DNA of 45,822 nt from a virus: positions 1 through 45,822 of the IMG/VR virus record IMGVR_UViG_3300042389_000682. One strand, 5' to 3'. The stretch's first letter is position 1; each line of letters starts with the position of its first letter. Below, one piece after another: positions 1 to 45,822 of the stretch. Made by a program: the position numbers and the translations under genes. A model generated the notes under the pieces. That model made no database searches, had not been told where the DNA came from, and saw nothing but the letters and a program-made list of their open reading frames with translations.

Positions 1-211
1 CAGTGGGTTCCGAGATCAGTTCACGGATAATACCCCATTCAGATTCAGAATCTACCTGTAGAAATGGACCACCCTCAAAGTCTAGATACGCTAGGTCTGG
101 ATGTCCACCACCACGATAAAACTTTGACTTACCTTCAATTGTAAACCAACCACCACCATGATCGGTGATATACCTTGGTTCACCATAACGACTATTAATC
201 TTCTTAATCAC
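1..211 (-). CDS. Hypothetical protein, 3' end off-window
   Basis: The minus-strand frame stays open from a GTG codon at 211 to the window edge, so this is the N-terminal part of a gene. The GTG has a GGAG Shine-Dalgarno five bases upstream and overlaps the stop of the preceding gene (stop at 204-206), the tight coupling seen elsewhere in this early operon. The visible 70 residues begin VIKKINSRYGEPRYITDHGG and are Gly/Tyr rich with no motif I recognise. Start choice rests on the ribosome binding site and the overlap; an upstream start inside the neighbouring gene is possible but less natural. Function unknown. Confidence 0.6.
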   Translation of the reverse strand, partial: MIKKINSRYGEPRYITDHGGGWFTIEGKSKFYRGGGHPDLAYLDFEGGPFLQVDSESEWGIIRELISEPT

Positions 212-398
212 GCCAACTCCTTCCTTGAAGTACTATGTATGCCTCTTCAATTAACTTAGCAAGTTCTTCTGTATTGCCTTGTTTAGTTTTGGAATTATAG
301 TAACCATCCCAATCAGCCAAGAGCATAGAGGCATTGTAAATACGTTCCTCAAGAATTTCTAGTTTAATTTCAAGATCTTCGATATCGTGATAATCCAT
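204..398 (-). CDS. Small hypothetical protein (64 aa)
   Basis: This is a short acidic, mostly helical protein (MDYHDIEDLEIKLEILEERI at the N-terminus) with heptad-like spacing suggesting a short coiled coil. ATG at 398 is preceded by AAAGGAG at good spacing, supporting a real start. It follows tRNA-Arg in the direction of transcription and is translationally coupled by overlap to the truncated gene at 1-211. I do not recognise a family. It has no membrane segment and no cysteine or histidine cluster. Confidence 0.6.
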   Translation of the reverse strand: MDYHDIEDLEIKLEILEERIYNASMLLADWDGYYNSKTKQGNTEELAKLIEEAYIVLQGRSWRD

Positions 399-416
399 TT
401 GTGATACTCCTTTAAC

Positions 417-489
417 ATTTCCAGCTGGACTTGAACCAGCAACCTACAGCTTAGAAGGCTGTTGCTCTATCCAGTTGAGCTATGGAAAT
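417..489 (-). tRNA. tRNA-Arg (anticodon TCT)
   Basis: A full cloverleaf reads on the minus strand: acceptor ATTTCCA/TGGAAAT, TA linker, D stem GCTC/GAGC, anticodon stem ACAGC/GCTGT with loop CTTCTAA, five-base variable loop AGGTT, T stem GCTGG/CCAGC with loop TTCAAGT. Anticodon TCT reads AGA/AGG. The 3' CCA is not encoded. The late genes use AGA heavily (for example four AGA codons within seven codons near 18450), so this tRNA likely supplements a host poor in that tRNA. Confidence 0.93.
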
Positions 490-493
490 AAAA

Positions 494-582
494 TGGGATG
501 CTCAGATTTGCACTGAGTTGTTTAGCTTCTATGCTAGGACAAGGCTTGTCACCTCTGCCATTTCCTACATGGCTGCACCCCA
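494..582 (-). tRNA. Degenerate class II tRNA-like element
   Basis: On the minus strand, acceptor TGGGGTG pairs with CATCCCA (one G-T), a T arm CTCAG/CTGAG carries a seven-base loop, a short D stem GCC/GGC is present, and a long variable arm TAGC/GCTA is visible, as in Leu/Ser tRNAs. The anticodon arm does not form normally: the best local pairing is GACAA/TTGTC with only a three-base loop, or a weak stem whose loop lacks U33. The D-loop text GGAAATGGCAGA resembles tRNA-Leu. It sits five bases upstream of tRNA-Arg. It may be a decayed tRNA or one needing unusual processing; anticodon not assignable. Confidence 0.45.
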
Positions 583-587
583 ACCTG

Positions 588-1058
588 TTAGATGTGCTCG
601 TAGTTCTTTTCGATTACGTTAGCGATTTGCTTGAACGACTTGGGCTTAATGTTCTTCCTTACATCCATAGGATCAAGACCACCATCGTTAAGAAGAGCAA
701 GATCAATTTCAGACTTGTCGTTGCTAAAGCAACCAGTCTTATAGTCATCAGTAGCCGTATTGAATCCAGCCCACTCTGCTACCTCAGGGGGAAGACAACC
801 ATCTTCTCCATCAATTTCCCACTTAGAAAAGTTACAATCGTGGTCCATGTCTTCCTTTGAATAGGTATAGAAGAACTTGATATTAGGACCCTTCTTCTTT
901 CGCTTACGATCCTGTAGATAAAGATCGGTAAGGACACCGAGGCAGCAGTATGACTCTTGGCCTGTCGTGCCATTTACAGTACAAAGCTTCTCACGACCCT
1001 GCTTGTACTTGCCAGAGCGAAGGGCCTTGACCCACTTGTTCATAATTGTTTTCTTCAT
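588..1058 (-). CDS. Phage hypothetical protein with YCCLGVL motif (156 aa)
   Basis: The protein opens MKKTIMNKWVKALRSGKYKQ and carries the YCCLGVLTDLYL stretch at about residues 37-48, a signature I associate with a widespread family of small phage proteins of unknown function (WxxALRSGxYxQ followed by YCCLGVL). The C-terminal third (SFKQIANVIEKNY) is also typical, a region that usually reads FxxIAxxIE. ATG at 1058 has AAGGAG five bases upstream. Soluble, with several conserved Cys. It lies between the tRNA cluster and a run of small unknown genes. Function unknown; family assignment is from memory of motif, not a search. Confidence 0.75.
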   Translation of the reverse strand: MKKTIMNKWVKALRSGKYKQGREKLCTVNGTTGQESYCCLGVLTDLYLQDRKRKKKGPNIKFFYTYSKEDMDHDCNFSKWEIDGEDGCLPPEVAEWAGFNTATDDYKTGCFSNDKSEIDLALLNDGGLDPMDVRKNIKPKSFKQIANVIEKNYEHI

Positions 1059-1067
1059 TGTTGCTCC

Positions 1068-1349
1068 TTAGTCTACAAAGATCTCGACTTCAGCACGGAT
1101 GCTGTTACGAAGATCGTATCGAACCGCATCAAGGATGTCATCCTTAATTCCATCAGTGTTATAATCACTAAGATCAAAGTTACGACTCATCCACGAATCA
1201 ATTTTGGCATCAATAAGACTACTATAGCCAGGATTGGCTTCTAGCTTCTTGATTACCATCTCAGCAATCTGATTGTAGATTTCAGGTGAAACCATAATAG
1301 GTACGTTGATTACTTCTTGCACGGTAGTTGTTCCAATGTGTGTGTTCAT
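1068..1349 (-). CDS. Small hypothetical protein (93 aa)
   Basis: I start this gene at the ATG at 1349 (MNTHIGTTTVQEVINV), about 11 bases after GGAGG, because this avoids overlap with the upstream gene, which stops at 1357; in-frame starts at 1373 and 1400 would overlap it. The protein is acidic, with two predicted helical segments around EIYNQIAEMVIKKLEA and DDILDAVRYDLRNSIRAEVE. No recognised domain. The stop is ten bases before the start of the next gene, whose ribosome binding site overlaps this stop. Confidence 0.55.
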   Translation of the reverse strand: MNTHIGTTTVQEVINVPIMVSPEIYNQIAEMVIKKLEANPGYSSLIDAKIDSWMSRNFDLSDYNTDGIKDDILDAVRYDLRNSIRAEVEIFVD

Positions 1350-1356
1350 GTGTGTG

Positions 1357-1551
1357 TCATCCTCCAGATCCATGGTAATAGACTCCCAAACCAATTTCAA
1401 CAGGTGGGATTAGATCCCGTGCATCAATTTCTTCATTAACAAGTTTCTGTAGATCTGCATCTGTAATGATACAAATACTACAGCTATCTACAGTATTCCA
1501 AGTTTCACCATCAGGCAAAACAATAATTGCATGCATCTTATTCGACTTCAT
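1357..1551 (-). CDS. Small hypothetical protein (64 aa)
   Basis: ATG at 1551 (MKSNKMHAIIVLPDGETWNT) follows a GAGGT ribosome binding site eight bases upstream; a TTG two codons earlier is the only other upstream option. The core IIVLPDGETWNTVDSCSICI resembles the opening of the upstream neighbour (NIGVVHDVSETWYFDI) in sharing a beta strand followed by ETW, so these two adjacent genes may be distant relatives or share a small fold. It overlaps the upstream gene by 14 bases. No function assigned. Confidence 0.55.
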   Translation of the reverse strand: MKSNKMHAIIVLPDGETWNTVDSCSICIITDADLQKLVNEEIDARDLIPPVEIGLGVYYHGSGG

Positions 1552-1750
1552 AATCAAATACCTCAGTTACCTTTTCATCATGGTAATCATAATCAGCCAG
1601 GTTTGCGTCAAACTTTGTCCAGATGATATTTGGATTGGCCTTAATGTTTTCAAAGATTTTTTGGGCATTAGCATCATCCTCAATATCAAAGTACCAAGTC
1701 TCACTTACGTCATGAACAACTCCAATGTTAACCGACATTCTCTTTGACAT
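1538..1750 (-). CDS. Small acidic hypothetical protein (70 aa)
   Basis: ATG at 1750 (MSKRMSVNIGVVHDVSETWY) is preceded by AAAGGA six bases upstream; an earlier in-frame TTG is less likely. The protein is rich in Asp/Asn and ends DYHDEKVTEVFDYEVE, a very acidic tail of the kind seen in phage DNA-mimic or host-inhibitor proteins, though nothing specific supports that here. It is the first gene after the terminator that closes the tRNA-Ile segment. Function unknown. Confidence 0.55.
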   Translation of the reverse strand: MSKRMSVNIGVVHDVSETWYFDIEDDANAQKIFENIKANPNIIWTKFDANLADYDYHDEKVTEVFDYEVE

Positions 1751-1764
1751 ATTGTTCCTTTGCG

Positions 1765-1792
1765 ACAAAAACAGGGCAGTAACGCACTGCCC
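1765..1792 (-). terminator. Rho-independent terminator after tRNA segment
   Basis: On the minus strand GGGCAGT-gcgtt-ACTGCCC forms a seven-pair hairpin (1774-1792) followed by TGTTTTTG. It lies directly downstream of tRNA-Ile and upstream of the small-gene run at 1750, so it probably ends or attenuates the transcript carrying the upstream genes and matures the tRNA 3' side. Confidence 0.75.
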
Positions 1793-1800
1793 ATTATAGT

Positions 1801-1877
1801 AGTAGGGGTGGGAGTCGAACCCACATGAGGGCCATTATAAGTGACCACCTTTTACCAAATCTATCAGGCACCCTACC
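1801..1877 (-). tRNA. tRNA-Ile (anticodon TAT)
   Basis: A complete minus-strand cloverleaf: acceptor GGTAGGG/CCCTACT (G-T closing), TG linker, D stem CCT/AGG with a long loop containing GG, anticodon stem GGTCA/TGGCC with loop CTTATAA, variable CTCAT, T stem GTGGG/CCCAC with loop TTCGACT. Anticodon TAT reads AUA directly, so no lysidine modification of a CAT anticodon is needed. AUA is avoided in GC-rich hosts, which matches a compensation role for the AT-rich phage genes. Confidence 0.92.
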
Positions 1878-1884
1878 ATGTATA

Positions 1885-1973
1885 GCTATCTGGGGGAATC
1901 GAACCCCCACCATGCCACCATTTTATTTACATGTCTGCGAACATGTTAGGCACAGTTGGCGCCAGCCAATAGC
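1885..1973 (-). tRNA. Noncanonical tRNA-like element
   Basis: The 3' half is a normal tRNA end on the minus strand: T stem GGGGG/CCCCC with loop TTCGATT, then AGATAGC, which pairs with GCTATT at the 5' side (six pairs, one G-T, seventh mismatched). The middle is odd: a GGC/GCC D-like stem, an arm ACATG/CATGT whose loop is eight bases (TTCGCAGA) rather than seven, and a roughly 20-base A-rich variable region. The anticodon is therefore not assignable with confidence. It may be a functional but unusual tRNA, a tRNA remnant, or a tRNA-like processing signal 5' of tRNA-Ile. Confidence 0.5.
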
Positions 1974-1979
1974 TTGACC

Positions 1980-2354
1980 TTAATAATCCAATTGAACGAG
2001 TCCATGAGGGACCGAGTAGTATATTTCTACGAATGTTTCCATACACCACGGCAAGCATAGTTTACAAGGCTTGGCTAATTTCATATCTCCCTTTGGACCA
2101 AACCTGAAGTTAAGCAAGGTAAGATCATTATCTCTATAGTTCTTTGGAACCTTCAGTAGCGCATCGAGTTCGCTGTGGAGTTCGCAGCTCCTGTAGCCAT
2201 ACTTAGCAGCTAGAGGATGGGTCTTTCTCCTGTTGATTCCAATACCAAGTATACGATTATCCTGTAAGATAATTGATACATGGTTGTGTGATCTATATTG
2301 ATTGATATTAAAGAATTCTTCTCTCGCTATTTCACGATACTTTTCGATGTTCAA
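1980..2354 (-). CDS. Cytidine/deoxycytidylate deaminase-like protein (124 aa)
   Basis: The zinc-binding signature of the cytidine deaminase superfamily is present: H60-S-E62 (ELHSELDALL) and P96-C97-K-L-C100 (KPCKLCLPWC). His60, Cys97 and Cys100 would bind zinc and Glu62 would be the proton shuttle. Length of 124 aa is close to small free cytidine or dCMP deaminases. Substrate is not readable; with ThyX nearby, dCMP to dUMP for dTTP synthesis is the natural inference, but a nucleic-acid deaminase is possible. The start is a TTG at 2354 with GAGG nine bases upstream, overlapping the RusA gene end by 23 bases; no suitable ATG exists before the motif. Confidence 0.78.
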   Translation of the reverse strand: MNIEKYREIAREEFFNINQYRSHNHVSIILQDNRILGIGINRRKTHPLAAKYGYRSCELHSELDALLKVPKNYRDNDLTLLNFRFGPKGDMKLAKPCKLCLPWCMETFVEIYYSVPHGLVQLDY

Positions 2355-2733
2355 CTTTGACTTCCTCTATTTCCACGACAAAGTATCCTTCTTCATCGGG
2401 GCTAGCCCATTGCTTTGAAATGAACAGAGCAATGATCTGTGAGTCATCATCCCACAACTTACCATTCAACGAATCTAGAATGGCCTTGCTGTAGTTGTCT
2501 ACATCGGCTCTTGGATATTCTAGCTTGGTTGATTTAGGTCTTGTTACATAACATTTGATATCGACTGCAAGTTTTCCACTCATTGGAGTGAAGTTCCGCC
2601 CGAGGATTCTATTGATTACAATAGCAGCCGCCGAGCGGAACCTCTTATAAGGCCCAGTAAAATATGCACCGAACTTGCTGACGCGGGGGCGTGATGCAGC
2701 AACGGGATTTATTGGGAACTTATAACTCCGCAT
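2332..2733 (-). CDS. rusA: RusA-family Holliday junction resolvase
   Basis: The sequence has the RusA layout: an N-terminal basic RPRV segment (residues 15-18) and the diagnostic core PRADVDNYSKAILDSLNG followed by WDDDSQI (residues about 74-100), with the acidic residues D77, D79 and D95-D97 expected to coordinate magnesium. The family resolves four-way junctions by symmetric nicking; in T7-like phages this job is usually done by gp3, so RusA likely substitutes for it in debranching replication concatemers. ATG at 2733 has AGGTG at short spacing. Length of 133 aa is normal. It is coupled to the deaminase by overlap. Confidence 0.9.
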   Translation of the reverse strand: MRSYKFPINPVAASRPRVSKFGAYFTGPYKRFRSAAAIVINRILGRNFTPMSGKLAVDIKCYVTRPKSTKLEYPRADVDNYSKAILDSLNGKLWDDDSQIIALFISKQWASPDEEGYFVVEIEEVKVEHRKVS

Positions 2734-2744
2734 GAGTCACCTAC

Positions 2745-3221
2745 TTAGAATGGAACGTCAGAGTCGCCGCCATCTACTGGCTTGAAGTCTGAGTTTTGTC
2801 CAACGTAGTTCCGCTCAATCAGCTGAATCGACTCCATGTAGAATGAAACCGAATTGTCACGACTGATGAGAGCGGGCGTGACCTTGACCCTGACTACATC
2901 GGAACCAAATGGAATGGTATCCGAAGGCTTGGTGTCGGGGCCTAGGACTGGGAACGTCTTGATGCCTTCCTTAGCCTTGAGGACATTTTTGAACTTGATG
3001 GTCTTGACTCCATCAGCGTCCTTGAGGCCGTTGATCTTCTTGCCACCGAGTTCCTTGACAGACGATTGAAGTTGCTTCTGCAACTCAGGTGTAAGCTCAA
3101 CAGTTACGGAATGATTTGGGTTACCGAACTTGTCGTCTGGGGACATGAGGTGTGACCACTTGACGATCACGTTACCTGTTACGAATGGCTTGGCATATTT
3201 AGCTTTGGTCGTTGCTGGCAT
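2745..3221 (-). CDS. Single-stranded DNA-binding protein, gp2.5-like
   Basis: A 158-aa protein with an OB-fold-like beta-rich body and a strongly acidic C-terminus ending DGGDSDVPF. An acidic tail closing in an aromatic Phe is the hallmark by which T7 gp2.5-type SSBs contact DNA polymerase and helicase-primase. The segment VIVKWSHLMSPDDKFGNPNH resembles other phage gp2.5 relatives. I start at ATG 3221 (MPATTKAK) because GGAGAGG lies six bases upstream; an ATG five codons earlier overlaps that site. It sits with RusA, consistent with a replication/recombination segment. Confidence 0.8.
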   Translation of the reverse strand: MPATTKAKYAKPFVTGNVIVKWSHLMSPDDKFGNPNHSVTVELTPELQKQLQSSVKELGGKKINGLKDADGVKTIKFKNVLKAKEGIKTFPVLGPDTKPSDTIPFGSDVVRVKVTPALISRDNSVSFYMESIQLIERNYVGQNSDFKPVDGGDSDVPF

Positions 3222-3378
3222 CTGTTGCCTCTCCATCTACCTTGGGTAGAATGTTTGTGATATTGGTACGGATATTAAAACTAATTGCATCTAGCTGACG
3301 GTATAGGTCACTAAGATAGGCAACAACAGCATCCGTGGGAACTGCTGATACCTGTTTGTTCTCTTGATTTTCACTCAT
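3199..3378 (-). CDS. Small hypothetical protein (59 aa)
   Basis: A short gene between the phosphoesterase and SSB: it begins MSENQENKQVSAVPTDAVVA and ends TDASNDQS. ATG at 3378 shares its T with the upstream stop (TAATG), GGAG lies eight bases upstream, and the gene runs 23 bases into the SSB start region. The middle (YLSDLYRQLDAISFNIRTNI) is a likely amphipathic helix. The tight packing and good ribosome site argue that it is real. No function assigned. Confidence 0.65.
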   Translation of the reverse strand: MSENQENKQVSAVPTDAVVAYLSDLYRQLDAISFNIRTNITNILPKVDGEATDASNDQS

Positions 3379-4031
3379 TACATGATCTCCAAGTAAGGTT
3401 GATTGCCATCAATTACGATTCCACAACTAAGGATGGCTTTCTTAAGGTGTGGTCTTGAATATGCAAGTGCTGGGTGTTTCTGATCAACGCCGCAGCCAAC
3501 ATTCATACCAAAATACATGGTATTCGGGCCTTTAATCCAGTTAATGGCAGCGAGAGAATGGTGATGTCCACATACTACTGATTGTAGTCTTGCTTTTGCA
3601 GCGTTGAATGAAGGGTACTGACCGCCCCAACCATCGCCATGAACATAATAAACACCATTGAACTCAAAATTATAATCCCAATTCCAAGTGGGAGTATTAT
3701 ACACATCACAATAAGATTTAAGATAAACCTCAGGAATACCATTCTTTACTGCTTTCTTTTGTACCCGTGCATCGTGATTACCAATACATACAGATGCATT
3801 CTTAAATGCATTGTACCATTTGCGTATACCTTCTTTTGCTTGGGCCAACTCATCAATGGGACCTGGCAATGATGGATTTTTGTCATGTGCTGAGATAGCT
3901 TCATGATCAATGATGTCACCAATGAATACGGTATTGTTTGTTTTATATTTACGTTTCATGTCAAGACAGAAGTGAAGATAGTCTTCATGATCTGCTGGAC
4001 AATGCAAGTCACCGATTACCAGTGTTCTCAT
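3378..4031 (-). CDS. Calcineurin-like metallophosphoesterase (217 aa)
   Basis: All canonical metallophosphoesterase blocks are present in order: GDLH (residues 7-10), GDIIDH (38-43), GNHD (84-87), an HGDG block (131-134) and GHHH (155-158). These bind two metal ions and support phosphomonoester, diester or nucleic-acid hydrolysis; the substrate cannot be told. I start at ATG 4031 (MRTLVIGDLH), with GGGGG upstream and the first motif right after the start; longer in-frame extension would run through the preceding gene. Its place beside SSB and RusA hints at nucleic-acid processing, though a protein or nucleotide phosphatase role is equally possible. Confidence 0.88.
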   Translation of the reverse strand: MRTLVIGDLHCPADHEDYLHFCLDMKRKYKTNNTVFIGDIIDHEAISAHDKNPSLPGPIDELAQAKEGIRKWYNAFKNASVCIGNHDARVQKKAVKNGIPEVYLKSYCDVYNTPTWNWDYNFEFNGVYYVHGDGWGGQYPSFNAAKARLQSVVCGHHHSLAAINWIKGPNTMYFGMNVGCGVDQKHPALAYSRPHLKKAILSCGIVIDGNQPYLEIM

Positions 4032-4185
4032 TCTTCCCCCATCTACGCTTTGCATCTTCCTTCCATTGCACAGCAAGTGGAGGAAGTGGTTCACCCTTAT
4101 CCTGAGGGATTGGTTCATATACATTGAACTTACCCTGTAGATGTAGAATCTGCCACTTGTTTAGGTGGTCATATGTTTGGTTCAT
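4009..4185 (-). CDS. Small hypothetical protein (58 aa)
   Basis: Begins MNQTYDHLNKWQILHLQGKF at ATG 4185 with AAGGA about nine bases upstream. The C-terminal half is basic and Trp containing (VQWKEDAKRRWGKNENTGNR). It overlaps the preceding 46-aa gene by 17 bases and the phosphoesterase start by 23 bases, so all three are translationally linked. A longer version from a GTG at 4269 would overlap the 46-aa gene completely and I reject it. Function unknown. Confidence 0.6.
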   Translation of the reverse strand: MNQTYDHLNKWQILHLQGKFNVYEPIPQDKGEPLPPLAVQWKEDAKRRWGKNENTGNR

Positions 4186-4309
4186 TACGTTTGTTCCTTG
4201 CCTCTCGGCGTTGAAGTTGTCTGCGCTTTTTGTCTTGTTCGCGCTTGTGCTTTTCGTAATTGAATTCACGAATATCCTTTTTACGAATGTTCTTTTGTTC
4301 TGCCATCAT
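4169..4309 (-). CDS. Very basic small protein (46 aa)
   Basis: A short reading frame MMAEQKNIRKKDIREFNYEK continuing into a Lys/Arg-rich helix (KREQDKKRRQLQRREARNK). ATGATG at 4309 and 4306 follows GAGG at four to seven bases, and the stop of the preceding gene (4306-4308) overlaps the start. The composition suggests nucleic-acid binding or a charged single helix, but nothing more specific can be said. Included because the ribosome site and overlaps on both sides match the operon style. Confidence 0.55.
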   Translation of the reverse strand: MMAEQKNIRKKDIREFNYEKHKREQDKKRRQLQRREARNKRNEPNI

Positions 4310-4593
4310 ACTTCCTCAATCTTAATCACCATTCGCTTAGGTATCTTGTTTACCTGAGCAGTCTCACCAGGGCCGATTGTTGAAGTCAACGATATCTGTT
4401 CATCGTCATTGTGTAGAACAAAGCCAACAGTCAACATCATAGGTAATGGTTCTTTGGCTGAGGACTTAGCCTCATCCTTTTCCAACCACCCAGCCCCACC
4501 AATTGTCATTGCGTCTACCCAAGTTACCTTGACTAGACGAGGAACCTTGTCTGGATACGATACATTCTTAGGCGAAGAAGTATTCTGATTCAA
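4306..4593 (-). CDS. Small phage protein downstream of RNA polymerase (about 95 aa)
   Basis: The reliable core runs from VPRLVKVTWVDAMTIGGAGW to IPKRMVIKIEEV and resembles a common small phage beta-rich protein (VxVxWxDxxxxGGW ... VGFVLHNDDExI). No ATG exists between the RNA polymerase stop and the core, so I propose a TTG at 4593 within the polymerase C-terminal codons; the frame is open back to 4686, and the first internal ATG is after the conserved tryptophan. The start is therefore uncertain. It is translationally coupled to the RNA polymerase gene. Function unknown. Confidence 0.55.
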   Translation of the reverse strand: MNQNTSSPKNVSYPDKVPRLVKVTWVDAMTIGGAGWLEKDEAKSSAKEPLPMMLTVGFVLHNDDEQISLTSTIGPGETAQVNKIPKRMVIKIEEV

Positions 4594-7003
4594 CGACTTC
4601 TTCGATTTGGAACTCGTTCTCCCTTTGGGGGATTTCGGGGAGATAGATCCCGTATCGCTCTTCAATTTCTTTCTTGAGTTTTTCAAGTTGATTCTCCTGA
4701 TGGATTTTAATAAACTCTTCTCGCAATAACCTGTGCATCAATTGGACATCGGGTGCATAGGTTCCATAGGAATCATGGACAAATGAATATGCCGTGATAC
4801 CTTCGTCCAACATACTAGATATTGTCATAAACATATGAGCTGCATCTAGTGAATGGATGTAGTTTGGAGAAATTGCGAGATACTGCGCCTTGCCATCAAG
4901 ATCCTCTGTAACAGTAGAGAATACAAGCTGCTGACGATTGAACAACTCAGCATAACTGACTCTCTCAAGTACTTGATTGTAGACATGATGTACCTCAAAG
5001 CCACTTGGTGTAGTCCACACAAATGGTTTATTCATTGCATTTAGTATGTCGGCTACTTCACGCAGCCATTCCTTGCCACGATTGGGAGACTCCATAGTTT
5101 CACCTAGACCAGATTGAATTGCTCTAGCTAGTTCTACTACGGCACCACCTCGTTGTTCCTTAGGAACCCAATCAACATGGCCTTCCTGCTTGACATACTT
5201 TTGCATGCCGTAGAATGTAAGACCATATGCATCGCACATAGTGGGACGCTTGGTTACATTCCTAGGCAGTTTGTTTTCCCAGTACTCAAGAAATGCAGGA
5301 TACCATCTGTTCTCAGGAGTGGCAATCATGAAATCAGTAGCTGCATCTGCAACGAATTGGTACAGATCTTGTGGCTTATCTGTCTTGATAAGATTAGTAA
5401 GCACAGCAAGTTTACGGTTACGCATGATGGCAGCCCAATGCTGACCACCATTATTAGCACCATCCATCTGAATAGGAAGCTGAGTCAATCCATCCTTGCG
5501 GCATACCTCGTAGATAGCAGCCAGTCTTTGGAACGACTTGTTCTTCTTCTTGCTTGGATCAATCCATTCCTTGTTTGCATATGGATCTTCTGCAATTTTT
5601 TGCAACATTTCCATGTTGTCAAGAACCCAGCGTACTCGGTCATCGAATGGTTTCTTGTCTTGATCAAAGAGGTTTGCAGTATGTACATACAACCAATACA
5701 TACCTTCCTTGGTCTGCTTCCTAGGCTTGGCAAAGTGCACCAGTCCACGATCAAAGTCAACACCCTGAGGTGACAACAGTTCACAGACTGAGTATGCTCG
5801 GCCTCGGAAGTCCAGGGTATATGGCATGTAGAAGAAGTGCCATTGCATCATCTTCTTTGCAAGTTCAAGACGGACAATCATTCTTGACCGTGCTTGTTCT
5901 TCCTTGTACCATTCTCCCCAAGCCTCATTGGATTCTTGCATCCACTTGGCTTGCTCTTCCTTGGTTCCCTCTTCTGGGTATGGTCTACTAAATGCATAAT
6001 CCCTGAAGGTATATGCAGGAAGATTAGCAAGACGATAATCATTCTCAAACATATTCTTCATGACTTGGTATACCTGGGTATTTACAGACCACTCGGTATC
6101 CATCAGTGCATTAAGACCCTTGAGAACTAGATCTGATGGACGTGAATCCCAATCCTTGGGATCAGCACCAACAGGATGATATCTCTTAATCATCTTCTTC
6201 CGTACCCAAGGGCTTAGGAATCCACCATCTTCTTTGGTAGTATGATGTACTGGAGGACAGATCATAGGTCGGTAGACCAGACAAGCTGTTTCCAATAGTT
6301 CATGCCTCTTCTGAATCTCAGATAGAATCCAAGGTGCAAATGAAACAAGCAAGGACTTTTTGTTCTTGCCATTCCAATGTACACGACTGGTTAGGATGTC
6401 AGAAGCAAGGGCAATCCTAAGCATGTTGTGACCTAGGTCTTCTTTTTCCTTAGCCCTAAGCTTAGGAATCTCAGTTACCTTTTTGGTAAATGCCTTACAT
6501 CTCTTGACAGTCCAGTTCTTAATGAACTTGGATTGCTTGCGCCAATCATCAGAGAATCGTTTCTTTGCTTGCTGATATGCAACAATAGAAACAACATCAT
6601 CTGCAATTAACTTGGCAACTTGCTGTGCAACAGGTGCATTAGCAGGAATACCCATTGTGTCATCGAATGCTTGGATTGTATTCCTAGTTAGGAACAATCT
6701 CATCATTGATCTAATTGTAATGTCTGCCATCTTGGCAGCACCAATACTAAGTAGAGGAGCCAGCCAATCAGGTGACTTACGATTATTACAACACTCGTCA
6801 ATCCACTTCTGGTAGAATGGAGTAAGGTGAATAACTGCTGACTCTAGCAGCAATTGTTCTGGCTTACCCTCATCAGGTGCTCTACCATACTCTCTCCAAT
6901 ACTTCTCTACACCACTGTTTAGCAAGTCTTCTTCAAATACCTTTTGCATATTGATTCGACGTTGCTGTTCTTCTTTACTCAGGTTTAACCATGAATGTAG
7001 CAT
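4568..7003 (-). CDS. T7-type single-subunit DNA-directed RNA polymerase (811 aa)
   Basis: All family blocks are readable: the T/DxxGR motif LDFRGR (R402) followed by SPQG, motif A MDGANNGGQHWAA with catalytic D514, motif B RNVTKRPTMCDAYG with K585 and Y593, motif C FVHDSYGTYAPD with H743-D744, and a C-terminus ending YFFA, the aromatic tail that T7 polymerase places in its active site. R402 to D514 is 112 residues, as in T7. Length is slightly below T7 (883 aa). ATG at 7003 has AAAGGAG, and a 6-bp hairpin with a three-base loop lies just 5' of it (7018-7032). It should transcribe phage middle/late genes from its own promoters, which I could not define with confidence. Confidence 0.97.
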   Translation of the reverse strand: MLHSWLNLSKEEQQRRINMQKVFEEDLLNSGVEKYWREYGRAPDEGKPEQLLLESAVIHLTPFYQKWIDECCNNRKSPDWLAPLLSIGAAKMADITIRSMMRLFLTRNTIQAFDDTMGIPANAPVAQQVAKLIADDVVSIVAYQQAKKRFSDDWRKQSKFIKNWTVKRCKAFTKKVTEIPKLRAKEKEDLGHNMLRIALASDILTSRVHWNGKNKKSLLVSFAPWILSEIQKRHELLETACLVYRPMICPPVHHTTKEDGGFLSPWVRKKMIKRYHPVGADPKDWDSRPSDLVLKGLNALMDTEWSVNTQVYQVMKNMFENDYRLANLPAYTFRDYAFSRPYPEEGTKEEQAKWMQESNEAWGEWYKEEQARSRMIVRLELAKKMMQWHFFYMPYTLDFRGRAYSVCELLSPQGVDFDRGLVHFAKPRKQTKEGMYWLYVHTANLFDQDKKPFDDRVRWVLDNMEMLQKIAEDPYANKEWIDPSKKKNKSFQRLAAIYEVCRKDGLTQLPIQMDGANNGGQHWAAIMRNRKLAVLTNLIKTDKPQDLYQFVADAATDFMIATPENRWYPAFLEYWENKLPRNVTKRPTMCDAYGLTFYGMQKYVKQEGHVDWVPKEQRGGAVVELARAIQSGLGETMESPNRGKEWLREVADILNAMNKPFVWTTPSGFEVHHVYNQVLERVSYAELFNRQQLVFSTVTEDLDGKAQYLAISPNYIHSLDAAHMFMTISSMLDEGITAYSFVHDSYGTYAPDVQLMHRLLREEFIKIHQENQLEKLKKEIEERYGIYLPEIPQRENEFQIEEVVESEYFFA

Positions 7004-7017
7004 AATTCTCCTTTGCG

Positions 7018-7032
7018 TATAGCTATGCTATA
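7018..7032 (-). promoter_or_regulatory. Hairpin in RNA polymerase gene leader
   Basis: TATAGC-ATA-GCTATA forms a perfect six-pair stem with a three-base loop immediately 5' of the AAAGGAG site of the T7-type RNA polymerase gene. Such a stem could protect the 5' end, mark an RNase site or be a protein-binding operator. A similar six-pair, ATA-loop hairpin lies 5' of the ribosome site of the gene at 13195-13458. Role is inferred only. Confidence 0.4.
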
Positions 7033-7039
7033 AGCACGG

Positions 7040-7684
7040 TTACTCAGGGGTTACATCACAGTCAGTAAGGGCATACCATGAGTGTGGGAATAGATCAGAT
7101 AGGATTGCACTGATCTCACTTGCATACTCAGCAATCTCAGCTTGAGCATGGGGAGAAGATCGTTGCTTGTAGAACCTAGCGTATGCAGCTAGGCTACCAG
7201 TCCAGTACCATTCTGTATAACTACCCAGAGGAAGAATCATTCTGGCTTGTTCTGGGGCAATGCCAATGCGTAGTAAGTTCTTGTACGCAGAGTCACACAT
7301 ATCGACGGCATTTGCATAGATGAGATAGGCACTGTTGCGTAGATCCGTGTCAGCATGTTCTCCTGCTCCTTGTTTAATAGATCCTTCTGGTCTATGTGAC
7401 CATCGGGGATAGAAGTATTCAGGGTCATCATCTACATAGCGACGACTTATTTCGTTCTCGACAAAGCCAACCTTGTGCTTGAAGAACTGAGTCCTGATTG
7501 GAAAGGGAGCTTTGATATGTAGACAGATCTGGGGGTGGGCAAAGGGCGTCCAGTGCCCATGTTTAGCTAGATACTTAATCAGCTTGATGTCTTTGTCATT
7601 AAGTTCTTTGCTTTCTTTATTGAAGGATACTCGTGCTGCATTGACAACCATTAGGTCATTGCCCATATGGTTAATATATTTCAC
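7040..7684 (-). CDS. thyX: Flavin-dependent thymidylate synthase ThyX
   Basis: The protein (about 214 aa, normal for ThyX) has the family N-terminus GNDLMVVNAARVSF and the FAD/dUMP signature region KHKVGFVENEISRRYVDDD at residues 69-86. The usual signature is RHRX7S with NExSxRY; here both Arg are Lys and there is one extra residue between KHK and the Ser. Downstream EWYWTGSLAAYARFYKQRSSPHAQAEI matches the C-terminal ThyX block. It methylates dUMP to dTMP using FAD and folate. I choose GTG 7684, with AAAGGG a few bases upstream and a natural ThyX start; an ATG at 7711 is the alternative. Confidence 0.93.
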   Translation of the reverse strand: MKYINHMGNDLMVVNAARVSFNKESKELNDKDIKLIKYLAKHGHWTPFAHPQICLHIKAPFPIRTQFFKHKVGFVENEISRRYVDDDPEYFYPRWSHRPEGSIKQGAGEHADTDLRNSAYLIYANAVDMCDSAYKNLLRIGIAPEQARMILPLGSYTEWYWTGSLAAYARFYKQRSSPHAQAEIAEYASEISAILSDLFPHSWYALTDCDVTPE

Positions 7685-8132
7685 GAATCCCTTTGTTCCT
7701 ATAGTGTTCATTGATTGTTTCTATTAGTTTGTCAGGTGTTGAAGAGCACCTTGGGATATTAAAAAGATATGTCAGTGTAGCACTGCACTTATCCACACAG
7801 TCATTGCGCTTAGGCCATAGTCCACCAGTATAGTACCACAAATGACGGGATAGACCATTATATTTGGAAAATCTTGGCAAACTATTTGTATAATTTCTAA
7901 GGACTTCCAGGTTATTGAGTTGACCTAGTTTGAAATCTTTATAGTTTTTATACAACCTTTGGTCGGCTTGGATTGTTGTCCATCTTGGCACCATGTCCAT
8001 GTCAAAGAAATGAATAACAATATTGTCAACCCGTAGGGAGCAATGGTTCCACTTGCAGACAGTTCTCTGCAACATATCTACATATGGAGAGATCATCCTG
8101 TCCAGCTTGTAAACTCTCAGGTATAGATTCAT
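7671..8132 (-). CDS. Putative permuted NlpC/P60 (YiiX/LRAT-like) protein
   Basis: A 153-aa protein with an N-terminal VCKWNHCSLRVDNIVIHFFD segment (His in a strand-turn context like the SHxxI block of permuted papain-like enzymes) and a later NDCVDKCSATLTYLFNIP segment giving the matching Cys-helix. His before Cys is the order expected in circularly permuted NlpC/P60 or LRAT-like folds. These enzymes act on peptides, amides or acyl groups; in phages related proteins are unassigned. It overlaps the ThyX start and the 8026-8223 gene. ATG at 8132 has AGGG six bases upstream. The fold call is tentative. Confidence 0.5.
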   Translation of the reverse strand: MNLYLRVYKLDRMISPYVDMLQRTVCKWNHCSLRVDNIVIHFFDMDMVPRWTTIQADQRLYKNYKDFKLGQLNNLEVLRNYTNSLPRFSKYNGLSRHLWYYTGGLWPKRNDCVDKCSATLTYLFNIPRCSSTPDKLIETINEHYRNKGIREIY

Positions 8133-8223
8133 AGATGACCCTATGTTCTGTATAAGGTAGGACTACATTACCAGATGGTGTGTACTCTACCATACGAATG
8201 GTTACGTCTAGTACTTTAGGCAT
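8026..8223 (-). CDS. Small hypothetical protein (65 aa)
   Basis: Reads MPKVLDVTIRMVEYTPSGNV, a beta-hairpin-rich N-terminus, then a helix with QAGQDDLSICRYVAENC. ATG at 8223 lies only a few bases after the T-run of a strong terminator and has no clear Shine-Dalgarno, so either it is read from a transcript starting very near the ATG or expressed by read-through. It overlaps the next gene by 107 bases, more than usual here, so one of the two starts may be wrong. Moderate confidence. Confidence 0.5.
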   Translation of the reverse strand: MPKVLDVTIRMVEYTPSGNVVLPYTEHRVIYESIPESLQAGQDDLSICRYVAENCLQVEPLLPTG

Positions 8224-8231
8224 AGTAAAAT

Positions 8232-8272
8232 AAAAAAAGGGACAGCCTAGGGATTACTCCCCAGACTGTCCC
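8232..8272 (-). terminator. Strong rho-independent terminator after DUF932 gene
   Basis: On the minus strand GGGACAG pairs with CTGTCCC (8239-8272) around an inner GGG/CCC stem, followed by TTTTTTTATTTT. It is positioned after the DUF932 stop and its duplicated 3' end, and would separate the DUF932 transcript from the ThyX/RNA polymerase segment. Confidence 0.88.
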
Positions 8273-8354
8273 TTTTATTAGGCGAATGCAAGTGCAGCAT
8301 TCATAACATTAACCTTTTATTAGGCAAATGAAAGTGCAGCATTCATGACATCGA
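8271..8354. repeat. 42-bp tandem duplication of DUF932 gene 3' end
   Basis: Bases 8271-8312 and 8313-8354 are two copies of a 42-bp unit (about 36 of 42 identical). The gene-proximal copy encodes the last codons VMNAALSFA and stop; the distal copy would encode VMNAALAFA and its own stop but lies after the first stop. The unit is a multiple of three (14 codons), so the protein once may have been longer or the repeat arose after the gene was fixed. Confidence 0.9.
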
Positions 8355-9267
8355 CCTTCTCCTTGGCACCCTTGCCAAAGAGAATGTCGTTGAAACGATT
8401 CTCTGACTTCTTCTCACCACGATAGATCTGCTGATGATCCAACCAGTAGGTGATTGAATTCATTGCAGTCCAGAGGTTAGCACCAGAGTGCTTGACCTCA
8501 GAGTCGAATGTATTAGACCACTTGACAAGGGTAGAACTAGCCGCCTTGTTGTCAGCAATCTGATCATCATTCATCGGAGAGTCATGGATATCTCCGAACA
8601 TATTCATATACACATGAGTCCAGAACTTCTGGACAAACTCAGTAGTCACTTCCTTGCAAGCAAGACCATTAGCCTTGACTTCAAACTCCTGAGTGCGAAG
8701 CTTCCAGTTCTCAATTGCCTCGACCATAGAGTCAAGGCGATCCTGGATATTTCCAGTATGCTTGAGAGAGATAAGCATATTGTTCTTCTTGCCCTGCCGA
8801 AGAGCCATGTTAAGGGTGTTCTGGCAAATAACACGAATGCTAGTAGGCAAAGAACTAAGGGGCCATTGTCCATCATGACCATTGGTAAACAGAGTCATGG
8901 GAATGTTGACATCATTCTTGGGGCCAACATCAAATGCATTGCCACGCATTTGAACAAAGACACGACTGCCATTACTGAACGAACCAGCAGTCTCGATACG
9001 AACATCAGATCCTTGCAGTCGTTCGCAAAGATACATCAGCTCTTCGTTCTGAACGACCTGATAATCAGGACCGACAACGCCAAGGATATGGTCGTTATCG
9101 TCACGGGTGGTGGCAAAGAACCGATTGGTTCCATGCCAGTCCTGATCATTTTCAGACAGAACAAAGATGGGACGCTTGCTTACAGTCCAATTGAGATTGG
9201 CCTGATTAATTGCTTCGTCCATAGACAACCCATCAACGTGGGTTCCGATAGTATTAAATGCGCTCAA
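8320..9267 (-). CDS. DUF932 / TIGR03299-type phage protein (315 aa)
   Basis: The layout matches the DUF932 family (phage/plasmid-like protein): an N-terminal THVDGLSMDEAINQANLNW segment, then FATTRDDNDHILGVVGPDYQVVQNEE, SSLPTSIRVICQNTLNMALR in the middle, and a helical C-terminal half ending NRFNDILFGKGAKEKVDVMN. The family is common on phages and conjugative plasmids; its biochemical role is not established. Start is a TTG at 9267 with AAAGGA about nine bases upstream, inside the end of the preceding gene; the next Met is residue 16, after conserved residues. A terminator follows closely. Confidence 0.85.
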   Translation of the reverse strand: MSAFNTIGTHVDGLSMDEAINQANLNWTVSKRPIFVLSENDQDWHGTNRFFATTRDDNDHILGVVGPDYQVVQNEELMYLCERLQGSDVRIETAGSFSNGSRVFVQMRGNAFDVGPKNDVNIPMTLFTNGHDGQWPLSSLPTSIRVICQNTLNMALRQGKKNNMLISLKHTGNIQDRLDSMVEAIENWKLRTQEFEVKANGLACKEVTTEFVQKFWTHVYMNMFGDIHDSPMNDDQIADNKAASSTLVKWSNTFDSEVKHSGANLWTAMNSITYWLDHQQIYRGEKKSENRFNDILFGKGAKEKVDVMNAALSFA

Positions 9268-9436
9268 TGAGCTTCATCCTTTCAATGAAAGTAGTAAATG
9301 GATACCACTCTCGGTTGTACAATACCCATCCGTCATCAGAGAAATCAGCAATGATTCCCCGATCAAACAGATCATTAATGATACCAGCGGTTGAGGGATC
9401 CGTATTGCGGATCAGTTTCGATTTCGTTGGGTTCAT
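9254..9436 (-). CDS. Small hypothetical protein (60 aa)
   Basis: The confident part is STAGIINDLFDRGIIADFSD then DGWVLYNREWYPFTTFIERM. I place the start at ATG 9436 (MNPTKSKLIRNTD), although no good Shine-Dalgarno is visible; ATGs further upstream up to 9487 are in frame and overlap the acidic gene at 9375-9515 more deeply. It contains the ribosome site for the DUF932 TTG start, so translation of the two is coupled. Function unknown. Confidence 0.45.
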   Translation of the reverse strand: MNPTKSKLIRNTDPSTAGIINDLFDRGIIADFSDDGWVLYNREWYPFTTFIERMKLIERI

Positions 9437-9515
9437 TTCCATACTCATCGTATCCATACATTGGATCGTCGTTGGGATCGAACTCATTATCCCAGGTATT
9501 ATCAGTAGATACCAT
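9375..9515 (-). CDS. Very acidic small protein (46 aa)
   Basis: Starts MVSTDNTWDNEFDPNDDPMY and continues GYDEYGNEPNEIETDPQYGS, giving a very high Asp/Glu/Asn and Tyr content. ATG at 9515 overlaps the stop of the gene at 9502-9753, with GGAAA upstream. Acidic, probably unstructured; small acidic proteins in phage early regions sometimes mimic DNA, but nothing here shows that. A longer form from 9668 would run inside the upstream gene and is rejected. Confidence 0.5.
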   Translation of the reverse strand: MVSTDNTWDNEFDPNDDPMYGYDEYGNEPNEIETDPQYGSLNRWYH

Positions 9516-9753
9516 GATTTTCCGTATGAGGAATGTTACGAGCAAGGCACAGCATCTTCTCAATCTCATCACTGAGATCAACGAGATTGTCATAGGTAAG
9601 ACCAATTCGCTTACCATCAACCTCAATGTAGATGGAAGGGCCGTAGTTGTAACTACGATTCGTTTCAAACGAAGTAGTCATATTTAGGGTAAGCTTCTCA
9701 GGAATAGTAAACGTATAGCCTGAGTACGCAGAAACAGAATTATTAGTTGCCAT
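9502..9753 (-). CDS. Small hypothetical protein (83 aa)
   Basis: Begins MATNNSVSAYSGYTFTIPEK at ATG 9753, with only a weak GGA upstream. The pattern of short beta strands (YGPSIYIEVDGKRIGLTY) followed by a helix (DNLVDLSDEIEKMLCLARN) suggests a small alpha/beta fold. It overlaps its upstream neighbour by 11 bases and its downstream neighbour by 14 bases. No family recognised. Confidence 0.55.
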   Translation of the reverse strand: MATNNSVSAYSGYTFTIPEKLTLNMTTSFETNRSYNYGPSIYIEVDGKRIGLTYDNLVDLSDEIEKMLCLARNIPHTENHGIY

Positions 9754-9964
9754 GGTAGATAGATTCCACAATCTTAATGTTACGAACCATTACAGAGTCA
9801 CGGGGATAGGGCTCGATAACGTATCGAACCCCGAGAATATTAGCAAAGATAGCAGCATTCCGAATGGAAGTAAATACTGCAATGCAAACCTTAGAATCAT
9901 AGTGGTTGTTTGGCTGACAAACAAACACACAATGAACATCATTATCGTGCTTAGGACTCAGCAT
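9743..9964 (-). CDS. Small hypothetical protein (73 aa)
   Basis: Starts MLSPKHDNDVHCVFVCQPNN at ATG 9964 with AGG eight bases upstream. The core CIAVFTSIRNAAIFANILGV looks like a strand followed by a helix containing a small hydrophobic face, then another strand YVIEPYPRDSV. It resembles short phage proteins that start with V(F/Y)VVxxxxHYDSxxxxxxFxSxxxAxxFA, which I know only as unknown-function. Packed between two other small genes. Confidence 0.6.
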   Translation of the reverse strand: MLSPKHDNDVHCVFVCQPNNHYDSKVCIAVFTSIRNAAIFANILGVRYVIEPYPRDSVMVRNIKIVESIYHGN

Positions 9965-9975
9965 TTTGTGTACCT

Positions 9976-10347
9976 TCAGATATTCTGAGGAGTGATATCA
10001 ATAAATTCCTGACAGTCGGGACCACCCCAACATTCATTAATTTCTTCATTGATAACCTTGGTCAAGATACGACCAAGAGTTTTCTTATCCATATCTCTAT
10101 AGCCAATGACATTGACACCAATCATCTTAAGAGCATCAATAACCTTTAAACAATTGGTTGCTTTTACTTGCTTAAGTGAATAGCCAGCTTGGTTCAACAT
10201 CTTACGATTGGTTGTCTTAGGTGCATTGAAGTCGATAAAGATTGCAGCTTCCGTTTTAGAAATCTTTTTGGTTTCTGCATACTTTGCGATCTTGTCTGCA
10301 CGAAGGTTACGTTTACCTTGAATGAATTCAATATTTATCTTATTCAT
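9976..10347 (-). CDS. Hypothetical protein (123 aa)
   Basis: A basic, Lys-rich protein: MNKINIEFIQGKRNLRADKI, then KYAETKKISKTEAAIFIDFN and a C-terminal helix-rich part with LKVIDALKMIGVNVIGYRDM. The sequence could contain a helix-turn-helix-like segment near residues 60-80 (NQAGYSLKQVKATNCLKVID) but this is weak. The immediate upstream gene ends six bases before its start. No domain recognised; function unknown. Confidence 0.6.
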   Translation of the reverse strand: MNKINIEFIQGKRNLRADKIAKYAETKKISKTEAAIFIDFNAPKTTNRKMLNQAGYSLKQVKATNCLKVIDALKMIGVNVIGYRDMDKKTLGRILTKVINEEINECWGGPDCQEFIDITPQNI

Positions 10348-10353
10348 AGTTAT

Positions 10354-10749
10354 TTACCACCATCCAATAATGGAGGCTCCTTCATCTTTAACAACCTTGA
10401 ACCATTCAAGGATGTCTTGTGCCTGTTTGAAATCAATTTGATAAGAATCGTTACATCCAGAGTTGTTAAACTCTGCGAAGATAACTGGGTTAGTCAGCTT
10501 AGAAAGAGATTCATACATCTCTGCTACGACATCTGCTGGAATCTCCTCTTGATAGAGGGAAACATCAGTGCAGTACTCAACCCAATCATTATAAACCTTG
10601 CCCCTGAAGGAGTTACCACCACCAGAGAACAGACCTCCGCAGAGATTGTTCTTGGGGAACAACTCGTCAGGGACTAGGTTACTAGCCTCAGGATCATTGT
10701 TAAACTTGTGATGATCCTTTCCGTATGCTGCGTATGTATCCAAGCCCAT
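10354..10749 (-). CDS. Hypothetical protein, MGLDTYA family (131 aa)
   Basis: Starts MGLDTYAAYGKDHHKFNNDP, an opening shared by a set of small bacterial and phage proteins of unknown function (MGLDxYA...), followed by a Gly-rich turn GGLFSGGGNSFRGKVYNDWV and a helix-rich C-terminus ending DEGASIIGWW. ATG at 10749 has AGGA six bases upstream. It is the first gene after the AT-rich inverted repeats at 10756-10850, so that region is probably its leader or promoter. The family call is from memory of the N-terminal motif. Confidence 0.65.
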   Translation of the reverse strand: MGLDTYAAYGKDHHKFNNDPEASNLVPDELFPKNNLCGGLFSGGGNSFRGKVYNDWVEYCTDVSLYQEEIPADVVAEMYESLSKLTNPVIFAEFNNSGCNDSYQIDFKQAQDILEWFKVVKDEGASIIGWW

Positions 10750-10755
10750 GATTGT

Positions 10756-10850
10756 TCCTATACTTAGGTTTAATACCTAGGTATAATAATAACTATATTA
10801 TTATAAACCTAGGTATCTTAGGTTTAAAGCCCTAGCTATATACTAGGTTA
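10756..10850. repeat. AT-rich inverted/direct repeats, likely promoter or leader
   Basis: The segment is built from CCTAGGT and TTTAAACCTAAG-like units: on the minus strand TTTAAACCTAAGATACCTAG and TATACCTAGGTATTAAACCT recur, and TATAATAATA faces TATTATTATA around a short centre. It lies between a strong terminator and the gene at 10354-10749. The most plausible role is a promoter/operator region restarting transcription, but no sigma-type or T7-type promoter can be fixed by eye. Confidence 0.5.
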
Positions 10851-10851
10851 T

Positions 10852-10887
10852 AAATAAAACAAGGTTTTAGTATTACCCAAAACCTTG
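10852..10887 (-). terminator. Rho-independent terminator
   Basis: Minus strand: CAAGGTTTT-loop-AAAACCTTG (10860-10887), a nine-pair stem followed by TTTTATTTAT. It sits ten bases after the stop of the gene at 10898-11122. Confidence 0.88.
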
Positions 10888-10897
10888 CTTTACCTTC

Positions 10898-11122
10898 TTA
10901 GAAAGGTAGATTAGAGACAGTTACAAGCTCCTCAGTCTTCTTAGGGCTAGGCTTAGAAAGCTTACCCTTGAGGACAGGAGCCTTAGGATTATCAGAATTA
11001 GAGTTGTCCCAAAGGGACACAGGATGGTCTACTCCATTAATATTGACCATCCCATTAAATGCGGGGGACTTGGGATTATTGCTATTGACTCGCCACAGTG
11101 CAATCTTGATACCGTTATCCAT
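10898..11122 (-). CDS. Small phage protein, paralogue of 11204-11467 gene (74 aa)
   Basis: The protein has a doubled pattern: IKIALWRVNSNNPKSPAFNG then VDHPVSLWDNSNSDNPKAPV. The block W...NPKSPxFxG + NGV + VxLW + NxxSDNPKAPxLxGxL is a known layout of small phage proteins of unknown function (single-strand-swapped beta sheet likely). ATG 11122 is preceded by GGAAAG four bases upstream. Its upstream neighbour shares the same layout, so the two are tandem paralogues, each followed by its own terminator. Function unknown. Confidence 0.72.
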   Translation of the reverse strand: MDNGIKIALWRVNSNNPKSPAFNGMVNINGVDHPVSLWDNSNSDNPKAPVLKGKLSKPSPKKTEELVTVSNLPF

Positions 11123-11182
11123 ATTACTTTCCATTAAAATTTGCGGAATTTTTTTAGTACGCTACTGATGATAGTGCCGACG

Positions 11183-11214
11183 ATAGTTATAAATAACCCA
11201 GGCTTACGCCTGGG
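11183..11214 (-). terminator. Terminator overlapping the stop of the 11204 gene
   Basis: Minus strand CCCAGGC-gtaa-GCCTGGG (11197-11214), then TTATTTAT. The stop codon of the upstream gene lies in the hairpin itself. Confidence 0.75.
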
Positions 11215-11467
11215 TCACGGTTTCATCTGATGGCTGGTAGGTGTCAAGGCAACCAGTCAACTGAGGAGCCTTGGGATTATCGGATCTGTTCTTCCACAGA
11301 ACAATCTTGTGCTTGATCCCGTTGACATAGATGTATCCCTTGAAGACAGGGGACTTGTCAGTATGCCGTTCTTGAGTCCACAGGGAGATATTAATCTCCT
11401 TGATTTCAGAGATATTGACGGTGATACCACGGTTTCTGAGTCGTTCTACGAGGTTTCCGATCATCAT
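11204..11467 (-). CDS. Small phage protein, paralogue of 10898-11122 gene (87 aa)
   Basis: Begins MMIGNLVERLRNRGITVNIS at ATG 11467 with GGAG five bases upstream and overlaps the upstream stop by four bases (ATGA style). Residues from about 24 on, INISLWTQERHTDKSPVFKG and IVLWKNRSDNPKAPQLTG, align with the neighbouring protein. An N-terminal helix of about 20 residues is extra here. An alternative start at 11530 would put 21 unrelated residues upstream and is rejected. Function unknown. Confidence 0.72.
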   Translation of the reverse strand: MMIGNLVERLRNRGITVNISEIKEINISLWTQERHTDKSPVFKGYIYVNGIKHKIVLWKNRSDNPKAPQLTGCLDTYQPSDETVTQA

Positions 11468-11778
11468 GCAATCTCCAGAGTTCCACCAGTGTTGTTGATG
11501 AGGACTAGGATTGTGTCGGTGGGAACACAAGCATAGACGGTTTCTGTGGGCTGGCTTGGATCTTCTGCATACTCAAGGATTGTTTCAATGAGTTGCGAGG
11601 GGAATCCAATTTCCCAAGCCTCGTAATTATTAACATCATTCTTACGAGGATGGCAGTAGTGCATGTCGGATGCTTGGATGGACAACGTAATTCCATTACC
11701 AAGCTTGACAGGCTTGCGGACTGGGATATAGTCCTGCTTTGCAGAATCCATGATCTTGAAGAATTGTGTCTTGTCCAT
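11464..11778 (-). CDS. Hypothetical protein (104 aa), first gene of the early block
   Basis: Starts MDKTQFFKIMDSAKQDYIPV at ATG 11778 with GGGAG seven bases upstream. The centre KLGNGITLSIQASDMHYCHP followed by NNYEAWEIGFPSQLIETILE resembles other phage proteins that read ...VSIQAS..HYC.P......Y...E.GFPS....., a small family of unknown function. It is the first gene after the 1.2-kb structured region, and any plus-strand transcript of that region would start beside or within it. Confidence 0.65.
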   Translation of the reverse strand: MDKTQFFKIMDSAKQDYIPVRKPVKLGNGITLSIQASDMHYCHPRKNDVNNYEAWEIGFPSQLIETILEYAEDPSQPTETVYACVPTDTILVLINNTGGTLEIA

Positions 11779-11794
11779 TATTTACTCCCATAAA

Positions 11795-12980
11795 GGCGTA
11801 CTCTCAACGCGAGAGTATATCTTATAAGGGACCGAATTGGTCTGCTCGGTCAACACAGGGTTTAATATCTACAAATAAAGTACCAATTTATTTGCATAGT
11901 GCCCTTTGGTGCCACATTACCTTGGGTTTCTTAGACCATAAACAATATCCCATAAGATTATGGTATACTCCGAATTGCCCGCTCGGAGTAACACGGTGAG
12001 CATTTAATCAACAACAGACGCCCAGCAATCTGTTGAGGCCCACTTCCACTCGGTGGGGTATAACACGGGCTTGTGGTAAGCCTGCACGGGTGCATCCCGC
12101 GTATCCCTACTTGATCTCTCAAGTTTGGGGAGTCCTATACAACCTTGTCTTTTAAACAGGGTTGCGATTAGTTTGTGCCAAGAATCCTGGTATGACTTGG
12201 CCTTGACGAATACGTCGCCTTTATGGGAACTTACGGGGGCACCAGCGAGCCTTAATTCAGGCATCCCAAAGGTTTTAGTTTTGAGCCTTTTTGTGACTTG
12301 CTCAGGTCTACACATAATGTGCGTCCCACTATTTATATACCGCCTATGGGCTAGGTTGCTTGCGGTAAAAGACCCTATAGCGTTTCCGCTAAGGGGTCCC
12401 ATGTAACCCTATTTAGCCTGCCCTATATGGAATGTGGGTTTAAGTATTCCATATAAGTTAGCCCTTGACCGTTGAAACTGGCAATAGTTGCCGTAGATGT
12501 TTCAAGTCTACGGGTGCCACGGTTGTAGCAGTTGGACCTTCCGTGGTCACATAGGGAATTCCTATAAAATTGTTGGTCGCGGAAATCTGAACAGGTTTGT
12601 TCAGCCCATATACGGAACAGTTTTACAGAAATTCCTTATGTGACACGGAAACGCACTATGCTTAACTTCTATTTATACTCGCATAGTCGAGTTCTATCCA
12701 GAATGGGATAGCTCATGATGGTTAGAATAGCCTGCTAATCCTGCTGGAGACATTCTAAGGCTTTGGGGGTACCATGACAGGGGTACGCCGAGGAATGTCT
12801 GTAATGACCGTATAGCGGCTTTGGGAAAAAAGCAGGTGATGATAGTGCCATGCCCTATTTTCAATAGCAGGCAATGATACTTTACACCCCCTCTGCAATC
12901 TAACATCCTTCTAGATCGCTTAAGTATCGTCATCATTGACGAAAACCCACCAGTTACCGTCAAGTAACAGGTGGTAAGAG
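11795..12980 (+). ncRNA. Candidate large structured noncoding RNA (about 1.2 kb)
   Basis: No credible gene fits here, yet helices follow one another: 11799-11805/11811-11817; 11830-11835/11846-11851; 11966-11973/11983-11990; 12109-12114/12119-12124; 12140-12147/12157-12164; 12177-12182/12196-12201; 12371-12382/12387-12398; 12424-12433/12446-12455; a 19-pair helix 12541-12560/12630-12648; 12655-12661/12681-12687; 12694-12699/12706-12711; 12876-12882/12922-12928; 12947-12957/12964-12974. A pseudoknot pairs 12472-12478 with the loop 12499-12505. The non-Watson-Crick positions I found (for example 12145-12159, 12376-12393, 12554-12636) are G-U on the plus strand but C-A on the minus strand, so the plus strand is the likely RNA, antisense to every gene. 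GOLLD- or ROOL-like phage RNAs are possible analogues; family not assigned. Confidence 0.55.
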
Positions 12981-12982
12981 GT

Positions 12983-13019
12983 TAAAAGGGCTACTCAAGG
13001 ATCGGCTCCTGAGTAGCCC
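12983..13019 (-). terminator. Terminator closing the GC-rich island
   Basis: Minus strand GGGCTACTCA pairs with TGAGTAGCCC (12988-13019), ten pairs with an internal GG/CC extension, followed by TTTT. It sits 21 bases after the stop of the last island gene and would shield the structured-RNA region from read-through. The plus strand has no T-run here. Confidence 0.7.
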
Positions 13020-13040
13020 CATGGGGGAAAAGATGCTTGG

Positions 13041-13205
13041 TTAGTTGCGAGACAGCTCTTCGCGCAGTTCCTTGAGCATGCGCTCGCGGCGGCGATAACG
13101 CCAATCAGAGATTGCGTCGATAACCTTGGCAAGCGCAAACAGGAGAAGCAGCGAGCAAACCGTGCTCATGATCACCATCCAGATGAAGTTGGCATCAAGC
13201 GGCAT
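13041..13205 (-). CDS. Single-pass membrane protein with basic coiled tail (54 aa)
   Basis: Starts MPLDANFIWMVIMSTVCSLL at ATG 13205, six bases after AGGAGG. One transmembrane segment (about residues 7-27) is followed by a strongly basic helix ending RYRRRERMLKELREELSRN. It overlaps the upstream gene by 11 bases. The shape (N-out TM, charged cytoplasmic helix) is seen in small phage membrane proteins such as holin accessories or spanin-like partners, but nothing specific identifies it. GC-rich codon use as for its neighbours. Confidence 0.7.
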   Translation of the reverse strand: MPLDANFIWMVIMSTVCSLLLLFALAKVIDAISDWRYRRRERMLKELREELSRN

Positions 13206-13458
13206 GGACATCCTCCTGCTCTGCACCCGTCCTGATCTGATCGACCAGGTAGATGCCAGTGGGGAGGGTGCCCTGAGCTGCCCGATGGAGCAGTTCCTTC
13301 TCCAGTTCTGCCAAGCGAGCAGAGTCCTTGAGCTGACCGCTGAGGGCCATCTTCACGGAGTTCCGCAGTTCCTTGTCAGTGAACGTGGCGTAAGAACGGT
13401 TCGGCTCCAACTTGATGTTGACAGTGATACCGCCAAGCTTCACAGGCTCGTTGGCCAT
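13195..13458 (-). CDS. Hypothetical protein (87 aa) in GC-rich island
   Basis: Starts MANEPVKLGGITVNIKLEPN at ATG 13458 with GGAG seven bases upstream; a six-pair hairpin (13471-13485) abuts that ribosome site. A short beta segment (residues 6-24) is followed by helices around DKELRNSVKMALSGQLKDSA and LAELEKELLHRAAQG. No family recognised. Its end carries the ribosome site of the membrane protein gene, so the two are co-translated. No counterpart visible elsewhere in the window. Confidence 0.65.
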   Translation of the reverse strand: MANEPVKLGGITVNIKLEPNRSYATFTDKELRNSVKMALSGQLKDSARLAELEKELLHRAAQGTLPTGIYLVDQIRTGAEQEDVHAA

Positions 13459-13774
13459 GTGTGGGCTCCTGCTGCTTATAGCAGCCGCTGATATTTACTC
13501 GTTTCAGCAACTCAGCACATGCTGACCGAGGACTTCCAGCGATGCAGTGCACACGCACTACACTCGCTCTAAATCGCCCCATGTGCGCGGAGCGCACACA
13601 ACCCAGAGCGTCCGAGTAGGATGGCTATGCTTAGCACTAGGGGTACAGACTGAAAGGAATTGATAATCTACCTATAAGGTTATAGGTAGGTCAGGCAACA
13701 GCCTAACCGAAGGCCCCCCTAGGCGAACCTAGGGGGGCGACGGTTGGGTTGTCAGGCGACAGTAAGGTTGTTGA
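13459..13774. other. Noncoding, palindrome-rich spacer in GC-rich island
   Basis: This 316-base stretch has no gene. It holds GCTGCT/AGCAGC with a three-base loop (13471-13485) next to a ribosome site, a TCAGCACATGCTGA-like palindrome near 13520, TGTGCGC/GCGCACA near 13580-13600, ACCTATAA/TTATAGGT (13671-13688), and a CCCCCCTAGG/CCTAGGGGGG hairpin (13714-13737). A promoter for the two small downstream genes would be expected here, but none is clear by eye. Confidence 0.6.
13712..13740 (-). terminator. Strong GC hairpin after divergent RNA polymerase gene
   Basis: CCCCCCTAGG pairs with CCTAGGGGGG around a CGAA-type tetraloop (13714-13737), with outer AACCG/CGGTT pairs. It lies about 35 bases after the polymerase stop. 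There is no T-run on either strand, so it may be a terminator for a phage polymerase or a transcript-end stabiliser rather than a classic rho-independent site. Confidence 0.6.
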
Positions 13775-15736
13775 TTAGGCGAGGAAGTGACGGCTCGCCT
13801 TGAAGGCAGAGAGATCCAACTCCTCGGGAGTACCGCTCTTCCAGAGCTCCGTCAGGGGGATGCCCTGATCGTTGAGGAACTTGACGAGACGGTTGTTACC
13901 CTTGAGGTAGTTGCGGTAGAACACCTTCTTGAACCGCTTCTTGGTGGTGACCAGCGAGGTCGGACGCACACCACGGGCATCGTGAAGGGGGAGCATGTCC
14001 TCCTTGGCTTCCTCGGACAGCACGGCTTCGTCAGCCAGCTGGTTGCCATCCTCGGCCTGAACGATGAGCGGAGGAGCGCCCGAAGCACGGGTGCTCTTGA
14101 CCATCTTCTTGCACCGAGCACGGATAGTCTTGCCATCGGGCAGGGTGAAGGTCTTGATCTCGGACGGACCATTGTCCAGAGTCCAAGTGGTGATCTTCAC
14201 CTCATCACCATTGGCGAGCGTCCAGACCAGGGGCTGACCACGGTCAGCACACTTGTTGTACGCATCCCGCATGGTCTTGATGAACGCCAGCATCATGGGC
14301 GAGATGCGACGGAGCGCGTTGTAGTACAACTTCGCCACCGTCTTGGCATTGTCCACCATGTTCTCCAGTCCAGCCTCAGCGAAGAAGTCGATGGTGTCAT
14401 CGTTGAACACCTCAGGCGACTTGCTGACCAGCTCCTCGACACGGCCAGGGATCTGCTGACCATTCTCGTCAACGATGCCCCAGTCCATTAGCGTGGACGA
14501 GTTGTCGCTGAGGATCATGGCCTCAGCAATCGAACCACGACCAGCGCCGTAGACCATCGGAGTGCCAGGGATCTTGGCGACCGACTTGGACGGCATCCAG
14601 TTGCCATCCTTGTCCTTCTCGCAGAAGAACGGGGCAAGAGCCTGATCCGCACACCGAGCCCAGCCAGACTGAGCCAGCTTGAGCCACAGGGACTCCTTCT
14701 TCTTGCTGCCCTGGATGTTGCAGAAGTGGGCCAGACGGCGGCATCCCACCATTGCGGAGATACGCATCGGACCATCGGAGGTCGCGTCAAGCCAGTAGAT
14801 CATCTGGCTTTTCTTCTGCTCGATGATCATCTTCATCTCCAGAGCACACGCAACCACCGTGCTGAACTTCTTGTACGAGCAGTGCCACTTGGTGAGGAAC
14901 TGCTTACACAAGGCAGTCGTAGCGGGACGACCCTTGACAATCTTGTTGGTGATGGGGTCGCGCTCGTTGAGTCCAGTCTGGATGATGTTGTTGACATCAG
15001 CCAGGATCTCCTGGTAGTTGCTCTTGTTGACACCACCCTCGTTGAGAAGGTAGTGACGAGCAGCACGACGAATCTTGCGATCCGTCATGTCAATGGGCTT
15101 AGCCCACTGGAACATGAAGCGGATCGGACCAGCCAGCATGTAGTTCACACGCTTGGTGGCGTAGAACCGACCCTTCTGCGCCTTGTAACTCATCGTGATG
15201 ATGTCTTCGGGCTTGTTGACCTTAAGGTACGCAGCCAGGTCCTCAAGGACATAGCTGTACTTGTAGCCACCACCGTTCTCAGGCAGCTTGCCCTTGACGG
15301 AGTGGAACAGCGAGAACACCGTTGCCTTGAACAGATCCAGCATCGTGCTGTTGAGGGACAGCTCCATGCTAGACCAGTAGTTCATGGCCTTGCACTGAAG
15401 CGGAGTGTAGATCCCATCTGCGGGGTCGTGCAGAGGGAGCTTGTCTCCCAGGAGAATGCGATCCGTGTTGATCACGGTGATCTCCTCCGTCTTGAGGATC
15501 TTCCCATTTAGAAGCTTGCGCTCCATGATGGTCGTGTCCAGACGGACAGCGGGATTGGACAGGTGGTTCTCCACCACCTGACGGGCGATGTCCTGTGCAG
15601 CCCCCATGTCAGTGACGCTGTTCAGGATCAGCGGCATGACTTGGCTGTACAGGGAGGGGAGAAGCCGCTCCCCACGGTGGGCAATGCCCATCTCGGCGGT
15701 CAGTGCCGCCACCATCTTCTCAAGCGGGGTCGTCAT
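13775..15736 (-). CDS. Second, highly divergent single-subunit RNA polymerase (653 aa)
   Basis: Every catalytic block of the T7 RNA polymerase family can be traced: a KGRFYA block (R190) in the place of TxxGR, motif A YWLDATSDGPMRISAM with D317, motif B KIPGTPMVYGAG with K388 and Y396 eight apart exactly as in T7, motif C PLHDARGVRP with H585-D586, and a C-terminus ending HFLA. Spacings R-D 127, D-K 71 and K-D 198 are compatible (the T7-type enzyme in this same window also has D-K 71). The N-terminal promoter-binding part is shorter than T7. Start is ATG 15736 with AAAGG upstream; a perfect 18-bp palindrome lies just 5'. Markedly GC-rich. A family A DNA polymerase is unlikely because motif C lacks HDE and there is no exonuclease or A-motif DxSxIExR. 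Confidence 0.8.
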   Translation of the reverse strand: MTTPLEKMVAALTAEMGIAHRGERLLPSLYSQVMPLILNSVTDMGAAQDIARQVVENHLSNPAVRLDTTIMERKLLNGKILKTEEITVINTDRILLGDKLPLHDPADGIYTPLQCKAMNYWSSMELSLNSTMLDLFKATVFSLFHSVKGKLPENGGGYKYSYVLEDLAAYLKVNKPEDIITMSYKAQKGRFYATKRVNYMLAGPIRFMFQWAKPIDMTDRKIRRAARHYLLNEGGVNKSNYQEILADVNNIIQTGLNERDPITNKIVKGRPATTALCKQFLTKWHCSYKKFSTVVACALEMKMIIEQKKSQMIYWLDATSDGPMRISAMVGCRRLAHFCNIQGSKKKESLWLKLAQSGWARCADQALAPFFCEKDKDGNWMPSKSVAKIPGTPMVYGAGRGSIAEAMILSDNSSTLMDWGIVDENGQQIPGRVEELVSKSPEVFNDDTIDFFAEAGLENMVDNAKTVAKLYYNALRRISPMMLAFIKTMRDAYNKCADRGQPLVWTLANGDEVKITTWTLDNGPSEIKTFTLPDGKTIRARCKKMVKSTRASGAPPLIVQAEDGNQLADEAVLSEEAKEDMLPLHDARGVRPTSLVTTKKRFKKVFYRNYLKGNNRLVKFLNDQGIPLTELWKSGTPEELDLSAFKASRHFLA

Positions 15737-15751
15737 TGGACCCAACCTTTC

Positions 15752-15769
15752 TCTCAGCAGCTGCTGAGA
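15752..15769 (-). promoter_or_regulatory. Perfect 18-bp palindrome upstream of divergent RNA polymerase
   Basis: TCTCAGCAGCTGCTGAGA is its own reverse complement and lies a few bases 5' of the AAAGG ribosome site. It could be a dimeric repressor operator, an RNA hairpin controlling translation, or a processing site. Its core CAGCAG/CTGCTG recurs in the hairpin 5' of the 13195-13458 gene. Confidence 0.45.
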
Positions 15770-15844
15770 ATCTAGCAACCCGCGATACGCACGGGCTATT
15801 GTTTCTGGGAGCCGCCCAGATCGGTCCCCTGTCGGGGATGCTAC

Positions 15845-15908
15845 GCAACAGCGCAGCCCGTTGTACCGTGGTGGTCGATCACCACGGTACTCAGGTTGGG
15901 CTGTTGCT
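15845..15908 (-). terminator. Long hairpin between island genes
   Basis: GCAACAGC and GCTGTTGC form the base, CCC/GGG extends it, and GTACCGTGGTG/CACCACGGTAC (15863-15890) makes a perfect eleven-pair tip with a six-base loop. It directly follows the stop of the coiled-coil membrane protein gene and precedes the polymerase gene, so it is probably a terminator or processing hairpin; no T-run follows on the minus strand. Confidence 0.6.
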
Positions 15909-15939
15909 AGATCAGCCAGTTGTTAGATCAGCCAGTTGT
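15908..15939. repeat. 16-bp tandem repeat at 3' end of membrane protein gene
   Basis: TAGATCAGCCAGTTGT occurs twice in exact tandem (15908-15923 and 15924-15939). The gene-side copy contains the final codons NNWLI and most of the stop; the other copy lies beyond it. This mirrors the 42-bp terminal duplication at the DUF932 gene. Confidence 0.92.
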
Positions 15940-16825
15940 TGATCGTGGCCATGATGGCCTTGATGGAATCCTTGAGATTGGAGGGGATGTACTTGTCATC
16001 CATGATCCCAGCCGCATAGTTGCGGGCGACGGCGACCTTGGCCTTCAGGTCATAGATGTCATCCACCTGATCGGAGTTGCCCGCCTTTCCCTTGGCCGAC
16101 TCAATCAACTTCTCGGCAGCGTGGACCAACTGCCAATCGTTATTGTAGTTGATGTTGTCGTTCTTCACGACAGGCGGATCAACCTTGATGATTCGGCCCT
16201 TCTTGATCTCCTCATTGAGATCTCGATTGAGCTCAATCAGGCGCCTGACCTGAGCCATCAAAGAGGAAATCATATCCATGGCTCCCTTCTTCTCATTATT
16301 GAGTTCTCGCACGAGCTCCTTCACCCGAATCTCGGCCTTCGCGTGGTCCATTCCAGCTGAATGGAGCTGGTTCTTCAGCTCCTTGATCTCCTCGTCCTTG
16401 CGGTGCGAAGTGTTCTGCCAGTTGCGAGTCGTGCTCTTGTAGAACTCCTCGTTTCCTTCCAGAGTCTTGATCTGATCCTTGAGCGCAGCAATCTGCGTCT
16501 CCATCTCCTCAAGCTTCTTCATCTGCTTGTCCTCCTTCAGATCGACATTGCCATAAACCACAGGCGGAACATCCGCCCGATTACCCCACAAGGTGGAGGT
16601 GGCCACCAGGATGTTCCACGACTTCTTCAACTCCACGAACGGGTTGTACATGTGGGCCAACAGGTACACCACGAACATGGCAATGAGGATGCCCGATGAG
16701 ATGGAGAACATGGCCGTGATCGGCGTGCTCTCCACCGAGGCGATCCCGACCACCGTGAACACGGTGGCAAAGACGAGGATGGTGGTGGTGATGATGGCGA
16801 GGATGAGGTTAACGATGGTCTTCAT
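15923..16825 (-). CDS. Two-TM membrane protein with long coiled coil (300 aa)
   Basis: Two hydrophobic helices span about residues 5-28 and 41-60, then a long heptad-patterned coiled coil (residues about 95-215: KKLEEMETQIAALKDQIKTL and later IRVKELVRELNNEKK), then a helical C-terminal domain. Long cytoplasmic or periplasmic coil plus double-pass anchor suggests a membrane-tethered scaffold or exclusion factor. No enzyme motif. ATG at 16825 has AAAGG about 11 bases upstream. GC-rich codon use groups it with the divergent polymerase, and it is the first island gene after the giant virion gene. Function unknown. Confidence 0.75.
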   Translation of the reverse strand: MKTIVNLILAIITTTILVFATVFTVVGIASVESTPITAMFSISSGILIAMFVVYLLAHMYNPFVELKKSWNILVATSTLWGNRADVPPVVYGNVDLKEDKQMKKLEEMETQIAALKDQIKTLEGNEEFYKSTTRNWQNTSHRKDEEIKELKNQLHSAGMDHAKAEIRVKELVRELNNEKKGAMDMISSLMAQVRRLIELNRDLNEEIKKGRIIKVDPPVVKNDNINYNNDWQLVHAAEKLIESAKGKAGNSDQVDDIYDLKAKVAVARNYAAGIMDDKYIPSNLKDSIKAIMATINNWLI

Positions 16826-16954
16826 GTGGCTTTTTACCTTTCGACTGACTCCCCTATGATCCCCCAGGGGATGAGGGGGGACGCACTCACCGTTGAGGTT
16901 GTCCCACCCTCACAAAAATTTGCGACCCCTAAGTCGATTTTCCTAACCCCAATC
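16826..16954. other. Spacer between giant virion gene and GC-rich island
   Basis: No gene is present. On the minus strand a short CGAC/GTCG hairpin (16923-16936) followed by AAATTTTTG could be a weak terminator for the late operon, and ATCCCC/GGGGAT (near 16858-16872) forms a second palindrome before the island. GC content changes abruptly here, from AT-rich giant gene to GC-rich island. Confidence 0.45.
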
Positions 16955-19900
16955 TTACAATCCTTCTGGAGCTTTTTCAAAGGAAGTTGCTTCTTTGCTT
17001 AGTGAAGGTTTACTGGTTGGTGGTTGAACCTGTGGTTGTTGAACCTGTGGTAGTTGAACTTGTGGTGGTTCTGTAGTTTCTTTCTTTCTGGGTTTTGGTT
17101 CTGGTAGATTGTTTGCCTTAGTACGAACATAGTCGTTTAACAATGCTTTTTCATTCTGGAACTTCATGGAATTGACATTTGGTCTATAACCTGGAGTTAC
17201 ATCCCGTACCCATTGTTTCCATTGTCCTTCTGTACTGGCTGAATTATAATACTTCATTGCTTCACCAATTGCAGTTTTCTTATTACTTCTACTCGTTCTA
17301 CCAAAGGTTCCTGGGTCATGTGCAAGTTGTGCAAGAATTCTAAAGTGAGCAGCACCGAGGTCAGCAGGAAGAATTGGACCAAACTTTAAATAGAGTTGCA
17401 TTGTAGCATCTGTCCAAGTAGCTTCTGGTTCAGACATATCCTTGAAGAATTTAATTGAATCCATAAGTGTAGAACCTAATGCGCTTTCCTGAACGGAAGA
17501 ATATAATCCACCACCAAGGCCACCCTCTACAGCTCTATAGCTATAGTTAGAAACAAAACCAAGAATATTATTCTGGAATGTTGGATGTCTTAGTAGTAAC
17601 TTGACTGTTTCAGACCAGTTAATTTGGTTCTTTTTGGCTTTTTCTAGAACTTCATCTAGTTCCCAAGCACCACGGGCTAGTGCAAGTATGGTACCATACA
17701 AGGCATCCATAATAATGTTTAACATGAGATGTACACCAAACTTTACAGGAGAAGCAATAGAACCTCTACGCAATAGTTGTTGTGCCATGAACAAGGATGG
17801 ATAAGACTTATAGAATGTAATGAGTTCTGCTGCTAGGTTGTTTACCGAAGGAGCATCCATTGATTTTCTAGTTACCATTGCCATTTGAGTATAATCACCC
17901 ATGAATCGACTCAATGAAGCTACGGTTTGTCTCAGGTCGTTGATATTGAATGGATAAGAAGCAGAGGGATTAGTTAGAAGGTCTTGTTCGATTTTAAATA
18001 AATCCTGGAACATGACGCATCCACGGAAAACCATTCTATGTGTTCTAACCCAATCCAATACTTCTACACACCTACCCTCAAGAATACCAGATCTAACTAG
18101 GTATACTGCTTCTTCTTGAGTCATTGAAACTCCAGACTTCTTAAATAGTTCTCTTACATCTGCAACTGATTGTGGAGAAGTTGGGTTTTTACGGAGTTCA
18201 TCTCGTAATCTGGATAATCCTTTATTACCAAGTAGTCTTACAATATGGCGATTAGCTTGTGCTTCATTGGCAACTCGTAATGAACGCATGACATTGGAAT
18301 TGGATCTTCTTAGAGTTTCCATAAATCTAGAACCCCATCCCATCTTTTCAACTAAAGCTGAGGAGTAATCAGCATTGTTAAAGTTATGTGGTAACAGTGG
18401 GGATGTACTTTCTTCCAGGAAGAATACAGAGTTTCTTGCCATATCTCTTCTAGTATGTCTTCTTAATGGCACTACTTTAATATCTGGTTTAGAGTTTTCA
18501 AAACGAACACTTGGAACCCACGCATAAACAGTTTCTAAAGCCCACGAAGGAATTGCTTGTATAGAGAAATCTCTACCTAGATAGAATAAATCTAGTATTG
18601 TTCGAATAGGATTAGTTGGGCTAACTGTATTCCAAAGTGTTGTTGTACCTTCAACAAGGAAAGTTGCAACGTTAATATTAGAACCCCATCTAAGCACTAC
18701 TGCATTCTTAGCTGCTGAGTTTAACCATTGCATAGCCGCACCCATCTCTAGATCATTAACTGTATTAGTTCCTCTAGCTTCGTCTACAGCTTGTCGTAAA
18801 CGACTAATACTTGCCTTCATCCATTTGGTTTGGTTTTCAGCCATTACCTTAGTTCCATTGGTATCCAATAGACTAATTTGGTGGATACCAGCACCTGTTC
18901 CTGGTTTATTGGCTTCTTCTAACATCTTAAGAACTTGAGCAAAGGATAGATATACACCATCTACACCAATTGTTCTATTAACAATAATTCTTTCAATGGC
19001 ATCATAAACAGTACCACGAAGGAATGATTTAGTAATTGTATCTACACCAGTCTCAAAAATCTGTTGGATAATGACATCATTGCTGGTATAGATATCATTA
19101 CTAGTTGGCATCCATGATTTTAGTTTACCCATTACTGAGTTCTTACCAAGTTCTCCTGTAAATTGCTCAGCAAGAATATCATTAATACTTTTGCCAACTA
19201 AAGATTGTTTTCTATATTCAGTTGCTTTTGGATAATAACCTAATACTTCTTGGTATAAACTGGTTGCTTGTAAACCAGCTTTATCTTCAGATATTGAACG
19301 ATTCTCTTGAATAGCCTTTATGTAATCATTAACAATTAATTGTTTAACTTCGGTTTGTGTTACCAAGTCAAGAGCATCATCAAGTGAAGTAGTATGATTT
19401 CTTAAAGCATAGCCTAACATTTTAATTTCATTGTTAATCAGGGTAGTAATTGGTTTTACTGTTCCCACGTTATTATCAACGTTAGCTAAAGCTGTTTGTG
19501 GTTGTGGTCTACCTGTATCTCTTTGTAGTTTTTGTTGATGCTTGATTGATGCTTGAGCAAATAGAGCGTATAACATATGTTGTCTATTCTCAGATACAGG
19601 TATGGTTGTATCAGGAACAAAGTTATATGTTCCTCCAAATCCGCCATTTGTAATGACATGGTTTTGAATGTTGCGAATTACTCTTTCATCATCAGCACTT
19701 AACTCTAGTGGTAAAGAACCAGCAGCATGTAAACCTACTGCACTGATAGGAGCTTTAATTCCATCCCTCTTAAGAATATTTAGTTTTTTATTCTTAACTA
19801 GTTCTCTGATACTTTCAAAACCCTTGGTCATTTCTGTTGGACCAACTAAAGAATAATCCTTTAGTCTAATTGGGAATCTATCTAAAGAATCTGCATCTTC

Positions 19901-22900
19901 GGCAAACTGAGAATCAACCATGATATCCCGAGCACGACTACCAAAAACAAACCAAGCATCTGTTAATGCATCTGAAAATTGTATTTGTCTAGCGTCTGCG
20001 AGTTTGCTTGGTCCTGGTTTTCCTACATTATTGAGTCGTTGTACGACATCTCTAACAATATTTAAATGGATATCTGGTCTATGTGGGAAAGCATTAGAGC
20101 ATTCTCCCCAAATATTATTAACATTTTGAACATAGGGATCAACCATTAATTTCTGTTGGTCTAAACCACCAGCATATAAACGATTTTCATCTGGCTTGCT
20201 GGTATTGGGAGATAGTCCACTGACCGTAGGAGCAAAGCTACCTCGTGTTGTTGCCGCATGGTTATCAATTAAGAATGCCATACCAGCTGAAGGTGCAAAT
20301 GGAGAATTCCAAGTTAACTCTAGTCCATTGAATGTACCAACTAGATATTGTTGTAATCCTGTAGAAATCCAGGATTCAGGCATGAACTTACGAACTACAC
20401 CACCCATAGTTCTAATGTCATCTGCTCTCATTCCCTTTTGTTCAATAGCATTTGAGAATAGTCTTGATAGAATAGCTTTTGAAGTTTCTTCGTCTTCTAT
20501 ATCCTTTGGAGAAATAACTCTATTATCTTTTGTAAGAGTACCACCAAGATTATTTAGTGTTCTTTCTACCTGTAACTCACTTAATCCAAACATTGTAAGA
20601 GAATCAAGTTTAGATGCTTGATCTTGTAGTTGTTGTCTAGTATCAGCTGTTGTTAATGGATCATTGGCACGATCCAATAGTTTTTTAATTTTAAGTTTAG
20701 TAGCTGGATCTGTTCGTTTATTATCGTGTGTTGTAGCCTGTTGACTATAGGTATTAAGTACTGCATCAGGATTTGCAACAGGTCCAGTTCGTTTTTCAGC
20801 CCCTGTTCCAATAACAGACATAACAACTTGTTCAACTGGTTCCATTAAACCAGAATACTGGGGATTAAATCGAATAGCATTAAAGGTTGTAAGGATACGT
20901 TTTGTAAGGCTTCTAATTCTATAGAATGCTCGTTTCCAAAGATTAAAGGCATCTTCTGCTTCAGCATATTTAGTATTAAGGGCAATGATTGCTTGCTCTG
21001 CACCAAGGACTTGTCTTAGTAATAAGAAAGCTCCCATGTGAGCAAAGAACTCGTCTGGGTTTGATTTAGCATATGCAACTTCTTTTTCAATTGTTGCGTA
21101 GCTCTTTCCATTATTCATAGACATAAGCACATCACGGATCATATCAGTGCTTCGTGAGGATTCGAATACACCCTTGATTTTTTTCCATTCAACTGAATCA
21201 GTTTCAATATACTTAAGTCTAGCAATGTGTAGGATTTCTTCTGCAAACTTAAATAGGACTTGATTTTCAGATGTTACTTTTAGTGCTTTAAAGTTTAAGC
21301 CAATTGTAAATCTACCATCTTTTCTCATAGCATTCATGAGTGTATTTGTACCATCTAGAATCTCTAAAGAAAGATTATCAAAGATATCTGGTTGATTTAC
21401 ACCCACAGTTCCAATGACCATTAACTTCATATCACGAAGCCAAGGAGAGATAATACCATCAGCTACCATCTTGTCTAACATATTTACAATGTTTTCCGCA
21501 GCAATTTTATGATTGGGGTTTGTAAAAGAGTTAATAAAGTTTTCTCTGTCAGTAAAGACTGTTGGGTTTCCGCCATTAGCTGCTTCTGGAATATCTGCTT
21601 CTTCAACTTGAGGAATAGTTTGAGTGATCATTCTAGCTTGGTTAATAACACTTGTAATTCGTGTTCCACTTGCTTTATCAGTTGGATTTAAACCAGAGTC
21701 ACTAAAGAGTTCTTCTCTAAATCGTCTATCAATTGTATCTCTAGATACTTCATATCCACGATCTCTTTCAAGAATAGCTAAGGCTTTATACAATAATGGG
21801 TCTTGTTCAGCAGGGGTTGCGTGCATGGTTTGAACCATTAGATCAACCATAGGATCAACTTGTTTTCTAAGAGCACTGATTTGTTTTGGATTCTTTAGAT
21901 TTAAATATTTTGGTAGTTTAGCAACTGCAAATGCATTACCATGAACTTCAAATGACAAAGCTAACATCTTAACCTCTAAATAAGATTGCATATGGGCTGG
22001 TCTTTTTGGTTCCTCAGCAATAGCATCTAATAAGAACTTTTCAAGTACATCAGCTATATTTTCAGTAACCTCTACTCCATTCTTTTTTCCTGTTCGGGTT
22101 AGGTTTAGTTTTCTAGCTTTTTGTGCAACAGCCATTACTTTGGTAAAGTAAACAGCATCTGCTGTTGGTACAGCTCTTATTTTTCCACCTAGTACGATTG
22201 GAATTGTATTTGTTGATTTATAATAAGAACCAAAGTTAACAACTCGTTTTGGATTACCAGCAAAATCTTTAGATCTTGGATCTGTTAAGACTTCTAGTTG
22301 ATCATTTACATTTTCAGGTGGATTTGTATCCTGTAATAGCAATAATGCTTCAGATTCAACATCAGTATTATCTCTAACTTGTTCAAATAATCTAGCTTGT
22401 TCTTCTCTAACTAAAGGATCAACACTAGATTGAAAGACATTAATTTCTTTGTCTGTAGCTAAAGCTAATTCATAGTTTCTAAAGAAATCATAGTTTTCAA
22501 TTGCATTAAGCAATTGATTAAGCATTGGTATAGTAAATTGGTGTAAAGTAATTGGATTATCAACTTGAGTATAAACAAATGGTTGACCTGATGAAATACC
22601 TTGATAGGTTAGTGGATTATCAAGAGTATCAGGTTCTTTAATTACCCTACCTTCTTTATCTCGTAGTAATACTCTACCTTCTTCATTATAGGCAAATTCA
22701 AAATTAGCATTAATCTCAGCCATTGCCTGAGTCATTTCCACATTGATCTTATGCATAATTTCTCGCCAAACTTCTGGCTCGTTTACAGGATCAATGCTTT
22801 CTGGGATAATAAACCCAGCTTTATCTCTAATAAGTCCTGGAATTACTTTTCCGTGTGAAATCCATTTATTTACAATAGGAGTAATAAGTTTACGACCAAT

Positions 22901-25900
22901 CTCTGAACCTAGAATATCAGCATACATAACTAGAATTTCTTGACCAAAGTTTACAACTGGTAAACCTGTAGTCCCAGGAAGATTTGTACGTCCAGCTATG
23001 CCACGAACAACATTACCAGGATAAATTGTAATACCATACTTTAAACCCATAAGTCTTTCAATTTGTCCACTATGTGAAAGATAGTTTAATAGATTTCCAT
23101 ACATTACTCTATCTGGGTATCTTGCTCTGAGTTTATCAATATCTTCTAAAGTAACTTTATTAGTATCTTCAGAAATCATCAAATCAATAGTAGAATATCT
23201 TTGCTTTCCTCCTAGTGAAGATGCAGTAATACCAAGTGTTCTACTTAAACCGTCATGATACTTAATAACAGCAGTCTTAACTTTACGATCATCTTCTCCA
23301 GTATTTTTGTCTGTAGACTTAATAGTTCTTAGTGTTCTAACAGATGGCAAGAAAGCTCGATCATGTATTTTTTTAATTAAGAATAGTTTACCCCAGTTTT
23401 TAGATTTAACTAAAGAATCTAAACCGTGGGCAACACCGAAAGCAACTAAAGTATTTTCTAGTGTTCCAGCTAACTTTAGTTTTCTTGCATCTCGCCCAGC
23501 ACCCAATGCTAGTAAACCATCAACATCTTCACTAGACTGTGGAATCATAGGCATTTGATCTTTAGAATAACGATAAACAAATCCTCTATCTTCTGTTGGA
23601 ATAACGTTATTTGGATCTGACCCTGCTGCATCTGCTCGTTGCTGAGCTAATTCTAGTAAACCTAGACCCTTATTCATGGAGATGTTTAAACCGTTTTGTA
23701 CTCTAATTAAACTGTATATGCCTCTTTGAGTAAAATCAAAGTTTGCATAGAATGGTCTTAATGCACCAAACCCTGGCATTTTTGTATCTAGTACTGCAAC
23801 ATCAGTAGCATCTGTAATATCATCTCTAACTGTTGTTCTAAATCTAAGTCTATTTGCAGCATTGCCAGCGGCTTTGCTTCTAAATTCTCTTAGTTCTCCG
23901 ATGGTTATAGAGTATCCATTACTAAATGTAATTTTCTTACTATCGGGAAATCTACCTGATTCCATAAACTTAGCTTCTTCATAAGCTTCAATTTCTGTTG
24001 CGGATCTTTTTTCTACTTCTTGGAAGAAATTAGAAACACTTTCATTTTCTGGATCATACCCTAATTCGGCTGGTGGTCTATAGAACTTTACAAGATCTAA
24101 TAAGATTTGTTTATTAAAGAGTTCATTAAAATCTTCAGTTGTTTTTTCTCTATCTGCAATATCCCACATACCACGTTGATTAATTTCTTTTCCTTCTACA
24201 ACCTTTGGTTGTGCATACTTAGGTCCTTCTGGACCAATACCCCACCAACGAACCATGTGATTACGACCTGAGGCTGGTTCAATTCCATATCTAAAGTATA
24301 CATCATTATTAAGAACACCAAGATAATCTTCTGGTGTTAGTGGAATACCAAGAATAGTACTATGAATTTCAGCTACATCCTCTTGAACTTGATATCCTGT
24401 GGTAGCTCTACGAGCTAATCCATAAACCATTAGGTTTCTTTTAGCTGCCTCTTCGCCACCAGAAAGTAACTTATTCATCTCAAAAATATGATCATTATAG
24501 TACTCATTGTTAGTTTTCATTTTATCAAAATCAAGTTTTGACCAATAGTCTGCTGCTTCTGATATTCTAGCTTCATATCGTTTCTTAGTTTCTTCGATAA
24601 ACTCATCTCTAGATTTTCCAAGTGGTATAACCCTATCGGAAATAAATCCTAAAACAGTATCTAGATATTCTTGCAAACTTGTAATGTTTTCTTCTCTAGT
24701 TGCTTTTTCCAATAAGTATGGTTGTTCTTTTGGATTTGGAGCGTTTGCTGGAGTTAGTCTTTGACGTGCTCTATCCATTAATAGTTGCTTTAAAGCTTCA
24801 ACATTTTCTCTAGAGTATCCAATAGCTTCATCAATAATTCTACCCTCACTAATAATTTTTGAGTGAGTAATAAAACTTGCTAGGATTTTAATTTCTTCTT
24901 CACTTAGTCTAGATGCCTTTGGTAATTCATCATTCTTACCCTCTAAACCAGTTCTAATACCAGGGTATCCTGCCATGTAGTATGCTGGTGTAATAGCACC
25001 CTTTAAGAAATCCTTAATTGAATCTCTATTACCACTATAAGCACTATTTAGTTTTAGAATAATGTTATTTACATGGCTAGGGATATCTGAATTAGTTGGG
25101 TCAAACTTTTGTCCAATTGGAGAATTTGGATCTAGTAGTTGAAATAGATACCCAGGAGCAGCATCATTTCCGATTAATAGATTAAATAACTTAAATCTTG
25201 GGTCTTCTAGTTCGCGTTCACCAATTACAATCTTTTGTCCGATTGGGTCTATAATTGGGTTTCCGTCTTTATCCTTAACCCCAAGAGCTTGTAAAACCTC
25301 AACAAAGATTTCACTACTACCACCACTACGGTATGCTACAAGTTGAGCCATAATGGTGTGCTTACCCATGTACTTCCAGTCAGCTTTATTGCTAGAATCC
25401 CATGGATTAATTCCATTTTTAATAGACTGTCTAATTTGTTGAATACCGCGATCAAATGCTTCTAATAAAGCCTTTTCTGTTTCTGGACTCATAAATCCAA
25501 AGTTAGTCATAAAGGCTAGTTGCTGAATACCACCAGCAAAAGTTACGGCAGCAGTAGCAGCACCTGGGTTAATAAAGTCTTCTGCATAGAATAGAGGTCT
25601 TTCTCCTGCCTTACCTCTAGTTAAAAAGCGTTTAGGAGCATTCATGCCAATGTATTGGCAGTCGTGGTTAATAGACATTAGCAATCTTGGGATATCAAAC
25701 ATTGCTTCTGCTGTTTGTAATCGTCTTTCATCTAGATTTGGAATAGATGCAATAACTTCTCTGGCTGCAACATCTGGAGAAATATCTAAAACAGTTTCTT
25801 TTAGATACATAGATAACTGATCTCCAGGGCCTTGTCTTCTTCGTTCGGTTAAGAACTTTTCAATTTCTGGAGTTATCTTAACAGTGTGAGCCCACTTAAG

Positions 25901-28900
25901 TCGTTGTCTTAGTTTATATCCTTCGTAAGCAATTAACTCATCTACAAGTGGGTGTGGTTGGGACATATTAACATTATTTCTATTTGGCATTCCATAAACC
26001 TTGGGTCTATGCTTACCTTGAACCATATTCTCATTTGCTGTTTTAATTTGAATAGATTCCATAGATTCACCCTGGTGTACAAGAACATCCACAACTCGTA
26101 CACCTGGCTTAGTATCCATAATTACTTGTGCAATAGCTTGTCCTACTTCGTTTGCTGGTTTCCAATCAAGGGTTCCATCACCAAAGTTTGATAAACTAGT
26201 AAAATCATCTAAATGACTGTATAAGAAAGATTCAAGTACATCTTTCCAGTATTCATGCTCTGTTTCACCAGGATTAATTTCTCTAGGATTTACTCGTTCC
26301 TTTAGTCTATCTGCAAACTTAAACTTATTTTCAGGTTTTCTAATAAAGTTAATAAAGGAATTAAGAACATGTGTAATGTATATCTCTGGATCTTTTTTAT
26401 CAGTAGAGTCTACATTGTACATATTTGATTCATTATATGTACCCTTAGCAAATCCTTCTCTATTAGAAACAATAGATACTACATCTGGGTTTAATCCACT
26501 ATTGCTATAATTTAATGAAAGTACAAACCCAAATGTTTCGAATTTATTCTGTAATTGGGCTTTAATTCCTTGTTGGAATTCCTGTGCTTTTTGAGCTAAG
26601 GCTGCTTCATATGATGTTTCTTTTCCAACCTGAGCTTCAATAGCAGCTTTAATTCTTTTAAATCTATCTTGAGATGCTTTATTTGGAGATGCGGCTAAAC
26701 CAGCCATTAGCCATTCAGCAAGAATGTCAAATATCTTGTCTGCATCGTAACCAACTTCAGTTTCATAGAAAGCAGTCTCTAGGATATCATTAATCTTTTC
26801 GTTTCGTCGTCCTAGTTCACCCATACTTTCGATTGGACTAGACTCAAAGACATCTCCAGTTACGTTTAAGTTTAGATTAGACATTGGTTGTCTTACTTCA
26901 GCAACAGTACTTTCATTAATTCTAAGAGTACTGGTTTCTTTCTGTGAAAGACCAACAAATAAATCCATTGTTAAATAGACATCATTAATACTATAGGCAT
27001 CAAATCGTGACCAATCGCCAGATGATGTAGCCTCAAGCCACATTGGTTCGATACCCTTACCAGCTTCAAGTTCAATTGGCTTATTGTCATCTTCTTTATC
27101 TTTAACAGAACCACCATCGAAGATAAATCGTCCACCCCCGAATGGTGGTGGTGCGGTTCTATTGAATACTTTCTTATCTCCTGTGGTATTTGTAATTACA
27201 ATTTCCTTAAGTCTCTTACCTTTAGTAGAAACCTTAGATTGCCAGTTAGCCGCAGGAATTGCTGAAGTAATATGTGCTAGTAAATCAAAGCTTCTTAAAC
27301 CCACTCTAGTAAGTGTATCAACGTCATTAACATGTTGTTGTAAATATGCAAGATCATAATTATTTCCATTATAAGTACCAACCTTAAAGCCTTCATTTTG
27401 GGCTTGATCTAGTTTATCAATAACGGATGATATTTGATCTTTTGTTAGGGGTTTTCTAGCTTTTGATTCGTCTGGAGAAACATCCAGAATATTAACAAGT
27501 TTACCATCAACATTAACTAATATTTCAATCTTTAGGTTAATATTTCCAACGGCATCAACTTCTCTTGTGCAAAGTTGCATGGTATATACTTGTTCAACTC
27601 GGGAATCATCATTTGCTTCAATGTCTCCACGGGCTTCAATATCAAGTGTAATGAGTTTATCAAACTTAGAATTAAATTCAAAATCTGTATATTCTAGTAG
27701 TTTATCTGGATCAACACCAGTAGATCGTAGAAGGTTTTTACCTAAACTTCCCCGATCAATTGTAGAAATAGTGGAGATTTTTCTAGGTACTGAAATTCTT
27801 GTTCTAGCCTTTTCCCAAGCTTTAGGACCAATATCCATCATCTTAGGATCTAAGATTTGTAATAAAACCTTTTCTGGTATTACACCATTAAAGTAGCTAA
27901 ATCCATAAACAGTTCGGAGTCGTCGTAAAGCTGAATCAACAATACGAACCAATTCTTCATGGGTATTAACTTTATTGCTTTCTGGAATAACACCCTTTTG
28001 AGCATCTGGGTGAGCCATTGCTTCTTCGATTTCTAAAGTAGGACCAAAGGTAGGATCCATTGCTTCTGGTGTTGTAGGATCAGTAAGTTCTTTACCTAAG
28101 ATAAAGTTGTTTAACTTATTAATAGCCTCTGAACTTAGTTGTCCTACATCAGCTGTAAAGAATCCTCCACGATATGTAGAGATAACTTGGCTTTTCCAAA
28201 TATTACTAATATCCTCAATATCTACTGTATTTTTATCAGGATTCTTTTTTTGAGACGCTTCAACAGCATATTTTCCAAAGGCTTCTCTAACCATTTCAAC
28301 AGGAATCTCACCAGTCGAAAGTGCATAGTTTTTTAGATATTCAATTCGTGCTTGTCTACCTGATTCTGCGATGGTTGCAAGTTTTTCTCTTTGAATAACC
28401 ATTTGTTTGGCAGTTCTAGCAGCGGCAGAATAATTTATTGTAAGGGACTGTGCTCCTTTGGTAATTAAACTTGTCTTTAGTGTTTGAACTTCTCTTGTTA
28501 AACTATCTATAAACTTAGCTAATTCAGTATCCCCAGTAAGTTTATTTATTTCTTGTTCTAGTTTCTGAAGTGTTTCAATTCTAGTATCAAATCCCTTACT
28601 TAGTTTAACTAAGTCTTTATTTTTCTTCTTATGTTCTACAATAAAAGCATCAATCTTAGTTTTTTCTGCTTTAGTTGTAGCCTTTTTTCGTTGTTCTTCT
28701 AGCGCGGTTAGTTCATCATTTGCTTTTGTAACTCTAGCACGATCTAGTTTAAGTTGATTTGCTAACTTTACATAAGTATTGCGTAAGGTTTTTACCTTTT
28801 CATCTACAGTACTATCTGCTACTAGTTCGGTTAGTGATTGAATTAACTCTAGAATTTCAATTTTAGTTGTAAGTTCGACTGAACTCTTTTCATCTCTTTT

Positions 28901-29371
28901 ACGATTTTCTTCTCGTTTCTTTAAGGCTTCTTCTTCCTTTGTAAGAGCAAATCTTAGTTTAGTTACTTGATCATCATTTCCATTTTTTTCGTGGATTGCA
29001 ATTAAATTCTTAATGATTTTAATGTTTTCATGCTCAATGTTAATGACTTCATCAATATTAACACCTGCTTCTAACATAAAAACAGCTAGTTCGTCCAGTT
29101 CGGAAGGATTTAAAATCTTTTGTAATGCGCCTTTTAAGTTACCAACTTCACTGATTACATCTAAACCAGTTGAAGTTAATCCTCCAGTAACTTTTCCCCA
29201 AAGTTCTTGTAATCGCTTGCCTTCTGTTTCTGTGTATTCAGTCTTTTCATCTTCTCTAATTTCAATTAAAAAGTTAATTGCTGCTTCCCTAGCGTCTTTA
29301 TCAGACATAGATGGATTAGCTTTTTGAATTTCTTTAGCCTTATTGTTGATTCGATTAATATCACAGCGCAT
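16955..29371 (-). CDS. Giant internal virion protein (4138 aa) with DEDDy exonuclease domain
   Basis: A 12.4-kb gene starting at ATG 29371 with AAAGGAG. Residues about 140-340 are Lys/Glu-rich coiled coil. Residues 570-810 carry a complete DEDDy 3'-5' exonuclease set: ITLDIEA (D577, E579), YNGNNYDL (D673) and YSINDVYLT (Y793, D797). Farther on, GERPLFYAEDFINPG (about 1256), YRSGGSSEIF (about 1347) and FLKGAITPAYYMAGYPG (K1457, Y1465) follow the order and spacing of the TxxGR, A and B blocks of single-subunit polymerases, and a possible C block EIHSTILGIP lies near 1670, but the catalytic Asp of A and C are not where expected. Near residue 2710, AEEILHIAR resembles a decayed zincin helix. The C-terminus is a Pro/Gln/Val repeat. 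Its place after gp14-, gp15- and gp16-sized genes suggests an ejected core protein, comparable in size to N4 virion RNA polymerase. Confidence 0.8.
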   Translation of the reverse strand: MRCDINRINNKAKEIQKANPSMSDKDAREAAINFLIEIREDEKTEYTETEGKRLQELWGKVTGGLTSTGLDVISEVGNLKGALQKILNPSELDELAVFMLEAGVNIDEVINIEHENIKIIKNLIAIHEKNGNDDQVTKLRFALTKEEEALKKREENRKRDEKSSVELTTKIEILELIQSLTELVADSTVDEKVKTLRNTYVKLANQLKLDRARVTKANDELTALEEQRKKATTKAEKTKIDAFIVEHKKKNKDLVKLSKGFDTRIETLQKLEQEINKLTGDTELAKFIDSLTREVQTLKTSLITKGAQSLTINYSAAARTAKQMVIQREKLATIAESGRQARIEYLKNYALSTGEIPVEMVREAFGKYAVEASQKKNPDKNTVDIEDISNIWKSQVISTYRGGFFTADVGQLSSEAINKLNNFILGKELTDPTTPEAMDPTFGPTLEIEEAMAHPDAQKGVIPESNKVNTHEELVRIVDSALRRLRTVYGFSYFNGVIPEKVLLQILDPKMMDIGPKAWEKARTRISVPRKISTISTIDRGSLGKNLLRSTGVDPDKLLEYTDFEFNSKFDKLITLDIEARGDIEANDDSRVEQVYTMQLCTREVDAVGNINLKIEILVNVDGKLVNILDVSPDESKARKPLTKDQISSVIDKLDQAQNEGFKVGTYNGNNYDLAYLQQHVNDVDTLTRVGLRSFDLLAHITSAIPAANWQSKVSTKGKRLKEIVITNTTGDKKVFNRTAPPPFGGGRFIFDGGSVKDKEDDNKPIELEAGKGIEPMWLEATSSGDWSRFDAYSINDVYLTMDLFVGLSQKETSTLRINESTVAEVRQPMSNLNLNVTGDVFESSPIESMGELGRRNEKINDILETAFYETEVGYDADKIFDILAEWLMAGLAASPNKASQDRFKRIKAAIEAQVGKETSYEAALAQKAQEFQQGIKAQLQNKFETFGFVLSLNYSNSGLNPDVVSIVSNREGFAKGTYNESNMYNVDSTDKKDPEIYITHVLNSFINFIRKPENKFKFADRLKERVNPREINPGETEHEYWKDVLESFLYSHLDDFTSLSNFGDGTLDWKPANEVGQAIAQVIMDTKPGVRVVDVLVHQGESMESIQIKTANENMVQGKHRPKVYGMPNRNNVNMSQPHPLVDELIAYEGYKLRQRLKWAHTVKITPEIEKFLTERRRQGPGDQLSMYLKETVLDISPDVAAREVIASIPNLDERRLQTAEAMFDIPRLLMSINHDCQYIGMNAPKRFLTRGKAGERPLFYAEDFINPGAATAAVTFAGGIQQLAFMTNFGFMSPETEKALLEAFDRGIQQIRQSIKNGINPWDSSNKADWKYMGKHTIMAQLVAYRSGGSSEIFVEVLQALGVKDKDGNPIIDPIGQKIVIGERELEDPRFKLFNLLIGNDAAPGYLFQLLDPNSPIGQKFDPTNSDIPSHVNNIILKLNSAYSGNRDSIKDFLKGAITPAYYMAGYPGIRTGLEGKNDELPKASRLSEEEIKILASFITHSKIISEGRIIDEAIGYSRENVEALKQLLMDRARQRLTPANAPNPKEQPYLLEKATREENITSLQEYLDTVLGFISDRVIPLGKSRDEFIEETKKRYEARISEAADYWSKLDFDKMKTNNEYYNDHIFEMNKLLSGGEEAAKRNLMVYGLARRATTGYQVQEDVAEIHSTILGIPLTPEDYLGVLNNDVYFRYGIEPASGRNHMVRWWGIGPEGPKYAQPKVVEGKEINQRGMWDIADREKTTEDFNELFNKQILLDLVKFYRPPAELGYDPENESVSNFFQEVEKRSATEIEAYEEAKFMESGRFPDSKKITFSNGYSITIGELREFRSKAAGNAANRLRFRTTVRDDITDATDVAVLDTKMPGFGALRPFYANFDFTQRGIYSLIRVQNGLNISMNKGLGLLELAQQRADAAGSDPNNVIPTEDRGFVYRYSKDQMPMIPQSSEDVDGLLALGAGRDARKLKLAGTLENTLVAFGVAHGLDSLVKSKNWGKLFLIKKIHDRAFLPSVRTLRTIKSTDKNTGEDDRKVKTAVIKYHDGLSRTLGITASSLGGKQRYSTIDLMISEDTNKVTLEDIDKLRARYPDRVMYGNLLNYLSHSGQIERLMGLKYGITIYPGNVVRGIAGRTNLPGTTGLPVVNFGQEILVMYADILGSEIGRKLITPIVNKWISHGKVIPGLIRDKAGFIIPESIDPVNEPEVWREIMHKINVEMTQAMAEINANFEFAYNEEGRVLLRDKEGRVIKEPDTLDNPLTYQGISSGQPFVYTQVDNPITLHQFTIPMLNQLLNAIENYDFFRNYELALATDKEINVFQSSVDPLVREEQARLFEQVRDNTDVESEALLLLQDTNPPENVNDQLEVLTDPRSKDFAGNPKRVVNFGSYYKSTNTIPIVLGGKIRAVPTADAVYFTKVMAVAQKARKLNLTRTGKKNGVEVTENIADVLEKFLLDAIAEEPKRPAHMQSYLEVKMLALSFEVHGNAFAVAKLPKYLNLKNPKQISALRKQVDPMVDLMVQTMHATPAEQDPLLYKALAILERDRGYEVSRDTIDRRFREELFSDSGLNPTDKASGTRITSVINQARMITQTIPQVEEADIPEAANGGNPTVFTDRENFINSFTNPNHKIAAENIVNMLDKMVADGIISPWLRDMKLMVIGTVGVNQPDIFDNLSLEILDGTNTLMNAMRKDGRFTIGLNFKALKVTSENQVLFKFAEEILHIARLKYIETDSVEWKKIKGVFESSRSTDMIRDVLMSMNNGKSYATIEKEVAYAKSNPDEFFAHMGAFLLLRQVLGAEQAIIALNTKYAEAEDAFNLWKRAFYRIRSLTKRILTTFNAIRFNPQYSGLMEPVEQVVMSVIGTGAEKRTGPVANPDAVLNTYSQQATTHDNKRTDPATKLKIKKLLDRANDPLTTADTRQQLQDQASKLDSLTMFGLSELQVERTLNNLGGTLTKDNRVISPKDIEDEETSKAILSRLFSNAIEQKGMRADDIRTMGGVVRKFMPESWISTGLQQYLVGTFNGLELTWNSPFAPSAGMAFLIDNHAATTRGSFAPTVSGLSPNTSKPDENRLYAGGLDQQKLMVDPYVQNVNNIWGECSNAFPHRPDIHLNIVRDVVQRLNNVGKPGPSKLADARQIQFSDALTDAWFVFGSRARDIMVDSQFAEDADSLDRFPIRLKDYSLVGPTEMTKGFESIRELVKNKKLNILKRDGIKAPISAVGLHAAGSLPLELSADDERVIRNIQNHVITNGGFGGTYNFVPDTTIPVSENRQHMLYALFAQASIKHQQKLQRDTGRPQPQTALANVDNNVGTVKPITTLINNEIKMLGYALRNHTTSLDDALDLVTQTEVKQLIVNDYIKAIQENRSISEDKAGLQATSLYQEVLGYYPKATEYRKQSLVGKSINDILAEQFTGELGKNSVMGKLKSWMPTSNDIYTSNDVIIQQIFETGVDTITKSFLRGTVYDAIERIIVNRTIGVDGVYLSFAQVLKMLEEANKPGTGAGIHQISLLDTNGTKVMAENQTKWMKASISRLRQAVDEARGTNTVNDLEMGAAMQWLNSAAKNAVVLRWGSNINVATFLVEGTTTLWNTVSPTNPIRTILDLFYLGRDFSIQAIPSWALETVYAWVPSVRFENSKPDIKVVPLRRHTRRDMARNSVFFLEESTSPLLPHNFNNADYSSALVEKMGWGSRFMETLRRSNSNVMRSLRVANEAQANRHIVRLLGNKGLSRLRDELRKNPTSPQSVADVRELFKKSGVSMTQEEAVYLVRSGILEGRCVEVLDWVRTHRMVFRGCVMFQDLFKIEQDLLTNPSASYPFNINDLRQTVASLSRFMGDYTQMAMVTRKSMDAPSVNNLAAELITFYKSYPSLFMAQQLLRRGSIASPVKFGVHLMLNIIMDALYGTILALARGAWELDEVLEKAKKNQINWSETVKLLLRHPTFQNNILGFVSNYSYRAVEGGLGGGLYSSVQESALGSTLMDSIKFFKDMSEPEATWTDATMQLYLKFGPILPADLGAAHFRILAQLAHDPGTFGRTSRSNKKTAIGEAMKYYNSASTEGQWKQWVRDVTPGYRPNVNSMKFQNEKALLNDYVRTKANNLPEPKPRKKETTEPPQVQLPQVQQPQVQPPTSKPSLSKEATSFEKAPEGL

Positions 29372-29383
29372 TAACTTTCTCCT

Positions 29384-32300
29384 TTAGCAAGCATTAAGAA
29401 TATCCAATGGATTACTTTCTGCTGTATTTAAAAATATTTGTAACTTTACTAAATCGTTTTTATTGTTAAGAATAGCTCTATTAATCTTATTCTTAATTTT
29501 ATTTTTTAGAGAGATATCTATATCTAGATTATCAATTTTTTGACCAAGTGAAACTAAAGTAGTTTCTAACTCTGTGGTTAAGGTCATTCCTGCTGGTTTG
29601 CTAAATCCACCAAGTGGTTTAGTTTCTACTGGTTTAGGCACTACAGGAGCAGCCTCAGGAGCCACAGGAGCAGCCTCAGGAGCCACAGGAGCAGCCTCAG
29701 GAGCCACAGGAGCAGCCTCAGGAGCCACAGGAGCAGCCTCAGGAGCCACAGGAGCAGCCTTAGGAGCCACAGGAGCAGCCTCAGTTATTCCAGCCTTAGC
29801 GGCTTTTTCTTCGTCTCTACGTTCTCTAGCACTCTTTGGTTTTGATGGTTCTGTAGTTTCTGCGGGACCCTTAGGATCATCGACAGTTACGGACCCTGAT
29901 TCAGTTTCTTTTAGTGCTTCTATACTATCTGAAACTATTTTACTAACTTCTGATGAAGCAAACTCATTAGTTCTACTTTCTGTTGCTTTTAGGGATAAAG
30001 ACTTAAGTAAGAATTCTAAATTACTAGTTAACTCATTAGCAATCTTTTCTCTATCAGCTGGATCAACTTTTTCTAAAGATTCAGTATATTTGTTTTGTAG
30101 GTATTGTACCCGTCCTCGTTCAGCATTATCTGGATTAGTTTGTTCTATAGACAGTAGTGCAGCTAAATCAGCAGCTCCATCTGAAGATAAGAATAGTCTA
30201 TCTCCTTGCTTTACAATAATACCTTCTTTAATTGCAGTGTCTATTGCTGCTTTTCGTTCTTTAGTTGTTTTAGGATTATTATAATCAGTATTTAATTCTT
30301 CTACTAATCCTTCAATATGAGCAAAGGCTTCTGGCATAAATGCACCAGATCCTGGCGATGCTTTATTGACGTTTCTTATCAACATGGATATTCTTTTTGC
30401 AGAGTCTTCTTTATTTGCTAGATCTCCTACTGTATTTCTTTCTATAGAATCAGAGAGAATAACCATTCTCATTACTTGTTTAGTTCTAGCTGTTTTTTCC
30501 GCTTCACTCATTGAGTCATAAGCACCATAGAACTGTGATAAGTAGTGTTCCATTTCCATAACTTTAGCTGGATTAAGTCCAAGAATTTTGGATTGTGTAG
30601 TTAAACCGCCTTTTAATAATTTACCAAAAATCCAATTTTGTCCTCTAGAGGGACCATATAATACACCTCCTAATAGGGGTTCAGCCCACAATCCATCCAC
30701 AGCATTTGACCAAATCATATATGGGTCATAACTATTTCTTATGTCTTTTTGCATATCAATAGTTTGTCCTAAGAATTCTTGAAAACCCTCTTCGACAAAA
30801 CCTTCAATACTTTGATTAAGTAACCACGATCCAGCTTTTTTTAACTTGGATGTTTGTTTTACTGTTTCAACTCCTGTTAAAGCACCTCTTGATTTTCTTA
30901 GGTTTAATACTTTACCTATTCCAGATACAGTATAATCAGCAAAGTTAACTGGTAATGCAGCATTAACCCCTCGTAAAGCTCTTCCAAAACCTTCCATACC
31001 GCCCCAAGCTAAACCAAAGAATTTAGTTTTATTAACTTTAGTTCCTAAAGATGCAGTTTCAGCTAGTCTTTCTAGTGTAGTTAGATTTTTGGCTGTTGTT
31101 AGTGAAGTACGGGCTACGTTTAAACCCGATGCAACGGTTCCTACGCCACCTGTTAAAGCCGTAATTGCAGTTTGTCCTACAGCATCTCCTGCAACCAGTG
31201 TATGATATGCCATAGTTCCAATGCCACGTCCAGCCCATCCAAACCAACCATCTCTAGCTGTTCTTGTTTGAATAGCTTTTGAAACACCATTCTGAATTAA
31301 TGCACTGTTTATATATCCAAAAACTTCTCCAGATGTTCTTGAAAGTTTTATTTTATCTAAGTCTACACCCATTAATGTTAAGGTCATAGCTAATGGCTTG
31401 TCTTCTAGGATTAGATTATAAACCTCTTCTCCAGGGATTTGTGGAGTGTATTTTTTAGCCACAACTCTAGGATCACTAATACCAGATCCACCAAACTCAA
31501 AACCACTAAACCAGTGAGCAGCAGCGTCTACTACAGGAATTACAGTTGGATCTATCCAAGCACTTCCTATTGAGTATTTATCGCTAATACCTAAACCTAC
31601 AGATCTATCAGCTAAACCATAATTACCAACACGACTATAACGAGCCCAGTTATTAGGAGCCGCTAGATTGTATTCTCGTAAAGATCTAACATAATCAGTA
31701 TCTCCTAAGTAAAAATCTAAACCACGCCTATCAACTCTTGTTTCCATTGGTATAGCGTCTTTGGCCATAACTGGTTCATTAGAATCTTTACCAGTTCTTG
31801 GATTTGTCCCAACATAAAGAACAAGATCAGGAGTTACTGTAGTTTCGGTTGGATTTGGAAATAGATTAGGATCAAATGGAATATTAGGAATAATAGCCCC
31901 TGTACTGGGATCAATAGACGCTAACTTTAGTGGTGTTCCGTCTGCGTTAGCGTATGATCCTGTATTGGGATCTACATCATAAGTTGGTACTTCTTTAGTT
32001 GTTGTAGCCCAAGAAGGAGAAGTTGTTAAAATGTTTCTACCTGATAGGTATTGTTGGGTTGCTGCCCATTCTTGACTTGCATTTGTTGAGATAAACTCTA
32101 ATTGAGATGCATCTGGATCAGCTAGTTTTGTTGCTGTTAGGTAATCATAAATACCAATACGATAAGAACCAGCTTCATCTAGAATAAGAACACCATAATA
32201 AGATGGCATGTTTAAAGAATCGCCAATAGCATTATGTGTTAGAAAGTCATTATCTGTATTTGAACCAAATCTAGCTAATACCTCTTTTACTTCACTAGGA

Positions 32301-32620
32301 ACACTATAGGAATCTTGATAAGTATATGCATTCTCATCAACATAACCTCGTGATTTAAACTTATACATCTCAGCTTCATTCGATGAAACTAATTTAGATT
32401 CAAGTTTAATTTCTTCTTGTAAATCGCTTAACATTCGTCCAAGATATTCTTTATCTGTTGGACCTTCTTTAAAGTCTTCTTGTAATTTGTTTGCTAACCA
32501 TGAATCTGCAAATCCAAGTTCTTGATTCTTAGTAACAATTGGTTTACTAAAGGTATTATTTCCTTGTTGTCCAGTTGTTAATAAGGGATTTTTATATGTA
32601 GATCCTAAAATACTTTGCAT
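29384..32620 (-). CDS. Internal virion protein (1078 aa) with Ala-Pro repeat
   Basis: A large structural-type protein lying directly upstream of the giant gene in the transcript. Hydrophobic and Gly/Ala-rich segments (GVGTVASGLNVARTSLTTAK) precede ESFVEEG-like text, SIEGFVEEGFQEFLGQTIDM, a helix pattern common in T7 gp16-class and other phage internal proteins. Near residue 985-1035 there is a run of about seven APVAPEA repeats, then a compact C-terminal helical domain. ATG at 32620 shares bases with the preceding stop (TAATG) and has GAGGT upstream. No lysozyme motif was seen. Role in DNA ejection is inferred from size, order and composition. Confidence 0.75.
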   Translation of the reverse strand: MQSILGSTYKNPLLTTGQQGNNTFSKPIVTKNQELGFADSWLANKLQEDFKEGPTDKEYLGRMLSDLQEEIKLESKLVSSNEAEMYKFKSRGYVDENAYTYQDSYSVPSEVKEVLARFGSNTDNDFLTHNAIGDSLNMPSYYGVLILDEAGSYRIGIYDYLTATKLADPDASQLEFISTNASQEWAATQQYLSGRNILTTSPSWATTTKEVPTYDVDPNTGSYANADGTPLKLASIDPSTGAIIPNIPFDPNLFPNPTETTVTPDLVLYVGTNPRTGKDSNEPVMAKDAIPMETRVDRRGLDFYLGDTDYVRSLREYNLAAPNNWARYSRVGNYGLADRSVGLGISDKYSIGSAWIDPTVIPVVDAAAHWFSGFEFGGSGISDPRVVAKKYTPQIPGEEVYNLILEDKPLAMTLTLMGVDLDKIKLSRTSGEVFGYINSALIQNGVSKAIQTRTARDGWFGWAGRGIGTMAYHTLVAGDAVGQTAITALTGGVGTVASGLNVARTSLTTAKNLTTLERLAETASLGTKVNKTKFFGLAWGGMEGFGRALRGVNAALPVNFADYTVSGIGKVLNLRKSRGALTGVETVKQTSKLKKAGSWLLNQSIEGFVEEGFQEFLGQTIDMQKDIRNSYDPYMIWSNAVDGLWAEPLLGGVLYGPSRGQNWIFGKLLKGGLTTQSKILGLNPAKVMEMEHYLSQFYGAYDSMSEAEKTARTKQVMRMVILSDSIERNTVGDLANKEDSAKRISMLIRNVNKASPGSGAFMPEAFAHIEGLVEELNTDYNNPKTTKERKAAIDTAIKEGIIVKQGDRLFLSSDGAADLAALLSIEQTNPDNAERGRVQYLQNKYTESLEKVDPADREKIANELTSNLEFLLKSLSLKATESRTNEFASSEVSKIVSDSIEALKETESGSVTVDDPKGPAETTEPSKPKSARERRDEEKAAKAGITEAAPVAPKAAPVAPEAAPVAPEAAPVAPEAAPVAPEAAPVAPEAAPVVPKPVETKPLGGFSKPAGMTLTTELETTLVSLGQKIDNLDIDISLKNKIKNKINRAILNNKNDLVKLQIFLNTAESNPLDILNAC
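29643..29783. repeat. 21-bp tandem coding repeat (APVAPEA), about 6.7 copies
   Basis: The unit ACAGGAGCAGCCTCAGGAGCC (one base longer than quoted limit avoided by giving positions 29643-29663) repeats in frame with only a few substitutions, coding for an Ala/Pro/Val/Glu spacer. Near-identity of the copies at DNA level implies recent slippage or ongoing length change. Confidence 0.9.
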
Positions 32621-35600
32621 TATTGATTACCTCTAACTGAAGATCTAATACTTAGATTTGGATTTCGTTCTCTTCCCATGTTAAAATCAACCAACTGTAG
32701 TAAAGTTAGTTGTAATCTGGCTCGTTGTTGTTGACCAGCAAGGGTATGAACATCATCTAACCATGGTTGTCTAGCAGGAAAAGACTTTCCAGTTACTTTA
32801 ATTTGTTTTTTACGATTAACTTCACCAGCAAATTCTTGTTTATTCTGTTGTTCAAAGTACATTGGACCAACAGGTTGAATTACAATTTCTTGCTTAATTC
32901 TACTACCTTCGGTTGTAGTTCGTAGATTAACACCCTTTTCAAAGTAAGGGAAAATATAAGCGTGTGCCAAACTATACTGAATACTTGCTACATCTTCTTC
33001 AAAGTATTGACTAAATTTTTGTGTTGATAAAAAGCTTAAAACAGAAGCATTTGGATTATTAGATTGGTATGAGCTTAAATTTTTTAGGAATTCTTCTTGA
33101 TTTGGGACTGGAATTCCTAGTAAACTAACTACACCCAGTACATTTTGTTTGGTAGCTGGTAAACTAATTGCTGAGACAATATAACTTTGTTCTGGGGTTA
33201 TTTCATCTACTAATGAAGAAGAAGTAGTATTAGGACCATCTTCCATAAATACATCAATAAATGCATCATTAATTTCATCAAGTGTTAATGATGTTTTTTT
33301 ATTTCCATCATCAGTAAACACATCTTGTCCTATAGTTGGAGAAAATGGTTCAAACGAAAATGATATAACTTCATCTTCAAAGGTATCATTAAATGGAATT
33401 GTTTGTGGCATTCCTGTAGGAAAGGATGAAGCTTTTCCATCTCCTCTACCTTGATTACTTCCTGTTAATCCTACATTGTTAAATGCTATTTGAATACCAG
33501 CATCGGGTGAAAATGGTGTTACATTTCTAGATGTACTTACCACATTAGGTAATCCCGTTTCTGGATTACGTTTAGTTGCAAATGTCATTCTTCGTGTTGG
33601 ATTTGGACCTACGTTTCCTAGGATTAATTTCCAACCAGCCTTACGTTCTGTTTCTCTAAGTGGAGCTGCACTATTTGGAAAACTAAAATTAACACCAGAT
33701 CTTACAAAGGTTTCAATACCACTTGTAGAGCTTGCTAGTTTTAATCCTTCAATAATAGTTTCAACTAATGCTTCATTTCCCTTTTTGCCATTAAAGGTAT
33801 AGGTTTCATCTGAAGCCTGTGGAACAGGTAAGCCACCTAACTCCATATTATTACTTGTTATAAAATCTCGTAAAGCTCCAACTGATTCTGATTCATCCTT
33901 TGAAAGTAAACTCCAATCACCACTAACAAAGGCTGCTAGTAATCTTGTTCTATTTAGGGATGTATTTCTAGCTGGGGCATTTTGGAATACTCTTCTAATT
34001 ACTAAAGAAGAAATATTACTTCTTGTAATAACAGCATCAGCTCTATCTGATAATTCATCTACAAGTACTTTGGGTATTTCTGCTATAATTGCTTCTTGAT
34101 CTGTAGTAGATAGGGCTTTAAATAAAGAATCCAATACTCTTTTATGTTCAGTTAACATAAACTCAGGACTATAAATACCAGGTATAGATTTTAGTGTTTC
34201 TCCTACTATTCTTAAATATTTAACATCGTTTTGATCCTGTGCGCCTAATACTGCTTGTAATCCTTCTTGATCAGAAAGTGCTCTAGCTGCTACCATAACT
34301 AAACTAGCTTCTGCGTGTCTACCCTGATCAATCAATTCAGGTAAGCTTTTTTCTTTAAGTATTGCAAAAACTTCTCTACGGATTCCAACTAGAACAGGAT
34401 CATCAGGACTTACACTTAAACTACCCATTGTTTTAACGTGGTATTCCCACATTGCAAGATGTAAATTTAATTCAGCTTTTTTAGCCCTATACTCAGGTGT
34501 ACCTTCTTTTAGCGCATCCAATTCTGCTTGAATATTTTTACTTATTTTAACTACTTCTCCTGCTACTCCACCCGATGTTTTTTGATTCCATGTAATATAT
34601 GGATTTTCACTTACATTACCAAATGTTTCTTGAGTCATTGAAAAAGCAATTTCAGCAATTGGATTTTCCATATCTCGTAATGCAATTTGTTGTTCTTCTG
34701 GGGATGATTGTCTAAAGGTTTGAATTCTTTTCTTCAAATCTTCTTCTGTTTTTTCAAATCTTTTTGCTAATTGAGAGATTGTAGAATCCGAAGCATTTAC
34801 TATTCCCATAAAAGTTGATACTTCTAAGGTACTAGCTGCTTCAGCATCCATTTGTAAGAAAGCCATACCCGTATTACGAACTTCTGGAGTTACTGGGGAA
34901 TTGGTTTTTAAACTATCAATAAATGTACCTACTCTAGTTAAAGCTACTCCTGGATTAGTTACAATTTGATGTCTAATCGAAGTTTCACTATAGTGTTTTG
35001 GATCTACGTCACCAGCATTTGATTTTTCTCTAGAAAGTTCTCCTTGTACTTTTTGATATTGTGAAGAAAGTTCTGCCCAAGATTCTCTTAAATAATCAAT
35101 AGTTTCTCTTGTTACTGTAAATCCTTGTTGATCTAGTTTTTTAAATTCTGCTGGATATTTTTCTTTCCATGCATTTAATTTTTCACTAGATAAAGCACTA
35201 CTTGGTTGGAATCCAGTAACGTTTCCTTCTTCATCTTTTACTTCATCAAAGATAAGTTGTTCAAGTGCTTTCATTTCTGGAGAATCTACAGGTACATCAA
35301 ATCCAGTATACTTTCTAAGTGTGTCTAGTAAAACATCTCTATAAGATTGTACATCAGTTTTTCCTGAAGTAATTAGTAAATTAGATTGATTTTGAGTAGA
35401 TGTTTCAATACTTCCTTTAATGTTGGAATTTGCATATATACTTATCTTTCTACCCTTTTGGGACTGAGGATCTGTAGTTGTACTTTCATTTAAAGCAAAG
35501 ATAATACCAGTTTGCAAGGAAAGTACTGAATCCGAGAATACCCAATTTGCTTTAAGTGTATCCTTTAATTGCTTTTCCCAAATTGTATACTTTTCTTTTT

Positions 35601-36759
35601 CTGATTTATTAGCCCAATCAGGATAATTCTTTTCAAGATTTAACCATAAAGACTCTCCAACTCTTACAGAAAACTTAGCAGCTTCGTTTCTATTTCTTGG
35701 AATAAAATTTGTTTTAGCTGTTGCTACAAATCTCATAAAGTTTTCGTTTGAAGGATTATTTACTGCTTGGCTAAATAAAGCTTCATAGGTTGTAGCTTTA
35801 GTTTGGGTTTCTTGCTGTACTGAAATATCAGTCCTTAACTCCCAGATCTTAGCTAAAGGTTCTTGGATTTCTTTCATAATACCTTTAGTTATTAGTTCTA
35901 ATTGCTTTGGTGGTAGTGTATTTGCGTTTGGGAATTCTTTTAATTGCTCGACTACTTTGCTATTTGCAAATCCAAGGAAATCTTTAAACTCATTAGTAAC
36001 ACTAGAAGCATTCCAAAGTTCAACAAACTCAGGAGAGAATCTAGGATCTGAGGTGTCAATAGAACCAGACTTTAAACCATCAATTAATTCTTGACTAAGA
36101 TTAAGTTCTTGTCTATATGATTCAGTTAAGGAAACTAAAAATAGTTGTCTATCTCGTTCTCTTGCTTGGCTTACTAACTTACCATCTAAAGTTTTAATTG
36201 GATCCGTATAGGTTAAGGTTGGATTTTTAGTTTTCCACTTAGGAAGGTATCGACCTAAGAATTCTTCGTCCTCTAAATCACCGCCAAAATTAGGATCTTG
36301 GCTGGCATCCTGTTTAAACTTTTCCATGGCATATTCATTTAAGGCTTTACGACCAAATCGTTTATTTGCCTCTGCCATCATGTTTGTTTCCCATGTATTA
36401 GGAGAAACAATAGTTGTTGTAGAATCTACAATTTCAGTGAATCTTCTTAGTTTTTCTCTAGGGTCTATCTCTTCTGCATCTAGTTCATTAAACTTAGCTT
36501 GAACCTCTTCTAGTGTAGATTTATCAATCTGAGAGGCAATTTGACCAAAGGTATCAATAGCTTGACCTACACCTCCTGCAATTGCAGCAAGGTTGCGATA
36601 CTTTAGTTCTTCACTAGATACAGAAGGTAGGGCAGGAAGGTTTCCAACTTGAAGACCTCCACCACTAAATTCACTGGATCTAAAGTTAGGGGTTGTTCTT
36701 GCTACTTCTCCAGGAGTAACGGATTCTTGTCTTAGTAGGTTTTGAATACTTTCAGCCAT
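32620..36759 (-). CDS. Large internal virion protein, gp15-like position (1379 aa)
   Basis: Starts MAESIQNLLRQESVTPGEVA at ATG 36759 with AAAGGAG. The N-terminal third (YRNLAAIAGGVGQAIDTFGQ followed by long amphipathic helices with ANKRFGRKALNEYAMEKFKQ) has the helical character of T7 gp15-type core proteins; the rest is helical with beta stretches near the C-terminus. Twice the size of T7 gp15 (747 aa). It is followed by the 1078-aa and 4138-aa proteins without a gap, forming one core-protein block. No enzymatic motif recognised. The C-terminus is basic (QPWLDDVHTLAGQQQRARLQ). Confidence 0.75.
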   Translation of the reverse strand: MAESIQNLLRQESVTPGEVARTTPNFRSSEFSGGGLQVGNLPALPSVSSEELKYRNLAAIAGGVGQAIDTFGQIASQIDKSTLEEVQAKFNELDAEEIDPREKLRRFTEIVDSTTTIVSPNTWETNMMAEANKRFGRKALNEYAMEKFKQDASQDPNFGGDLEDEEFLGRYLPKWKTKNPTLTYTDPIKTLDGKLVSQARERDRQLFLVSLTESYRQELNLSQELIDGLKSGSIDTSDPRFSPEFVELWNASSVTNEFKDFLGFANSKVVEQLKEFPNANTLPPKQLELITKGIMKEIQEPLAKIWELRTDISVQQETQTKATTYEALFSQAVNNPSNENFMRFVATAKTNFIPRNRNEAAKFSVRVGESLWLNLEKNYPDWANKSEKEKYTIWEKQLKDTLKANWVFSDSVLSLQTGIIFALNESTTTDPQSQKGRKISIYANSNIKGSIETSTQNQSNLLITSGKTDVQSYRDVLLDTLRKYTGFDVPVDSPEMKALEQLIFDEVKDEEGNVTGFQPSSALSSEKLNAWKEKYPAEFKKLDQQGFTVTRETIDYLRESWAELSSQYQKVQGELSREKSNAGDVDPKHYSETSIRHQIVTNPGVALTRVGTFIDSLKTNSPVTPEVRNTGMAFLQMDAEAASTLEVSTFMGIVNASDSTISQLAKRFEKTEEDLKKRIQTFRQSSPEEQQIALRDMENPIAEIAFSMTQETFGNVSENPYITWNQKTSGGVAGEVVKISKNIQAELDALKEGTPEYRAKKAELNLHLAMWEYHVKTMGSLSVSPDDPVLVGIRREVFAILKEKSLPELIDQGRHAEASLVMVAARALSDQEGLQAVLGAQDQNDVKYLRIVGETLKSIPGIYSPEFMLTEHKRVLDSLFKALSTTDQEAIIAEIPKVLVDELSDRADAVITRSNISSLVIRRVFQNAPARNTSLNRTRLLAAFVSGDWSLLSKDESESVGALRDFITSNNMELGGLPVPQASDETYTFNGKKGNEALVETIIEGLKLASSTSGIETFVRSGVNFSFPNSAAPLRETERKAGWKLILGNVGPNPTRRMTFATKRNPETGLPNVVSTSRNVTPFSPDAGIQIAFNNVGLTGSNQGRGDGKASSFPTGMPQTIPFNDTFEDEVISFSFEPFSPTIGQDVFTDDGNKKTSLTLDEINDAFIDVFMEDGPNTTSSSLVDEITPEQSYIVSAISLPATKQNVLGVVSLLGIPVPNQEEFLKNLSSYQSNNPNASVLSFLSTQKFSQYFEEDVASIQYSLAHAYIFPYFEKGVNLRTTTEGSRIKQEIVIQPVGPMYFEQQNKQEFAGEVNRKKQIKVTGKSFPARQPWLDDVHTLAGQQQRARLQLTLLQLVDFNMGRERNPNLSIRSSVRGNQ

Positions 36760-36772
36760 TGTTTATTCTCCT

Positions 36773-37516
36773 TTAGTCTGGACGACCAGCTCCTCTAAAG
36801 CCGCTTCCGTCACTGTAGCCACCTAAACCAGCTCGTTCATTGTATAAATCACTTACTGAAGAATCTCCAGATGTTCCAGCTCCTCCAGACATACCAGCAA
36901 CACCGCCAGCAATACCAGCACCTATTTGGAGTAAACCAGGTAACATAGAATAACCAGTATCTTCATAGATTGGTTGAGCATCGTACTGTTCAATATTAGG
37001 CATAAAGATGTTTTCAGTCATCTGGCTCATTTCAGATTGGAATTGTTTTTGAATATTATTTTGTTGAATTTGGTAATTTTTTTGGATTTGGTTAATATTA
37101 CCAATTGCATTTAGGAGTTGAGCCCTAGCCAGTGCTTGATGGGTACCGCTATTTTGGTTAATGCTACGGGCAGATAAAGCATTTGATAATGCCCCTGCTG
37201 CTATAGCTCTATTAACACTAAGTTCTTTAGTTTGGAATTTTAATTGATCCTTTAAAGCATTTTGCTGATCAAACTGATTCTTATAAGCACTTTGCATAAT
37301 AGCTGAGTTTCGTTTCATTTGCTGTGCAGTTTGGTATGCACTTTGAAACTGACTACGAGCATTGTTCATTGTCTTTTGTGTATTAGCTTGAATCCATCTT
37401 TGCTGTGCTTGCTGGTTCCTTAGCGCAGCGGCTGCTGAATTAGCCTTGGCTCCAAATATAGAACTAACTCCACCAGCAATAGCAGAGCCAATAGCCATTA
37501 TTGTCATTGGTTCCAT
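36773..37516 (-). CDS. Internal virion protein, T7 gp14-like (247 aa)
   Basis: A short hydrophobic N-terminus (MTIMAIGSAIAGGVSSIFGA) is followed by a Gln/Asn/Ala-rich helical body (SQFQSAYQTAQQMKRNSAIM) and a Gly-rich C-terminus with a second hydrophobic stretch MLPGLLQIGAGIAGGVAGMS. This is the typical composition of T7 gp14, which leaves the capsid first and sits in the outer membrane as part of the ejection channel (T7 gp14 is 196 aa). ATG at 37516 has GGAG six bases upstream. It heads the internal-protein block right after TerL. Confidence 0.8.
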   Translation of the reverse strand: MEPMTIMAIGSAIAGGVSSIFGAKANSAAAALRNQQAQQRWIQANTQKTMNNARSQFQSAYQTAQQMKRNSAIMQSAYKNQFDQQNALKDQLKFQTKELSVNRAIAAGALSNALSARSINQNSGTHQALARAQLLNAIGNINQIQKNYQIQQNNIQKQFQSEMSQMTENIFMPNIEQYDAQPIYEDTGYSMLPGLLQIGAGIAGGVAGMSGGAGTSGDSSVSDLYNERAGLGGYSDGSGFRGAGRPD

Positions 37517-37526
37517 GTATTACTCC

Positions 37527-39191
37527 TTACCAACCCCATTGGTTTTTACGATTTTTAGGTTTTTGATTAGTAGCAACAACCCGTGTAGCACCACTAGTTG
37601 GAGCGTAGTCACTGGCTCTAAAGTTATTAGACCAGTCCTTAACTCTTTTTTCCCACTCTTTCTTTTTATAGTCTTCCGTAGCCTTGTCGGTATCAGTAGA
37701 CATGTGGGACTTATAATACTCTACGGCTGCTGACAGCACATCCACCCTATCGTCGTGCTTCAAAGCCCCTCGACCTCTATGCAGTCTTGTGAGTTGTAAT
37801 TGATTATTCTGATCCTTGGCTGCCTTTCGTGACATGACTAGGCGATGCATAGCCATCACAGGTTCCAAGGTAGATATGATTCTTAGTTCCTTTTGACCAG
37901 TTACCTTGTACTCCTCAACCCCAACTTGGTGAGGACAGTTTTTCATTAAGAATGGAATCAATACTTTGGTAAACAAACCATCACCAAAGTTAGACTCTAC
38001 ACGGACCAAGGGTAATTGATACTCATTTACAATCTTAGCAATCTTATTTAAAGTAGCATCATCATAGCCACCTTGGATACCCAAGAGTTCATGGATGAAT
38101 ATAGTACCACTTAGGACTGAGGATACACATAAGCCAGTCTCATCAGCTCCTCGGCCACTAGGGTCTATACTTAGGTGACTATGGTTGTATTTAAGATAAT
38201 TATTACTAATGTACATAGGCTCTGAGATTAAATCCCCAGAGATACCAAAGTTAGGCATATCTCTTAGGGGATTTTGTCCTTGCCAGACAATTTTATCTGG
38301 ACCGATCTCTGGATCTAGATCCATGACTATTAGATCCCTAAGCTTTAATGGATACCTGTCGGCATCGGCAAGGGATGTCACCAGCTTGTATTGCAGGGCA
38401 TAGTGACTAGGGCCGATTTTAGCCCGTCTGGAGCCAAGCTCGGTACGGTCGAACCGTTCGGGCTGGGTGGCGTCCCCTGGCTCTATATCTAATCCTAGGA
38501 CCCAAGGAGCCACTTCCTCCATCTCGGCTGGTATGGATGAATCAGGCATCTCGGCAGGGTACTTGATCATGGGGTAGGATTCTTTAAGAACATTGTAAAC
38601 CGAGTCTTGGTAGTGAGGGGTACCTAGGAAGATAACCCTTGAGCCTTTATTTCTAATAGACTCTAGTTCTGCCAGCTTCTTAAGCAATGTTTCTTTACCT
38701 ACTGGGGTTTCATTCTTACCCGCAATCTCAATGTCGTCTAAAACCACGCGATCTGCGTGTAGACCTGTAATCTGACCTGTGATGCCTCGGGCGGCACAGT
38801 TCAAATCTTGTGTAAACTTGGTTCTAACCGCTAGGTTAAAACCAAGGGCATTGTCTTTATCCATATCTCGTGGAATCATATACTTGCAATATGGCACCAC
38901 TGACAGGATCTTTCTAGCCTGAGATACGAAGTCTATAGCCTTGCCTTGGGTATTGGATAATACCAGAAAGGTTAGGTTTGGGTCCTTAAGCCACTCCCAG
39001 CTGGCAAGACAAGCGGTAATGGTAGATTTACCAGTACCTCGTCCTGCGGCTATAATGGCATCCGAAGGGCCTTCTTGGATCTCTCGGGCTAGTTCATACT
39101 GAATTCGGGTAGGCTCTCCAAGGCCAAGATGCTTAAAACAAAAATACAAGTGGTTTCTAAAATCATCAATAACTTCTTGGGGAACTTTCAT
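37527..39191 (-). CDS. terL: Terminase large subunit, T7 gp19-like
   Basis: The ATPase half carries Walker A GRGTGKST (residues 50-57) and Walker B RVVLDDIE (about 148-155), with an LGTP coupling motif near residue 195. The nuclease half has the RNase H-like acidic set: SIDPSGRGADETG (about 342), an ESNFGDG block (about 400) and KHDDRVDVLSAAVEYY (about 483). The 554-aa length and Trp-ending C-terminus resemble T7 gp19 (586 aa). It packages concatemeric DNA into proheads with the TerS at 39859-40080. ATG 39191 is preceded by AAGGAG. Confidence 0.96.
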   Translation of the reverse strand: MKVPQEVIDDFRNHLYFCFKHLGLGEPTRIQYELAREIQEGPSDAIIAAGRGTGKSTITACLASWEWLKDPNLTFLVLSNTQGKAIDFVSQARKILSVVPYCKYMIPRDMDKDNALGFNLAVRTKFTQDLNCAARGITGQITGLHADRVVLDDIEIAGKNETPVGKETLLKKLAELESIRNKGSRVIFLGTPHYQDSVYNVLKESYPMIKYPAEMPDSSIPAEMEEVAPWVLGLDIEPGDATQPERFDRTELGSRRAKIGPSHYALQYKLVTSLADADRYPLKLRDLIVMDLDPEIGPDKIVWQGQNPLRDMPNFGISGDLISEPMYISNNYLKYNHSHLSIDPSGRGADETGLCVSSVLSGTIFIHELLGIQGGYDDATLNKIAKIVNEYQLPLVRVESNFGDGLFTKVLIPFLMKNCPHQVGVEEYKVTGQKELRIISTLEPVMAMHRLVMSRKAAKDQNNQLQLTRLHRGRGALKHDDRVDVLSAAVEYYKSHMSTDTDKATEDYKKKEWEKRVKDWSNNFRASDYAPTSGATRVVATNQKPKNRKNQWGW

Positions 39192-39200
39192 CCAATCTCC

Positions 39201-39857
39201 TTATCGTCTACGACGACTAATTAAACCAGCCATACCAACCAAAGCAATAGCACCTGGGGTTGGAGCATTCAATTGAAATGCACCACCAGCGGTATTGCCG
39301 ATGAAGGTAGGAAGTGGGCGCCAATCACCCCACTTGTTTTGTGCATTTTCGTCTGTAAACCAAAACTGATTTACATTTTGGCCTTGCGACCAAACAAACT
39401 GATCACCCATAGCATCATTAAGTTGAGCACCGATATTCATAAAGTAACTCCCTGCTGCAACTTGGAATGCAAATGGAACATAAAACTCATAGACTGGTTG
39501 ACCAAAGAAATTATAATCACCAGTTGCAGTAACAGTAATACCCGAAAGATCAATCTTTTGATTTGTTACTTGAGTTTTAAAGTCTGTATTCCACACAATA
39601 ATTTGGAAACAATCAATATTAGTTAAACCTTGATCATTAAAACCATTCATGGAACCCCACCAACGAATAGATGAAGTTGAATATGCTTCTTCAAGATCAA
39701 AACCCTGTGCTCCACTTTGAGCATAAGTATATGATCCTTTGGAATCAAAAGCATCTGAGTAAAATCCAACTGTATCTACAACTGGATTATTAGCAACAAT
39801 AACTTCAGCACATGCGGCTGATGAAATAAACAATACACTAGCAAAAGTAATCTTCAT
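39201..39857 (-). CDS. Secreted protein with PEP-CTERM-like sorting signal (218 aa)
   Basis: A cleavable signal peptide (MKITFASVLFISSAACA, cleavage before EVIV) and a C-terminal tripartite signal (PTPG, then a short hydrophobic helix AIALVGMAGLI, then SRRRR) define a PEP-CTERM-type exported protein. The body is beta-rich with many aromatic and Asn residues (WWGSMNGFNDQGLTNIDCFQ, FYVPFAFQVAAGSYFMNIGA), like carbohydrate-binding or S-layer-associated PEP-CTERM proteins. PTPG with an Arg-rich end is typical of planctomycete genomes. Start ATG 39857 is two bases after the TerS stop, with only a weak ribosome site. It sits where T7 keeps its Rz/Rz1 genes. I infer surface display by host exosortase; role could be superinfection exclusion or lysis. 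Confidence 0.8.
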   Translation of the reverse strand: MKITFASVLFISSAACAEVIVANNPVVDTVGFYSDAFDSKGSYTYAQSGAQGFDLEEAYSTSSIRWWGSMNGFNDQGLTNIDCFQIIVWNTDFKTQVTNQKIDLSGITVTATGDYNFFGQPVYEFYVPFAFQVAAGSYFMNIGAQLNDAMGDQFVWSQGQNVNQFWFTDENAQNKWGDWRPLPTFIGNTAGGAFQLNAPTPGAIALVGMAGLISRRRR

Positions 39858-39858
39858 A

Positions 39859-40080
39859 TTAATAAGCTGCTTTCTTGATTTTAAATGGTACGGCATCCTT
39901 CATCGCTGCCTCTACGGCTTCAATTGTTTCACTGGGAATGGTATTGACCTTATCCTTGTGGTCGCTTAGGACTCCACGGACTACGGTATACAGACCTGGT
40001 GTTCGTCTATCAGGATCGTTTAGATCACTGATTAGGCAATCTAACAATCTCTCCTGCATGTCATTTAGTTTTTCCTTCAT
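39859..40080 (-). CDS. terS: Terminase small subunit, T7 gp18-like (73 aa)
   Basis: Starts MKEKLNDMQERLLDCLISDL and contains NDPDRRTPGLYTVVRGVLSD then HK, matching the T7 gp18 pattern (ML..LSDHERRSPQLYNAINKLLDRHK). It is shorter than T7 gp18 (89 aa) but aligned over the core, and lies just upstream of the PEP-CTERM protein and TerL as expected for DNA maturase A. ATG 40080 overlaps the end of the lipoprotein gene by 20 bases. Confidence 0.82.
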   Translation of the reverse strand: MKEKLNDMQERLLDCLISDLNDPDRRTPGLYTVVRGVLSDHKDKVNTIPSETIEAVEAAMKDAVPFKIKKAAY

Positions 40081-40360
40081 TGATTAACTCCCTATTGTCA
40101 CTTACAAAGGAAGGTGGTACACAGTACCAACCTTCGGGTATCTTTACATGATTGTTACTTAGGATCCATTGGCCTTGCTGTAAGGTGTATACCCTAGCTT
40201 GGACGTTGGGTCCCATCCTGATTGGGCTGTCCTCTGGAATGAATACCGTCCTGCTGCCGCAGCCACTCATCAATCCTAGAACCAGCACGACGAAGACGGT
40301 CACGGTCAATATCAGCATCAACGGCAATCGACCCCGTTTCAATTCTTTTAAGCAGTGCAT
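40061..40360 (-). CDS. Small lipoprotein, possible o-spanin (99 aa)
   Basis: A hydrophobic segment (LPLMLILTVTVFVVLVLGLM) ends in the lipobox LMSGC, so the mature part begins at Cys of GCGSRTVFIPEDSPIRMGPN. The mature domain (QARVYTLQQGQWILSNNHVK then PEGWYCVPP) matches a frequent small phage lipoprotein pattern found beside holins. It overlaps the 40194-40403 gene out of frame for 167 bases, an arrangement reminiscent of Rz/Rz1 overlapping spanins. ATG 40360 has AGGA seven bases upstream; an internal ATG at residue 15 is also possible. Confidence 0.7.
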   Translation of the reverse strand: MHCLKELKRGRLPLMLILTVTVFVVLVLGLMSGCGSRTVFIPEDSPIRMGPNVQARVYTLQQGQWILSNNHVKIPEGWYCVPPSFVSDNRELINEGKTK

Positions 40361-40403
40361 CTATAAGTCCTACGGCTATCTGAGCCAGTATTTTATCAAG
40401 CAT
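40194..40403 (-). CDS. Small amphipathic protein in lysis-like cassette (69 aa)
   Basis: Begins MLDKILAQIAVGLIDALLKR, an amphipathic helix, then DADIDRDRLRRAGSRIDEWL and a charged tail. There is no clear transmembrane stretch. ATG 40403 overlaps the holin-like stop (ATGCTTGA), so translation is coupled, and no independent ribosome site is seen. Its out-of-frame overlap with the lipoprotein suggests a paired function. Could be a holin regulator or an inner component of a spanin-like pair; undecided. Confidence 0.55.
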   Translation of the reverse strand: MLDKILAQIAVGLIDALLKRIETGSIAVDADIDRDRLRRAGSRIDEWLRQQDGIHSRGQPNQDGTQRPS

Positions 40404-40596
40404 TGGGAGTTACTGGCTTATCTGCGGCCTTGGCATCCTTGGCAAGAATAAGACCAACACCAGCAATTACAGCAGCCACGGCTGAAGCAAAGTCAGCGGT
40501 GGTAGCGGGATCGCCATCAAACATGGCGGTAAGAACGCCACCAAGGGCTACAAGAATAGCACCAATACCAGCTACGGTTGTATTACGATTACTCAT
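40396..40596 (-). CDS. Putative holin, two short TM helices (66 aa)
   Basis: Two hydrophobic helices (VAGIGAILVALGGVLTAMFD and FASAVAAVIAGVGLILAKDA) separated by a short acidic loop GDPATTAD, then a short charged tail. This is the usual size and shape of a class II holin-type protein, here in the position of T7 gp17.5 between fibre and terminase genes. ATG 40596 is followed by MSNRNTTV, with the preceding gene stop overlapping. No endolysin was found nearby, so its partner must lie elsewhere. Confidence 0.68.
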   Translation of the reverse strand: MSNRNTTVAGIGAILVALGGVLTAMFDGDPATTADFASAVAAVIAGVGLILAKDAKAADKPVTPNA

Positions 40597-40853
40597 GGTT
40601 TTTTCCTTTCGAGTTCAATTACTCTTTGTTTTAGATCATCCAGCATAGCTCCATGCTTTGCGTCATTAGATGATATTTGAATCTGAGCTTTTACGAGATC
40701 TTGTACAATTACTTTTAGTTCACCTAAATCCTTATCTGTTTTATCAATTAATTGGGATCGTTTACCTATGTCAATGAAGAATCCACCAACACCAGCAGCA
40801 AGGACGAATAACTGTAGTATTTGTATAAGATCGTGTTTTTTATCTTGTGGCAT
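40593..40853 (-). CDS. Single-TM coiled-coil protein, i-spanin- or holin-like (87 aa?)
   Basis: Starts at ATG 40853 (MPQDKKHDLIQILQLFVLAA) with GGGGGA four bases upstream; the tail-fibre stop lies just before it. One TM helix (LIQILQLFVLAAGVGGFF) is followed by a coiled coil (DKTDKDLGELKVIVQDLVKA, MLDDLKQRVIELERKKP). Single TM plus periplasmic coil is the layout of inner-membrane spanins, and it would pair with the lipoprotein downstream; XhlA-like holin accessories look similar. Confidence 0.6.
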   Translation of the reverse strand: MPQDKKHDLIQILQLFVLAAGVGGFFIDIGKRSQLIDKTDKDLGELKVIVQDLVKAQIQISSNDAKHGAMLDDLKQRVIELERKKP

Positions 40854-40864
40854 ATAGTCCCCCA

Positions 40865-43837
40865 TTAAGCGTTAGTGTTCCATCCACCTCCTGATGTAAT
40901 CAGTTCGGTTGTTCCATCGGTATTTAAAACAGATAAACGAATCCAAAGATTACTAGGAATACCTAATCTAGTAAACTTTACGGCACATTCATTACGACCA
41001 GCTACAGCTGTAAGTTTAGGATATGCTAGCTCATTACCACTACTTAAAAGTATAGCAACACCATATCCATTGTTATTATCTGGATATTCTGTTTGTGCGT
41101 CGTTTTCTAAATAAAATGTCCAAGTACCTAAATCTTTTTCTATATCTTGTGTTGATGTATTAAAATATACTGTAGAAGAACCACCTTCATGTGGGTTTCG
41201 AAATACTTTAGCATAACCTATTGATTTAATTCTCGGTACACTAATACATAAATTAATTACATATTGTTTATTTCCACTTTGTCCAGTTATGTATTCAAAG
41301 TGTTCGCTTTGTACATAAACCTTTACATCATTTTTATCTAGCCTAGTACGAACTCTTTGTATTTGTCTTGGTGTAGCGTTTTTTCTATATATTTCTGGTA
41401 AAGTTCCGTTAGTTGTTGATCTTTGAGCATTGTTTGGATGCTCATCAAAACCGTGTTCTAAAATAATTGCACTAGAAATATTAAAAGAAAGATTTTTATC
41501 AAAATACGGAAGTAAAGAATCTTTTACTACAATTCTAAAAACATACTCATCTCGTGGGTCTGGAACAAAATGAATAGCATCAGAAAATATAGTGTTACTA
41601 TTGATGTTGAATAAGTGTGTGCCTATAAAACCATCAAAATTATTATTGGTTTTGTCCCAGAAATTTGGACGATAGGGCCAAGGTGCCATACTATTAGCAT
41701 TTGAACCATTGTTTTGTCCAGTTGCACTTGTACTTTTTGGAGTATTTTGTAAAACTAAATTCCATAATTTAACTGAGGGTACTGTGTTTGTTGCTTCAAT
41801 GCCAGACACATACCAATCAATGTCAGCTTCATTAAATCTAAATATACCAGGCTCTGGTAACCAAGTTTGACACCAATTTCCCCAAAATTGATCTGATTTA
41901 TATAAAGAACCCATACCTGGAAAAGTAATACGGCTATTAGTATTAGATGTATAGTTTAAACCCCCGTGCCCACTAAATCTAACTGTTTTACTAAACTCTG
42001 AATTAATAGCAATTGAACTGTCAAAACCTGTTTCTGGCCATGTGTTACTAGAATTTGTTGTAACTGTTGTTGTATTGTTTGTTGTAAACAAAGCTTGCTT
42101 GTTATAGTAAATCATTTGCTTAGGCATTTTAAACAAACAACTTAATACAGTATCGTCTGTTTCGATTCGTTTATATGAAATATTTTCCCAGCCGTTATAG
42201 TCTGCATCTAATAAAAAACTTTTTGCGTATCTAGCTTGGTGATCGTGTTCTTTAATATTTGAAAATAGATTACCAACTGAAGATAACCCTGTACGAACTC
42301 CTGCAAAAACAAAATCCCTTAGTGCTGTTAGGTATTCATCTCGATAGGTTGTAGAAGTTGGAGATGTAAGTGTATTTCGGACAAGATCACTTCTAGTAAA
42401 GAAAGTAGTATTATTTGTTGTAATTGGAATATTACATAAAGCTGTATTATAGCATTCAGGAACATTTAAATAAAAACCTTTTTCTTTAATACCTCTACCA
42501 GCAATTTTAGAAAATATAGTTCCTGTGCTAGAATAAAAAAATGGATTATCTTTATAATTATTATTGTTAGTTGTTGTAATTCCGTGGTAATCAAGGTTTT
42601 CAACTAAAGTCCACATATTTTCATGATATAGTTCTTTAGGAGAATCCCAAAATGCAATTTTATAATTTACAAGTTTATCTCCTCCTGGATTCTCTGCGCC
42701 ATCTGTACTAGGAACAGCTCTATTAAGATTCCAATACAACTGAACTTTTACTGGGTTAGCTAAACTACCAGCAAAAAGGTTGATTTGTGTGTTAACGTCA
42801 TTAAAGAACGCAATAGGATCTAGATTATTAGGGATTGTTTTCTTAATAATATGATATACAGTTGGGGCGTGAGTAAGGACGTACTGACCGTCTCCATCTT
42901 TAAAAATACTTAAAGCAGCAGGAGCATCTATAGCTGCTTCACCATTAGCATAAGATTTATCAGTATTTTGATTTCTTGCGTAGAATGTAAAGCTTTTAAA
43001 CTTTAGGTTATCGTCTCTAATATCTACACTTGGTAAATAATTTCTCCAAACTAAACCATCATGTACTAAGATATGTTTATTAACAGCTTGATTAATAGTT
43101 ACATCTTGTAGATTATCAATAAATCCACCAATAGTACCAGCTTCAAACTTGCTTCCATTCCAAACTAAACCGTAACCATTACTAATTCCAGATAAATCAA
43201 ATCGAATAGGGCCACCTAAGTTTTCTCCACCTTGGATAACAAATCCATTTGTAATGAAGTTTACTGGAATCCAATAGTTTGCATTTGGAGGTGTTTGATT
43301 AGTGTTGGCTACTCTGCACTGATACACCACGTTGTTTGATGTAACATAATCACCAACAACGTAGGCTTTACTTGAGTTCCAAGCTACAACGTTAGCTGCA
43401 ACTGGATAGAAATGATTGTTAGTTGAACCAACCCACTCTTTTTCTTGACCTAGGAATAATAACTGATACAAGGATCCATTTAATTGACCAGCAGTAATCT
43501 TAGCACCATCTACAAATTGAAATAACATTTTGTCATTTGGTGTACATCTTCTAATTACAATTTGACCAGACGATGGTGTATTAATGAAAGTAATGGTTTC
43601 TGATTGTGTATTTACAGTATAGTCAATATCTAAAGTAAGCTTGGTTTCAGCAGCACCTACGCCAGATCTTGTATATACACAAAGCTGATCTTCTGCTGGA
43701 ATCTCACACATTCTTGCAATAGCTGCATATGAATAAGAAGGTGCAGCTCCCGCTACATATACTTTTTCGACTGCCCACTGCCCAGCATTAGGCGAATAGT
43801 AAATAGGATCGTTAGATGAATAGTTATAGCAGGGCAT
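40865..43837 (-). CDS. Tail fibre/receptor-binding protein, T7 gp17-like N-terminus (990 aa)
   Basis: The first 140 residues (YNYSSNDPIYYSPNAGQWAV through TLDIDYTVNTQSETITFINT and LYQLLFLGQEKEW) match the tail-attachment domain of T7 gp17. Residues about 150-190 (WNSSKAYVVGDYVTSNNVVY then QCRVANTNQTPPNANYW) look like a carbohydrate-binding module of the CBM5/12 chitin-binding type. The rest is beta-rich and Asn/Thr/Tyr heavy, as in receptor-binding fibres. Start ATG 43837 has AAGGAG. It follows tail tube B and precedes the lysis-like genes, as in T7. Target is unknown; a polysaccharide is likely given the CBM. Confidence 0.88.
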   Translation of the reverse strand: MPCYNYSSNDPIYYSPNAGQWAVEKVYVAGAAPSYSYAAIARMCEIPAEDQLCVYTRSGVGAAETKLTLDIDYTVNTQSETITFINTPSSGQIVIRRCTPNDKMLFQFVDGAKITAGQLNGSLYQLLFLGQEKEWVGSTNNHFYPVAANVVAWNSSKAYVVGDYVTSNNVVYQCRVANTNQTPPNANYWIPVNFITNGFVIQGGENLGGPIRFDLSGISNGYGLVWNGSKFEAGTIGGFIDNLQDVTINQAVNKHILVHDGLVWRNYLPSVDIRDDNLKFKSFTFYARNQNTDKSYANGEAAIDAPAALSIFKDGDGQYVLTHAPTVYHIIKKTIPNNLDPIAFFNDVNTQINLFAGSLANPVKVQLYWNLNRAVPSTDGAENPGGDKLVNYKIAFWDSPKELYHENMWTLVENLDYHGITTTNNNNYKDNPFFYSSTGTIFSKIAGRGIKEKGFYLNVPECYNTALCNIPITTNNTTFFTRSDLVRNTLTSPTSTTYRDEYLTALRDFVFAGVRTGLSSVGNLFSNIKEHDHQARYAKSFLLDADYNGWENISYKRIETDDTVLSCLFKMPKQMIYYNKQALFTTNNTTTVTTNSSNTWPETGFDSSIAINSEFSKTVRFSGHGGLNYTSNTNSRITFPGMGSLYKSDQFWGNWCQTWLPEPGIFRFNEADIDWYVSGIEATNTVPSVKLWNLVLQNTPKSTSATGQNNGSNANSMAPWPYRPNFWDKTNNNFDGFIGTHLFNINSNTIFSDAIHFVPDPRDEYVFRIVVKDSLLPYFDKNLSFNISSAIILEHGFDEHPNNAQRSTTNGTLPEIYRKNATPRQIQRVRTRLDKNDVKVYVQSEHFEYITGQSGNKQYVINLCISVPRIKSIGYAKVFRNPHEGGSSTVYFNTSTQDIEKDLGTWTFYLENDAQTEYPDNNNGYGVAILLSSGNELAYPKLTAVAGRNECAVKFTRLGIPSNLWIRLSVLNTDGTTELITSGGGWNTNA

Positions 43838-43846
43838 TGGTTCTCC

Positions 43847-45822
43847 TTATTCAATACTTGTATTTAATTTTCTAAAGTTACAAGCTAGTTCAATATTTGA
43901 AATATTACATGGTGTGGGATATGCAGATTGTATGTAGATCTTGCAAGCTTCTGAGTAAGATAGAATCTTAACCAAATGTTCACCTACACTGTCAATTTTT
44001 AGTTGATCGTTTCTAGATAACAAGCTATTGATATCCGTGGGGTAGAATGTAACTTTCTCGTCAACCCTACCTCTGCGGTTTACTATGACATCATAGGAAC
44101 CTGAATTGTAGTGCCTGAAGGTTGCTTTTTTAATATTAAGGACGCCTTCATATACAGTTGCTGGGTCATCAGAACTACGTTGAACTTGCTGAGATAACTC
44201 AATATTCATTAAATAGGAATGACCTACATAGACTGGTTGGGCTGTATAATTACCTGTTACTATGACCTGAGTCTTGACAACACCACCATCTGTAATTGTG
44301 TTTACATTATTTGGATTAATTTTAATTGCTGTGTAAGCCTGAGTTCCCCATGCAGGACCTAAAATTATATAATTAACTTCAGGATCATAGTGGGGTAACA
44401 AAAAGGTTGTGCTTTGATTTACCACAGAATACGTTGCTGCTTGTACTGGTAAAAGTGTAAGCCAATCTAACATTGGTGTAGATGTAGATACAGTTTCCAA
44501 TGATGAATAATAAACAACTAGTTTATTCACATTTGTGGTTCCTGAGTAACGCTTAGATACGGTATAAAGATCTTTTTCATAAGCCTTGAGACTTAGGATG
44601 TTGTCATTGTTAGACAGGATCCATCTATGGTATGCATTTTGAATAACCTTTTCACCATTGGTTCTAAAAGTAAAGAAGTATATGTTATTGGTATCGTCTG
44701 CATCTACAAACATGATTGAATTGGTAGCAGAGTTTGTTGTGATTGCACCAAAGTTTGTGGGTAGATAACCCTTGCAGTGGGTACTCATGTCCATAGAAGT
44801 TGAGAACTCATCATTAAATGCACTGCCGCTAAGGTACATATATAACCTACTTGAATCCATAAAGAAGATATTATTACCCATCTTCTGTGGTTCGACAAGT
44901 TTGGATGTACTGTAGAATGATGTAGGACGTAGTTCGACATTGAAAGCCGAGATACCAGTATCAATAGAACCACCTCTGATTTCAAACTGTACTGAACCAG
45001 AGCTAGCTACAAACATGATTGTTTGGAATGGAACGATATAACTTAATTTGTTATAGGCACCAATGGTTGATTGGATATCAATGGGATCTGTCTCTACGAT
45101 GTTCTGGACATCATCAATCCAGAAGTTATAGAAGTTATTGGTTCTTGAAGCCAATAGGGTACTGTCTGTGGCAATCCATAGTCTATTCTTCCAGAAGGCA
45201 ACTGATTGTACTTTTTCCTTGCGCTCTAAAGCTTTGGGGCCTGGGTTGCTAAGGGTGGTACCAGCTCGTCTAGGAAGCAGCGGCATGTGCTTTACACGCC
45301 ACTTGCCGTCTGTGGCTGTGTCCTTGTAGATGATGATTGGGAACCGTCTGTGGTCAAATACCGACTTGGCTTCTTCTGTTCTGATTCTTTCAAAGTATGG
45401 GTTTTTGCCATACCTTGTAGCCCTGTAGAATGACGGAGGGAATGTAAGGTATGGGTTTCTAGCATAGTATACCTTACCGAATCCGTAGTAGCTTGTTTGT
45501 CCGTCACGATCTACTTTGGGTAGCGGTGACGTTTGATGATAGTGATCCTTATTGAAGTCAATGCTACTCCCAGGAATCGGAAGGATTCGTGGGTTATCGT
45601 AGTATTGGGCAAGCATTCGTTGTGCTTTGTAACCATTAGCATCCTGTACATCCGATTGTACTTCAGTAGCAGGATACTGGGGAATGACACTAAAGCCATT
45701 CATACTTTGACCACGCTCTTCTTCTTCCTGTGTCTCGGTACTGACATAGAATTCGATATCATCTCGTACATTGTTCCAGTATAAAGACAACTCATTGATG
45801 GCATCTTCGTATATTGGATTTG
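43847..45822 (-). CDS. Tail tubular protein B, T7 gp12-like, 5' end off-window
   Basis: The frame is open to the window edge (upstream residues read NPIYEDAINELSLYWNN), so the N-terminus is missing. Gp12-family text is clear: IPQYPATEVQSDV style insertion, KVQSVAFWKNRLWIATDSTL, FYNFWIDDVQNIVETDPIDI, and FVASSGSVQFEIRGG, the beta-propeller-like part of the nozzle protein. About 657 residues are present compared with 794 in T7 gp12. It forms the distal tail nozzle that binds fibres and closes until ejection. The next gene is the fibre, ten bases on. Confidence 0.9.
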   Translation of the reverse strand, partial: NPIYEDAINELSLYWNNVRDDIEFYVSTETQEEEERGQSMNGFSVIPQYPATEVQSDVQDANGYKAQRMLAQYYDNPRILPIPGSSIDFNKDHYHQTSPLPKVDRDGQTSYYGFGKVYYARNPYLTFPPSFYRATRYGKNPYFERIRTEEAKSVFDHRRFPIIIYKDTATDGKWRVKHMPLLPRRAGTTLSNPGPKALERKEKVQSVAFWKNRLWIATDSTLLASRTNNFYNFWIDDVQNIVETDPIDIQSTIGAYNKLSYIVPFQTIMFVASSGSVQFEIRGGSIDTGISAFNVELRPTSFYSTSKLVEPQKMGNNIFFMDSSRLYMYLSGSAFNDEFSTSMDMSTHCKGYLPTNFGAITTNSATNSIMFVDADDTNNIYFFTFRTNGEKVIQNAYHRWILSNNDNILSLKAYEKDLYTVSKRYSGTTNVNKLVVYYSSLETVSTSTPMLDWLTLLPVQAATYSVVNQSTTFLLPHYDPEVNYIILGPAWGTQAYTAIKINPNNVNTITDGGVVKTQVIVTGNYTAQPVYVGHSYLMNIELSQQVQRSSDDPATVYEGVLNIKKATFRHYNSGSYDVIVNRRGRVDEKVTFYPTDINSLLSRNDQLKIDSVGEHLVKILSYSEACKIYIQSAYPTPCNISNIELACNFRKLNTSIE

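Follow-up and report, generated by a model that had tools for sequence, protein, structure and literature searches.

Does the strongly folding stretch at positions 11795-12980 of this viral DNA encode one large structured RNA, and from which strand is it read? The original prediction, made on the 45,822-nt sequence that we call the window, described a single RNA of about 1.2 kb that is transcribed from the plus strand, opposite to the genes, and recalls the ROOL and GOLLD RNAs. Comparison with related phages suggests a different answer, in which a predicted self-cleaving ribozyme on the minus strand is followed by a pseudoknotted RNA that ends in a terminator.

Strand and extent of the structured RNA

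Both orientations of the 1,186 bases at 11795-12980 fold more stably than 100 dinucleotide shuffles (plus strand, -403 kcal/mol, z -6.7; minus strand, -404 kcal/mol, z -7.5). The predicted excess of folding is therefore present, and because it affects both strands, the strand is not decidable from inverted repeats alone. The strongest segment comprises the Pistol ribozyme and core RNA described below (12366-12692) and favors the minus strand (z -7.3 versus -4.3 for plus), as does the core by itself (12366-12540; z -5.0 versus -2.0). Folding of the flanks is moderate, with z about -2.6 to -2.9 at 12693-12980 and -3.8 on either strand at 11785-12365.

The minus strand is also that of the main phage genes, as judged from the ORF list and family matches. 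A search of 11500-13800 with Rfam finds Pistol as the sole family, on the minus strand only. Hand-listed helices from 14 phages, a number that is smaller for the core helices, contain 25 G·U versus 2 A·C mismatches in the minus reading, counts that are non-independent between related phages. The core helices of the window copy alone contain a single A·C and no G·U on this strand, which may be the source of the plus-strand assignment; the four of four mismatches reported as G-U on the plus strand are a small sample that points the wrong way. Because the Pistol match, the terminator and the G·U counts across relatives agree, we place the structured RNA on the minus strand, co-directional with the genes. 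The idea of a structured noncoding phage RNA was thus right in kind, with its strand reversed.

Many long helices do occur in the stretch, together with at least three pseudoknots. A seven-pair pseudoknot was described without specifying which one; there are two real candidates, the Pistol P1-loop pairing ACUAUGC/GCAUAGU and the core pairing UUGAAAC/GUUUCAA. The judgment that no credible gene is present agrees with the comparison, as a 132-aa minus-strand ORF (12004-12402) is interrupted by stops in homologues L087 and L088 and is rejected as a gene. The proposal of one continuous 1.2 kb RNA does not survive. An internal terminator at 12398-12367 divides it, and the upstream gene is closed by another at 13019-12984, which parts the RNA region from the operon of the RNA polymerase gene RNAP2. 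The stretch is modular, and its elements read as follows, all on the minus strand.

12984-13019, minus: intrinsic terminator-like hairpin GGGCTACTC...GAGTAGCCC TTTT, recognized from sequence, that ends the upstream gene
12693-12980, minus: upstream structured segment, not conserved among phages (z -2.6; no blast match in relatives)
12537-12692, minus: self-cleaving ribozyme of the Pistol class, predicted by Rfam RF02679 (43.0 bits; gathering 34.5), with P1 ACUCG/CGAGU, pseudoknot CUAUGC/GCAUAG, and P3 with an insertion hairpin
12536-12537, minus: predicted Pistol cleavage site between G12537 and U12536, the GU junction that follows the 3' strand of P3
12367-12536, minus: core RNA of ~170 nt (A2 and A3 covariation; covariance model R1, 197 bits) with S1 CCGUAGA/UCUACGG, which has a loop that pairs to downstream sequence (pseudoknot UUGAAAC/GUUUCAA), and S3 UAUAUGGAAU/AUUCCAUAUA, likewise with a loop that pairs downstream (pseudoknot AACCC/GGGUU)
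12367-12398, minus: intrinsic terminator GACCCCUUAGCG-GAAA-CGCUAUAGGGUC-UUUU, covarying and in the same place in relatives
12323-12366, minus: M2, ACCGC[AAGCAA]CC(loop CCCA)GGCGGUAUAUAAAUAGUGGGAC, a hairpin whose loop forms a covarying pseudoknot, kept in 11 related phages
12283-12308, minus: m3, a 26-nt H-type pseudoknot GACCUGAGCAAGUC..GGCUC (115 of 115 concordant, GAGC/GCUC or GGGC/GCCC)
11785-12282, minus: rest of the structured leader that precedes the downstream operon, including conserved blocks at about 12053-11967 and 11858-11785

The predicted Pistol ribozyme and the core RNA

P1, the P1-loop pseudoknot and P3 of the predicted ribozyme all form in the window copy. Among the 14 phages P3 covaries, and P1 and the pseudoknot vary with pairing retained. 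All eight stretches obtained from related contigs reach the gathering score, and scores in relatives range from 39 to 61 bits. In Pistol ribozymes the bond that is cut joins a G and a U where P3 meets P2 (PMC4604425), and the position of the predicted GU junction agrees with this report and with the Rfam alignments. The window copy shares P1, the P1-loop pseudoknot, the AUAAAUA joining strand, P3 and the GU junction with the Pistol class (RF02679; Harris et al. 2015, PMC4604425). It differs in that its P2 would be shifted, in an insertion hairpin of ~100 nt in P3 that is specific to the window phage, and in that the ribozyme stands at the 5' end of a unit whose downstream RNA is conserved. On its other side, the last hairpin of the upstream segment (CTATCC/GGATAG, about 12711-12694) adjoins P1, and resembling hairpins can be seen by eye beside P1 in several relatives.

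The canonical register of P2, a helix of ~4 pairs beside the GU cleavage junction in Pistol ribozymes, is unpaired in the window (GAAG opposite CCAA), where a shifted P2 (AGUU/AACU) is possible. It is also mismatched in L087 and L099, which could likewise form a shifted P2, and it pairs in L088 and L090; visual inspection shows it paired in L095 and L096 too. Catalysis by the window copy is not assured with this noncanonical P2, and its Pistol may be slow or inactive.

The core RNA that follows has two H-type pseudoknots, both of which vary in sequence among relatives with pairing retained. The first occurs as UUGAAAC/GUUUCAA, AUGAAAC/GUUUCAU or GUGAAAC/GUUUCAC, and the second as AACCC/GGGUU, AGGUCU/AGACCU or, by eye in L155, AUCCUU/AAGGAU. 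Both sides change in 19 of 45 pairs in alignment A2 (nine sequences, plain MAFFT) and in 33 of 45 in A3 (16 sequences), which was fitted to the model and leans to its structure by construction. The covariation called for as a check is found. The A3 score is 0.562, versus 0.195 when shuffled and at most 0.113 with the partner slid, and none of 500 shuffles reaches the score of the real alignment. The 16 rows of A3 include a 27.3-bit R1 hit (L101 1012-1170) that reads as a plain gene end plus terminator and is disregarded in the argument. The terminator has a U tract of four U only; 11 of its 12 pairs covary, and in relatives it lies 220-290 nt after the Pistol start.

Relatives were gathered by a terminase search that gave 68 related contigs. 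Of these, 45 records were scanned for the RNA, which is present in eight, and DNA patterns added more. Model R1, built from nine close sequences, finds held-out matches in L218/L225/L234/L241 (55.6 bits), L109/L163/L181 (50.3 bits), L155 (34.1 bits) and L092/L093 (33-35 bits; same phage group as the window). Every held-out member sits directly 3' of a Pistol. L163 and L225 come from other phages that have genes in common with each other and share little with the window phage. By this measure the Pistol-core-terminator unit is kept in at least three phage lineages. The features by which we propose to recognize the family are present, namely a Pistol, the S1/S2 and S3/S4 pseudoknots, and a terminator within ~220-330 nt. 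In L151, L159 and L190, which are distantly related to the window phage (RNA polymerase ~50% and DUF932 ~34% identical), a Pistol and a terminator occur at equal distance with another domain in between.

Among other phage Pistols, the majority lack both a terminator at such a distance and a unit of this kind, which makes this a particular family and contradicts a general rule that phage Pistols head RNAs of this kind. Those core matches in bacterial genomes that were examined, among the matches listed, look like chance. The original prediction could match no known family; that no longer holds for the Pistol module, which the proposed Rfam scan assigns to RF02679 on the minus strand, and it stands for the remainder. 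No Rfam 15 family matches the core with its fixed link to Pistol and terminator, and no description of the combination was found in the open-access literature, a set outside which most subscription journals lie. The Pistol module is already known, and the core, as judged from sequence comparison, is an undescribed RNA family.

Processing, function and alternative readings

The locus probably, though far from certainly, encodes a self-processed minus-strand phage noncoding RNA, with its 5' end made by Pistol and its 3' end by the terminator. A precursor would arise from read-through or from local transcription toward the early genes, and its Pistol would cut between G12537 and U12536. If the terminator at 12398-12367 ends the transcript, cleavage would define an RNA of ~170 nt with a 5'-OH, a compact product that keeps both H-type pseudoknots and the terminator hairpin. 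We infer that this RNA is released as a separate molecule, and it probably acts in trans during infection. After the terminator the phages differ, with M2, an ORF or nothing following. A stand-alone RNA is favored over the leader of one gene because this sequence varies while the unit persists. It is plausible, and we propose it tentatively, that such units form a self-excising RNA class in which ribozyme and terminator free a double-pseudoknot RNA whose targets in trans could lie in the machinery of host or phage, such as a defence system, ribonucleases or RNA polymerase.

A role in cis is kept as the main rival because a ribosome-binding site comes right after the terminator in L088 and L092, with a start codon within a few bases. 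Pistol, pseudoknots and terminator might then constitute a processing or attenuation device, made of RNA with no separate life, that keeps the late (RNAP2) transcript apart from that of the early genes and sets the output of the downstream operon. In the window phage group the unit has RNAP2 on one side and the early genes on the other, which is consistent with this arrangement, as are the further structured leader that follows in the window and the genes that begin where an attenuator would place them. However, the neighbors change in the L163, L225 and L155 lineages while Pistol, core and terminator persist, and no protein near the RNA is common to all lineages. We consider the cis device rather unlikely on this evidence. 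A single ornate RNA of 1.2 kb, similar to ROOL or GOLLD and with Pistol as one domain, would explain why the whole stretch is structured and syntenic, and why Pistol and m3 share an intergenic region of ~550 bp in Cellulosimicrobium phage DS1. It is disfavored because of the internal terminator and because domains are inserted, lost and reordered among relatives (M2 precedes Pistol in L092/L093). The core also occurs without M2 in other phages and no ROOL or GOLLD match is found, which leaves the single RNA improbable. Less credible still is the plus-strand antisense RNA that was first proposed. The lone A·C in the core helices of the window and the z of the plus strand speak for it, but Pistol and terminator are directional elements that both lie on the minus strand, and the mismatches in relatives and the folding of the core run against it, so that we regard it as highly improbable.

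Our preferred reading, a self-processed RNA, can be compared with several known systems. ROOL and GOLLD RNAs are often found near tRNA islands and form a homo-oligomeric RNA cage. They resemble the present RNA in kind only: all are structured phage RNAs of unassigned function with several pseudoknots (PMC12286853). Their Rfam models do not bear out the likeness that had been suggested: the window has no match that reaches the gathering score, and 11500-13800 has none even with the threshold relaxed to E=5. Nor does the tRNA context apply, since the only tRNA, a tRNA-Arg at 415-490, is ~11 kb away. The present RNA also contains a ribozyme, and its conserved unit of ~170-330 nt is smaller than GOLLD RNAs, many of which exceed 800 nt (PMC12286853).

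No settled biological role of Pistol is given in the Pistol literature searched. Phage genes are the usual neighbors of Pistol ribozymes. Here, in several phage lineages, the ribozyme is joined to an RNA that is conserved and covaries, which suggests one role for it, that of generating the 5' terminus of a noncoding phage RNA. A self-excising RNA class, if real, would be a first clear example of what phages use Pistol ribozymes for. The covariance model and predicted ends make cleavage, expression and knock-out directly testable. Theta (HDV-like) ribozymes near phage tRNAs are a parallel case of small ribozymes that process phage noncoding RNA (PMC10879173), although they are of another class, and Pistol would process not a tRNA at its 3' end but a pseudoknotted RNA at its 5' end.

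Downstream leader, m3 pseudoknot and polymerase genes

A second structured leader occupies 12366-11785 on the minus strand and reaches the start of ORF 11778-11464, where a hairpin at 11817-11799 stands directly before the ribosome-binding site. Blocks within 11785-12282 have blast matches in L087, L088, L099 and L101. M2, at the 5' end of this leader, is absent from bacterial genomes.

A scan of viral contigs finds the m3 pseudoknot (consensus GACCUGRGCANGUC-N-AAA-NN-GCYC) in at least 120 stretches. Its sites include 12308-12283 on the minus strand of the window, L381:1908, L383-L462 and L503-L505. Loop and partner agree in all 115 distinct sequences among the matches listed (105 GAGC/GCUC, 10 GGGC/GCCC, none crossed). 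Also among the matches listed, a ribosome-binding site and start codon follow within 60 nt in 52 of 116, and 42 of 124 lie within an open frame of at least 80 codons. No Rfam match was obtained for the two copies tested. Sequences similar to m3 are present in the cultured phages SIO1, phig1e and Lentibacter ICBM1 and are intergenic in three checked cases. The region of Cellulosimicrobium phage DS1 that holds both Pistol and m3 (L381 1501-1974) has no R1 match to the core; this cultured phage is a possible laboratory model for Pistol and m3 without the core.

The window carries two single-subunit RNA polymerase genes, at 13775-15778 and 4568-7003, both on the minus strand. RNAP2, the one adjoining the RNA, is 667 aa long; its PHROG match to RNA polymerase is weak, and the three catalytic motifs can be made out by eye. 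It is only 22-27% identical between relatives; the other polymerase is 86-90% identical in some of them. Neither a single-protein scan nor cultured phages yielded close relatives of RNAP2. The G+C content is 53-58% at 13001-17000, versus 38-46% just before and 33-39% after, and this step spanning RNAP2 suggests recombination. No promoter for the RNA was identified, and no T7-like promoter repeated in the intergenic regions was found. Upstream of RNAP2 lies an ORF of 4,138 aa (16955-29371, minus) that adjoins giant ORFs of 1,078 and 1,379 aa. A direct repeat with a period of ~42 bp (8351-8294, minus), alike in 20 of 22 bases, precedes the DUF932 gene.
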